From NCBI GenBank assembly GCA_002205965.3, contig NADL03000743.1, forward strand, positions 248,001 through 312,000: DNA of 64,000 nt, read 5' to 3'. Position 1 is the first letter of the stretch; the number at the start of each line of letters is the position of its first letter. Both the position numbers and the translations under genes were made by a program. Source of the stretch: Kappaphycus alvarezii. Its lineage: Eukaryota > Rhodophyta > Florideophyceae > Gigartinales > Solieriaceae. The notes under the pieces were generated by a model. The model did no database searches, was not told the origin of the DNA, and worked only from the letters and a program-made list of their open reading frames with translations. Below are positions 1-64,000 of the stretch, piece after piece.

Positions 1-311
1 CTGCAGTTACTGTACAAACTGTACAATATCTGTACGGTGCACCCCATGCAGAGAGGCATTAAGCTCACGTGAGCCGAAGCAAACTCTCTAAGCCCGTTTA
101 GTGACGCAAACAGCCTTCTGTAAAGCTCCTGGCCTTTGCCGACCGTATGCAAAACGAGAATTTGTTAGTCAAGCGGCAGCAATAACGTCGTCTAGGTCTC
201 ATGCGAATTGCCTCTCTTCAATTGCAAGCATCCCGAAGTCCGATTTGCAGCGACACAAAAGAATTACCTCACGACGTCACTAAAGCTGACGCAAATCTTA
301 TTTTGACGAGG

Positions 312-722
312 ATGCCTCGTGTCTCACAAAAAGCCCTACGACCACGGCAGTATATCTTTCACAAGGTTTCGCCAGAGCAAGTAACAAAGCTAGCCCCAGG
401 TATCCGAAAGCTTCGTGACGAGGAGCGCGCGGCTGATGCTCGTGCTCGTGCAGAAAGAGCGGAGAGAGTCAAGATGGAGGCTGCCAGGCATGCGGAGAAT
501 ATCATGTCTGGTATGCACTGTGCAGACCCTGAAAGCGATACTATTCGTGCTCTGGAAAGGGAACTGGAAGAGCTCAAGGAGAAGAGAAGGTCCCTCTTTG
601 TGCACTTGAAGAAAGCCATTGATTCTAACGAGGCCAAAGTAGAACCTAAGGCGGTTGCCGCGTCGTCAAAAGTGATTAAGACTGAGAGTAAAATCGAAAG
701 CAAGACGGCAACAAGTGAGTAA
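312..722 (+). CDS. Small nuclear-type coiled-coil protein, GPS2-like motif
   Basis: An open frame of 136 codons starts at the ATG at 312; the frame stays open upstream to 201, but the residues there look non-conserved. A basic N-terminus is followed by a highly charged Arg/Glu/Ala helix (about residues 30-60). A second helix (about residues 75-105) contains ELEELKEKRRSLFVHLKKAI. That pattern, a Glu-rich helix ending in (L/S)LFxxLKK, resembles the helix of the corepressor subunit GPS2 as I remember it; this is resemblance of a short motif, not proof of orthology. The tail is Lys/Ser/Glu-rich. A GTGAGT donor-like hexamer overlaps the stop, so another exon downstream is possible. The next 1.1 kb to the bZIP gene shows no recognisable coding continuation. 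That a gene exists is fairly likely; its function is uncertain. Confidence 0.5.
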   Translation: MPRVSQKALRPRQYIFHKVSPEQVTKLAPGIRKLRDEERAADARARAERAERVKMEAARHAENIMSGMHCADPESDTIRALERELEELKEKRRSLFVHLKKAIDSNEAKVEPKAVAASSKVIKTESKIESKTATSE

Positions 723-1818
723 TGTCGTAGGAGAAAGTTCGGCGCAACAGAGAGCCACCATCCGCGCGGCAAGCGCCGAGCATTTTCCTGTTCTACACGG
801 TTGTGGATATTCGATTGACGTGCGCGGTTTACGTAGTCTTTTATTACCATTCAGCTGCTTACTGGGCAATATCTAATCCCATTTCCAAGAGATCAACGCG
901 ACACATCGTGGTGGCATTCACAACCACAGGATGCACCGCGGACGTCAACTAGAGGGTTGAGTAGAGGGGAAGGGGGTGGGAAGATAGAGTGGATCACTGC
1001 GCTCGAGGTAACGGGATGTTGTAATGAGGATGCTGGCGAAGGAGGGCTTCAATCTATTGCAGATGGGCGGGTGACTTTCACGGATGAATGTCACATGTTT
1101 CCTGTATACCAATGCTCTCGAATCACCCGACAATAGTTCCTCCAAAATTCAACTTCAGGACATTGCCGATATCCGTCCCATTCCTTTCCATATCAAAGAC
1201 CTATAAGTTACCATCGAATAGTTTCTAATGCCGAGGGTAAACCACTATTTTGATGCAAAGCGGGTCGCCTCTAAAACAAGGCATCACGCAACAGAGAGTT
1301 CTTCCTTTTCAGTTTTTTTTGTATTTTCGTGTTTTTTGTTGTTAACAAGGGACAGCAACTTGGTCGTCGCCAAACCTCAACCTTCATTTCACCAACATGC
1401 TTTCAGCGGCAACATATCGAAGCCAAAGTGGCCAACGCCAAAAACGCACGCAACCCCGCTACACCCCCTCCGCACACCAAGACATGCTACTGTGCCACCA
1501 AGCTCAAAGCCGCTCGCTCCACCTTGGCCGTGAGAGAGAAATTTCCATTCAACAAACACACATCAAGCCCAAGTTTCAAACACACACAAACACAACCATA
1601 GATATGTCAACCCACGCCGTGGCCAAGTCACGCACGCGAGTCCAACAACAGGAATGACGCTGCCAAGCGGGGCCCTGCAGCACAGGTTGCCATTGGTTCT
1701 TCCCCAAACTGAAACGCGTGACACCCTCAAACAGCCGCAACCAAAACAATGGCACCAGACGCGACCGTGCCATTGTCTTATTCACAAGTACCACAACCGC
1801 CGCGACCTAGCTAACCCC
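723..1818. other. Intergenic region, no gene recognised
   Basis: No reading frame here shows a known domain. The stretch 1,228-1,660 has overlapping short frames of low-complexity Thr/His/Pro residues in all three forward phases, which is what CA-rich non-coding DNA gives. It lies downstream of the bZIP gene (which runs leftward and ends at 1,819), so it may hold that gene's 3' UTR. Confidence 0.4.
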
Positions 1819-2807
1819 TCATCCACCCAGCTTCATTTTCAACGCGGCGGTCGACCTGCCCGGGTCTGCCTCATTCTCTCCAAACACGGTCCTCATTCGC
1901 GCCACCTCCTTGTTCGCCAAAGCGAGACGATCCCTCAGCTTGACATTCTCCTCATGCAAGGAAATGCCAACCTCAACCATACGACCTGTAACCTGCATCA
2001 AATCATCAACCTCCTCTTGCAATTCTGCCAGTGTAGCCTGTCTTTTCTGTCGACTGCGACGTGCACTTTCTCGATTCCGTAGCTTGCGCTTGTACAAAAC
2101 CAGCTCGCGTTCAGTAGCGTTCATCTTGCGAACTTCTGCACTGGTAGTTCCATCGAGATTGCCGAGGATTTCCTTTGGAAACTGCCTAGCCTCCCTCTCG
2201 CGCTTCTCCTTGAGCGAGATACTAGGCTCAACGCTGGTGGGGGCGTGAACCTTGCGGACGACGACCGGCCTCACGGTGGTAGGGGCGGGGGCGGATTGAG
2301 TGGGCATTTGTATTGAGTGTTGATGGGATTGGGGTACCTGATGGGTGGTAGGGGGCGGGGCGGGCGAGGGGTGTGTTTGTGAGTAAGCTGATGGCAAGTG
2401 TGCGGGGGCGAGGCCCGGGCGGGAAGAGGCGGGTGTGGGTTTTGCAAGGGGTGCTTTGCGAGCGACATAACATCGTTTGAAAGGACGGAGGAGGGATCCA
2501 GGTCTGATTCTATCTTGATTAGCTCCTTTTTCACATCTGTGGGCACGCCGAGGGAGGACGGTTGAGGATGGGGCATGGGTTTTTCGATACGACCGGCGTT
2601 GACTGGCAGGGAGGGTAAGAGAAGGTCTAGATCCGGTGCATCTTCAGCAGGTTCTCCATCTAAGCGAACTTGAAGGACCGAGGGCAAAAGGGGACGTGCC
2701 CATGCTTGCCAGCTGGAGGAGGGAGAGGAAGGGGTGTGACTGGGGGAAGAGATGAAGGCGTCGATGGATCCGAGGCCCTCCCACATGGGATCGTCACGAT
2801 CTTCCAT
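1819..2807 (-). CDS. bZIP transcription factor
   Basis: Sequence-specific nuclear DNA-binding protein that should dimerise through a leucine zipper. The C-terminal half carries a textbook basic region, KLRNRESARRSRQKRQ, with the invariant N-x7-R spacing. It is followed by heptad positions over about 50 residues ending near MRTVFG. The N-terminal half is acidic and Pro/Ser-rich, plausible as an activation region. The ATG at 2,807 begins MEDRDDPMWEG. The gene is read in two phases that meet in a proline-rich linker at about 2,340-2,475. Two explanations fit. One is a 134-nt phase-0 intron (donor GTTATG at 2,471, acceptor CAG ending at 2,338), giving about 284 residues. The other is one base missing from the G/C run near 2,405, giving about 329 residues. 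Given the pattern of missing bases elsewhere, I slightly favour the second. Upstream (2,808-3,500) is a long polypyrimidine tract on the coding strand. Confidence 0.9.
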
Positions 2808-3500
2808 GCCTTTTGAGGTTGGGGCGATCTAGTGTGAGTGATTGATGAATGGGGAAAAGAAGCGAGATCGGGAACCAGCTAGGCGGGCGGGAGGGGCAAG
2901 GCTTCACGAAGGGCAAAAGATGAAGCAACAACAAGAGATGAGAAAGGAGTGTGTGAAAGAGATGAAGGGATCTAGGTTGGGGAGGGGGGGATGGATGAGG
3001 GTAGGTATGTAGGTGAGTAGGTTAGTGGGGTGGTGACGGAAGTTGGGAGGTGGGAAGTGAAAGGGCGACGGGAAGGGTAGGTGAAAAATTGGGGATTAAA
3101 GAAGGATTTGATGAAAAAGATGAGAGAGAGGTGTAAGGTGGTAGGTAGGGAGGAAGGGAAGTTGGTATGGGAAAGGGCACGGAGGAAGAATGGACGGTTG
3201 GTGAGGGGAGGTGAGAAGTATGGGTATGGGCAAGAGGGATGTATGGAGGGAAGAAGAACGAATCGTGAAAAATGGTGGTCGAGGGGGGAGGGGGTGGGTT
3301 GGGGAGGTAGAGGAGGAAAGCGGTGGGGATGTGTAGCAGATGATTGGAGAAGTGTTGCGAGAGATGGGGAGAGAGGGCACATGATGATAATAATAATGAA
3401 AGAAAAGAAAAAAGAAAAAAGAAAAAAGAAAAGAAAAAAAAAACCTTTTTCTCTCTCTGTACTGCTGCATTTAGTGTACAGTACTGTACACCACAGCATG
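2808..3500 (-). promoter_or_regulatory. Polypyrimidine-rich upstream region of the bZIP gene
   Basis: Read on the bZIP coding strand, this 0.7 kb is almost continuous C/T, ending in a run of T with scattered C at 3,395-3,440. Next to it, at about 3,475-3,492, is a GTAC-type palindrome (TGTACAGTACTGTACA). Long frames exist here but are low-complexity Phe/Ser/Pro on one strand and Arg/Lys/Glu on the other, and I do not regard them as genes. Position and composition suggest promoter and 5' leader; this is inference. Confidence 0.4.
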
Positions 3501-4135
3501 TGGGGTGATGTGGGACGTACAAGCATGTATTCGTGGCATGTTGATTGCGATCGTTGTCAGAAGAAGCGTCTCGAAGGCTTCTTCCGTTCGCCCGACCTAT
3601 CAAACATCAGCTTACACCAAAATATTGCATCGCTGGCTATCCCCCATTGGGCACTTACAATTGAACCAATCAAACATCAGATTATGGCGTCGACATTTAG
3701 ATCACAGATCCCGTCTCCGCCTAATTTAACTCTCCTGCTCAACTTTCCCCAAACCCTCGCTAATTCCTGTCAATACTTTCACACCTGTCCTACAGTACCT
3801 CTCAATCGTACACCCCTTACCCTCTCGGCCATCCGCTTCATCTGCCTACCCACCTCTCTCTTCCTCCCTTGCTTCGCTCGCCCGACCAACCACCCACCAC
3901 ATCCACGCACCTCCGCCCATCAACCACCTCCCTCTCCCTCTCCCATTCGGCACAACGACCAACCCCTCTGCCCTCTCACTCATTTTACTTTCAAACACAT
4001 ACCTATCCACCCAAACCAACACCCAATTCATCCAATTGTTTCCTTCCCACCGTGCACTCGCGTAACTCCATCACACACACACACAAAAAGCATATGCCAC
4101 CACCCTGCCTCTCCTTTACCAAACACCGAATCTAC
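3501..4135. other. CT-rich spacer with CA dinucleotide run, no gene
   Basis: Pyrimidine-rich on the + strand, with a short (CA)n run at about 4,072-4,086. It lies directly downstream of the ZnT5-like gene on the minus strand. I searched it on that strand for the missing cation-efflux domain (histidine loop, HxxxD metal sites) and saw nothing convincing. Confidence 0.5.
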
Positions 4136-5498
4136 CTATCGACTCTCATCCACAGCCGTACCCTCCTGTCCAATACTCGTCCTACTAGCCGCAGAGCTAT
4201 CAATAGGCAGTTCCGATAAACTTCTCTTAACCCCACCCGCCATCATCATCGATATTCCCACACAATCCAGTACAAAAGCCGCCACTAAAATCCAACTCAC
4301 CCCCCCGCACTTGCACCCGCCCCAAACACCACACTCGTCACCCCGGCCATCAAAAACGGGATCACCACACCACTCTGCATCATAGTCCGTTGCGGCAATG
4401 CTGTCGACACAATCGCCCTCACATAATACGGCAACACCAACCACAAAAACCCCACCATCACAAACCCCACCACATGTCCCACCGTCAAATCCATTCGCGT
4501 GATACCTCCAATCACGCTCAAACTAAGCACCGCACCGCTCGAGCTCGACACCCAACTCACCAACGCAAGCGGGCTCAGCCATCCGCACGCTGCAGTAGTA
4601 CTCAGTGCAAAATGTCGCTTGGCACCGCCCAGTTCCGTTGCGAGCCGTCGTGTAAATGCACGGCTTGATTGCATCACAATCGACGCCACCAATACCAGCA
4701 TCACCCCAATTTCGCATCGTAGTGCCGTGCCTTCCACAAAAGCGTCGCGGACACTACCCGTGCTTTTGACTGGCGGATCGTACGTCGTTAGCAGTCGTCT
4801 TCTCCTTGTGCGCTCACCTTGACCAAAGTCCGCCTCGTTGACGTCTGGTCCTTGGTCATCGCCGATATGTACAATGTGACTCAGTTCCGCCCCCGTCTTG
4901 TTTGCCAGTCGTCCGATTGTGGTTTCTGCCTGCTGCGCAATGTTGCTCCTTTCAATCTCACTGAGGGCGGGTACATGTCCCGACGCATCCCAGATCAAGA
5001 GCAGGTAGGCCATGAGCATGCATATGGCGCCTCTTGTTTTCCGTCGCTCCGGCAGTTCCCTTCTTGACACCACGCAAACAAATACAACAGCGGTAGTTCT
5101 GCACCGTCGATCAGCAGTGTGCGCAACGGTCCCGCTGATCGTAGACCCGCCGTCCACGTGTACAATGTGACTGCAAGAATGGCGCCTGCGATCAACACGC
5201 GACGTCCGCGCTTTTGACCGATTCGTTTGCCGTTCCATGGTTGTTGTAACGCGAGTAAGGTGGCGGCGGCCCCGAGGGTGACGAAAAATAGGTAGAGGGG
5301 AAGGGCTACGCGGTCCTGAAGGTAGTGAAAAGATACAAAGGCGGCAAATACGCGGGAAGCTTTGCCTAGAGTGAGGGTAGCAAGGGCGGGGGCAAAGGAA
5401 AGCTGGGCTTGTCGTTGACGCGGTTTTGAGGAGGAGCGGGAAGAGGATTTGGAGCCAGGTTTGGAACCAGGTTTAGGGAGAACTAGATTATTCGGCAT
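4136..5498 (-). CDS. ZnT5/MTP12-like N-terminal membrane protein without the CDF domain
   Basis: Polytopic membrane protein matching the N-terminal half of the secretory-pathway zinc transporter ZnT5 (SLC30A5; MTP12 in plants, Msc2 in yeast). Recognised landmarks in order: GLRSAGPLRTLL (human GLTLCGPLRTLL), KTRGA followed by a hydrophobic helix, a variable acidic/Arg loop, LATELGGAKRHFALS (human LSVDVGGAKRLQALS), then three or four more hydrophobic helices. The start is the ATG at 5,498, followed by a Lys/Ser/Arg-rich cytosolic tail. The protein is read in three phases, joined near 5,060-5,075 and in a run of seven C at 4,301-4,307; each join needs just one more base. The total would be about 454 residues, against 765 in human ZnT5. 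The C-terminal cation-efflux domain is absent before the TAG at 4,136 and is not seen downstream. Divergent from TyrRS. Confidence 0.8.
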
Positions 5499-6173
5499 TT
5501 TGTTTGACAAGGAAGCGGCTGCACACCGCAAAGGTGAAGATCGGTGACGAGTGTTTAGCAGATGAGGAGGGGGAATAGGGGACACGAGGTAAAGAAGGAT
5601 TTAGATGCGAGCTTCTGTCTTGTTTAGGTTGGGAAAGTTTCAACACGGTTGGTGGAGTGGGCGCCTGGAACTGGCGAGAGCGGAATGGGAAACGACCGGA
5701 AGCAACATATGCACGGTACACTAAATTTCAATCCAAGAGAGGAACATTCTTGAAAAGGGGAATGGAAAGATTTATTTCAACTATACTGCTCTACAATAGG
5801 GCTTGGGATAGTGTAAGCTTTCGAAAAGACGATTTTTTGATTGGACCAAGTGGCGCTTCTGTAAATCGGTACCACTTGCATTCTATCTGAATCTATGTCG
5901 GTTATTGAGCGGTTAACTACAAGCTGTATAAATTTACAGTACTAATGAATGTATTGAACGAATTGAACGAATGAATAAACACTTTACAGTAAAGTGTGCA
6001 TACGCCTTTCTGCGGCCGACCGGTTAATCCAGTCAGCGTAGTGTACCATACTGACACTATGTACAGATGTTAGTTTTGTAAAAAACTTTACAGTGAACAT
6101 ATCACATTACTGTAAGTGCATTCCATAGGATGCACAGTGCAGTAACGGCACCTCACTGTCTAATCTTGCCTCA
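5499..6173. promoter_or_regulatory. Divergent promoter spacer between ZnT5-like and TyrRS genes
   Basis: This 0.7-kb region separates two start codons that point away from each other. It is AT-richer than both genes and has several short TTTACAGT/ACTGTAAA-type elements at about 5,935-6,115, plus a short local repeat of GAATTGAACGAA-like words at 5,955-5,980. I cannot identify a TATA box or transcription start. Confidence 0.45.
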
Positions 6174-7768
6174 ATGCTCAATCTCACAATACCGGAATGC
6201 ATCAACTCTTTAAGGAGAATTGAGCTCCTTTTTCCTCAACCGCAACTGATTCAATTCGTTGCCCCGCTCCCCGATGCGCACTTCGCTCTTATCCCGCGCG
6301 GCATTTGCCGTATGCATTCCCATATCCTGCTCTCATCAGGCCTTTCCCATCTCTGCCGTTCCTCCCCCCATCGGCCCACACTCACTAACCGCAAAGTCAC
6401 AAGCCGCCCCATCGCCTCCCTGTCTCCCCTACCCACCGATACAACCACCACGCCCGGCATAGACTCAAGGCCAAATGTCATCGATGTACTTCAACAACGA
6501 GGCTTATTCGATAGCTCCACGGCAGATATTGACACCATGCGCAAGCTCTGCGCCTCTCCAATTGGCGTTTACACAGGCTTCGACCCAACGGCCGACTCGC
6601 TCCATCTGGGAAATCTTCTTGCCATTTTAGCGTTGGCATGGTTTCAACGGTGCGGTCATAGGATATATGCTCTGGTCGGTGGCGCTACGGGTAAAGTTGG
6701 AGACCCGAGCGGGAAAAGCGCCGAAAGGCCCGTCTTGAATGACCGCACCATTTCTGAGAACCTTGCTGGAATAGAGTCAAACTTAAGGCAGGTTCTTCAA
6801 CGCTCTGCGGACGATGTGCGACGAGCCGGCTGGCCTGTCGTTGACCCTCTCGTTGTTAACAACCATGATTGGGTCGGGCCTATGTCTTTTTTGGACTTTC
6901 TCCGGGATGTCGGTAAGTATGCGCGCGTTAATACTATGATGGCAAAGGATTCTGTCAAGACAAGGTTGCAAAGCGATGAAGGTATGAGCTTCACAGAGTT
7001 TACATATCAGCTGCTGCAGGCGTATGATTTTATGCATTTGAGTGACACGGAGGATGTTTCCTTCCAGTTGGGCGGCTCTGATCAGTGGGGGAATATAACT
7101 GCGGGAACGGAGCTCACAAGGAAACTGCGATCGAGGACGGTGCACGGTATCACGTTTCCTTTACTAACTACAAATGACGGCAAGAAGTTTGGCAAGAGCG
7201 AAAAGGGCGCCATATGGCTTTCTCCTGACAAGCTTTCTCCATATGAGTTTTATCAGTATCTGGTGCGGACGCCTGATGAAGACGTGATCAAGTTTCTCAG
7301 GAGCTCTCGTTTTTACCGTTGGAGGAGATTGCGCAAATTGAGCGTGATATGTCGAGTAAGGGCTACGTGCCAAATACAGCACAAAAGAAACTTGCAGAGG
7401 AGGTGACCAGAATTGTCCATGGAGACAAGGGGGTTGCCTCTGCACTCGCCGCAACAGCAGCGGCAGCACCCGGTAGTAAAGCGGTTTTGAGCGTAGAGGC
7501 CTTGGAGGCTATTTCAGCGGATATGCCCAGTGCAACCATGCCAAAGGCACAAGTCGTAGAGTCGTTTCTAGTAGACATTATGGTTACTTGTGGTCTGCAA
7601 AAGTCAAAGGGAGAAGCTCGGCGACTTATCCGCAACGGTGGCGCCTACATGAATAATCAAAGGGTTACGGATGAGAAATCTCAAGTGAACGAGAGCGATT
7701 TGGTAGGCGGGCGACTAGTTTTGTTGGGAGCGGGAAAGAAAAACAAGATGCTTGTTCGGGTCGAGTGA
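6174..7768 (+). CDS. YARS2: Tyrosyl-tRNA synthetase, bacterial/organellar type
   Basis: Charges tRNA-Tyr with tyrosine in mitochondria and/or plastid. The class I catalytic core is complete: the HIGH-type motif HLGN (near 6,600) after GFDPTADSLH, the GATGKVGDPSGKS segment, the tyrosine-site signature LGGSDQWGNI (near 7,070), and the KMSKS-type loop KKFGKSEKGAIWL (near 7,185). The C-terminal part ends in an S4 RNA-binding domain (about 7,540-7,765; GEARRLIRNGGAYMNN). The first 80-100 residues are Ser/Arg/Pro-rich with few acidic residues, as expected of a transit peptide; either the ATG at 6,174 or the one at 6,312 could be the start. One base is missing at the GG of 7,300-7,301: before it the frame reads to FLR, after it ELSFLPLEEIAQIE continues, exactly as in the family. 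Length would be 485-531 residues. Converges on POLD3, 174 bp away. Confidence 0.95.
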
Positions 7769-7942
7769 TGGATGTGCGCAGAGGGAAGAAGCTTCCCTGC
7801 AAATCGACTCTATTGCGATTCGCGACACGATCTAATCCCTACACCGATATTTACTCGTTCCCGTTTGCTACGAAATGAAATGCCAAGTTTGATGATTACC
7901 ACAAGTTATCTCAAGCTTAATGTGTGAGTGACTGGAAAGTTC

Positions 7943-9413
7943 TCACTTGAAATAGGACCAAATGTTTCCATTGATCATCTTCTTTGACGCCTTCCTTGCT
8001 AATGATGTTCCAAGACTAGCGGAAGACTTCCTCGCATCCTTCGCCTTCTCATTGGATTGCGACTTGCCATTCCGCGCATTCGCAGAGGAGACCTTATTCA
8101 TAACAGAGGATGCCAAAAATGACTTGCCTTTCCCTTTCAAGTCAAACCTCCGATTACTGGCAGCGACCTTCGGGGCCTTTTCCTCGACGATTTCGTTCCA
8201 TTCTCATCCACCTCCTTAATCACGACTCTGTCTATCATGTATCCGTCTTTTCCCTGGAATGTTTCGCGCACTTCCTTCTTGATTCTCCGGGGCGACTAAC
8301 CTCCGGCATCCCCAAAGCCTCATTTAGTTTGCGCTTCTCGGGGTTAGATTATTGGAGAATATCTCATTCAGCTTGCGTTTCTCAGGCGTGAGATCATCCG
8401 AGGCACTATTCTTCGTGTCGATCTCCATTGCGGATGGTCCGTCATCCAGATCGCGAATAGTAGGGCTCTGAGGTTCCTCATCATCATCATCTTCTTCGTC
8501 CTTAAACAATTCCTTGGCTCGAGAGCAACCTCATGACGGTCACTTTCCATGCGCGCCCTTTCCTTTTCAGCCCGCTCCTGCTCGGCTGCCTCCCTCTTCA
8601 AGGCCTCCTGCTCCTTGTCAACATCACTATCGCCATCATCACTGTCCTCCTCGATAATTCGTCGTCCCTTGCTAACCTCTCCCCCAAACGCCGGGTCACC
8701 GTCTGTGCATTAGTCTTCTTGCTTTCACCTTGATTGGCTGCGCGGATCTTGGCTAGCGCAGCGGCACCAAGCCTTGTACAAGCAGAGCTACTCGCCTTCT
8801 TCTTGGAGTTTGAATTAGAGGCCAGAGATTTGAAGATGTTTTTATGCGACATAGTCCGTTTCACGCCTTTGGCCTTTTGGCCTCGGGTGATCTCCGCCAG
8901 TAGAGCGCCTCCAAATGGCTTGTCTTGGCCGCGCATAGACCACGACGAAATCAAACCACCGTTCGTTTTTGCCTTGGATGGAGGCTTTTGGATACCAGCA
9001 GATTCAGCTGCATCTGATGGTTTCCAGATGCCTGCATCACTCTTGATGGGATTGAGGCTGCCATTCCTCAAGGTATTGGTCTCTGCAACAGGGGCGCCGG
9101 ACAACTTGAGGGCATCGTCGGAATCCGACGTAAACCAGAGCGGAAGAGTACTAGAGGTCGCAATGGCCCATACGCTCTTCGTAAGAAAAGTACTCGGAGG
9201 GCATGTCGTAAGCGCAACGTTACGATTAGCCGTTGAAGAAAGAGTTGTTATGCACCAAAGGATTTCGGTGTCTGGATGAGTGGCGGCGTAAGAAATCAGA
9301 AGAGACTGGGCTTCAGTGTTTGAGATTTTAAGATGAGAGGACAAATAGCGGAACGAGACTGGGATGTTGCTGGAAAGGAGCAGCGATTCGATTGCAAGTT
9401 CGTTCGAAGACAT
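7943..9413 (-). CDS. POLD3: DNA polymerase delta subunit 3 (POLD3/Cdc27 family)
   Basis: Non-catalytic subunit linking polymerase delta to PCNA. The N-terminal about 100 residues are a winged-helix domain (VSFRYLSSHLKISNTEAQSL), aligning with human VTYKWLSYTLGVHVNQAKQM. The rest is a long, disordered, Lys/Glu-rich tail with an acidic DEEDDDDEE patch. A segment IKKEVRETFQGKDGYMIDR matches human LKSKTYLDGEGCIVTEK in place and pattern. The extreme C-terminus, NGNIWSYFK, is a PIP-box-like PCNA-binding peptide with Asn instead of the usual Gln. The start is the ATG at 9,413. The reading phase changes five times (near 8,690, 8,515, 8,340, 8,288 and 8,186), every time by one missing base, giving about 491 residues in total; human POLD3 has 466. 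A short internal repeat (LTPEKRKLNE) occurs twice, at about 8,330-8,395. Confidence 0.87.
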
Positions 9414-12225
9414 TCTTGCCAAGCAAGGAAAGATGCCAAGAGATGCGAAGATGGATGTTGGATGTTGGATAGGTGAGAGGGGGGAGAGGGGAGAGGGGAG
9501 AGGGAGACGAGACGAGGGCGGTTAAATAGTGGTAGGATTGGATGCGATGGAGGGAGTGGCCGGCGGTTGGAGATTTGCGGCGATGCAAGCTTAAAGTGCG
9601 CGGTCGGACAAAAGTGGGCCTGTCCCGCACATAGCCGTTGGTACTGCAAGCCTCTACATATTACGTGGGGATGCGCTCGGAATTTAGTGGATTTCTGGTA
9701 GCTTGTAGGTTTTCGCGGGAACTACGTATTGTGCTTGAAGCATTGAAATTTTTTTTGCTTTTTTATTGCTTACAGTAAGTATGGATTTACATGTGACCTG
9801 TACTGTACTGTATATGGCCATTTACGTCAAATCACGTATCTAGCACCGTCGCCTTGAACATTTTAAATTTTGATCCAGAAACCACCAACACCATTCAATT
9901 CCCCAATTTCAAAAATGCTCGGTGGCAACGTTCTCCTCGGCTTGTATTTGACGCGTGGTTCAAGCTGTGTATCATCATTCAAGGCCGTTATGTCTGTTTT
10001 TTTGCTACCGTTGAGTAGTTCACGCATTGAGGCAGCACTTTGCCTGCAACTATCTCCAGGAAGATCGAAAAAGTGGCCTGGATTTAACCGTAATTCTTTT
10101 ATCCAGAATACTTTTTTCATTTCTGTTATCCCTACCCGACGGATTGCTTTTTAAATTCGTATTCGTGCAACGACTGACTGTCGGCCGACTTTAAGAATCC
10201 GTTCAGTCAGCAGAACCGAGCAGGCTACCACTCCTTGCATCACCCTCGGCACAGCTTGAACTGGGAAAAGGAAGCTGTAGGGATTCGATAGAGTCTAGTA
10301 AGTTTCAGTTAATAGCGCGCTTCACAAGTAGTGCTGCCTGTATTTTAGTGCCAGCTCTGTTCAATTGGAAAATATTGATGAATTTTCGTGCTTCTGTAAT
10401 TACTATTGAGCGTGTGCTTTTGTATAGTGCCAGTTTAAGACGATTTTACAGGGGTGGCACTAAACCGGAGTTTCCTCTTCCACTCCATCATGCACGCGGC
10501 TGATTCGACTCAACCTGATAGCTCTTCTTACAATCCTAAACTACTGTACAGTACAGTTCCGTCAGTGTATCTGCAGGAAACACAAGAGTTGCCGTAAATA
10601 AATTTAAGAATCACATTCGCGTTGCGGCACATTTTAATTCGATTTGACACGCATCAATGTGCTGTACTGATTTGCCAATACTGCACAGCACAGTACGAGC
10701 CGGTTTGGCCCGAACAAATCTGGTTCACATCTTGCAGTTTTGGCAAAATCCCAAATTCAGTATGGATTCCATACTGAATTAGGGATTTTTTTCATATGCA
10801 CGCGCTGCTCAGCATGTTTTGGCGGCTACGCCCCTTTCATTGGCATAAGTACTGTACTATACATTATTACACGTACATGTATCTTCGAATATCGCCCCGT
10901 CTCCGTCCGAGTCCGGCCCTCCACATCAACTTTCCTCGATGTCTGCCACAGCGTCTGCGACTCACGACCACGGCAGGAGAGTCGCAAAGTGTGTGCAACA
11001 CATAACGACGTTTTCGCATGCATCAGCCTTGTGGATCGGCCTTTATCATGACCCACGCCGTCGGACCTTTTCGAAATCTGATCTCCGCCGGTGACACCCT
11101 GCCAGAGGCCTCTTGCCTGGACAGTACAGTACTCTACTGTACATGCACAGTGTCATCCTCACAGATCAAGTACAGTATATGGTTCACTCCCCCATCCAAG
11201 CAGCCGTTGCTGCCAGCCCAAAAGACGCATCCGTGCCCGGGCGTGCACCGCCCGCTACTCCATTCCATTCCCATTCCTCGCACCTCTCTGTTGCCGGCCA
11301 TGTCCTGACGACCGGGGTTGTCTCGTCGCCAGGACACTACCCTTAACAGGGTTCAGGGTTGTGCATCTGGGAGCCACGGCACGGCACCACTGGGCACCAC
11401 TGGAAGGCTCACGAATGGGAAGCCACGCCCATGCCATCCCAACGTAGAAAAGCCGACGTACGCCCTCGAATTCGCGGTCTAACATTTGGCTTCAGCCCAG
11501 CCGCCTCCTTCCTCATCACACAACCGATCAACGCCACTACCGTCATCACCACCCACTAGACCGTTAATCTTCAATGTGACCTCGGCCTCTGTGTCTTCCC
11601 CGTCCGTCCCCCACTTGCCACCACTGCCACAACCACTAAACGTATTCACCGACCCCGCTGCTGACGTGTGCCCCTATATTCTTATCTGCATCTACCGTCA
11701 CAATTCAGTTCGCATCGCCCTTACCATACTTCCTTTCCGCGCTCCCGGCCAGAAATGCGAGATCAATGCCCCTTTCCTCATCTCCGTGTCCAAACTGCAG
11801 CCTGCGCACATCCTCTTGCATCCTCCTGGCACACCATCGCGACCGTTACCAGCCCCTTCACAAGCGTCATCGGGATTGTTTCTCTAGAACAATCTATAAG
11901 TTCCGCGGGCTTGCGTCCAGACAGGCCCGTCAACTCTTCAACCTCCCCGACGGCCCAATAACCGCCCTCAAGTTCTCCCTCCAGTCCATGGCCCGTGATT
12001 CTTTTCATTCCCCTCCTCATGCCACCACTGAACTCATTGATAAACTCATCCCCAAAATTAATCGTTACTTATATATTGATACTGGAGTGATTCGTCACAG
12101 CATCATTTGATAAACGCTTGAATTCCGTCTAATTTTTGCGTCTGTTTCGATGTTTGTCCTGCAAGGAACCATTCCGCGAGCCGCTAAGGGTTGACTCGGT
12201 AGTGTTCTCCTTTATCATAGTCTGT
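9414..12225. other. 2.8-kb region without a supportable gene
   Basis: From 9,414 to about 9,650 is the C/T-rich upstream region of POLD3 on its coding strand. Beyond that the sequence is AT-richer and dotted with GTAC/TACAGTAC palindromes (9,775-9,815; 10,545-10,560; 10,665-10,695; 11,123-11,175). Short frames at 10,740-11,450 and 11,486-12,110 show no domain, and their overlapping Pro/Ser/His-rich versions in several phases argue against coding. A small inverted repeat (AGTGCCA...TGGCACT) lies at about 10,427-10,466. No RNA gene was recognised. Confidence 0.4.
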
Positions 12226-12267
12226 TATGATACGGTTTACTATGATACGGTTTACTATGATACATAC
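12226..12267. repeat. Short tandem repeat, 15-bp unit
   Basis: TATGATACGGTTTAC occurs twice in tandem (12,226-12,255) and is followed by a third, diverged partial copy beginning TATGATACATAC. Confidence 0.85.
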
Positions 12268-12994
12268 GATAAATTATGTGTAATGTTCAAGAGAAAAAAT
12301 ACTTGAAAACCAACGAATTTGATCGTAAATCCCGGTACAGTTTGAATCATCGAGTGACCCTATATCAGTCAAGGGATCCAATACAGCCTGTCCAAACAGA
12401 ACAACAGTGATGATACCTTCTCTAAATCAAACACCAGCCAAAGGAGAGGAAGATGACAGTTTTTTATTACTTGTCAAGGGTGGGCACCGTCTGACCGACT
12501 ATTCAGTGAAAGGCTAACTGGGTGAACCACATCGGCCACGCGCAGTTGGGCATAGAGCATCTACAGAACAGTATCTGCTATGCAGAGTTAGAGGTATGGG
12601 TGATGGATACTGTTTGGAGTGGAAGGGGGATTGGGAGTACATGGCGGGGATTATGAGGATCGGATGATGAGTGGCGCACGGGATGGATACAGTATTATGT
12701 TGATGCTATCCCTAATACCGGATTTTAATGTTCACTACAGTGAAAATTAATTTTACTTTAGAGGTAGTTCGCGTGTCTTTACATACCTCACAAACAAAAG
12801 ACATTGTTATCATGCTGAGGTTTGCTTTTATCATGACGCAAAATTGGGTGGCTTGAAACGAAAACTGGGGGCTTAAGAGGCCTTCGAAATCCTCTCTTCA
12901 GACAACCCGTCCACAGCCGATAGTGCAGTTATGTTCAGTATACTGAACAAAAGCACTTGCTACACTCCCCTCTATACAAGCATTTAAACAGTAG
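12268..12994. other. Intergenic, nothing recognised
   Basis: No open frame of note, no RNA gene and no clear repeat. Purine-rich on the + strand between about 12,590 and 12,690. Confidence 0.4.
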
Positions 12995-13572
12995 CTAGCC
13001 TACCCTTTGCCTGCAAACAGGCCTTCTGTTGCTTCCCTCCGCCTCAGGAAGTCGTTTTCGGGAAGATCTTGAGGACCTGCTACTCCTAACCCCTCTTTCA
13101 CCGGCAACCTCCCCTACTTCTCCTGTGCTACCCGAATCTCCTGACTTTGGTACCGGTAGTGGTGTTCGACGTAGTTGTAGGGTTTTTGTGGAGTAACAAA
13201 GGCTCCAACAGCTCTGATACAATCTGATAGGGGTAAATCGTCGGGAGAAGAGATATTCAGAACCAACTACCCCAAGAAGGAGGTGTTGCAAGCGACAAAA
13301 GTGCTACCGTGGTATAGTTGAACGAGCAAGAAGGAGTGTATATGGAAGAGAGTTGAGAGGGCTACAAGCAAGTATGAAAGGGGCAGAGTCTACTACTAAT
13401 GCTCTGTGAGCAGCGTAGGAAAAATGTTTCTTGGGTCTGAAGTTGACTCTCAACTTCCTACTACTCGGGACTTGACTTGAAGTTGTCTGCCAACTTGCTT
13501 GACCTCCACAAGAGGAAGCAGTTTACTCAGCTTATATAGACTTTTTTGGTATCCTCAAGTCTCAAAGAAACA
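12995..13572 (-). mobile_element. LTR-retrotransposon relic: one LTR plus primer-binding site and leader
   Basis: Fossil, minus-strand orientation. A TG...CA-bounded stretch (13,225-13,572, about 348 bp) is followed on the minus strand by GTATCAGAGC (about 13,210-13,221), the primer-binding-site core complementary to initiator tRNA-Met used by Ty1/Copia elements. A TATATAA-like box lies near the 5' end of the LTR (about 13,535-13,545). The leader then runs to about 12,995 and carries an Arg/Ser/Glu-rich short frame; the rest of the element is not seen, and the second LTR was not found. Clearly broken. Confidence 0.5.
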
Positions 13573-14440
13573 TAGTAAGAACCATAAATACATTCAAGAG
13601 AATCGTGTGAACCACAGAGACTATTAGAAGATATTTCCTCAACGTAAATATCTAGGTGCCATACCCATGCCAGCCACCCATCGGCCAGGGGTGGGAATTA
13701 ATGTGACCATTATATAGACATTTCAGAGTCACTCTCACTATCACCCAGAACCTGGACTTGTACTGACATCTAGTATGACAGCGTGTCTTAAAATAAAAAA
13801 TCAACTCATGAATTTGCCACACTCATCCAAATTAAAAATATCTTGCAAATTCAGGAACTGTAAAAAATATCTTGCAAATCTCGATACTGTATCCAAATTT
13901 GGTCCTCCTCTAGATTTTTTTTCGTGTGCAAATTTTGCGCACATCACAATCCAAAGAAGTACCTTAAACATAGCTTCACTCCACAAATTGAGCAAGAGTA
14001 CGAGGTCTGATGCGCTCTAAATACTTTTTTCTGTTTTCCACATAATACACAGTAGGACAATGGTCCTTGCTTTTGCAAGTGGCGTCGAACCGATAGTCGT
14101 AGAGCCTTCCTTTCGGAGCCGTTGAAGAAGAGCAGTGTTTTCCTCTTCGTTGTCCCTGTCAGTTCACTAACCCGTCTTACTTCGCCTTCCTCCGTGATTT
14201 ATCGGTAATGCCTACCGTGTCTTCGTCATCCTGTAGATTTATGCTTGATTCAAAACTTAAGAGCTGTTTGATTCGTCATAAATGAAATCAGCTGTAGCCT
14301 GAACCTTATTAAGACAGTCAAGGTAGTTATTCTTCGGAGTTAAACGAATTTGCAGAGTCAAGGAAATCTTGCCTTTGAAATATTTGCCAAGCGAATAAAG
14401 CTTTGATTGCTATAGTGCTTAGGGTTTAGGACAGGATCTT
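13573..14440. other. AT-rich intergenic, nothing recognised
   Basis: AT-rich and without a supportable gene. Two partly similar copies of a ATCTTGCAAAT-like word occur at 13,838-13,880. Confidence 0.35.
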
Positions 14441-15205
14441 CTACTCACACTTCAGGTGGGAAGTCGAACTTCTTAACAACACACGCTGCTGTCTGGTCGC
14501 ATTCACTCCTGCTGCCGTTTTAAAGTAAAACGTTTGTACGGTATGCTTGAAAAGTTTCAGAATAAGGAGACAACAGTTGTCCTCAACATTCTTGTCGAAT
14601 ATTCGCAAGAATTTGCGCCTTGTTACTATGAAGTCCTTGCCCTCATGCTGCATGAAGTCTGGTAGGGTCACAATGCTGAAGAAAGCCCATAGAACTAGTA
14701 AGAGAGATAGGTGAAAGAGTGTCTGTTTGTATAGGTATATCTCCTCAATAGAATATCTGATTAGAATATTCTTTAAGAAACTGGCCTCGACTACGGCAAC
14801 ATACAGGGCAAATATTAGATTAAATACCAACGATTGATGGAGTATTTGACCCATGTGCTCTGCACTTACGTATTTTGTGAACTTTTCATCTCAAAATCCG
14901 CAGCGGATAAGCTCGAAAGAGGGGTGCATCATTACACCTACCCTAGCAGCTGCAAACCTAGTCTTGATTTCAAGGGCCGAAAAGACTATTGTATCAATTC
15001 CGACAGTGATTAAAGTGATTGAACTTGGGTCCTCGTTTAAATAATTAAGTGATTTTGCGTGAATCCAGGCAAAATCATCAGACGAAAACGCCAGGTATCT
15101 TGTCCTTCCTATCGATACCACATCGACTTCGAACAAGGACTTCACGTATGGAATCGACTCCAGCGCACTTAATACTGCAGGCTCGTGTAACTTCCCTGGA
15201 TTCAT
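14441..15205 (-). pseudogene. Unrecognised gene or pseudogene with possible membrane segments
   Basis: Two frames in the same phase are separated by one stop near 14,888. The first (ATG at 15,205, 104 residues) begins MNPGKLHEPAVLSALESIPY and has a mixed alpha/beta look. The second (to 14,441) has two hydrophobic stretches (LVFNLIFALYVAVVEASFL and LFHLSLLLVLWAFFSIVTL) and a basic tail. A strong donor-like GTAAGT lies on the minus strand at 14,869-14,864, just past the stop, so the structure may be an intron-bearing gene or a decayed copy. I do not recognise the family. The neighbourhood is transposon relics, so an element origin is possible. Confidence 0.35.
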
Positions 15206-15499
15206 TGTCTCTGTAGATAACTTTGAGCTAATCCAACTCCCTCGAAGAATGTCAAACTATTTCTTCCGTATTTTCTCCTCCCCTATACATGTACTATCCA
15301 TTCTATGTAGGCTACGCACGCTATCATTTGACATCAAAAGCGTAATGGAGTTGATTCTAATAATCCTTAACTATCGGATGGCCAACCAGTCCGCACAACG
15401 CTGTTCAAATGTTAGGATTTGACAGAAACTTTCTATTTCCATTTCTATTCTCTGCCTGAACCATTCAGTACCTTCTTCTCTCTGAAAACTACCACAGGA

Positions 15500-16200
15500 A
15501 ACTGTCTTGTATAATTTTAAATCCAACTTAGGCACCGGAGTCCATGTATTGCGTGTGGACTGTTATCCCTATAGGACCGTGTACGTGAACCGAAAAAATA
15601 TGCAGAACTTCTTTGTTACACGCTCCCTTACGGCAACAGCGGAAACCCAGCTTGTACGATTCTACTGGACAACACGACCTTCATTTTGCTTGCAAAGAAT
15701 ACATTGGACCCCATCTCCACCTTGTAGTCGATTAAAAACTCTCTCGGCCTATCAAAATCGACTTGCAACGCTCCCATTGCATCATGTTGATAAACTTCAT
15801 CCCTTTTCTTGGGCTAGTTCACAGTAGATGCACCAGAATTACTGCCCCCACGTCTATGTAGTGCAATGCACGGTGCGTAGTTGTCCTCGTCTAAGAACGG
15901 AATTCCGTCAGACAACGAGAAAAACGACACACACACAACAAGACTCACACGGTGTTCGCTGTCCTTCCTTCTTTTTAATCAGTTGGTCAGGCGAACCGCT
16001 AAAGGGATGCGTACCATACTATACATTTCATCCCGGGTCGGAATATTTCGAATTTGCCATAATGACTTAGGGCAATGGGACGTCAGTGCAACGAAACATT
16101 TTGTCTTAGGCCGATACTGGTGTCCCGGGGTCCATCTCGACATTCAAGTATTCGTGAGGAGCTGTCGAGGACGTCAGGAGTCAAAGCCGTTAGCGCCGTA
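15500..16200 (+). mobile_element. Ty3/Gypsy relic (integrase zinc-binding region)
   Basis: Fossil fragment. At about 15,990-16,150 the + strand carries the H-H-C-C-type N-terminal domain pattern of a Gypsy integrase (HNDLGQWDVSATKHFV and a WCPGVHLDI segment). The sequence before it is probably part of the same element but too decayed to assign. No LTRs were found. Several breaks; old. Confidence 0.6.
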
Positions 16201-18182
16201 CAGAACAAAACTTTTCGTGCCCTTAACAAATTTGATGAAGACATCCGTTGTGGCCGCTTTCCGGGATACCTTTGGTAGCGTCTGCTTGGTCGTTCTGGGG
16301 CGTGAGCTCGCCGGGGTTTTCCTTATCGTTCTATCCACGGGAGATATAGTACGTACTTTTGGTTCCCTTTTCTCCTCACTTACAGCCGTTTCTTCGTCCC
16401 TAATCTCCGTCTTTTCACTTACTCCTTTTCGCTGGTCTCTTCGTCCTCGCAGTGTATATACCTGCTCCTCGGATACTCTGTCCAGCCCGAGTCGACAGAC
16501 CTCATTTCCGCTGACTTCCACGGAAGAGGCGAAAAAATTGATCCGTTGGATCCTTGGAAAGACGTCTGGATCAAGGGCCGCCCTGAACACACAAATGGAG
16601 CAAATGAGAAGGGAAGGAGATACAGATAGGCTCCTCCGATCTGCTAAGCTACTGGTGTTCGGCACGGAAGCATGGATTCTGCTGGACTTCGTCGCTGTAC
16701 CGGAATAAAGAAAGTCAAAATAGGTGTTAGTAGTTGCGATTGTTATGAGGTTGCTTGGGTTGGAGTATTTTTGGATCTCGGCCTTTTTTGGTGGTTTTTT
16801 TCTGGGGAGGGGGAGTTGAAGTTCGGCAGTCCCAACCAACGTTTATACAGACGATCCAAAAAACTTAAATAACTTCAAATAATACTAAAAACTAATATTT
16901 CAGTTGAAAATCAGCCTCTAAAGAACCGATAACGGCTATTTTCCTTCTTCCAACGGCAGTACTGTAGTAGGATAGGATATTAGTGACTCTGGTGTGTCTG
17001 TACAGTACGGGCGATGGTAAACCACCAAGTTGCAAGTCCCCTCTGGATGGCAGCGGCATGCTGTCCACTCATTTACCGTTCAACAAGGTGCACGCCGGAA
17101 ACTCACGGTAAGGATATCCGCTGTCGAAATGAACCGGAGATGATGATTGCTACGGGCTTTTCATCTTGGTTGAACTCCGCCTTGCGCAGCTGACTACAAG
17201 CGGTTCGCAGGGCGTGTGTGGTTCGCACTGATCTTTAAGTCATTAACGCATAAACTGTAGTAATGTGGACCCTTAAAGAGACCACAAACCAGGTGGTTGG
17301 GTTTTTGGAAGCAAAGATTCTTCGGGAGACCATTCTAGGCGGTGCTAGACAGCTAAGTGGGTTAGCAGGGTAGGGCGACTGTAGGTCGCGCTCGGAAGGT
17401 AGGAGGATGCCCTACGGTCCTCCGGGAATTTCTCCCGGGTTAGAAAGGATGGGAAAAATGGGAAATAGAAAGGCAAATAAAAGGGAAAAAGAAAAAAGGG
17501 GTAGGCGATCCTACTCCGGGATGCGCCAAAAAGGGGTCGTGACTGCTCCCGCCACTGAGTAGTGAGGTTTACTCCGGACGCACACTAGTTGATTCTAGCC
17601 GTAGTGATCCCAGGCAGCGCCAGGCTCGGCGGTCACTAGACTAGGCAAAAACTAGACAAACTTCACCGGACTACTCCCGTCGCGGTGGTGCTGGTCAGGG
17701 AATAGGTTGGTCGCTGGTTGCTGATTTACTGTGACGCGGCCAAGGACGGCGAACCTAATTAGTCGAAGTGCCAACTACTGTGGAGCTGTCAGCTAATTAG
17801 TCCTGCAGTGATTACTAAAATAAAGGGATAATTAAAGGAAAAAGAAGTACTTGCCAGCGACCTTACACGTGGGCCTTAAATGTGGCAACTGCACGAGAAA
17901 CTGGACAAGACAGCCTGTCCATACTGTGGTAGATACAGTATGCGCGCGAAAAGTAATGGCCAGGTTCCCACATAAACAGTAGAATCAATAAAAAGTACTT
18001 AAAATTTGTGTGGTTGTACGATTATACAGTAACACAGTAAAAAGGTCCAAAAATTATAGAAAAAATTATAGCTTTTAAACTCCAGCAAATCCATACAACA
18101 CCGCTACGTACCCAAATATCAGCCCGGGTACGGTATTTTTAGTGAGCTTGCGGGGATCTTAAAAGATCGCTCACCACCTCCC
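16201..18182. other. 2-kb non-coding or unassigned stretch, partly GC-rich and purine-rich
   Basis: A 221-codon minus-strand frame (16,839-16,174) and an overlapping plus-strand frame both exist here; neither shows a domain, and part of the region belongs to the neighbouring integrase relic. From about 17,340 to 17,900 the sequence is GC-rich with a purine-rich block (17,455-17,505) and local inverted repeats (for example TAGTGATCC...GGTCACTA at about 17,601-17,639; CCGGGAATTTCTCCCGG at about 17,422-17,438), and the word CTAATTAGTC appears twice (17,755 and 17,793). This may be the leader of the Copia relic that follows, or a structured RNA; I cannot decide. Confidence 0.35.
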
Positions 18183-21100
18183 TTGCTTTTTTCCTTCGAA
18201 ACCAACCGGCTGACGAATGTCAACATACCCCAACCCGAATGTCGTTTCATTTCCGCAATTCGTCACATTATAGAGAAGTTTAACTCTGAGAGCTATCACA
18301 GTTGGTCTAGAAAGATGAAACTCGTGTTGATGAGAAAATGTTCTGGGAATATCGTGAAAGGTAAAGCAAATATTCTAGATCCTAGTGAGATTGATGAGAT
18401 TCGGTAGTGCCATTCAAGGAAGGAGCATGCATCAGCTGATATCCTGCTGAGTTTCAGTGATGATTGCTGTGCTTCTGTGATTGATTTAGAAGACGCCAAA
18501 ACAGAATTAGATTCACTGAAAGAACAGTTAAACGCAGTCTCCAAGGTTGCTGTTAACTTATACTTAGCAAGTTATCAAGCAATCAAAATAAGTGACAGTG
18601 AGAGTATGATAAATTTATTCAACTCTCTTACAGACCTGGAGAACAGGATTTCATCATTCGGAAAGAGAAATGGTGAGCTCTGCTCCGTGGCCTCACAGAT
18701 GAATTTTAACATGTCGCAGCTATGATTCGTGAACTTGATAAAGATTTTTCCGCGCTTATTGGTATGATTATCACCAAAGCAAATGCACTCAATCAGAAAC
18801 CTACCAAAGGTGAGAAATCCGGCGAAACTGCATTATCTACGAAAGGCGGATCGTTTGGTGAGAAATTTAACCGCTGTTAGCTAGAGGTTCTCATCAAGCC
18901 GGAGTTCTGTAACAAACCGGAGAGCTCAATGTACAATCCAGAGCGTGGCTGCTCTAAATCAGATGGATACGGCAAAGGAAATTTGGCGGTGGTCGCAACC
19001 GTCTTGGGGATCTTCAGGTGGCAGCGACTCCAAAGATGATAAGGAAGAAAATGCCGTTGGGAGTGGTCACGTCACATTCATGGCGAAACGCTTGCTACCA
19101 GTCCTTAAGGAGTTCAGAGTATGAAGGATAAATGGTATATCGACTCTGGCGCTACAGCGAAAATATTTAACAACAAGACCATGTTCACTGATATCGAAGA
19201 AACCAACAATTAGAGGTATGTTTCCGTCGGTAATTGAAGGCAGACTCGTGCCATGGAAAATGGAAGTATACGTGGAAAGGCCTGTTTTGATGACTGTCGC
19301 GTCACTGTACAGATGGGTGAAACGCTATACATCCCTGACCTGCTATGTAATCTTATCTCGGTGTCTCGACTTCGAAAGAAAAGATTCAAGGTTGCATTCG
19401 GCAGTGTTGAAAACCAAAAGGGAGTTTGGCTAATGTTTAAAAACAGATAATCTGAAGTCATGATAAAGGGTTTTACATGCACAGATGATCTGTATGAAAT
19501 CCAGGTTGAGCCAGAGGACAAGGCAAAGTCGGCTCTTGCTGCTCTAAGTGAGTCTGAAAAAGACGTATTTGATTTGCTCAAATTTTTTAATTAAGCAAAA
19601 GTTGGTAGAAAAAACCACTCCGTTAATTGATGGAATCGACATTGAAAGATGTGAAGACAGTTCGGACCGTGAACCTTGTGCTAATGCGAAATCAATTCGC
19701 GATACTCGCAAATCTGTCGATAACCGTACGACCAAGCCCCTTTAATTGATACATACAGATGTTATTGGACTTGTTAGTCACCCCTTATTGAACAACTCGC
19801 GGTTTTGCCTTGATTCATACGACAAAGCTAGTGGATTGTCTATCGTCCGTTTCACGATATAGAATCGAGATGATACTGAAGCGCTGAAGGCTGTGATCAG
19901 TGAACTGGAAACTGTGCTCAATTCATAAACGAAACTTCATTTGTGAGAGGATTTCGCTGGGAAAATAGTGAGAATTCACATGTAAAGAGCTTCAAAAAGG
20001 TCTTCTAGATAAGGGTACTCGAAAGGAGTTGACTTCCATGGGTTTACCTGAATTTAAGTGAAAAGCCGAGAGATTTAGCCGTACAATCATGTATGTAGCT
20101 AGATTCATGCTGCAATAACTCCGTCAGGTTCCAGGTCATGAAAAGATGTTGGCCGAAGCTATGAAAAAGGCGAACTGCATAGCGGAATTTACACGCACTA
20201 GTATCTTATGTATACTAGTGCGTGTATATTCCGTCCTATCGAAAAACACGTTTGAAATGATCACCGAAAAACGGCAAAACGCGCTATCCCTTCGCATATT
20301 TGGGGTCCAGGCATATTTTTACATCCCAAAGTATTAAAAAAAAGGTAAACTTTATGGTCGTGCCCCGATTAGAGTCATTTTTTGCATTGGATAATGGGAA
20401 TAGCTATAATGTGCTTTCCAGGTGATCGCAAAGTGAATATTTCTCGAGACGTCAAAATAGCTGAATCCGAGGGTTCTAAGAGGAAGAAATCCTCTAATGT
20501 CCGTTGTAATAGCTATCTAACCCCTAAGTATTTTGAAATATATATTTCCAAAGGTAACCTATCTGATGAAAATGATGTAGGATCGGATGATCAGGGATTA
20601 GATGAAGCAAAGAATGATAAAGAAGTGGTGCGCATTCCTATCTCTGAAAAAAGAGCAGGCCACATCGAAAAAAGGATGAGATCAATGAGATTGAGCAAGC
20701 AGCCCTTCCATTAATAGTGCAGTTATTTTACACATGCTCAAGCATGAAAAACGAAGACGCTGAGGTTCCACTGGATTATGAACGAGCTATGGGAGGGAAA
20801 AATTCAGAGGAGTCGTACTTAGCTTTGGGAAATGAAATTGAGCTTGCTCAAACATGCACCCTTGTTCCACTTTCGCCCAGAGAGAAGACTGTCGCCAACA
20901 AATGTTTATTTGCAAATAAGAACGATGAGCTAGGGGTCTGAGTCGCCGTCGTTCTCGATTGGTGACGAAGGGGTTCAATCAACGATTCTGTATTTACTTT
21001 TCCAACACGGTTGCTCCTGTTGCGTCTTGTAAGTCGCCAATTTTCCTTCTGTTTGTAGTTGTATCACGAAATTTGATTTGGATACAATTCGATGTGAAAC

Positions 21101-21850
21101 TAGCTTTCTTGAACGTTGTACTCAAGGAGAAAATTTAGACGCGCCACTCAGAGGGCTTTGTAGATCCAACTGCATTAGAAGAATCTTAGGAAACATTAAA
21201 ACAAGCGACTGCGATGAATTAAATATTTACAGGAAAGATCAAGAGACACTCCATGGTTTTATAGATGTAGATTTTGCGGGAGATAAGCCAGATCACAAAT
21301 CCACGAGTGGCTACGTTTTTATCAATTCTAGTGCAGCTGTCTCGTAGAGGAGCAAGAAGCAGACAGTAGTTGCTCAGTCAACCGCGGAAGCAGAGTGAAC
21401 ATCTATAAGCTTTGCGGTTTGTGAAGCAATCTGTTTACTACGGATGCACAAAGAGCTTGGTGAAAATGCTGACAATAACTTTCAGATCAATGTCTGCGCA
21501 TAAAAACAAGGCGCAATTAAGATTGCTTCAAATGATTTGGCCAACGAAAATTCTAAACACATATATGTTAAGTACCATATTTTCAAAGAGCATTTCAGTA
21601 AAATGTCAATTACGGTACTGTCGAAATCACTTTCGTAACGAACGAAGAGATGTTCGCCAATATAATGACAAATTTTCTAGCAAAAATGAAGCATACAAGC
21701 TTCCGTGGAAGTATGGGAATGACGAACTACTGGAGTTGAATTCAAGGGGAGAGTTTCTGTTTATAGACTCGGACCTCAACCTAGATACATGGTTTCTTGC
21801 CGAGATGATTTTTTGTCGGACTTTGATTAAGCTGTATCCGTCCAACTTGT
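18183..21850 (+). mobile_element. Ty1/Copia retrotransposon relic
   Basis: Fossil in + orientation. Domain order gag, protease, integrase, reverse transcriptase/RNase H identifies Ty1/Copia. Gag-like pieces lie at about 18,180-18,900. The protease motif WYIDSGAT is near 19,135, and the Copia pre-integrase pattern (ETLYIPDLLCNLISVSRL) near 19,320. Integrase pieces lie at 19,750-20,340. An acidic/basic linker region is at 20,400-20,700. RNase H signatures are at 21,220-21,430 (GFIDVDFAGD and STSGYVF). The RT portion is the least preserved. No matching LTR pair was found by eye. Many breaks (well over ten); old. Confidence 0.8.
20184..20232. repeat. 21-bp inverted repeat with 7-bp loop inside the Copia relic
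   Basis: The left arm (20,184-20,204) contains ACACGCACTAGTAT; the right arm (20,212-20,232) is its reverse complement with one mismatch in 21; the loop is CTTATGT. The stem lies in the integrase region of the fossil element and would form a stable hairpin. Confidence 0.9.
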
Positions 21851-22459
21851 AAGATTGACAAGGATGGACTTCTACTCTATCAGATACCGAAGTTGCCATG
21901 ATGTCAGCAAGTTTTTCCCAATCTGGTTTGAATCTTTTGCAGTAGACATGAATCAAATTTCAGCACCAGTACGTGCTGTTGCAGCCTGGTCCAGCATGGA
22001 TCACTTGGAAGAGCAATGTAATTGACTGCATCCATCTTCATTGGTAGCTCCATTATACTTAAGCCTTACTTACTACCGATTAGAGCAAACTAAAAAATTG
22101 AAAAAACGTGAGATACAGTGTGTTTTTGAGTGTAATTAAGTTATATTGTAAGAACGGAAAGCTGGAGAACTCCGGGAATAGTATTACAATGTAAGACATC
22201 TAATGGCCAAGGAAGTAGGTAGGGGGCTTGAGCCGGCTGAATAGTGTCACTTTTTTGCGTAGCCGAACTTGATTAAATTTTTTCCACTTGTGTTCCGTAG
22301 ATATGCGTTAGTCGTCTAATTTTTCTTGCTAGTCCAATAAGACTTTCTATACATTACCTATTTTTCTAGGACGTTGCTGAAAGCTGCAAAACAATTAGCA
22401 GTAAAGGCGGAATTTTAATTGCTATTCACTTTCTCATAATCCCTACAAAAACTAAAAGA
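21851..22459. other. Spacer between two retroelement relics
   Basis: AT-rich, no supportable gene. It may include the 3' end of the Copia relic and the 3' end of the Gypsy relic, which meet tail to tail, but no LTR was identified. Confidence 0.4.
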
Positions 22460-25400
22460 ATCATGAAAATTACAACAAATATGACTAGAATTATTTACAT
22501 GCTCTCTCGGTTGGAGCTAATGTTTGAGGCAGATCTGAAGCCGAGTATGCGAAATCAATCTACTCGCATAAATGTCGCGAAGAGAGGGACGAAATACACA
22601 GGAACTCAAACAGTACCGCGTGTAAGAAGACTTACATGTACTGCACGGCCCGAGCCAGCGGGGCCGAAATACTCGACACTTTGTAGAAGCAGCCAGAGGC
22701 CTGTCCGTGGAACAGGACCTATTAACACACCTCGAACCTAGTTGGTTCCGCAATAATGGTATAGAAAACTCTTCTTGCTTGCTTTTCCCTTATGTTTGCA
22801 CGCAGGGCTGAAACCGAGAGTAATTCTAGTCGGCAGTGGTCGTCTGATGCTATATATAATAAAGGAGAGGGATCCGTAGATTTCATACGAGGAGCTGCTC
22901 CAAACGCCAGTTCAAATAGTGATGACACGTATGAAAGGTGGCGGCGACGGCATCTGCATACGACATTTGGAAGACATTTTTCTCACTCGATCCCTTCGGA
23001 AAGTATCTTCTTCTTAAGTACTGTCTTCAAGGTGCGCACCATACGCTCGGCGCTACCAAGGCGATACCATTTGAAATCGGCGCGTAGGCCAAGACTGTGA
23101 ACCAATTGACTCTATGTCGTTACATAAGATCGAGTTGGGCCTTAGCCAAGAATAATAAAGGGTTGTGCGAAATGTTTTTCTGTGGTATTTGCGGTGTCGG
23201 CTGCGATGTGCCAACATGTGAGATGCTCGATGAAGATGAACAAAGACCTCAGTGAGAGTAATTTTCATGGTTGTTCTATACGATGGCAGTGATTTTATCT
23301 TTTGAAATTCGTCGCAACTCTTCACGTAGTAGTGAAAATGTTGATGAAACTGCGGCCACTAGTATTTGTTGAGGACTAAATTCTTTGTTAATTCATTTTT
23401 ATAGTGCCCTGATTCGTCGTGGAAGGGTTGAAATACCAAAGCTATATCCTTGAAAGATGGGATGGCTCTGAGACCATTCGCTGTGTGTCTTAGAAGCTTT
23501 CTCTCCCGCAAAACGAAATTCTTGACCGAAAGATTGATTGAACGGAGATTTTTGTCACCCTACTCTTCTATATTTTTTCCCATAGGATATCTGCTTATGT
23601 CTAATAGAAACGGCCTTAACACCCCAAATCCTGTTTATCAGCGACTTCAAAAGCTGAGAAAATCTCTCCCTCATTTTAGTCATAGTCTAAGGGAGTCTGC
23701 TAGTCGTCAGGCACAACGCGTTACAAGTAATATGGGGCCCTACTGCTAGAACATAGCCGATAATTGACTTCTCAATCATGATAAACCAGGAATTAAATCC
23801 ATAGTGGTGGGTTTTTATGTAAGTTGTTCTTCTTGAATGCGAAGCGACGCATTTGGTGGTCTGTTATCGGCTTAAAAGGTTTAGAGGGCAGAAACAAAAT
23901 CCGAAAGTTGTGAAATACAAAGATTAAGGCCAATGTATCCCTTTCATAGTTGTAACACCTTCGTTCAACCTCATTCATTGTGCGGCTGGCAGAATACACC
24001 GGACTAAGCTTGACATATTCTTTCCTTTTTGCCAGCACGGTTCCTACGGTGACATTGGAAGCATCAGTCTCAACGATGATAGGTGCCTCAAAGTCCGTAA
24101 ATGCGGGGGTAGGGGGTAAAGTGGGCATTTTTTTGGAGATTCGAATGCATCCTCCATTTTTTTCGTCCAGAAAATGCCCTGTTACTTGATGTTGCGGCAT
24201 GCAGAGAAGCTGATATCACCGCTAAATCTATTAATTTTAGGAATTTTAGTGAAGAGGCGATGATTTATTGCCAAGCAAATGAAAACTCACAGCTAGGTCT
24301 TCTTTTCGGTATCAATGCGTCCTCTACGGCTTTTGTATTTGCTTGAACACATGAAAACGTTTCTTTGACGTCGCAGTGTTCGAATAGTTTGACAGAATGC
24401 CCCCATCATCGCACCTGGTGATCTTTAACTTCAATCATTCCTTTTGTATTGCTTCTAAGACTGCGAAAAAGTGCTTCAGGTGCTCCTTGATCGACGCTGA
24501 AAACAAAGAACTTCGTCCAAACATACTTGGGGGAAAGGAATGTCCTTCAAAATCCGATGCATAATTCGCTGAGACTTGCATAGTGCGATCATTAATCTAT
24601 AGGGAATTCGAACTTGAAACTGACGAAGACAAATATTAATTTATTTATTTCCTAAAAACCTCGCTTGTTCGGATTTCACAATAACCAGAAGAAATTTCGA
24701 GGATATGAAACTCCCTTCAAATTTTTTAAACTTTCTTGTACCTTTGGTAACGTCCAGCGACTAGCCTTTGTCTTTCTGTCCGGTAGGCGGTAATATAAAA
24801 AAAAAGAAGCGAGATCTTCCGTGCTTCTTAGTAATGAAATTGATTTATAAAAGACAGTGCAGAAGATGCTAATGTCTTAATGAAAGCGTCTAAAATTTTG
24901 TCGATATTTTGACTGACCGTCCGGTTGTGTCCAGAGGAAATCTGATTTGCTCGATGGCAGATGGGAGTCGGATCCTGCGATTCGAGTGAGTTAGTAGTCG
25001 GTACCGGCCGAAAAACTTGGTCGATTGTCTATGCAACCAGTCCCGTTTCGAGGAATGCTCCATTAATCTTTCTTCGCATCTCCTCGTCTAGGTAAGCCGT
25101 TCGTGACTTTAGAGAACCTCTCATTTAATATCGAACTTTTTTCTCATCGTCCTCGCTAACGGCGGCCAAAAAATGTTCCGTTAACTCGTGATATGTACTA
25201 CTGACAGGTTTTTCGGCACCTTCCCAGGTAGCTGGAAAATGTTCTTCTTCTGATGACTCGTAGGCCGGACCAAAATAGATATTGGAGTTTATAAAGTACT
25301 CGCAAGGTGTTCAAATTTCTTGTATACCCAGTATTTGCTTTTCTCCAATCTTCGAGCTGGGCTCCAAATGAGTTCTAATTTCTCCTAACCCTAACCCAAT

Positions 25401-25600
25401 TTGAAGAAGTACGTTCTGTGTTCAGAAATCCAATTGATGCGAAAAGAAGTGAGCGTCTAGAGGCCGATGATGAGGTAAAACGGGAAATTCTACATGAAAA
25501 GGCAGTTCATATTGACGGCTTTATCCCCGGTCGCTGTCGCAACATTAAGCAGAGAACCAAAGCACGATAAAATCTACCTATTTTAGTTGGATATCTTCCT
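22460..25600 (-). mobile_element. Ty3/Gypsy retrotransposon relic
   Basis: Fossil in minus orientation. RNase H is clear at 23,870-24,110 on the minus strand (IIVETDASNVTVGTVLAKR, then an ASRTMNEVE segment), with RT thumb remnants just upstream of it on the coding strand (about 24,120-24,180). Integrase core remnants follow at about 22,850-23,330, including an SAERMVRTLKTVL pattern. Order RT-RNase H-integrase is that of Ty3/Gypsy. The part above 24,300 is probably the remainder of pol and gag but is not assignable. Many breaks; no LTRs seen; old. Confidence 0.72.
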
Positions 25601-26777
25601 TTTGGAAATTTTCGGCGGTATAAAAGTTCGGCTCGATAGATCTGGAGGTAACATCAGAAAAGACCCCAAAATCCAATAATGCCCATACTTGCGTACCCGA
25701 CAGCTGTAGTTAGACGAGTACCAGCAAAATGCGACAAAGAAAAAAACTGTGACTCCAGGATCCGATTTCTTTCCAAGCACGCGACATATACCTTTTCAAG
25801 CAGAATCGGTATCTACACGGAAAATATAATCAAACATAAGACCTTAATTGGTTTTGAAAAGCTCTGAACCCCCGTATTATTTTCTTATATGCCCTTAGAT
25901 GCTTTTTGATTTCTTTCTTTCTTGAATTTCTTCTTCTCAACCTTTTCAGGGCTATTTTAACTTCAAAACTCATCTATGAGAATCAGAGGTGTTGAATAAA
26001 GGGGTTTAAGACATAGAAAGACGCACGAGATTGGGATTCCCCCACTTCATTATTGATTCGGATTTTCAGTAAATTTTCACCATCAGCAGTCCTTTTCGTG
26101 GCATTAACTATCTCCCACATAGCGATGTTGTTGTCATATTTTATTCCACCTTCGTCATTTCTCCCGCAATCATCTCTAACACACTCCCAATGTCATCAGC
26201 CATATGCAAAACATCAAGAATCAAGATATTACCAGATGTCACATGATACAACTACTGACCATAAAGTGAATCGATACCTCAAAATTCCTACCTACCGTTT
26301 TCCCTGTCTTACTAAAAGATTCCATTTTTACTTCTGATAGTGCATTCAATTACAACCACACACTTTATATATGTCCACTTGCGTTCCACCTCGGAATGAG
26401 TACAAATTCTTTCCTGAATATTTTCATATTTCAACCTCAACTTCCAAAAAAACCTAAGGACTTGCATTACCTCGTTTGAAACTATTTTTCCACTTTCAAC
26501 CTTTCAATTCTTCTAGGCTAAGGTAGGTACCGTATCGTAGATGAATCGAGTGTGGATTCGGTCGAGCGCATGACCGCCGCTTTCACACGTACGAAATGAC
26601 AAGATGGCAGGGGCTCCTCTCCTGCGCTCCGCTCCTGCGCTCCGCCCCTACCATCTTTTCGGTTTCATATAGATAAGGATGACTACACATAGAAGTAAGT
26701 AAGTGCGTAATATTACATAAAAGAACTTCAGGAACATAACTAGAGTGATGGCTTTTATTCAAACCAAAGAAACAAAA
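25601..26777. other. AT-rich intergenic region
   Basis: No gene recognised. Contains the hairpin at 26,601-26,657 described separately. A short CCTAACCCTAACCC word just to the left (near 25,385) is only two telomere-like units and is not meaningful. Confidence 0.4.
26601..26657. repeat. Inverted repeat enclosing a 13-bp direct repeat
   Basis: AAGATGGcAGGGGC (26,601-26,614) pairs with GCCCCTaCCATCTT (26,644-26,657). Between them CTCCTGCGCTCCG occurs twice. It lies about 120 bp downstream of the end of the minus-strand Myb/SANT-like gene, so a transcription-end role is conceivable, as is a small foldback element. Confidence 0.8.
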
Positions 26778-27775
26778 CTACTTTTGCAGAAAATCTCCCA
26801 AGAGTGGTTTCAACTTCTCGAACTCAAACTTCTGCCGCACTTCTCGCTCAGTACGAATCTAGAGTCGTTCCTTCTCTTGCTCCTCGCGATCCGCTACCAA
26901 CTTTTGCTTCTCGAATTCCAAGCGATTTAGATTAAGGGCAACCCGTGCTAAGTCTGCATCTCTAAATCCAATTCTAAATCGCTATATATCGCTTTTCATC
27001 GCCACTAGTTCCACCAACCTTCGAAATCCGTAGCGTTTTGACCTTTTGATCCCCTACACCACCATTTCCATCCGCTTTCGCGTTTGCATCGCTCGAGATG
27101 GTTTTGCGCTTTGCCGCCCTCCGATTCAACTCCTGCCAAACCCTTTCTATCTCATCGACCAGCGCTTTTGTTACTGATAGCTCCGCGCTCTTCTTTGCAT
27201 CCAAATCGCCCCGCGCCTCTTTCACCCCCATTAGAAGCTCATCAAGCCCCAACCTTTCCCCCTACTCCAGACATCAGCTGCTCCTTTTTATTCTTGCGAC
27301 CGAATAGTTCTTGAAGACGCTTGTAATGGTCCTGCATGATTTTCAATGTCACGCTCTGATGCAAAGATGGAATGACGTTCGCGTGCGTCTCCGCCATCGT
27401 GAATCGCGATCGCGTTTCCCCAACGAACGCGATGTGCGCCTTCGACGCCACAAAAACGCGCAAGATTGCAAAGTCGTCAGCAGGTGTGAAGCGCGAATGT
27501 CGACCTTTTTTCTCTAAGACATCTCCGCTATCGCTCGCACGGTTTTGATTGCTGCACCCAGCTGCAGGCCGGGGAGGGAAAGAACGAGGAGAAGAGGGGA
27601 GTGTATGATATGAAATAGGCTGGGTGGGAGCAGAGGCAGCCGGAGGTGAAAGGGAGTAAGTATTTGTCACAGGGATGTTGTTGGGGTTTTCCGTGGTAGT
27701 GGGATGGGTGTGCACCGAGAGGTACCCGCGAAAAATGGAGTCACTCGTCTTTGTTTGCTCACATTTATTTCTCAC
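26778..27775 (-). pseudogene. Myb/SANT-like domain protein with C-terminal coiled coil (disrupted)
   Basis: Likely DNA-binding protein of a multi-copy Myb/SANT-like family. The domain starts at RHSRFTPADDFAILRVFVAS and runs through a MAETHANVIPSLHQSV segment to MQDHYKRLQELFG (about 27,500-27,290). It is followed by the SGVGG and LDELLMG linker I associate with this family in oomycetes and red algae, then an Ala/Lys/Glu-rich helix. A C-terminal coiled coil (LEFEKQKLVADREEQEKERL, then KFEFEKLKPLLGDF) ends at the TAG at 26,778-26,780. The reading phase changes near 27,255 and 26,965 and an in-frame stop lies in the coiled coil, so this copy may be decayed rather than just mis-assembled. No convincing ATG is visible; the N-terminus is unclear. 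It could be a host regulator or derive from a transposon accessory gene. Confidence 0.6.
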
Positions 27776-28331
27776 GGGTCTTCATTACCTTGCCACATGT
27801 CAGCATTCTTTCTCACGACTACCGTACATTGCAGAATCCTGCAATTGAATTCCAGACTGTAATTTCACGTCAGAAAATTGAAATTTCATTTCCTGAATTC
27901 ACCCTGCGTAAACTCTAATAATCCAAAAATTCCCACCCCTACAGCCACAGTACGATACAGCCCTAGAACTGCAAAGAACGATTTCTCATGTTCTTGCTTT
28001 TGATGGAGTGGGAAATCACTTCATGCGATCTGCGCGAAGGTCATATGGTACGGTGTGCGCGCAATTTCCGGTGATTCAGCATGACAACATCAACGCAGGA
28101 GGGAGTCTCCGGCGCCGCAGACCGAAGTAGCATGGGGATCGCCAGTGGGAACGACGGTGATGAATCCGGGGAAGCCCTAGGCGGTAAGGACTTCTCAAAG
28201 GGACAGGGCGTTGCCAAGTGGGGGTCGGTCACGGGGGTTTCGCAAGCCAATGCCACTCGCCAGACTGGTCTTGCGCAAGAACGGCTGAGGCGAACCTCGC
28301 AATCGTCATTGCCGCAGCCTGGTCGCCTTCT
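27776..28331. other. Intergenic; no gene supported
   Basis: Frames at 28,041-28,260 on both strands overlap and show no domain. The AT-rich 27,780-28,020 part would be upstream of the Myb/SANT-like gene. Confidence 0.35.
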
Positions 28332-29160
28332 CTAAGCGCAGAATCCGCCCTGCACGCAGCGTGGTTCCGTTTCCTTGATGAAGCTGACGACGCCTTTGCC
28401 GTAGTTCTCCACCGGAAAGCAGCCTCTACCGGCTCCCCACAGGAACGCTTCAAACGTGGGTAGCTCTACAGCTCCCCACACAGAGCTGCCCAAGCCCTCA
28501 CTGCGCCAACCGCGCTCGGCAAATACAGATAAGCTCTGCCCCCTCCATCCCACTCCTTCCAACCCCGTATACTGAGTTGCAGAGGTGCCATGGCCCCGCC
28601 ATACAAATTCACCATTGCCCTGCCTGCATTAACGGTAACTCCACTGTTCCTCCCCTCCCCGACGCCATGGGCCACCATACAGCAACCAGCAAAACTGATG
28701 TGGGTGCAGTGCGTCTTCACAACCATATTCGCGATATCCTACACAACGAACTGACAAGTACGGCTGATTCCCGCACCGTATTTCGGGAGCAGGTCTTCGC
28801 CGCTGACCTCCACAGGAGCCCAGACGAGCATTGCGCCCTTGATCTCTTTGCGCGGTGGGACCGCGCAAGGAACTGACGTGATCATTGTCAGCTCACACTC
28901 CACGCCCTGTCGCAACCAGGCTGGTGGAGGTCCCTCAGCATTGCCCCGGGCCGAACGGCGGAAAAGTGATCACTACGAAATTCCATTCCATAGCAAGGGC
29001 ATTGAACTTCCACCCATCGCCATCGGCATGTACGGACAGATCGGGCATGCCGATCCTCAGGCTCTTGATGACCGTAGTGAGTTCCCAGCACACCCTTGGA
29101 GGAAGCACCTCTCGGAATCCCGGGATCTCAAGACACGTGTCTCAGCGCTTGTTTTATAGT
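28332..29160 (-). pseudogene. Unrecognised protein gene, phase-shifted several times
   Basis: Read on the minus strand, successive phases give protein-like sequence with few stops: an early segment with ELTTVIKSLRIGMPDLSVHA and EWNFVVITFPPFGPG, a middle segment CELTMITSVPCAVPPRKE and MLVWAPVEVSGEDLLPKYGAG, a Gly/Ala/Val-rich part (CCMVAHGVGEGRNSGVTVNA), and an end segment ENYGKGVVSFIKETEPRC stopping at 28,332. The pattern looks beta-rich and globular. I do not recognise the family. At least three phase changes and one in-frame stop are needed. It sits 3' of the DEAD-box gene on the same strand. Real gene versus pseudogene is undecided. Confidence 0.35.
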
Positions 29161-29312
29161 ACAAGTCTTCTATTGAATCCTCCTTACGTCTGGAAATGAA
29201 TTCCAGTCGCAATTCTACGAACCCAACCATCCCATCAGGCGGAATCTACTCCAATTCACCTAACGAGCTTGCTAGACACTGTACAATACACACCTTTCTT
29301 TATCGCCGTACT

Positions 29313-30608
29313 TTACATATAATCATCAATGTTACTCGGCAACTCGGGAATCCTCGTCGAATAGGACCGCTCAATGGCACCCAAAGCCCGTAATTCTGAA
29401 GAAGTAACAAACGTTATAGCAACCCCCGTGCGACCAAATCTGCCGCTTCGCCCAATTCGATGTAAGTAAGCTTCATGCTGGGGAGGCATGTCATAATTGA
29501 TTACAAGGCTCACTTGTTTCACATCAATTCCCCGCGACCACAAGTCTGTCGCAATAAGCACTCTTGACAATCCACCGCGATACGCCTCCAAAGTTTCGTC
29601 TCGTTCCTTTTGAGATTGTCCACTATGCATTGACGATACCGCAAATCCATTCCTCCGCATTCTCTTGGCGAGCCATTCTACCTTTGCCCGACTGTTGCAA
29701 AATATGACGGCTTGTGTGATTGTCAACGTCTCGTACAAGTCGCACAATGTCTCGAACTTCCACTCTTCCTGCTCCACATCTACATAGAATTGTTTTAACG
29801 ACTCGAGACTAAGCCCATCCTTCTTCACAAGAACCATCACTGGCTCACTCATAAAGCGCCGACTCATATCCACAACTTCGCGCGGCAAAGTGGCCGAGAC
29901 CAGGGCAACCTGAACATCCTCTGGCATATAGCGATAAATGTCATAAAGCTGCTCTTTGAACCCATGGCCCAACATCTGATCTGCTTCATCTACTATCAAC
30001 AAGCGAACCTGATCAAGCTCCAAAACGCCGCGTCGAATCATATCATACACTCTCCCCGGAGTGCCGCTTAGTACGTGCACTCCTCCGCCTTCCAGCTTAC
30101 GAATGTCCTTTCCGACGCTCCGCCCACCGACACACGCATGAACCTTGACCGGCATAAACTCGCCCAAAAGAGCAACAGTATCCGCCGTTTGTACTGCCAA
30201 CTCTCTTGTCGGAGACAGGACGACAACTTGCGTTCTCGAATTACTGGGTGAGACAACCTGCAATGCGACCACAGCTATCATGACGGTTTTTCCAGTTCCC
30301 GATTGAGCTTGCGCCACGACGTCCTTTCCACAAATCATTGGAACAATGCACCTTTGTTGAATTGGGGACGGGACACTGAAGCCCCCAGAATAAACGCCCC
30401 GCAGAAGCTCAGGTTTCAATTTCATCGAATCGAAAGTTGTGTGGATATCTAGCCGAGAGGTTGAGGAGAATGTTGCGGACTCTGCCTCTCGACCAGAACC
30501 ACGGGAAAGTTGAGAAAGACCGGGAGAACACGATCGTGCGGCATGTTGTGGCAAAGAGGTGCCTGATGCCGGTGAACCAGGACGAGGGGGAATTGAGGGG
30601 GACCGCAT
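29313..30608 (-). CDS. eIF4A-type DEAD-box RNA helicase
   Basis: ATP-dependent RNA helicase of the eIF4A/eIF4A-III group, acting in translation initiation or as exon-junction/ribosome-biogenesis factor. All motifs are intact and in order: Q motif ([12 protein letters not shown]), I (AQSGTGKT), Ia (PTRELA), GG, Ib (TPGR), II (DEAD), III (SAT), IV (VIFCNSR), V ([11 protein letters not shown]) and VI ([11 protein letters not shown]). The C-terminal [16 protein letters not shown] follows the family pattern (YSTQIDEMP... in human eIF4A-III). I chose the ATG at 30,608, giving 431 residues, slightly longer than the usual 400-411 because of a Ser/Pro-rich N-terminal extension of about 55 residues. 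No intron and no phase break in 1.3 kb, unlike most genes in this window. I cannot say which eIF4A paralogue it is. Confidence 0.95.
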
Positions 30609-30668
30609 TTCCGAGGTGAGAGCAGTACGGGCGTCCAACGCAGTTACACAGATTACTCGGGGCAGCAA

Positions 30669-31339
30669 AAGTGCAGTTTATGCGACTCCTTGGTTGCGCT
30701 CATTTCCAGGATGGGACGGTGCAACGGCAGACAGGGGGCCGGTTAGAGTGTTCGACAATTAGCCAAGCAAATAAGCGAGATGGAATCCTCTGTATCCCGT
30801 AGCTCACACGAATTTAGATCCATCTTCGGGCTTTTGGATGATACATGTAACATCAATTAGACGAACATCTGTGAAGAATCCGATCGGCGGTGCTGTAAGC
30901 AACTCTTATAACGCTTTTAATTGGTGCACGGAAATGCTATTTAAAGAACTTCTTCAGCCTTCTGTAAATACTAAACGTGATGATACAGCACCGGCCGTTG
31001 CCGAAGACAAAATTTCAAGGTTGAAAACGTGTTCAGCAAAGTACAGCACAGTACTGTACACTGTAGTACATATTTGTACAGCAAAGTATGCAAAGTGCTG
31101 TACAGTGCACATGCAGTACAGTACAGTTTATTGAACCCTTTCACTTCCACGACTCTTGTCGCATACAGTACAGGACTGCACAGCCCCATAATTTTGGGAG
31201 ATGCTTTTAGAGGTTTCCAGACGCATTTCCCCAGAGGTGCGGTAGGTTAAGGGTGATAGGTGCACGGCACAGCACAGTACAAATACTACAATACTGTGCT
31301 ATGCCGTACAAGAAACGAAGGGAAGTTACACTTGGTCGC
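30669..31339. other. Intergenic with dense GTAC palindromes
   Basis: Between the DEAD-box gene and tRNA-Val. The stretch 31,035-31,140 is packed with overlapping TACAGTAC/GTACTGTAC words, as is 31,265-31,310. No gene recognised. Confidence 0.5.
31198..31229. repeat. Conserved 32-nt hairpin, copy A
   Basis: GAGATGC, an 18-nt loop, GCATTTC. The same architecture with the same spacing occurs at 39,834-39,865, and the flanks are also alike (a CAGCCCxATAAT stretch before, a GGTxxGxTAGGTT stretch after). Together the two copies span about 85 bp of similarity. Probably a small dispersed element. Confidence 0.75.
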
Positions 31340-31347
31340 AAAAAAAA
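31340..31347 (-). terminator. RNA polymerase III terminator of tRNA-Val
   Basis: Eight A on the + strand are a T8 run on the tRNA coding strand, 27 nt beyond the tRNA 3' end, the usual Pol III stop signal. Confidence 0.8.
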
Positions 31348-31374
31348 CGAAAGGTCGAAAGGTTCATCCTCTCT

Positions 31375-31447
31375 TACCGCATCCAAGGTTCGAACTTGGG
31401 ACCTATGGCGTGTAAGACCATTGCTCTAACCACTGAGCTAATACGGC
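31375..31447 (-). tRNA. tRNA-Val (anticodon UAC)
   Basis: A complete 73-nt cloverleaf on the minus strand. The acceptor stem GCCGTAT pairs with ATGCGGT, allowing G-U pairs, and the discriminator is A at 31,375. D arm GCTC...GAGC; anticodon stem ATGGT/GCCAT with loop CTTACAC; T arm CCAAG-TTCGAAC-CTTGG. The loop puts UAC (complement of 31,412-31,414) at positions 34-36, reading GUA valine. No intron and no encoded CCA, as expected for a nuclear tRNA. Internal A box (TTAGCTCAGTGGTTAGAG) and B box (GTTCGAACC) are present, and a T8 terminator follows. Confidence 0.96.
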
Positions 31448-31764
31448 CTGCTGAAATGCCCTTATCACCAGCTTTTTATAGGAAGTTCAGAGATAGCCGT
31501 AAAGCGCGGATCGCGTCCAAGTGTCACTCGACAGTTGGCGTTATCCGCCGCCGTATCTACCAGCGACTGAGTTGCACCCTCTGGTCATCCATCGCTGAGG
31601 CTATCCTGTCGCGAGCCCCGATGCGCATGGACGACGAAGTAAACCCGGTTAGATCTTAACCGTATAGTTAGGACGTGCGCAGTCACCAGTAGATACTGAA
31701 CGCATTAAACTTTTTTCGCTGGATTCTGCAGCGGACACCCGTTTTACTGATGCCATAAAGTTAC
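31448..31764. other. Spacer between tRNA-Val and the LINE
   Basis: About 320 bp with no recognised gene or repeat; the left flank of the inverted LINE arm. Confidence 0.5.
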
Positions 31765-32241
31765 GCCAGGCAGCGGCGCCGCGTGCCGCATGGGGCGCGA
31801 GGCAGTGTAGTGAGGCGGCCGGTGAGGACGTCGTCACCTGGAGGTCCTTGAATGAGAATTTCATTTGGGCTAGAATGCGGTAGAACCGCGGCAGGGTCGG
31901 TTCGGGATGTAGACGTAGGTCCACTGCCCGAAATGCGGAAGGAGGACGTGGGACGGCATAGCGAGACCGACGTCAGCCGCCGCAGCAAGGAGGGCCTTTT
32001 GCGCTTGGTCATATGAGCGGAACGCACGGCTGGGGTCAACGGATGGGAAATGCCAATGGAGATGACATTTTTCGGGGGGGTGGGAAGGAGGCCAGTGCGT
32101 GGGCACAGATTCTGAATGGGCCCGACGGAAGAGACTAGGCGTCGGGCCTCGGAACGGCGGGGGTCGGTGCGGAGGGTAGGGTCGGCCATGATTATCTCCG
32201 CTTCTGCCAGGGTAACCAACCCGCCGCTTACCCTGGCAGAA
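31765..32241 (-). repeat. Inverted copy of the LINE 5' end (left palindrome arm)
   Basis: This stretch is the reverse complement of about 32,256-32,732, the start of the LINE on the + strand. It includes the ATG and the first about 140 codons in opposite orientation, then stops abruptly at 31,765 in unrelated sequence. The arms look identical except for four C/G-run lengths (5 vs 4, 7 vs 6, 3 vs 4 and 3 vs 4). A LINE normally loses its 5' end, not its 3' end, so an isolated inverted 5' piece is odd. It may be a genuine head-to-head duplication or a fold-back assembly artefact. Confidence 0.92.
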
Positions 32242-32295
32242 CCAAGGTAAGCGGCTTCTGCCAGGGTAACCAACCCGCCGCTTACCCTGGCAGAA
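32202..32295. repeat. Twin 40-bp hairpins at the palindrome centre
   Basis: TTCTGCCAGGGTAA and its reverse complement TTACCCTGGCAGAA flank a 12-nt loop (CCAACCCGCCGC). The whole hairpin occurs twice in direct orientation (32,202-32,241 and 32,256-32,295), separated by 14 nt. The loops have the same orientation, so the centre of the large palindrome is not itself palindromic in these 12-nt segments. Confidence 0.9.
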
Positions 32296-32307
32296 GCGGA
32301 GATAATC

Positions 32308-35300
32308 ATGGCCGACCCTACCCTCCGCACCGACCCCGCCGTTCCGAGGCCCGACGCCTAGTCTCTTCCGTCGGGCCCATTCAGAATCTGTGCCCACGCA
32401 CTGGCCTCCTTCCCACCCCCCGAAAAATGTCATCTCCATTGGCATTTCCCCATCCGTTGACCCCAGCCGTGCGTTCCGCTCATATGACCAAGCGCAAAAG
32501 GCCCTCCTTGCTGCGGCGGCTGACGTCGGTCTCGCTATGCCGTCCCACGTCCTCCTTCCGCATTTCGGGCAGTGGACCTACGTCTACATCCCCGAACCGA
32601 CCCTGCCGCGGTTCTACCGCATTCTAGCCCAAATGAAATTCTCATTCAAGGACCTCCAGGTGACGACGTCCTCACCGGCCGCCTCACTACACTGCCTCGC
32701 GCCCCATGCGGCACGCGGCGCCGCTGCCTGGCTTGCCCGAGAAATCCGGGCCATCACCAGCACCTCTGTGCGCTCCACGGTCCCACTCGAGACGCGCCGA
32801 GCCCTCCGCGACGCTCTCGTGGCATCTCGCCAGGCCCTCGAGACCGCCCTCAACGAAAGAAGAAACGCCACCCGAGCCATCCTCACGGCTCCCGACCCAA
32901 GCCCCAACACCCCGACCGTCAACACCTCGACCTCCACCGCACCCAGGCCCCTCCCGTGACCGCCACCCAGCCGCTCCTTCCCCCATCCTTCCTCCCTCGT
33001 CCCAGGCCCCCAAACGCCCTTCTGCCACCCCGCCTACATCGTCGCCCGCCATAAGACCCCAAGGCACCCCGTCCGAGGACGAGGATGCAACCCTTAACTC
33101 GCCCGGCGGCTCCCCGTCGGCCACGAAGCGTCGCTGCCCGGCAGCGACTCAACCCGCCGGGCCGGCACAAGAAAAAGGAGTCGACACCCTCATGGTGCCA
33201 CCCCTCCCGACTCTCCCGGCAACACGGCAGGAGCGAGGCCCCGACCAACCGTCGGCTGTCCCCGCGGACCCGATCCCCCCCTCCCGTGACTACCTTGGAC
33301 TCCGCCATGCCGGACGCTCCGCCGGCTGCATGCGTCACGAAGGAAGTGCCGACCCCAGAGGATGTATGTGAAATGGCCGTGGCGGTGTCGACCCACCCGC
33401 AGGGCCAATCTGCGTAAGCGCTCACACCCCCCCCCCTCAACACATCGCAATGACTCCTCTATCCCTCAATCCCCTTCCCCCATCCCCGAAGCCAACTCTC
33501 ACCTTCCTTCCCCCTTGAAGTCCTCCGCACCCCATTTCGTGAGGCGGACATCTTCCAAAACATTCCCTTCCCATGCCTCAAGCCCTTCATCCTACTGTTC
33601 ATCAAGCTGATCCGCACAGCGGCCAACGCTCGAGGCGATGATGCCACCCACCGGGCATTTCTTCATCTCCACATGCTTCCTACTGCGGTCATGCGCCGCT
33701 CCCTACGAAGGAGAACAAGGATGGCAGCACCCCAAGGGCCAACACGCAGCACTCAGCTCCCGGATACGTCGTGCCCATACTGGCACTGAGTGGGCAGCCC
33801 TCTGGTCTGAAGCCTTGAATGCACACCACGCCCGCACCGAATGGACGGAACAACACCGCCCAAGGCCGCGTCCAGCCCCGCGCGCAGGGCGCGGCGAGCG
33901 CAAGTTCTATGTGCTGATGCCCGCCACGGCAAGGCTATGAGGTCGCTTCACAATGCCCCGCTAGCAGATGTGAAAGACCCTGCAACCATCGAAGCACTCC
34001 GCACCTTACACCCCGCGACCCCGCGCCCGATCACCCCCATTCCAACAGACTCCCTCCCACCGCCGCCTGTTGTTACAAGAGAAGCCGTTGAGAACGCCGT
34101 CCGTCGCCTTTCCCGGGATACGGCGGCCGGCCCTGATCGTACGCCGGCGCGCTGGTTCCATCTGCTCGTGCAGACGCCAGTAAGCCCGGAAGCCGGTATT
34201 ACGGGCAAGGGGGTGCTTACGCAACTCGTTTCTCGGATCGCGAGAGGTGACCTGCCAACCTCAGTCCTGCCGCTCCTGGCTGCAGCAACCCTGCTACCTC
34301 TGCGGCCCAAACCCAACAAGATTCGGCCCATCGCCGTAGGAACGATCCTCCGCAGAGTGGTAACGAAGACACTCCTCCCACCCGCCATTGATGATTCTCG
34401 TCAATTTCTGGCCCCTTCCAATTGGCTAACGGCATCAGGGCTGGGATGGACGCCATCGTACACGACACGCGCATGCTGCTCCGTCGCTTCTCTAATCGCA
34501 AGGATACCGCCACTGTTCTCGTTGACGCGAATAACGCCTTCAACCGCGTTGATCGCCAGTCAATGCTAGACCAGCTGCCCACGCGCGCCCCAAGTCTCGC
34601 CCGGTTCATCAACATGATTTATGCACGCTCGCAACCACCGTTGATCGTGCCGAATCGTGACAAAACGACCATCGCGAGTGCTCAAGGCACACAGCAAGGC
34701 GACCCTGCCAGCATGCTCCTGTTCTCGCTGAAGATCCAGCCCCTCATCCGCCGGATTGCAGAAAACACGGGCATCGTCCTCAACCAATGGTACGCCGATG
34801 ATGGTACATTGATGGGGTCCCTCCCGACCTCCGACAAGCCCTTCACATTCTCCGCGACGAGGGACCCACCTACGGCCTACATCTCAATCCGGGGAAAACG
34901 CGCATTCATTGGCCAACGGTCCTACGCCCACAGCGCGAGGCTTTTCTCCAGGAATTTCGCCTCGCTGAATGCTCAACGGACGGATTCGAGCTCCTCGGGG
35001 CTCCGCTCGGAAACCGGCATTTCACGAATGCCTTTCTACGAGACAAGATTGAGGGGTGCCGCCGAACTCTCCAACTCCTGCCCATGGTTGACGACCCGCG
35101 CGCGCGGTTTCACATGCACCGCCTCTGTGCGTCGGCCTGTCTGGTGGACCACGCCTTCAAGCTGGCTGACCCACGGGAAGCCCGTACTGCTGCCGAGGCT
35201 TTCGATACTCTGCTGCAAAAGTCCTTCACCGAGCTTCATGGTGTTCAACTCAGCGACAACGCGTGGTCGCAGGCTACCCTGCCCATGCATCAGGGCGGTC

Positions 35301-36130
35301 TTGGGTTCACCCTCATCTCACCGTTCCTAGATGGCGCCGCTGCCTCGAGTATCATGGATGCAGCACCGACACGACTGCGGTCCGCAGCCCATATCGGGCC
35401 CCGCTCCACCGCGCTCACGGGCGCCCGCTACCGCCGTGACAAGGCTTTCCTTCTCGGTCAAGCCGCACGTCACATTCGAGACTTCCTCCTGCACATCCCT
35501 GGAATGGCCTACCCCGTTAACCTCGATTCCTTCGACCCGCTTCCTCTGGCTACTGCACACACACACATCCAAACCTTCCTAAAACGTGTGCAGCAGGAGG
35601 CGCTGGCCAAGGTTCATTGGCGCGACGACCACTGGGCTACATCTCCGAACCCGGACCGACACACGGATGCAGATGTACGGCAACGCATACGCGGTCTAGC
35701 GCTACGCAAAGGCCCCGGTGCTGCCTTTCTTTACGCACATCCCTCGGCTGAGACGGAGGTGTCCGCGGTGCACTGGAAAATAATGCTTCGCCGATACTTG
35801 GGAATGCCCGTTTATGATGACTCGCTTCCTCGGAACTGCGAGCATTGTAAACGCCAAATGGACATATTAGGCGATCATGCTGTAGACTTGTGCCCGTCTG
35901 GGTTTGGTCGCAAACACCGGCATAACTCACTGCGCAACGTCATCGCTGGCCGTATCGCACGTGCCGCCGGCCTGGACTGCCAGCTCGAGGTCCCACTCCT
36001 CGTGCCCGGCACCGAGCTGCGACCCGCTGACATACTGGTTCACCCACCAGCTGCCCCGGAAGGCACTGTGGCCCGCCCGATCGCCTGCGACGTTACCGTA
36101 GTCTCGCCATTCAAGGACGATGTCAGAACG
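32308..36130 (+). mobile_element. Non-LTR retrotransposon (LINE) with reverse transcriptase and restriction-like endonuclease
   Basis: One long ORF seems to start at the ATG at 32,308. N-terminal part (to about 33,400): Ala/Arg-rich, then Pro/Ser-rich, with no clear fingers seen. Reverse transcriptase at about 33,530-34,860: KPNKIRPIAVG, NAFNRVDRQSM (first Asp region), QGTQQGDPASMLLFSL, and the catalytic YADDG at 34,791-34,805. After the thumb comes a CCHC-type finger (C-x2-C...H...C, about 35,837-35,891; CEHCKRQMDILGDHA), then RHNSLRN and a PD-(D/E)xK-like nuclease core with RPADIL (Asp at 36,029) and ACDVTV (Asp at 36,089). This layout is that of R2-like, RLE-bearing LINEs, many of which insert at fixed sites. 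The ORF changes phase at least four to six times, each consistent with one missing base. The 3' end (near 36,130) is cut off and joins a relic of the same family. Confidence 0.9.
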
Positions 36131-37360
36131 AGAGCTACAAGGGAAGTGCAGTTACGCATTCCTTCCCGCGCATCCCATCACCGACACGGAAGTGTCCACA
36201 GCGCACTGGAAGACCGCGGTACGTCGCCACATTGGAATATCTATCTACAATTATTCGCTCCTCCGACCTGTGGGAATTGCAAAAGACCCATGGGCAGGTT
36301 TGGGGTACCAGTCAGCGGACCTATAACCTTCTGGGCTCGCTCGCAAACACCCTCATGACTCGCTTCGCAACTTCATCGCTGTAATACAATGGGTATCCCG
36401 CAGGTTGGCGAACCTCGAGTGTGTGACCATAAACCATATTGAGGAGCCGCAGTAAGCCAAATGGCTTGTGTAAGGATCCATGCTGGAAGAAGAGTGTGGA
36501 TTCCTGTCCTGGTGATTTAGATGTGTCATACAGAAGATTTGGAGTCCAGCCGGGGATCACTGTAAATGTTGCGGAAGTCATTACAGCCTCAGGGATTTTT
36601 CGCGAGGAACAGTGGGTACGCACCGTTTGGAGGTTTGGCGACATGGGCTCGCAGCTCACCATCGTACGCATTGTTCCCAAGATGGTATCAGAAGCCCAAT
36701 GAATGGATGAAAGCGATTAGTGGAGATATCATTCACAGTACAGTGTAGATGTTGATTTTTTTTGGTTATGAAAGATAGAGATCTAGTGGTTAATGGGTAA
36801 AGAGGCAAGCAAACTGCGAAAAGCAATTTGACCCTAAACTTTGAGCGCGTCTCCAAGCCATCAGCACCGACCTGGATTAGTTAACCCCAGCCGGTTAACC
36901 GCCCGCCCACTGAACGCCTCAAACTCCTTGCTTCCTTGGCAATTCCTCTCCCTTTGGTGTAATTCCCCTTTATAGGTTTGTTCGCTCCACCAAACCAATT
37001 TCTCTACTGATAAACCATTTAATAGGTTTTTTATCCTAAAACCGCCGACCGTGTCGCCAGTGGATCCTTCCTGGACTGCCAGATTGAGGTCCCGCTCCCA
37101 GTACCAGGCATCGAGCTACAAGCCGCTAACATCCTCATCCAGCCACTGGCAGCTCCGATGGCACTGCGAAACGCCCTACTTGCTGCAATGTCACTGTCAT
37201 CTCTTCGGTCTAGGTCGACGTATGATAAATGGCTGCCAAAGAAGTTGTTCGGGCTGTTTCAGTTTCGCACTGCAACAAGGTCACTGATCTTGAACAAAAA
37301 CTGTCCAGTTGACTCCTGCACCCCTCCGACAATCACAGACAGGCCCTCAACTTCTACATA
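36131..37360 (+). mobile_element. Older relic(s) of the same RLE-type LINE family
   Basis: At 36,150-36,330 the sequence again encodes the stretch that precedes the CCHC finger (TDTEVSTAHWKTAVRRHIGI, against AETEVSAVHWKIMLRRYLGM at about 35,745 in the main copy). At 37,065-37,200 a diverged copy of the nuclease region appears (LDCQIEVPLPVPGIEL, against LDCQLEVPLLVPGTEL). They keep the original order but are separated by about 700 bp of unrelated sequence. The catalytic Asp of RPADIL is Asn here. These look like pieces of one older copy next to, or interrupted by, the younger one. Phases are broken. Confidence 0.75.
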
Positions 37361-37459
37361 AAACTGCTGGCTTTCGTGCCCTAGGTTCGGCTTCCCCGCT
37401 ACTAGCCTTTACATTAACGCCTTAAAAGTTGCTCTTATTGCATGCCACTACCTCTTCCA

Positions 37460-38960
37460 AGAAGGCCTTCGAGTGGATCCAGGAAATGCAAGGCCTCTCG
37501 ACTACTTGAAGAAGCTGAAGAGGCCTCCATTAATCGCTTTCCTGGAATTTGACTCTTCTTTCATGGTGTGTTCAGATGATTGTTCTGCTTCTTTAGGAAT
37601 TTTTCTCTCGCAGAAGGAAGATAATGGAAAAGTACCCCCGGCAAAGTTCGGATCTCGGACGGTGACAGAACAGGAGCGCCTGTAGTCCACGAGGGAACGG
37701 GAAGCACTGGCTATGGTGCTCGCTCTCAAAGAGTTTCGCGTATTTTTTGAAAATCTTCTCGTACCCTACAAGAATCCTCCAATTCCTGCAAACGATATTT
37801 AAGAAATAGAACAAATACGGGCAGATGACTAGAAATATGGACCTGATGGCCGAGTAACATTTTAGAGGTAAGGTATCGTCCTGGCGCTGTCGGTAGGGCG
37901 GCTGATTATCTTTTGCGCAGGCCTACCGGTGCCCAAAATCATAGGGTGGTCAAGAAAAGGAACATCATAGAAGGATACGTGACCATTCTATGCTGAGCCG
38001 ATCCAAAAATGGATGGGCTAGAACCGCAGCTACAAGATTCGCCTGTAGAAATGCCCCAATAAACGAACACGAATAAGAAGACCGCGATAAGGACGAACGC
38101 GGAGATGAGCGTCCTCTGGAACGATAAGTTGGTTCGGGCGTGAGAAGGATGGGTCAGAGGTCGTGCTCCCCAGAAAACGTGCTGAGATCCTGATCACGTT
38201 CCACGATGATACAGGCTTTTGGGACGTAAGGTCCCCAAGAACGTCTTTAAAAGATCGATTCTTGTACCCAGGGGTTTACAGCGACGTAAGGACGCAATCT
38301 GAAAGTGTGGAGGATTCAATCACGCTCTGATACTCCCAAAGTATCATATGAGCCGCAATGCGTCCGTCACAGGGTTGTTGGAAACGATTTTGATCTAATT
38401 TTCTGGCCCCTTCAAGCCGCCTGAAACAGAACAAAGGTGTTAACTATTAGCGGTCGAACACATGACGGGGTAACAGATTGCTTAGGCCACCGATGATGCT
38501 ATATTCTAATATAAGATACTGTCATAAAAATTGTAAAACAAGAGACCATTCTGCCTTTCAGACCGCCGAGAAGGATTTTATCTGATAACATCATGGCTTT
38601 CATGGCAGCCGCAGCCCAAGAGTCTATGGGAAAGAACAGGATCGACTGTAAATAAGTGTTCCTTGTTGCTCCTATGGAGAAAAGTGGAGGGCCGAAACGA
38701 TGGTCTGGAACATCAAGCATACCGTTAAGACGTCGATGGTGCAGAATGCAGAAGACTCGGGTAAAGCGCAAATTGCTTCGCAAATTCTGCATTGGTACCG
38801 GAGGCGCGAAAGTGGAACGGTCCCTTCTCCATTTATAATGATGTGGGGGATCAACCTGAGGATGATGGCCAATAATGCGGTGGTTGTGCTGACCTAAGCT
38901 GAGCCAAAGAACCGCTTCATCGAGATGTTTGGGGGGTCTGTTTGGAGATCCGTTGTAGCA
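37460..38960 (+). mobile_element. Ty3/Gypsy retrotransposon relic
   Basis: Fossil in + orientation. The Gypsy RNase H pattern lies at about 37,510-37,740 (FDSSFMVCSDDCSASLGIFLS and an ALAMVLALKEFR segment). Weak integrase remnants follow between 38,150 and 38,880. No gag or LTRs seen. Several breaks; old. It abuts the LINE relic. Confidence 0.65.
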
Positions 38961-41900
38961 GCAAAGTCAAACATTCCGTTTTCGAGCAAAGGAAGTGAGG
39001 AAATCTTTAATGTAGAGACGACGTCTTAGTAGTGCTCAAAAGAAACCGAAAGTGTCAGGTTCTCTACTAATACTTCTACTGGCCGTGCATGATGACCAAA
39101 GCAAACCAACCACGCCACTATTTGGTCTCGTCGACTGGACGGGTGACTCGGAAGGCGATTGACGCTTGCAGATTGGTCAAAAAATACTGTAAGAGAGAAT
39201 AATTTACTAAAGTTTGAGGCGCGAGAAATCAAGAAGAGAAGATAGATGACTAAAACAATAAAAACCTGGGGAAAAAAGAAGAGGGAGAGGAAAAGAAAAC
39301 GAAAATGTTCGCGACGAATAGGTGCCTCCGAAGATGGTAGAATAAGTTGGAATGTAGGCAGGTCTCTGCCCCGCAGAGTACAACTGAATGCACCCGGGAG
39401 CCCGTTCGCTTTCAATCGCATGAACGACTTTGCACCCTCTAAGTCCGCTTATCGCTCCCATGTGTATACCAGAAGTCTGATTGCACTATTTTACTTCACC
39501 ATGCTCGCTTGCTCGCGGATGAAGATTGGACGCGGACGAAAACGCAAGGGAAAAGTAAGGACGCGAGGATGCACCGGCACTAACGTGGAGGGAAGGCATT
39601 GGGCAAGGCGGAGTACAGTCAGAGGCCGGTGCAGCGGGAGATGCAGTTTTGAGACAAGGGGGGATTTTATATGGCGAAGGGAGGTGGACTATGCCTTTTG
39701 TACGGCCGGGGCCGGCGGAATACACTCAGCGAGGGGGCCCCCCATTCTGTACAGAGATTACTGTGTTCCCAGTATAGTACTTTGTTTGTCCTACAGTGGG
39801 CACTGTAAAGTACCACACAGCCCTATAATCTGCGAGATGCGTCTAGAGTTCTACAGAAGCATCTCCTTAAAAGGTCAGATAGGTTGCGCGTGCTAGTTTC
39901 ACGTAAACATCGAAGCTACATGAGAACCATTTAGCTTCAATATTGTAGCGGATGCAGATCCGATGAAGTACAGCATTTACTTGACTTTCATTCAAGTTCA
40001 GTGTTCCACGAAAGGTTACAACAGCGAAATGATCTTTAACTTTTGTGCACAATGCTATATGCGTTACATATAGAGCTATGATATCCAGGATCCAAAAATT
40101 TATGGACAGAGGCCTATACCTTCGTAAAGAACCAACCTTCTGTTGGGTGTTAGGCGTACACGAGCAGATATAGGTTGAAATGTCGTTGAGACTTTGGTTG
40201 AGGTTTTCTGGTTTAAATCGGCCGCTGCAAACCAGGGTTTACATAGAACTAGGGATAGCTACACACTAAAGAAAAATGTAGTCAAACATTGTCTAATGTA
40301 AAGGTTTCACCGCAAAACAGCCCTGAAGGTATCGTAAGTAGCGCTTTGGAACTTGTAGTTGGCACGAGTGACATACTCTGACAAGATGTAAGACGTACAT
40401 TGGTCCAGATGGCATGGGATAGCAAGGCAGCTTTTGATTGTTAAAGCAGTAATGAAATATCACAGTGTGAAACTCGCTCTTAACTATTCCAAGTATACCA
40501 ATGGGGCAACAGGTAGTGTCAAAAACTGTAGGGAAAAGTGTACTGACAACAAGTGTCTACAGAAGCCCTGGTTGTAAGATTACCATTGTTTGGAACCTAC
40601 TGTACAGTAAATGCAGTAAATTAGTGTAAAGCTGTAAGTTCTGTGAAATATCACGTCACAAAGGAATGTAAAACTGTGGAATAGAACAACTATTTTGTCG
40701 TAGGCTATCTTTCAGCATATCCATGGCAAGCACCAGCTCCAGAGTTTGGGCCGGTAGTGAAGATACAAGTTTAGGTGCTCTAGCAACACTCATGGGTGCC
40801 ATGAGTAACGATAAGCACGGGAATAATACGTTTTAATTTAGATTGTGATCAATTGAAGTACTGCTCTTAAAATTGTCGCCGAGAACAAAGAGGTCCAAAT
40901 TAAACGCGACCAATTTCGTGGTTGAACCTAATTTCGGCAATTGCAGTCAAATTTTAAAGCGAGAAACCATCCTTGGATGCGGAAAGCTCCTTAACTTATC
41001 ACTTATACTATATATTTTTTAACTAAGCGCATATCAGATACGTCAAATAATACAAACTAAGCAGCTCCTCTCAATCAAAAAATCACAGCAAATCCAACCG
41101 AAAATCCAGAACTTCAGCATCATAACAGGGCCTTCAATTCCCCGCACTGGTGGCATGTGGTCCGATATCCAGTTCAACCACCACGATTGGGTGCAGCTTA
41201 ATTAAAATTTTTAGTCATATATTCAATGGTTTCTCCAGCATTCCGGTGACGGGTTTCTGGCCGAGTTAAGACCTGACTTCACTACCAATAATTTTACGCC
41301 TGCTACTATTATTTTCAACTATTGAGTCTATAAGCGCGCCTACTCACTTTCTGTCTTAGGCTCAGAATGTTATTACTTACCCTCCACTTAGCATAACAAT
41401 ACTTGACCTCAGAATTGCTTATTCTGCCACAAAAAGTACAGCAAGTGTTACGGTGAGAGATATTCTCGCATATTGAAACATTTTCGCCCAATTATATGCA
41501 GCTCTAAAGTACCCTGTTGCTTCTTTGAGGTACGAAGGAAGGCCTGGGCTCAGAGTTTACTTTCTAATACTTTGAAAAAACGTTAGCTTGGAACTTTCTT
41601 CGTCCAAAACATCTACCAATTGTACTCAATATTCTTGTAACGAGATTCAGGACGAGATAATAGCCATGCTTGCGGAATATTGGTAATTGAATTCATCATT
41701 CCAATACCAACAATTGGCGTTCTCTTGAAGTTTTCTAGAAGTTCCCGACAAGACACACACTGGCAGGGATTTAACCGATGCCTAGTTCATCAAATAGACC
41801 AGAAAAAATCCTTTCAATTAAGTTTCTGCAAGCTGCTTGCAAAGAGAAAATAATTGGTTTATAAAATCCCAGTTTAAATACTGTATGTCAAGAGAGCGAC

Positions 41901-42450
41901 GAATTAAGTGACGAATTCTCGAAATGAGTGATCTTTACTAATATCGACAGAACAAAAACAGCTGTAACCCTTGTTTGCTGCTGGGAAAAGACAGCACTGG
42001 TTGAGTGTGGCAGGAAGAGATGAGAATTGGTGGACCTGATCCATTAGGACAGCCCTCCTTACACGCCTTTCCCATATCGGCCCAAGGTGCAGTGCGGGTG
42101 AGGGATTAAAATCTAACCAAATCTAAAAAACACAAATCGACACGACGTGAGATCCAAAGCGAGGACAGGCGATCCGTGATACCTGCCTTGCATGAGTGCC
42201 TCGGCACCCGAGCCCAGCATATCACGGGCGCCGAGAGATGTGAAACAAGTATAGAAAGAGACCAGTCCCAGAAGTTGAAAAAGTGGGAGAGGCAACTGTA
42301 CTGTAAAGTACGTCACTGTTACAAATTCTACTTGCAGTTGCAGAGTTACCTCACGATACCGATACACAGTTAACATTCATGACCGAACCGTTCCGTACAG
42401 TACTTCACAGTGTTGGGTGCTGTACAGTATCCCATTGTAAACAGATATTA
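38961..42450. other. 3.5-kb region without recognised genes
   Basis: A 216-codon + frame at 39,246-39,896 is Arg/Lys/Gly-rich with no domain, overlaps GTAC palindromes and the second copy of the 32-nt hairpin, and is probably chance. From 39,900 to 42,100 frames are very short and the sequence is AT-rich; I see nothing in it. GTAC-type words recur at 40,600-40,620 and 42,295-42,430. Confidence 0.4.
39834..39865. repeat. Conserved 32-nt hairpin, copy B
   Basis: GAGATGC, an 18-nt loop, GCATCTC: a perfect 7-bp stem. It matches copy A at 31,198-31,229 in stem, loop length and flanks. Confidence 0.75.
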
Positions 42451-43289
42451 TATGTACTTAGGAAACTGTGAGCAGCGCGTCTATATCAATAACAAAGCCC
42501 AATGGCCCTCTTTCGCCTTCCAAATGCGACGGCAGTAGCGAACCCACACTTAGCGCACCCGAAGATGCTCGTACCGCCAGAGAAAGACATGGAGTTTTCT
42601 CTACTCATCACCCAGTCATCCTTCATACTAACCTCGATGATTTCATCTAATAGCCGTGAAAATACCACAGAAAACACAAAATAAACATATCTCGGTTATT
42701 TACTGTTCAATTACCGAAATGACGCAATTACAAAGCATGAAGCATCTCTAAGCTGGTACTCAATGACTTTACACCGTTCTTTCGACATATCCTAAAGTTC
42801 TGAATCTTATTCAAAACTAAACTAAGCCAAGAATTCCAAGCCGTCAGAATCGGACACACGACGCAGTAGCTGTTTGTTGAGCTCCACTACAAATCAATCC
42901 TAATAAACCAAACTATTCCTGACATGCATAATCTCCGCAAAACTCTTATTAACGAAACTCAAGACGCTTTTTCTGTCCACAACACAAAAAAATCCGTGAT
43001 TGTACACTCAAGAATTACTAAGAAATACCGAAATAACTTTAGTGCAGTGCTCAGACAATAGGCTCAGTCAACATTTAGTGCAATTATTTAGGTAGCTCCT
43101 CTCTTTGGTGCAACACCTCTGATTGACGCAATAAATTCGTCTCCCCTTTAGTGCATCCCCTCAGCAACAAAGCAGAGTCTAGATCTGCTACAGAAATATA
43201 TAAAGGACCTAGTCAAAAGAGGAGTGGAAAAACTGGGCATAAGCATCTACAGTATGCAAAAACCTCCCTAATAAACATTAAGGCTACTT
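42451..43289. other. AT-rich intergenic, nothing recognised
   Basis: Only short frames (about 60 codons) at 42,468-42,684 on both strands, with no domain. Confidence 0.35.
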
Positions 43290-43450
43290 TTGGATGACGT
43301 GTGGATGGATATGGAGGCAGCTGGAGCACATGTGGACTGCTTGTGGAACATTGCTGGCGCAACATACTGTATTCAATATTTTCGTTAAAATTTGATCATC
43401 ACATTGGATGATATGTGGATGACATGTGGAGCTTCTGGAGCATGTTTTTA
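43290..43450. repeat. Degenerate GTGGA-rich direct repeats (left cluster)
   Basis: Two direct copies of about 45 bp: TGGATGACGTGTGGATG followed by a TGGAG...CTGGAGCAC stretch near 43,293, and TGGATGATATGTGGATGAC followed by TGGAGCTTCTGGAGCATG near 43,405. TGTGGA/CTGGA words dominate. A similar cluster lies at 53,295-53,475. Confidence 0.65.
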
Positions 43451-43521
43451 TTTATTAAATAAAATAAATTAACATTTTGGAGTACAGGTGGACGATTGTT
43501 GGATCGGACAGCTCATTTTCG

Positions 43522-43563
43522 TCACGTAATTTGCCTCACGTAATTTGCCTCACGTAATTTGCC
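43522..43563. repeat. 14-bp tandem repeat, three copies
   Basis: TCACGTAATTTGCC three times in perfect tandem, ending 37 bp before the ATG of the next gene. CACGTAA-type words can be bZIP/bHLH sites, so a promoter role is possible but unproven. Confidence 0.9.
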
Positions 43564-43599
43564 TTCATGTCACCCTCCTTATATCTCCTGAGCGAGATC

Positions 43600-45356
43600 A
43601 TGGTTCTCACCGTCCATGACCTGGAAATGGAAAATCGCAGCAACCACTCGGCCTAGGTATATCCACCATTGCCGCTGCTCGGCCAACATTATCACCCCCC
43701 TCTTTTTCCAAAATTCCAACCTTGTCCAAACCCGTCACGCAAAACGCCATCCACACAGCATCCCACCCCCATAAACCCCGTTCTCCAAAACCATCTCCCA
43801 AGCCCATTGACCACCTTCCAAACAAACAGACGCCTCCCGGTCCAACCTCCAGCTCCAAAACCAAGCGCCACTGGCTCCATGTCGCCCCTAAATCCCCCCA
43901 TCGCTTCACTTTTGCCCTACCGCACCATTCCCCAAGCCTCCGTGTACCACCCGAACACGACAGCCCCAAGCATCCCCGCGTCTCAAAGACCGTGTCCCCC
44001 CGCTGAATATCCCCACCTCCCCGCGTCTCATTTCCGATGACAGTTCCGTTCAACTTGTACCCTAGAAAAGTACCCGTCCCGCCCGCAAGGCAAACCCGCT
44101 TACCAACCCGCACCACGGCCCCGCTTTCCGGCCCCGGGCAAAGCCCCGCGCAAAAAAGACATCTCGTACGCAGTCAAGGTTGGCCTCATTCTCCGCGTCG
44201 AGCGCGATCATTTCCGAAAGCGAAACGGCTTTATAGGCGAAGGTATCAACAAGGCAGTCGTCTTCTGTCGCAAGGACGTCTTCCAATCCCATCATCGTTC
44301 CCGCACCGCCGAAAAGCCCAAGCCAAGGCCAAAGCAACGATCAAAACAAAAGACGAAGGCTAAAGCAAAGAAGAACCGCGTCATACAAAACTTGGAAGAT
44401 TCCGACGACGACGACGTTCAATTTTTCAAATTATGTCCATCCCCATCCTCCCCAATTCCCGTCCACTCTGCCTCGCGTCGCACCCCCAAGTCGCTGATGA
44501 AGAAGCTATTTACGCTCCCATTCGACGAGGAAGAGACCGAGCCCAGCGCAGAATCCAACCGATCCGACAACCCCTCCCTCCTCCAACCCATCCACATCGA
44601 TCTCTGCAAGCCCTCCCGCAGCCTATCACCCCAATCACCGCTCATCCGCACCTCGGCGACATCCATCTTCTCCTATCGTACCGCCCCACCCTCCCCGCTC
44701 ACCTACCATCCAACCAACCTCTCAACCCCATCCTCGCTCCCCTCGCTCCCGTCAAGAGAAAAGCCTGCCTATCTCCATCCAACCAACCCGTGCAAAAGCT
44801 CCCTCGCACAACCACAAACAAAGACCTCGAGCACGTCCGCACCCCCAACCCCCTCCCGAACCCTCCCATCCAGCCTCCTCCTCCCTCCTCGCAATCCCCG
44901 TCCGACAAAAGCCCTCCGTCTTGGAGCCCACCCGTCGTGCCTCACACACAAAACCCCATTCAAAACCCCAGTCCTCGAGTCCATTCGCCGTGCAAATCGC
45001 CCCACCCGCACAGCCCCCGCTCACAAACACCAGCTCCCACCAACCCACCATCGCGCCCCCCAAACCTGGATATCACCCATCCAACCCGTCTCCCACCCGT
45101 CCCATTGCCGAAGCTCTGGGAAACACCCACCAAACTCCACATAACTCATCCACAAGCAAACCCATTTTCCCCTCGCCAAAGCCACAATAGCGGACTGCCG
45201 CGCATCCCACGCGCCCATCCGTTTAAATCAGAGCCGCGTCCAATACGAATCTTCTCAGCCGACGTCGACAACGACGCCCCATTCACGCGCAACCCAAACA
45301 ACCCAAAGCTGCACATTTCTCGGCATTCTCGGTCACAGGCATCCGCTCCCCCGTGA
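43600..45356 (+). CDS. Unrecognised basic, proline/serine-rich (probably nuclear) protein
   Basis: The ATG at 43,600 (MVLTVHDLEMENRSNHSA) leads into about 1.75 kb of protein-like sequence read in about five phases, each change consistent with one missing base. The first third is Pro/Ser-rich. The middle (about 44,150-44,430) is the most ordered-looking part: DISYAVKVGLILRVERDHFR, then GINKAVVFCRKDVFQSHH, a very Lys/Arg-rich run, and the acidic EDSDDDDVQFFKL. The last third is Ser/Pro/Thr-rich with PVKRK, KTPFKTP and a PFKSEPRPIRIFSADVDND ending. The stop is at 45,354-45,356. Bipartite basic clusters suggest nuclear localisation. I recognise no family. Codon-level constraint is suggested by the lack of stops in the chosen phases, but parts are low-complexity. 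Confidence 0.55.
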
Positions 45357-47832
45357 CGAGGAACGTGCAAGACTGAACGATTAAAAGGATAATAGCTGTG
45401 CGCTTCGCCTAGTCCTCGATCTCACCATTGGTGTAGTAGGGACTGTCGGCAATCGCAAGAGATCTCCGACATAGCCACAAAATCTCCAGACGAACTCCAC
45501 GTCGGCAGCAAGTAACACGTGGGGCGGCGGCATGAAGTCAACACGGCAGCGTGGTGGGAAAGAGAGAAGTGCGTGGTAGGAAGAGAGACGATGGTAGAAG
45601 CGACGACACGAAGAGCAGGGCGGAGAAGACGCGAAGTGGTGTAGCGATGGGACAGATCGGACTGGGAGGGTCTGGTAACGCAACACGGGCGGCGGCTCGG
45701 ACGACGCGACGCGATGGACGTTTTGTGCCGGTTTGGCAACGTGGACGCGCCCTGGCTGGACCGACGGCGGGCATTTGGCGTTGAATGGGTTGGAACGATA
45801 TCATAGACCCGAAGCACCAGCACCGTAATCGGCAATTTCCCCAGCGAGAGCGTGCAGTTACTTCTCACCTAAACATCCTCGCTCTGCTCCAACTCGAGCT
45901 TCAATACATCTACGACCTCGTCTTGGTCATGAAAGGATCGAGCTTTAAGCAATGTAGGTGAGCATATAAAAAATTACAGTATAACTATTTTATAATGTAA
46001 ATTTTTCCCAAAATCCATTTATTGGATTTCGGAATTGATTGACGGAGTTGAAACAATCAACGACCAGCTAAGGTTAGCAAAAACGAGTTTTGATATTTTC
46101 GATTAGCCAGCTCATCTGTAGATGATATCATGAATCAATTCATTCCCGGACAAGCGCTGGATCGTCCAACTAGAGCGTGCCATATGGCGTTAGGTTAACA
46201 TTAACCTCACCGCCGTTACAGTATGATCTTGGGTGTATTAACCTAAATACCGTAAGTCAACAACCATAACAGTTGTTGACTTCAACAACCATAACAGTTG
46301 TTGACTTCGACAGATTTATCTAATTCGACAAGTATTGCGACACCGGCCGAGTCGCTGAAGAACAACCCGAACTGCGCAGTAGTAAAGTTCAAGAGAGAGT
46401 TGAGAAAGGCAATGGATGACCCGATATAGTATTAGTTATGGTTGAAATTGACGTTGGTGGCCGCCAGGAAGATTCCGGATATGGCCCATATGAGCATAAT
46501 CAGTCCCGCTTGACATGCTAGAGACGGAACCTATGCCATTTCCAGACTTGCATTTATGTGTATTTTCTCTTGTCGTGGCGGAGATGAGACATGCCATGAA
46601 AAGGAATTGACCTCCTTGTAACTTGATTCGGACATATTCCGACGCGAGGGACGTAGCGTCGACCTGGGGTGGCTGCCATTTCGGCGCAAACCAACGCAGA
46701 CGTATCCGAACCGAGCGAAGAGCTCGGTTGTGCACTGCATGTAGGAATCTTCTCATCCCTATGTTGGAGGCACTCACACCATGGGATACTGGCCGGCATG
46801 ACTTCGGATTGATGTTTGTGAACAAGTGAATTGTTGCGGATTCCGTTACGCGGACGTCAAACGCGCCGCTTATGAAGGTAGCATCCATGGTGACTGTGCT
46901 GAAGGGGAATTAGAAGCCGTCTGCTCGGAGATGGCGGAGCTTGGAGAGGGTCGTACTGTTTGGGATGGCCGGGATTTACTTGGCAAGGGAAGGTCGGCCG
47001 AATGTTTGGTTGAAGGCGGATCGGATATGGCGAGTGACAAGGATGGATAACAAGTTTCTTTTTCGCGAATGTGAACGATCGAAGCTCTCGTCGGGCACAC
47101 TCCGACCCGGTGCGGCCCTGTGTCGGACTACAGCTGGAGCTGATACTTTTAGGGCTGATGTGATGACAAGGTTGATGGTACGGCGCGATTGTTCATGATT
47201 TTTTTATGTGTACAGACCGGGGAACACTCAGCGTGGTATCGAATATCTTAACCGCCAAGTGCATGAGGCGAGTCCGGAGAGGTTGGGATGGGTGGATGAG
47301 AAAGCAGGCAAGAACTGAACGGGGAGGAAGTCGGGCAGGTGACGACCCGACGGTAAGCGAATCATACGACGTCAAACGGGAACCGGTTACGATATTTGGG
47401 CCGGGGTCTGGGCTACAGATGTTGGGAAGTCGCGAAAGGATGGAAACGGGGTAGAGGCATTCCCAAATATGCAGAAACGTGGTTTATCATCGCATATTGT
47501 AGCCAATAGGATCCAAATAACGCAGATTTTGACGGAGCCGAACTTGCTCCGATCATGAAAAATCATCAAAACAACAGTTTAAACTGCATTAACCCGTCTG
47601 TAAACATCCTTGTTGACCCTTGAACGACGTCAACTTCAATCCATTTCTCTTTTGAACAACGTTCTCATTTCCTTCCGGTGTGATTCGATCGTGTTTGGAC
47701 GTTATATCTGATTTGACACGCGGTTCTCGGACAACTTTTTCGCTCGTCCTCGCCAAGGTAAGAATCTACAAGAAAAAGTTTACGTACGGTTTCGATACGT
47801 ATCCGGAGTTATACCTTCAATACCCTAATAAA
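45357..47832. other. 2.5-kb region, no gene supported
   Basis: Frames of 60-150 codons exist on both strands (for example 45,868-45,422 and 46,888-46,436 on the minus strand, 46,826-47,050 on the plus strand). They are Arg/Ser-rich shadows of one another without domains. Contains the hairpin repeat at 46,255-46,308. Confidence 0.35.
46255..46308. repeat. Two tandem copies of a 25-bp self-complementary unit
   Basis: AGTCAACAAC-CATAACA-GTTGTTGACT forms a perfect stem with a 7-nt loop; it is followed at once by a second copy (46,284-46,308). A TTAGGTTAACATTAACCT-like palindrome lies about 60 bp upstream. Confidence 0.9.
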
Positions 47833-49179
47833 TCAATTTCTAGTGCGTCCATGATTCATTTCCCTTAATCCTGGTCGGCTTATAAGTCCTCTTCCGCGGC
47901 GCACCCTTCCTCTCGCGCTGCGCTCGTTATTTGAACCTGTCATGGAAGGCATCTGACTACGACTGACAGCAAGTTTTCTGTTCCTTTGTGCTATGCCGTT
48001 TCGTTCACAGCGGGCGTTCCAGTTTGGTGTTACTGCATGATTTTGGTTCACGATGAATTCATTATGTTTCGCTCCTAGGTGTTTCCTACGTTTCTGGATC
48101 TCCCAGCCGATATCTGAATTAGCAACCCGTTTTGTCGTCATTCGATCCCCGCTGGATTTCGATGATTCTGAATCTCCGGATTGGTTTTCCAAATTATTGG
48201 CTCTTCCTCCACGGCTTTCAGTTCTGAAGCGAGAGTCGCTTTCCAACGCCACAATCTGCTCTTCAAGCTCACAAATACGGGCTTCTTGTTGATTTCCCCT
48301 TTGACCCTGATCCAATATGACACCACGGTAATAATTTTCGGTCCGTTTTTCTGTAGCGATGCTGTGATAGTCAACGTCAGGGTTATCCCCTCGAATGTAT
48401 TATTCATGCTGTGCAGAGTGTAAAGGTTCTTCACCTGGATTATATGCAGCAGTATCATCCGCTTCGTGTATATACGATTCATCTTGTCGATTTGTTGCAA
48501 CAGATTGGTGTGTTTTGTCCTCTACATCAACCAAACCGCCTCCAACATAATCTACCACTTCTGCGGCAGCATTGGGTAAGTCCGGAACCAAAGAGGCTGC
48601 TTCAGCCTCTCGTGCGACGTAATTGTGATTTATGCCACGCAGTTCTTGCGAAAGAGAATCAGTGAGTCCAAAACGATCCTGCTGTGTGATGCCAAGACCA
48701 GAGTAGTGCGCAGCACTTGCCCTGCCACCTCTTTTGCTCTTGGTACGCTTAACACGTGACGTGGTTTCCATATGTTGCTGCACTAGCTTCTTTACAAGGC
48801 AATGAAGGTGAGAATGCTTAACATAGTATTGCAGATAGGGAAGATCCGCGATTTTTTGCATTGCAGCGTCCATATTTATCCCATCACATATGTATGCCTG
48901 GCTGAAAGTCTTCTTCCGATACAACTGAGGTATACTCTCAATGAGTACGTTCCCAATTTGACGTTTGTGGAGCTGGTTGCGCATGCGGTGGGTGAGTCCA
49001 TCTTCGAACAAAGGGAATTTTGCTGTCGCTGACGTGCTATTTTCATTCCAACGAGTCGCCACCCATTCATAATATCTTGAAACATTGAGAGACCTGAGTA
49101 AATCTTTTTTTCCATCTATCTGGTTTCGCTTCCTTGTAGGCTCTCTCATGACCGTAGAGTTGCCTGATATCGGTGACAC
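47833..49179 (-). CDS. Accessory ORF of the TNP2-type DNA transposon (unrecognised)
   Basis: A 259-codon frame from 49,179 to 48,400 (first in-frame ATG may be MREPTRKRNQIDGKKDLL) is basic at the N-terminus and acidic at the C-terminus. A further phase (about 48,315-47,833) adds a coiled coil (ICELEEQIVALESDSRFRT) and an Arg/Gly-rich tail. It is transcribed away from the transposase and starts about 350 bp from it. CACTA elements often carry a second, DNA-binding protein besides TNP2; this is the obvious candidate, but I see no diagnostic domain. Phase changes are present, so the gene model is rough. Confidence 0.45.
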
Positions 49180-49529
49180 CTCTTATTATGTAGCATTGAT
49201 GCTCGCTATTGTTGAATTGTTGACGTGAAATGCGACTATGAGCGAAGTGGAAACAATGAACGCCGCAGCGGGAACGTTTAATATGGTTGCCCAAAGAGCT
49301 TCTTGTCAACAAAATCATCGAATTTTCGTTTCAACGCTGTGTCTTACTTTTTATGACACGAACGTCTGTTCGACTGAAGTAATCCCACGAAAATGTGCAG
49401 CAGATATTATCGTCAAAGCGGGCATCATTAACGGTAACCGGCAGAATATTTTCGGTCGCAATCGACTTTGCCGGAAAATACATTCAGCATCGCACGATGC
49501 TTCATTGACCACTTCGTCTGGAGACATCG

Positions 49530-52177
49530 ATGCTTCTACTTGATATGAGCGTTCGATTTGTGTGTCTGGCGAATTACAACTGCGTTTGTCGACCTGTTGG
49601 AAAGGCCGTCAATCTATCGAAGATGAAGCGGCACATGAGACTCGCAAATCATGAACGTAGCAAATTTGACCTGCCCTCACTATCTCAGGGAAAGAGGTAC
49701 ACGTCTCAAGAGGCGAACAAGCAGCGAGAAGGGTTCGAATATAACTTTTCACCTTACATGTACGATGGAGTAGAAGGTTCAAGCCGTTCGTGTAAACTTC
49801 TCAAGCAAGATGGATCAGTGTACAGGTTGAATATTGGGGCGAGTCACCCACATTTGCAATACTACACGATGATGGCGCAGAATATGTTCATCAGTTTGAA
49901 AATGGTATCCAAATTTCAAAAGAGAGAGGCATTATTAGCAAGAAGATCTCTCTAGAAGTCCTGATAATGCTTCGCAAGGCGCTATTATTGATCCTGGGAG
50001 CCCTTATTGACGGAACAATCGAATGACATCAACATTCCCCCGATTATTGACAGTCCTGACCATGAAGAAGGGGTTTTGTTTTATCAGGAGCCTGAATTTG
50101 AGGGCACAATATCTGACGGCTCTTCAGCCCTACAGAGTCCCAGAATGGCTGCCCGTTTTCTGCAATCTCAAACGGATTTGAGTGATCGGAGAAGTGAGGC
50201 GTTCTTGCAATTCCATACTTGGAGCATGGAGAACAGGAATTAAGTCAAGCTGGGCGTAAGCTTTGGGCTGAAGCAGACAGTCATGTCTCAAGTGCTACGC
50301 AACCTTGAAGCACCGTATGAAGCATGGATCACCATCAAGCGAAATCTGATCAAGTATTCACGGCTTGAAACATGGAAGTACGTCACTTGCCATGGGCATA
50401 TGCTTCTACGGACTGCGAGCGGTAATGAAGGTAACGCACTATTAGACGAAAGAGAGGAGCAAGGGCAACTGGAAAACTGTTCAGTCTGCGTGGAGAGAAA
50501 AACTACTGGCACGGTGGAAACGTTCGAGTACATTCCAATCCTCCCAAGACTAAATATGTGGTTCCAGGAAGAGAATGCTGCTAAGAAATTATATGAATAT
50601 CGGCGATCTTTGGTCACAGCAAGACAAGCCGGTGACAGACTTGATGAATTTTACGAGAATTATGTGGATGGATCTCTGTACAAGAGTATTGTCAATTCGA
50701 GGGCTGTGAAAGCGCTGCCACCTACGATTTTGTCATTGGTATTTCCACTGACGGATTCGATGATTTCAAGGGAAACCAGTACGACTGCGTGTCAATCATC
50801 AGCATGATACATAATCTGCATCCCTCACAGCGATTTCCCAGGAACAATGTTCTCCCTTTGGGTTTTTTTAAGGGCCCACGGGAACCAGTGTATCTGGATA
50901 CTTTCTTGGTTCCTTTCATTGAGAAGCTTCAAGGTATAAATAAGGATGGAGGTACCGAGTTTGAACTTTTCGACGGCTCTCGACACAAGGTAGTGGTTCA
51001 CGTGCTGTGGTTAAAGGGAGATGGTCCAGCATCTCAGAAGAGTGGAGGGTTTGTCGAAGCAAAAGGGATTTTCATGTGCCGGTTTTGCGACATTAAGGGG
51101 TTCAAATGCCCCCATTGCAACAGTTACTACTTTAAGTCGAAGATTCGTGTGCCCTCATCCCCCAATTCTCGATCTCGTATGGTCAAAAAATATGATCCGT
51201 CAAGGCTAACGCTTCCCACTCAAAGTGGAATCGAAAGAACGTTCCGCGCTCTTGCCAATCCAGATTTGTCCAGGAGCCGGCGAGGGAATATAAAAAGGAG
51301 AACTGGCATAACAAGGCGTACTGAATTGTATAATGTTCCTTCAATTGTTCCTTTCGTGTCATTCCCACTGGAAATCATGCACTTAATGATGAATATCACG
51401 AAAGACATTATGGCTTTGTGGAAATGGGAGGAAGCGTCTCTTGAATCGATTGAAGGAACGGCTGATTTTGTACTCAATAGCGAAGCTTGGAGTATTATTG
51501 ACGATGGTATACGCAAGCTTGGTAACGGCACGTCTTATGCTAGTTTTGGACGAAGGCCGCGGGACTCTTCCAAATATTCGTGTTGGAAGGCATAGGAGTG
51601 GCGAATGTTCATATCATACTATTTCATGATACTACTGCAAGGAAATCTCCCCCAACGTTTTATGAAGGGGTTAAGACAATTGTCTGACCTCTTCGAGCTA
51701 TGCATGCGTCCAACACTATTGCAACAGGGTCTCGATCCTATTTCACGTCTTTCGCTTTCGTTTTTCCAACACTTCGAGAAGGACTACTTCCAGTTCAGCA
51801 TCCGGAGGCTACATATGTGCAAGTATACAATTCATGCCTTGCTGCATCTTGCGGAAACCATTGAGCGTTGTTGTCCTCCCGTTCTTTTCAGCCAGTTCTG
51901 GATGGAACGATACGTGTTTTTCATAAATAATAGGCTACATTCCACAAGGAGGGCGGCTGAGTCTTTAACAGAGAATGCCAAACTAATGGAAAGCTACAAG
52001 CTATTCTTCGTAGAGCCTTTCTCGCACACTGACAGTGAAGAACTCCCATCATGTGAAGACAAGGTTGACTTGGCTGACGGACGAGGGCCCATCCGCTTTC
52101 TACAACCTCGTCGGTTACTCTCTCTAAATAGGAGAGATGCACGTCGCTGGAGGATGAGGACTCTTCTCATCGAATAA
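49530..52177 (+). mobile_element. CACTA-type (TNP2 family) DNA transposase
   Basis: Transposase of a cut-and-paste CACTA/EnSpm element. From the ATG at 49,530: a C2H2-like finger (Cys 12, 18, 20; His 35, 41; NLSKMKRHMRLANHE); an acidic linker; FEYIPILPRLNMWFQEENAA; then the core. Core residues are visible: Asp in STDGFDDF (50,750), Asp in LKGDGPA (51,020) followed by CRFCDIKG, and Glu in FPLEIMHLMMN (51,371). The C-terminal YTIHALLHLAETIERC and FWMERYVFFINNRLHS match the end of TNP2 proteins. The phase changes once near 50,712 (one base missing), and in-frame stops occur near 49,955, 50,243 and 51,595 that may mark introns or decay. All core residues are present, so this copy is fairly young. 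No CACTA...TAGTG termini were found by eye. Confidence 0.85.
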
Positions 52178-54299
52178 ATTTCGAAATTTAATGAAGGAAT
52201 GACAACGCTTGCGAAAAATGCTGTGAAAGAAGATAAAGTTGTGTCGTATGGGTGCATTCGGATGATGTGTGGAGATTCAAATGTCGACATTGGTTCCAAG
52301 ACCACTGGACGTGCCACAAAAACCAGGTCAGACTTTTTATTTGCGTTGAATTCGATGGTGACGAGCGTATCAGACAGATTTACTACGGTCAGGTGTTGCT
52401 GTACATCGAGTACAAATTTGACTTCGAGGGGCAATCCAGGACTCACTCCTTATACTTATTCGAGTGGGTCGATCGTCTTGAAAAGGACCGCTTTTAGGAA
52501 GTCTACTCCATACATGCCGGCGACAGGGTATTCAGTCGGTGCAGAACTTTGGAGCATGTTGGTAATCAAATTGCATGGAATAGGCATTTTAAAGCGTCTT
52601 TTGCCTGGCACCGGGACGAAAACATACTTCATCGATCCGCAGAGACGTGGGTATAACTTATTATCTACCCGAGAATGCCCTCCTGATGGTGTGAATAGAG
52701 CTCTTTCTGGAGTGAGTGCTTGATATTGATGAGTTTCGGTATCGTAATTATCTCAGGTGTTGTTTGGGGATTGTGACAATCCAGTACGATGACTAGGGTC
52801 GGCAGTAATGCGATAAATTCGTAGTTGAAAGAGAAGCGGCATTCTGAATCGAGGAATATGAGGGAGTGAGAGACTGGATCGAGACGTTCACATATTGAGA
52901 GAAAAAGAAGAATTGAGTGTCACAGGGAAGAAGAAAGGCGCGAATGGCGGGACGAAAAAGCGATCGCTTGGCCGAAGGGAATGGGAACAAATGAGAGCTT
53001 TATAATCCGATGAAGATGAAAGCGTGGAATGTAAAAACTGTCTATAACGAAGAAAGGGAAGAGGTGGCACCTAGAACAGATAGGAGGAGGGCAGGAGCGA
53101 GCGACGTTGAGGGTATCCTATCAGGTGAGGGAGTACTGACAGTAATCTACGGATCGAACGAATAAATATTTAGCCAATAGGCAGTCAAATGACAGCAGTG
53201 ACGTGTAGAATAAATGAATCGTAGCGTTTCCCTGCCTGTTCGCGTGACTACCGCATTTCCTCTTTCAGAATATGTATGTAATCACTGCCAGAGGGGTTCA
53301 TGTGTAGCACACGTGGAGTGTTGTGGACGCTTCTGGACAAGTGGTGGAAAATATGAGGACTACTGTTGCCGACCAGTGGACTGCCCGTGGAGCACTGCAG
53401 TAGATAACCACTATTGCTCCACCTGTTCTACACATATTCTCCACTTGTGGCTGTCCACACTTACTCCACAGGTACCCGTATTGTTTACCAGGGACCCTGT
53501 AAATAATTAGCAACTCCGAGCAACGTCCCCAGTGGACCGGTATCCGAAATTTACGTCTTTTACGACGAATTTGAGAGTAAGTAGCAAATTGCTGCCATCC
53601 AACACTTAAAAAGACTTGAAAATCCACATTATGGTATGTCAAACCTGGCCAGTTGACTACACTTGTATTGCAATTTGTATTTGTGGGGGCACTGGAACAT
53701 TGTTTAATTCTAGAACACCCTGAACACTGTTCCCGCGGAGTTTCGAGGCAAAGAAGAGCTCTCTTCTCAATTGCAGACGCCACTACTGGCTACTGTTACC
53801 CAAAATATTTTGAACTCACCCTCTGCTTCTCGTGATTGCATTGTCATCGCAAGCATACCGTCCTCTCAGATATCGTCAAGGTCTTATGCACGCAATATTT
53901 TCACTAATTCATCATAGCTACTCAACAAAACAATAACCGATATCCACTCTGCACCCCGCATTCCAAGCTCCGCTTTTTTCGCAAGTTCGCGCGTCTTTTC
54001 GCAACACGAAAATAACATAGCTACAATAATAGGAAATTAACGCTGTGTGGAGCACACCGATGACAGAGAAAATCTTCACTGGTATAACATCGTCAATTTT
54101 CGCTCTCAAACGCGACAGCAGCATCTGATTTTGTTCATTTTCGAAAAAAATCGGTAATGACAACAAATATATTAAGCCCATTCTCCTCGACTCAATGCAT
54201 GAAATTTAATCTTACTCTATAGATTAGGAAGAAAATTCACACAGTATTGAACCAGATTTTGATAAGTTTTGAATCTCACTGAAGCAGAACCTCTCAGTC
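52178..54299. other. Region downstream of the transposase, no gene supported
   Basis: A 174-codon frame at 52,199-52,723 directly follows the transposase in another phase and may be the end of the same element, but shows no domain. From 52,800 to 54,300 nothing coding is recognised; it contains the right GTGGA cluster. Confidence 0.4.
53295..53475. repeat. Degenerate GTGGA/TCCAC repeats (right cluster), partly inverted
   Basis: The first half is rich in GTGGAG/GTGGAC/CTGGAC words; the second half has the reverse complement (CTCCACC, TCCACTTGTGG, TCCACAGG). The whole folds as a loose inverted repeat. Same word family as the cluster at 43,290-43,450. Confidence 0.6.
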
Positions 54300-57200
54300 A
54301 GCGAAAAGGCTGAAAAAAATAAAAGCTTTGATTTCAACATCGATTCCCTATCGGATAACCATAATTCAATTCAAACTCTCAAACAGGCAACAAAATCAGG
54401 TCGAAAATGACCTCCATGATTTTGATAAATGTTTTCAACAACTTTTGTCCGATATCAGCCTTGTGCCTTTCTTAACACCTCCATCAGGCATAAAAAATGC
54501 CTATAATGTATTATTTGGTCAAAAGAGACCGAAGAACACTACTCAAGTCCCAGAGAAACTGTAGAAATTCTCATCATAAACATTTCAGTTCTTAAAATTC
54601 CCTAATCGTAAACATTCAAATATATATGTTTAGGCATCGGGGCCCAGCAATCCATTGCCAGCCATAGCTAAGCAACCGCTTATTGCAAAATGGCTAAGGT
54701 CAAACTCACCATTAACCCATTGCAAAATCGCATATATACGTCTGTCTCGGTGACGGATGCTACCGGATGCCATCCGAACGCAAAAATACCATTTCGTATA
54801 CTAACCCTGGATAGAGGATTTATTTTCTTCCTAATGGACATCTTCAAGCCATAAATACCGATGCTCCTCGGATAAAACATACTACACAATGAAATAATAG
54901 TTGCATACAACGTAGAAAATGTGCTCACCACCGAACAGTTTGGCTGTAAAATTTACATCGCACGAATACTCGGACACCTCCACGTCGTTTGGAATTTCAG
55001 TGAAATTTATTTCACGAAACTAGAATTGAAACGCCTCCGCTACCAATTCTTCCATCCCTCCGCAAAAAAAATAATCAAATTAATAAAAAGAGCCAAGCCA
55101 AACAAAAAAAACCGAAGGTACACTACAATTTCTCAAGTACACCTCACAAGACCACGCTGCCTGGAAAAATCTCTCGTCAAATCCAAAATCACTCAAAGTA
55201 TCACTTCTCGACCATATAGCCATCAACGCCGCACTTGCTGTAGGCCTCATGTTTGAAGAAGGATGTACCTTACTTCACTTCTTCGACGACTTCCAAACTC
55301 ACTTTAATGCCGCTGATATCCTAACGAGAAAATCCGTCGATAAAATTTTGGCCACTTTGGACATGTATATAAAATCAACGTTGATCAAGGATCCGCCTTA
55401 GCTTCTCATGCTTCCGAGATATAAAAACATGGCTAAATCAAAGTAAACTTTTCGGGAATCGAATCTCACAATTTTCTTGGGCCTAGAGAACGATTACATG
55501 AAAAATTAGTAAAATAATTCGGAAAATTTGCCTCGGCCATCCCGGCGTAGAATTTTCCCCCTCCTTACAACTTACCGTCAAATCTATTAACGTCACAATG
55601 AAATCAAACCGAATCTTTCCCTCCCTTTTTGTCTACGGCATAATGAAAAGGTTGCCAGCTGTGAACAGATCGTTACCAAACCAACTAGACAGAATGAAGG
55701 CTTTGGAAGCAACTTGAGCCGAAATGGAAACGATTACGTTCCAACTAAGAGTCAAAAGGGTACTACAATCGAACCTCCCAGTGGCCAAAAAATCTTCAGT
55801 GAAAACTGGACAAGGAGTTCTATTGTATCGAGAATGGAACAAATGAAGTGTACAAGGCCCTTGAAGATCACTCGTCTTGATGAAAACTAAGCCTTTCTTC
55901 ATCGCAATGGCGAAATCGTTAAAAAATAAATATCGAAACTCCGCCCTTACATCTGAGACCTTACCTATCTCGAATACAAGTACCAATACATCCTGCATTC
56001 GAAATTCCATCCAACTGCAGCGAAACTTTATGACACTCAGCCAGCGATGTATCTTGATTCACTCATCACCTAAATCCCTCACCCTTCCGATCCACGTTTT
56101 ACACCACCCGAGTTTTTCGATGGGAAACGTAAGTAAATGCAAGTAATCATTGATTGAGGTACTTGAAAAGTTTTTCTCAAAAGTGATATGCCCGATAATA
56201 CGAATACACTGAACGGAAGCTTCTTCCTCTTCACTAAGAACGTAAAAACGGAGTCAGCCACTTTGAAAGCACGATTCATAGTGCAAGGTAGTACAAGACT
56301 GCACACCTCATGGTCAATCATCAATTTGTCATATAGTATCAGTAGCCGCCAATTACGATTTCTGCCTATGAATCCATAATGTTCGACAAGCCTATCTTTA
56401 GTCCACAAAACAGCCTATACGAAAAGTCTGTATCAACCCCAGCAAAAGTTTGTTCCTCTCGTCAGAGGAACTCTTGCAACTGTTCAAAACCCTTTGCGGC
56501 CTCCCGGATCCAAGTAACGCTTGGAATAGTATTATTTCCCATTATCTTACTCATGAAAATGGAATGAAATAGACGTCTCTTGACATGTCGATTTATTTAC
56601 AACATAGTGCAGACAGCCTACCTCGCTTTATTGGTGCTTAACATGAATAATACCGCTTTTTGGCAATGAAGAATTGTTGAAAGCGATCTAGAAGGCCTTT
56701 CAACGCTTCCAATCAGGAGAGCTAGAATTTGGAAACACCTAATTCGCTGTAGTCAACGTTGAGACAGCTCAAAATGGAGTAATTATACATCAGAGGCTAT
56801 TCATAGCAACAATAAAGGAACTTCAATTGAATTCTACCTTCTCAGACTTCCGGTATTTTCTCGCAACCCTCTTATCTTCTCTTGACACTCTTACGGACGG
56901 GGCTCCAAATTACTGAGAAAACGTTCGCATTGATGACATCAGACCACTAAACAAGGTCATGAAACACCTTCTCCGCACACCTAATCTTCACCTCCGTACC
57001 AAAACTGGAAAATTTTAGCCTTCGCTTCAAATTATACTCGTATTATTCCTTCTGAAACAACTCCAATCTAACATCTCAACTTGGTTATATCATCCTGCTC
57101 GCTGGCAAAAATGGTAACTCTCACTGCCCGCAGCAACAGACTGGAATCGCGCGCCTTCCTAGCTCGCTATCTCTATGTATTTAATATCAAAGATACTGCC

Positions 57201-57480
57201 TTTAACCTTATAAATGCCCGAAAATAACGCACCAGAGAAGTTGATATAATATGCTATCTCCGTTATAATGGCCCATTGTATCTCACTACAACAGTGGGTA
57301 ATGTTTCCATGTCACTGCCGACAGAAGCCCTCAAATAACGCAAATCACACAAGAATCCAGACAGAATTCTTGCACACACGCCAGCCTTATCCTCACGTGG
57401 CCTTTACATAATGTAGATCGAGTCCCAGCGATGGGCAGCTGATAAAAACTCAGAGCTTGGAAAAATACACCTTGACTCTA
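54300..57480 (+). mobile_element. Copia-type retrotransposon relic
   Basis: Fossil in + orientation. The strongest piece is at 56,200-56,380, where the N-terminal reverse-transcriptase pattern (TLKARFIVQGSTRLHTSW) of the Copia clade common in fungi and algae is seen. RT remnants follow to about 56,650 and RNase H-like remnants to about 57,450. The part from 54,300 to 56,150 is probably gag/integrase but is barely assignable. No LTRs seen. Many breaks; the oldest-looking element in the window. It abuts the next Copia element. Confidence 0.6.
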
Positions 57481-57557
57481 CCGTCGAGTGACTATCAAAC
57501 ACCTCCTGCCCTTCCCCAACTACGAACTTTCGATACAAATGAGACTTATCTGATATC

Positions 57558-57987
57558 AGTTAGTGTAATTACATTCTGTTGCCTCTGCTGACAGCTTAAA
57601 GCTAGCAAAGAGGCTTACAGACGTCTGTTCCTGTAGCTTACTGTACAACCTGGAGCTTGACCGTTACTCTTATGCACTGTACAGTGCTGTAAGCTCGAGC
57701 TGATTTTCTTGAGATCACCTCAAGCAGTTTTAGGACTAGCCTACCTCCGTCGTCTACATGCCTCATGGAAATATCCTTCGATCGTCCGGAAGCACCATTC
57801 GACTCGCCTCGAGGTCTACAAAAGCCCTGGTTTCCCTCTTTGCTCTGTCTGAGTAAAGTCTCTCAGCACCTTCTCTCCTCTCAAATCTCTTCCCTGGTCC
57901 CTCATTCCTTCTCTTTCTCACTCTCTTGCTCTCTCTTTCACTCCCCTTCTCTCTCTCCCTCTCTCCATCCCCTCCTTCCCTCTATCA
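57558..57987 (+). repeat. Left LTR of Copia element
   Basis: About 430 bp, starting GTTAGTGTAATTAC and ending CTCTATCA in a CT-rich tail. By eye about 80-85 percent identical to the stretch 63,315-63,759. Contains a CACTGTACAGTG palindrome. Preceded by ATATC, which nearly matches TTATC after the right LTR (4 of 5), a likely target-site duplication. Confidence 0.88.
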
Positions 57988-58139
57988 GGTTATGGGCCAA
58001 AGCCGCTAACTCTGCTCAACAAATTTACCTCTTTGGCTTCACTCATTTCGTTGAAGACCACCCGGGGGCTACCTTACGAGAAAAATAACATTCTTCGCGC
58101 AGACGGAGGACTAAAAAAAGATGCTATTGGTTTTGGAGT

Positions 58140-58345
58140 GGCCTTTACGTCATCTCTGTATAATCTTCTCACTTCTATCTTGTGGCCTATCTGACGTTTC
58201 TCGTCTCTGCACTACGTGCCTCGGTCTTTTTTGCGGCCTTTTTACTACATCTCTGCACTACAGACCACAGTTTATCTTGCGGCCGGACTTCTTCCCGGTG
58301 CTACCAGTTTTGTCTCTATGCTACATACCTAGGTTTCTTTCACGG
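58140..58345. repeat. Degenerate tandem repeats in the Copia leader
   Basis: About four diverged copies of a 35-45-bp unit resembling TCTCTGCACTACGTGCCTCG followed by a T-rich stretch and GCGGCC. They lie between the left LTR and gag of the old Copia element. Confidence 0.6.
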
Positions 58346-61300
58346 GGTGTGGTTCGTTTCAACAGTCAGTCCAAACCATCTCGCTCTCTTCCTCTCTGTA
58401 TCTACCAGCATTACTGCCTTGAACCCCGCCTAACCTCGCAGCTGTTTGCCCCCAGTGGCCATTTGTCGTTCCCTCTTTCGTCACGGCATCAAGATCGCCC
58501 CAGATGGTCCCGTCGTTCGAAAGCTCTGCTTCGAGTCAAAAGAGTACCCTCGCCCCAAGATTCTCTTACTCGATGACTCAGCCATCGAGGCGGACGGGGA
58601 GGGTGTTGACGTCCCCTCTACTGCTAACACTCCAGACTTAATTGTCATCCCTCCTCCTCCGAAGAAATACTTCCTCCGGTATATCCTTGCCCCTCGATAG
58701 AAAAAGGCTGCTGCCGGAAAGTCGTCGAAGAAACCCATCAAACTTCGCTCAAAGCCCCTTCCTGTCTCATCTACTCGCAGCGAGAAGGCCAACCAAGGAC
58801 GTCAGAACACCAAGCCGGCTGCTTCCTTCAAAGTTTTTTTTTGTTGATTTCTCCGCCTCCCGATCCTGCTCCTCCGGCTCCAGTTCAGCCGACTACGTCT
58901 CAAGATGCTCTTTCTCAGTCTCCTCTGTCGCCTACTGCTCCCCTTATTGCATCTGCTCCTCCACCTGCAAGCATTCATACTTCTCTATCCGTCTAACCTC
59001 TCTCTGGCTCCTCTTCCCCTAGCTCCTACCTCTCGATCTCCATTTCCTGTCCATGCCTTCATGTCAAAGGCTTTCTACCTTGTTTACCATCTTTTCTAGC
59101 TGAAGGTGGCCGGGGAAAAGCAGCTCGAGCAGCACAGAGGAGGTACGAAATGTCGGAACCACGACGAGAGGATAAAATCCATTACTCCCTGTGTCAGCTA
59201 TAATCGCCTGTTCCAGACAAGGCACAACTGCGACAAACAAATCAAGCCTGCAAATACGTAAAGTACATCTAGAATCACTGCTTATATTATTTGATCAATC
59301 AGAGTTTCCAGTCACTGTACAACATTAAATCATGGATTCCTCTCGACTTCGTATCGACAGTCTCGAAAAGCTCTGCGATGGCAACTTCCAAATCTGGAAG
59401 TCCTCAATGCAGCTGTTACTTTCATTAAGAGAAGTAGACTACCATCTCACAGAAGACCCCCAGAGACTTCTTCAACATCGTACTCCTCATGGGAGGAGAC
59501 CGAATGTAACGCACGCGCCTTTATCGGACTAGCTATCTCTGATACACATCTCGAGCAAGTACAACATGGCAGCACTGCCAAAGTCATGTGTTGAAAAACA
59601 AACTATTTTAAACAAGTTAGCTGCAAGGCATCGCTTTTGCACTGCAAAAATGAAAGAAAACGTGAAGGTGCTTCCGTTTGCCGCTAGAATTCGTCAGCTT
59701 ACAGCCACTCTGAAGGCAATGTCGGTCAACATTGAGGATAGAGAGATGGCCATAGCCTTTCTAAATGGACTCTATGGTCGCTTTGCCATTCTCATCTCAG
59801 CACTAGATGCTGCTCACATTGATGACGGAAAAATGTCGTTAGAATTCGTCCATATTCGATGCAATCAGGAAAAACAACGTCATGCTCAACTTGATCATGG
59901 TGCCCTGAAAGCCTCGGAGTCAGCAGCACTTCCAGTCAAAGAACGTCCGAAATTCAAGCGAGATCCCCTACAGAAATATGTACACGCTGCGGAAAACATC
60001 GCGACAGCAGTCGTAGTTTCAAAAAGTACCCCAATTTCGCTCCTGTTGTCCATCTTGCTCGAGCTTATCTAGAAAAGGCCCGGGTTGACGGAAAGGGACT
60101 TGTAGCCTCACAGAGAAGAATCAAGACGTACAAAACCTCTTCAATCAACTCCACACTGGATCTGGGAGTCGACTCCTCAGCGCCCATCGAAGGATCTGGA
60201 GATATAATCCTAACCGTTTAACGGACTGGCGCGAAAGTCAAATGAATGCTGAAGAACGTTCTGCACGTCTCGATCTTACGTTATCAATTGCTTGCAGTAT
60301 CTCCCATAGCAGATCGATGGATCAACTCTCATTTAGATCGCAAGATATTTTCTCTCGCCAGTGGTACAAATGGCTCTACTCTTGCACTGGAAAAGGCCCA
60401 ATACTCATCAATGCCTGTTGCTTCAGAGGTCTCCTTGCTTGTCTCTCTTTCAAAATGTCACGGAAGACTTGCACATGTCAACAACAGTGCGATCAGGTCA
60501 ATGGTAAGAAATTGGAACGTACAGGACATTAAGCTCAAAAAATCAATGAGAATGGCTCTTGCGATGGGTGTATCTTTGGCAAGTCGCATCGTGCCCCGAT
60601 ACCTAAAACAAGGGATAATCGCTCTACAAAGCCCTTTGAGATAGTTCAATCAGATGTTTTGGGACATGTCGAGACTCTTTCGCTTGGCGGCGCAAGGTTT
60701 TTCGTATTCTTTACTGACGGCTACTGCAAATGGATGACCTTCTATACTTTGCCGTGCAAGTCAAAAGTTCTGGAATGTCTCAAATAGTACAAGGCACTCG
60801 CATAAAAACATATTGGTAGATCTCTAAGAGAACCTCACGGTCTCTAATGTCAAAAAAAATTCCGCTCCGGAAGAAGACCGTCTCCTTGTCAAATCTTTCC
60901 GATCTCACAATTGAAGTATCTCTCTTCCGCTTTCAATTATTTACTCGACCCAGAAGGTATTCAGCATCAGATCACCGTATCTCATACGCCTCAGCAAAAT
61001 TGTGTTGCAGAACAAATGAGTCGTACACTTCTCAACCTGGTCCGCTCGATGTTGCATCACAATAGTCTTCACAAAGAATTATGGGCAGAAGCTCTCTCCA
61101 CCGCTGTTTATGTTCTGGACAGAGTAACATCTATCGTTCTACCAGACATTTTTTTTACAATGTACTTTATCACTTTAATAATATGATTTTACTCCATATT
61201 TCCTTGGAACGGGACAATTCCAAATATATTGCATCCGCGAGTATTTGGATACCAATGATGGTATATCGTCGCTAGGACAGACTTCAAAAAACTGGATCTG

Positions 61301-63314
61301 AGGTCAAGGGAGGCCCTTATGATAGGTTACTTCACAAAAAACAAATGTTACAAGCTTTGGGATATCGAGGCAGAGAAAATGGTTGTATCTCGAGACGTAA
61401 TATTCAGTAAGCCTAGAATTTAAAAATTTCAATGTACTACAAAAGATCTTGAAGGGTATTCCGAACAAGAAATTTTCCCAGCTGAAGAGAAGTCCTCAGT
61501 GGGGGACATTTCCACTGAGTCCTCTGCTGCGCATGATACTGAAGAAGTAGACGTGTCCCCGGAAAACGGCAATCATCCTTCACTTCAGGATGCCTCCTGT
61601 GCAGTCACCACTTTTTGCCCATACAAAGTATCCAGGAATCCAAATACGAAGTGGTTTACTACCCCGAGGAAGATGTACCCCTCATTTTGGATACTGTATG
61701 GAGCTCCGTCGGTACCCGTGCTTCATACGAAGACGCCACTTCTCCTCAGAACATCGATTTATGGATGCTTGGAATCAAGAAGTAATAAGACTCCATTCGA
61801 GAGAATGGAACTTTCAAACTGGACCCAAGGGAACCAGGAATGCACGTAATTCCTTTTCGATACGTTTTCCGCGTGAAACCTGAAGTTGGCCCGAAAGTCC
61901 GCATCGTCGCCATGGGATTTAGACAGGTCCCTGTATTGGAATAAAACGACTCGTATGCTCCTGTGCTTAATCTTTCTTTTGTCCACATCTTTCCTTGTTC
62001 GATAAATCTCCTTGACCTCGAATGTGATAAAATGGATCCGTTGGAGGCATTCCTAAACGTATATTTGAAGGAGGAGATATATATAGAAGTTCCATCCTGC
62101 TTTCGTGATGAAAAGCATCATGATAAAGTTTGCAGACTTCTAAAAGCCTTGTACGGGCTGAAGCAACCCGCAGCTCAGTGTAATAGCAAAATCACGATTT
62201 TTTTTAACCTCAAATCGTCGATTCGAAATCGAACCACATGAACCATGCCTTTATGTGCCTAAGCACGGTAATGCAGCTTCAATAATTGTGCTATGTATCG
62301 ATGATATCTTGATTTCAGTATCGAATAGAGGTGAATTGGAAAAATAAGTTGAAGAGACGCTTCAAGATGATAGATCTTGGTCCTGCCGAGAAGTTTCTCA
62401 GAATCCAACTTGTTCGTCACTGTGCAGAAAGGGTTTTGAACCTTTCTCAGGCTTATTATACCGAGAAAATACTCGAAAGGATGAAAATGAGTGACCCAAA
62501 GCCTGTAGAAACTCTTTTGGTGCTTTCAGATGGCGACAAAACCGAAGAAAAGGACAATGAAGTTCCTTTTTCGACACTTTATTGCTCCATAACTGGAAGC
62601 ATAATGTATTTCATGATCCTCCTTCGTCCAAACATTATTTTTACAGTTATAAAACGTTCTCAGCACTGCGAAATTCCTCAATCACGTTATTGGAAAGCAT
62701 TAAAGTAAGTGTATCTCTATCTAAAGGGGACTATGAACCTTTTCATTTGTTACGGAACCTCTTCTGCAGCTAAGGTTATCGATCGAAGCGATTCCGATTG
62801 GGCAAGCTGTCGCTCAAATCGCAAATCAACCAAAAGCTTTGTCTTCATGATTTTTGGGCGCCCTCTCTCATAGCGCTCCAAGAAGCAAGGAAGTTTCGAC
62901 CTGTCTTCCTGCGAAGCAGAATATATTTCGCAATGTAGTGCTTTTAAGGAAGCCATTTGGCTGTCCAATATCCTCTGTGGGATAAAATATGCAAAACATC
63001 CAACAAAGATTTCAATCTTCGCCGATAACTGAGGGTCGATTAGTTCTGCCAGTAACCGGTCCATCAACGAGCGAAATAAGCATATTTATATTCGGTACCC
63101 TTTCGTTGTGAGGAATTAGCTGGAAAGCAGACGCGGATATCTCATTGCTGAACCGAGTATATATGTTCGAATATTCTGATAAAGCCCTTGCTTCGAGTCA
63201 AGTTTGCGAAGTTTCGACGAGAACTGGGCATTTTCCTTCCTTTCTTTCCAAACAATATTGTATTTTTTCAGATTGAGGGTACGCTATTGTGGTCCATTCA
63301 AGTTTGCGGGGATT

Positions 63315-63759
63315 TGTTAGTGTAATTACCTACTGTTGCCTCTGCTGACAGCTTACAGGTAGCAAAGATGCTTACAGGCGTCTTTTACTGTAGTTTACCG
63401 TACAATCCAGAACTAGATGTTACGATTATGCACTGTACAGTGCTGTAAGCTTGAGCTTATCTTCTTGAGATCACCTCAAGCAGTTTTAGGGCTAGCCCAT
63501 CACCTTCGTCTACATCCTTCCTGGAAACTTCCTTCGGTCGTCCGGAAGCACCACTAGACTCGCCTTGAAGTCTGTACAAGCCCTGTTCTCCCTCCTTGTT
63601 CAATCTGAGTAAACTGTCTCACCACCTTCTCTCCTCTCAACTTTCTTCCTTAGTCCCTCAGCCCTTCTCTATGTCACTCTCTCACTCCCTCTTTCACTCT
63701 CCTTCTCTCGTAACCTCCTTTTTTCTCTCCCTCGCCTTATCTCCTCCTTCCCTCTATCG
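63315..63759 (+). repeat. Right LTR of Copia element
   Basis: About 445 bp, starting TGTTAGTGTAATTAC. Pairs with the left LTR at 57,558-57,987, including the CACTGTACAGTGCTGTAAGCT stretch and the CT-rich end. Confidence 0.88.
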
Positions 63760-64000
63760 TTATCATCGCCGTGAAAAAACCACATGAAATGCAAGATGAC
63801 CGTATGTGCCTAAAAGATAAGTTCAATTCCCGTCGTTTCACCCATCAACTGGAGAAAAATCAATTTTACGCCTCATTTTTGCCCTTGAGGCTGTGCACAG
63901 ACTCTACTTCTACCATTTTAAATTTAAGTCAACCTTCTTTCAATAATATAACCAGTTCCACAGCCCTATATATGTCCGGGAACACTGCCGTTTCGATAAG
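63760..64000. other. Flank of the Copia element, nothing recognised
   Basis: 240 bp to the window edge with no gene or repeat seen beyond the presumed target-site duplication copy at 63,760-63,764. Confidence 0.5.

Follow-up and report, generated by a model that had tools for sequence, protein, structure and literature searches.

Frame breaks in conserved genes of a Kappaphycus alvarezii draft contig are most likely consensus errors of an unevenly polished long-read assembly

Three neighbouring host genes in the window analysed here are broken by eight frame changes, all in the same direction. We consider it highly probable (roughly 0.92) that the organism itself carries these genes unbroken and that the breaks are consensus errors of an unevenly polished assembly of noisy long reads. 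They are most likely an artefact of assembly, already known in kind, and not new biology. The window is the whole stretch of 64,000 nucleotides that was examined (contig C739, positions 248001–312000), and it belongs to a eukaryotic draft genome of 336,021,096 bases in 884 contigs. A profile search of this genome for phycobilisome-type genes gave three matches over the cut-off, two of them strong, which points to a red alga. The preference of the preliminary description for long-read assembly error over pseudogenes was well supported by the second copies of other genes, through both the bias in gaps and the kind of base changes observed, as judged from the assembled sequence alone. The host genes concerned, together with a bZIP gene, are listed below.

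1819–2828, minus strand: bZIP gene in two overlapping frames with one apparent join of the same sign; bZIP_1 (6.5e-11) on the C-terminal piece
4995–5600, minus strand: ZnT5-like gene (name not verified), first piece; ORF; codon usage best of six only if stop codons count; no Pfam family at 0.01
4297–5472 (coding roughly 4300–5050), minus strand: ZnT5-like gene, second piece; ORFs and codon usage
4136–4522, minus strand: ZnT5-like gene, third piece; ORF and codon usage; C7 run at 4300–4306 inside the overlap with the join
6129–7406, plus strand: tyrosyl-tRNA synthetase (TyrRS) of bacterial/organelle type, catalytic piece; tRNA-synt_1b (1e-69) and PDB TyrRS (1.7e-83)
7280–7768, plus strand: TyrRS, C-terminal piece, in a frame one base early; SYY_C-terminal (1.3e-15), S4 (2.9e-7) and codon usage
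8598–9521, minus strand: POLD3-like gene (name not verified), first piece, with Met at 9413; ORF and codon usage; no Pfam or PDB match
7943–8709, minus strand: POLD3-like gene, five later pieces (ORFs 8368–8709, 8324–8530, 8235–8348, 8137–8295, and 7943–8203); ORFs and codon usage; each entered one base early

In the ORF lists, the frames of the POLD3-like gene on the minus strand, expressed as the low coordinate modulo three, ran 0-1-2-0-1-2 and gave five joins, those of the ZnT5-like gene ran 0-1-2 and gave two, and the TyrRS gene on the plus strand passed once from frame 0 to frame 2. At all eight joins, the reading resumed one base early, meaning that each lacks one base or carries two extra, and both the ORF lists and codon usage agreed with the preliminary description on this point. 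When scored with a table trained on six intact genes, codon usage ranked the claimed frame as the best of six in all 11 pieces. Leaving stop codons out of account reduced this to 10 of 11, the first ZnT5-like piece being the sole failure; the tested pieces were picked within ORFs, a choice that favours the claimed frame. The TyrRS was confirmed by Pfam domains on either side of its join and by TyrRS structures in the PDB matching the upstream side. The names POLD3 and ZnT5 did not find such backing, because the scanned pieces of the two genes matched no Pfam family over the cut-off and the first POLD3-like piece had no match in the PDB. The N-terminal piece of the bZIP gene likewise lacked a Pfam match. 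The run of seven cytosines that had been pointed out is indeed present in the ZnT5-like join overlap, with its coordinates corrected to those listed above, and the GG at the TyrRS join is also present, its position now made precise as 7300–7301.

DNA searches with positions 1–6400 and 6500–9413 of the window returned no second copy of the host genes, and a protein search returned one second TyrRS, merely 46% identical. The argument for the eight window sites is therefore carried over from other loci, with which they presumably share a cause. A search of the genome with the chaperonin family profile (PF00118) detected whole genes beside genes split into several abutting pieces. Pairing by blastn gave partners for eight CCT-family loci, at about 93–97% DNA identity in the main blastn pieces, as expected for two haplotypes or homeologues and probably representing two haplotypes; at least one locus, on C479, had no partner among the loci compared. 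In four of the eight pairs, one copy carried the domain in a single frame and its partner was broken. These four pairs were scored for base changes between the unbroken copy and the broken one, and showed 74 synonymous changes and one nonsynonymous change. Such an excess indicates strong selection on the protein, so these four broken copies are not pseudogenes.

One-base gaps were distributed unequally between the two copies of the eight pairs. Inside the CCT domain, the rough copy lacked 23 bases and the better copy 8, whereas outside the Pfam domain (i.e., in flanking DNA, the ends of the genes, and portions of adjacent genes), the numbers were 69 and 21 (p 4e-7), and the two ratios did not differ (Fisher p 0.81). 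The rough copy was assigned from its coding breaks, which leaves the bias outside the domain as the one independent test. Indels beyond the coding domain are what consensus error leads one to expect, and the equal bias there speaks against recoding. Inside the domain (~12.3 kb), one-base gaps occurred at a rate of about 2.5 per kb, and the excess outside it (~20.1 kb) was about 2.4 per kb. Some of the 92 losses in the rough copies must be real allelic indels, because the better copies show 29 losses. The combination of private breaks and intact protein selection had exceptions. In one CCT-family pair (C736:2347282–2348773 and C585:1624628–1626112), two breaks occurred at identical places in both copies, in G runs, as seen by eye. 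Contig C585 carries this broken gene at 1.62 Mb and an unbroken CCT gene at 5.39 Mb, and the occurrence of unbroken and many-break family members, even on the same contig, indicates that the quality of the assembly is patchy.

Over three protein families, 39 of the 48 joins counted were early and nine were late (p 2e-5), the sign of each being taken modulo three. Of the table rows, this count used 56 of 59, 27 of 29, and 26 of 39, after isolated weak matches, messy rows from C571, and two small overlapping rows were dropped; another 14 frame changes (10 early and 4 late) were left out because the overlaps or gaps that they crossed were wider than a single join would allow. Among the nine late joins, at least one, on C585 at 1.62 Mb, corresponded to the loss of two bases when the pair was aligned. 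The same-direction rule put forward for the window was retained as an early bias of about 4:1, but nine late joins do not fit it, nor does the copy on C36, in which four one-base gains and one loss fell within a single gene and the coding part showed mostly gains. The joins tend towards one direction without being bound to it. Under a ratio of 39:9, eight early joins out of eight have a probability of 0.19, so the uniformity of the window requires no special cause.

The one-base gaps of three tRNA-synthetase pairs, which are not among the 92 losses, were unbiased (C755/C28, 2:2; C446/C13, 4:2; C749/C11, 1:3). In the Pfam table, C28 had a frame break where C755 had none. In the class-I tRNA synthetase pair at C749:1053600–1055500 and C11:97100–99000, which is about 99% identical and presumably ValRS-like, both copies were broken many times, and several of the breaks were, by eye, common to the two, making this pair a second exception to private breaks. 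An HSP70 copy at C120:174100–176000 contained many frame switches. Its seven in-frame TGA codons had raised the question of TGA recoding, which was rejected by eye from the frame switches in the three-frame translation, and its comparison with C497 was uninformative on errors, the latter being a different paralogue.

Beyond the host genes, the window contains the following features, for which the preliminary description had made related claims.

29313–30677, minus strand: DEAD-box helicase gene in one frame; coding sequence ungapped against a second copy at C739:36136
32269–36148, plus strand: LINE-like element with reverse transcriptase; RVT_1 (1.1e-7)
50244–52723, plus strand: remnant of a TNP2-type transposon; ORFs; Transposase_21 (2.1e-8) on 50648–51592 alone

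The DEAD-box gene had been described as having escaped breakage, and its single frame and its second copy bear this out; by the same token, the statement that nearly every conserved gene is broken was too broad. The DEAD-box region occurs twice on the contig (window 29000–31224 and C739:35600–40000), the two being 92% alike, about 240 kb apart, and in the same orientation, which may represent either a duplication or two haplotypes joined within one contig. A tRNA gene at 31375–31447 on the minus strand scored well over the Rfam threshold. The LINE-like element, about 3.88 kb long, has 17 other near-full-length copies at 95–98% identity and one at 92%, as well as more distant relatives at around 67–71%, and the copies often adjoin the same repeated blocks. 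The longest ORF of the window copy is 449 amino acids, against 898–954 amino acids in four of the eight other copies examined. When the window copy was compared with these eight of the 18 further near-full-length copies, private one-base changes over all nine amounted to 18 losses and two gains, and the window copy had six private losses, two private gains, and 26 private substitutions. The element had been thought to fit the loss rule; its private losses agree with this, but real divergence is mixed in, because gains and substitutions accompany the losses. The TNP2 remnant, which had been assigned to the same rule, does not follow it. Only one of its four pieces matches Transposase_21, and the single possible same-direction join, of which the upstream side is a candidate, is followed by two in-frame stops (51593–51595 and 52175–52177). 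With these stops, the remnant looks like a case of decay by the preliminary description's own view of true pseudogenes.

Purely homopolymer under-calling, the mechanism originally proposed for the breaks, was found to explain part of the pattern. Runs of four or more bases accounted for 14 of the 92 losses, against 5.9% expected from the share of bases in such runs in the better copies, a 2.6-fold enrichment (p 0.0009), and both the C7 run inside the ZnT5-like join overlap and the G runs at the common breaks of one CCT-family pair are in keeping with it. However, 42 losses were at single bases and 22 in runs of two, together 64 of the 92, with a further 14 in runs of three, and it is improbable that homopolymers are the whole explanation. 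A search for runs in 19 break intervals was discounted, as the intervals were too wide to serve as evidence. The breaks common to both copies are a different matter, since private random errors do not explain them; they might be systematic under-calls of runs, or they might come from contigs that are redundant, one set of reads having been assembled twice. That the common breaks in the CCT G runs, and possibly those of C749/C11, are real in the DNA and tolerated via ribosome or polymerase slippage seems very improbable.

Two further explanations would place the breaks in the biology of the alga. Real pseudogenes, arising by decay of the second copies in a genome that is duplicated or of hybrid origin, would suit the two diverged copies at the eight CCT-family loci, the several common breaks seen by eye in C749/C11, and the in-frame stops of the TNP2 remnant. 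We regard this explanation as very unlikely, because the broken copies of the four scored CCT pairs did not show the relaxed protein selection expected of a pseudogene, the gap bias was equal outside the CCT domain, and the window host genes returned no second copy beyond the distant TyrRS. Recoding throughout the genome, in which ribosomal frameshifting or RNA editing restores the frame in the manner of Euplotes, except that one base is read twice, would account for the single sign of the eight window breaks, the conservation of protein sequence across the breaks, and the two common breaks in G runs. Programmed frameshifting is nevertheless expected to shift in a single direction, whereas joins of both signs occurred and the C36 copy had its four gains. 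Nor were sites conserved between alleles as recoding would demand: the partner was unbroken within the domain in four of the eight CCT pairs, and one pair had two sites in common. The lost bases and run lengths also varied among sites, as read by inspection from the sequence contexts in the CCT pairs, and the bias extended outside the domain. Recoding is accordingly extremely unlikely on the present evidence. When the literature was searched for frameshifting by ribosomes in the nuclear genomes of red algae, none of the papers listed was, by its title, on the subject.

Consensus error, the explanation that we favour, would operate as follows. The breaks would be single-base, and sometimes two-base, errors in the consensus. 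Where a locus has two assembled copies, probably haplotypes, one may be accurate while its partner retains some 2–3 one-base errors in each kilobase; these would be mostly losses and would affect both coding and non-coding DNA. The stretch with the ZnT5-like, TyrRS, and POLD3-like genes would then be a poorly corrected patch. The underlying platform is one that we infer, and low coverage, missed polishing, or merged haplotypes may have caused the uneven correction; as the stretch has one assembled copy, merged haplotypes are one possible cause of the window breaks.

These errors have consequences for the use of the draft. In gene sets derived from it, many housekeeping genes will be split or called pseudogenes, and claims of gene loss or recoding based on the assembly call for verification in reads or in a second copy. 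If the common breaks were real in the DNA, which is unlikely, they would be rare tolerated frameshifts in an algal nucleus.

The +1 frameshifting of Euplotes, as described in PMC10235951 and PMC4759687, resembles the present case in that many genes require a frame change, but the sign here is the opposite, the partner copy is unbroken in half of the CCT pairs, and gaps also occur outside the domain. Long-read bacterial drafts treated in the account of Kastor (PMC12007338) are closer: false deletions made up most of their indels, and, as here, they led to frameshifted pseudogene calls, although the deletions described there were highly associated with runs of 2–8 and the association is weaker in our data. 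In the material on an early FALCON assembly of avian PacBio reads (PMC5632298), the merging of haplotypes introduced indels, which would suit a once-represented locus in a divergent two-copy genome, but both the assembler and the merging are conjectural for the window. In vertebrate genomes, inaccurate CLR consensus left short indels that shifted reading frames (PMC8081667), and in the TLK1 gene of Anna's hummingbird, assembled from PacBio CLR, one haplotype drew all the polishing reads and the other kept its frameshift errors (Extended Data Fig. 11a of that paper). The window locus differs from this case in having no second assembled copy and in a platform that is only surmised, but the likeness lies in the pattern itself: one accurate copy, another with frame-breaking short indels, and an assembly of patchy quality.
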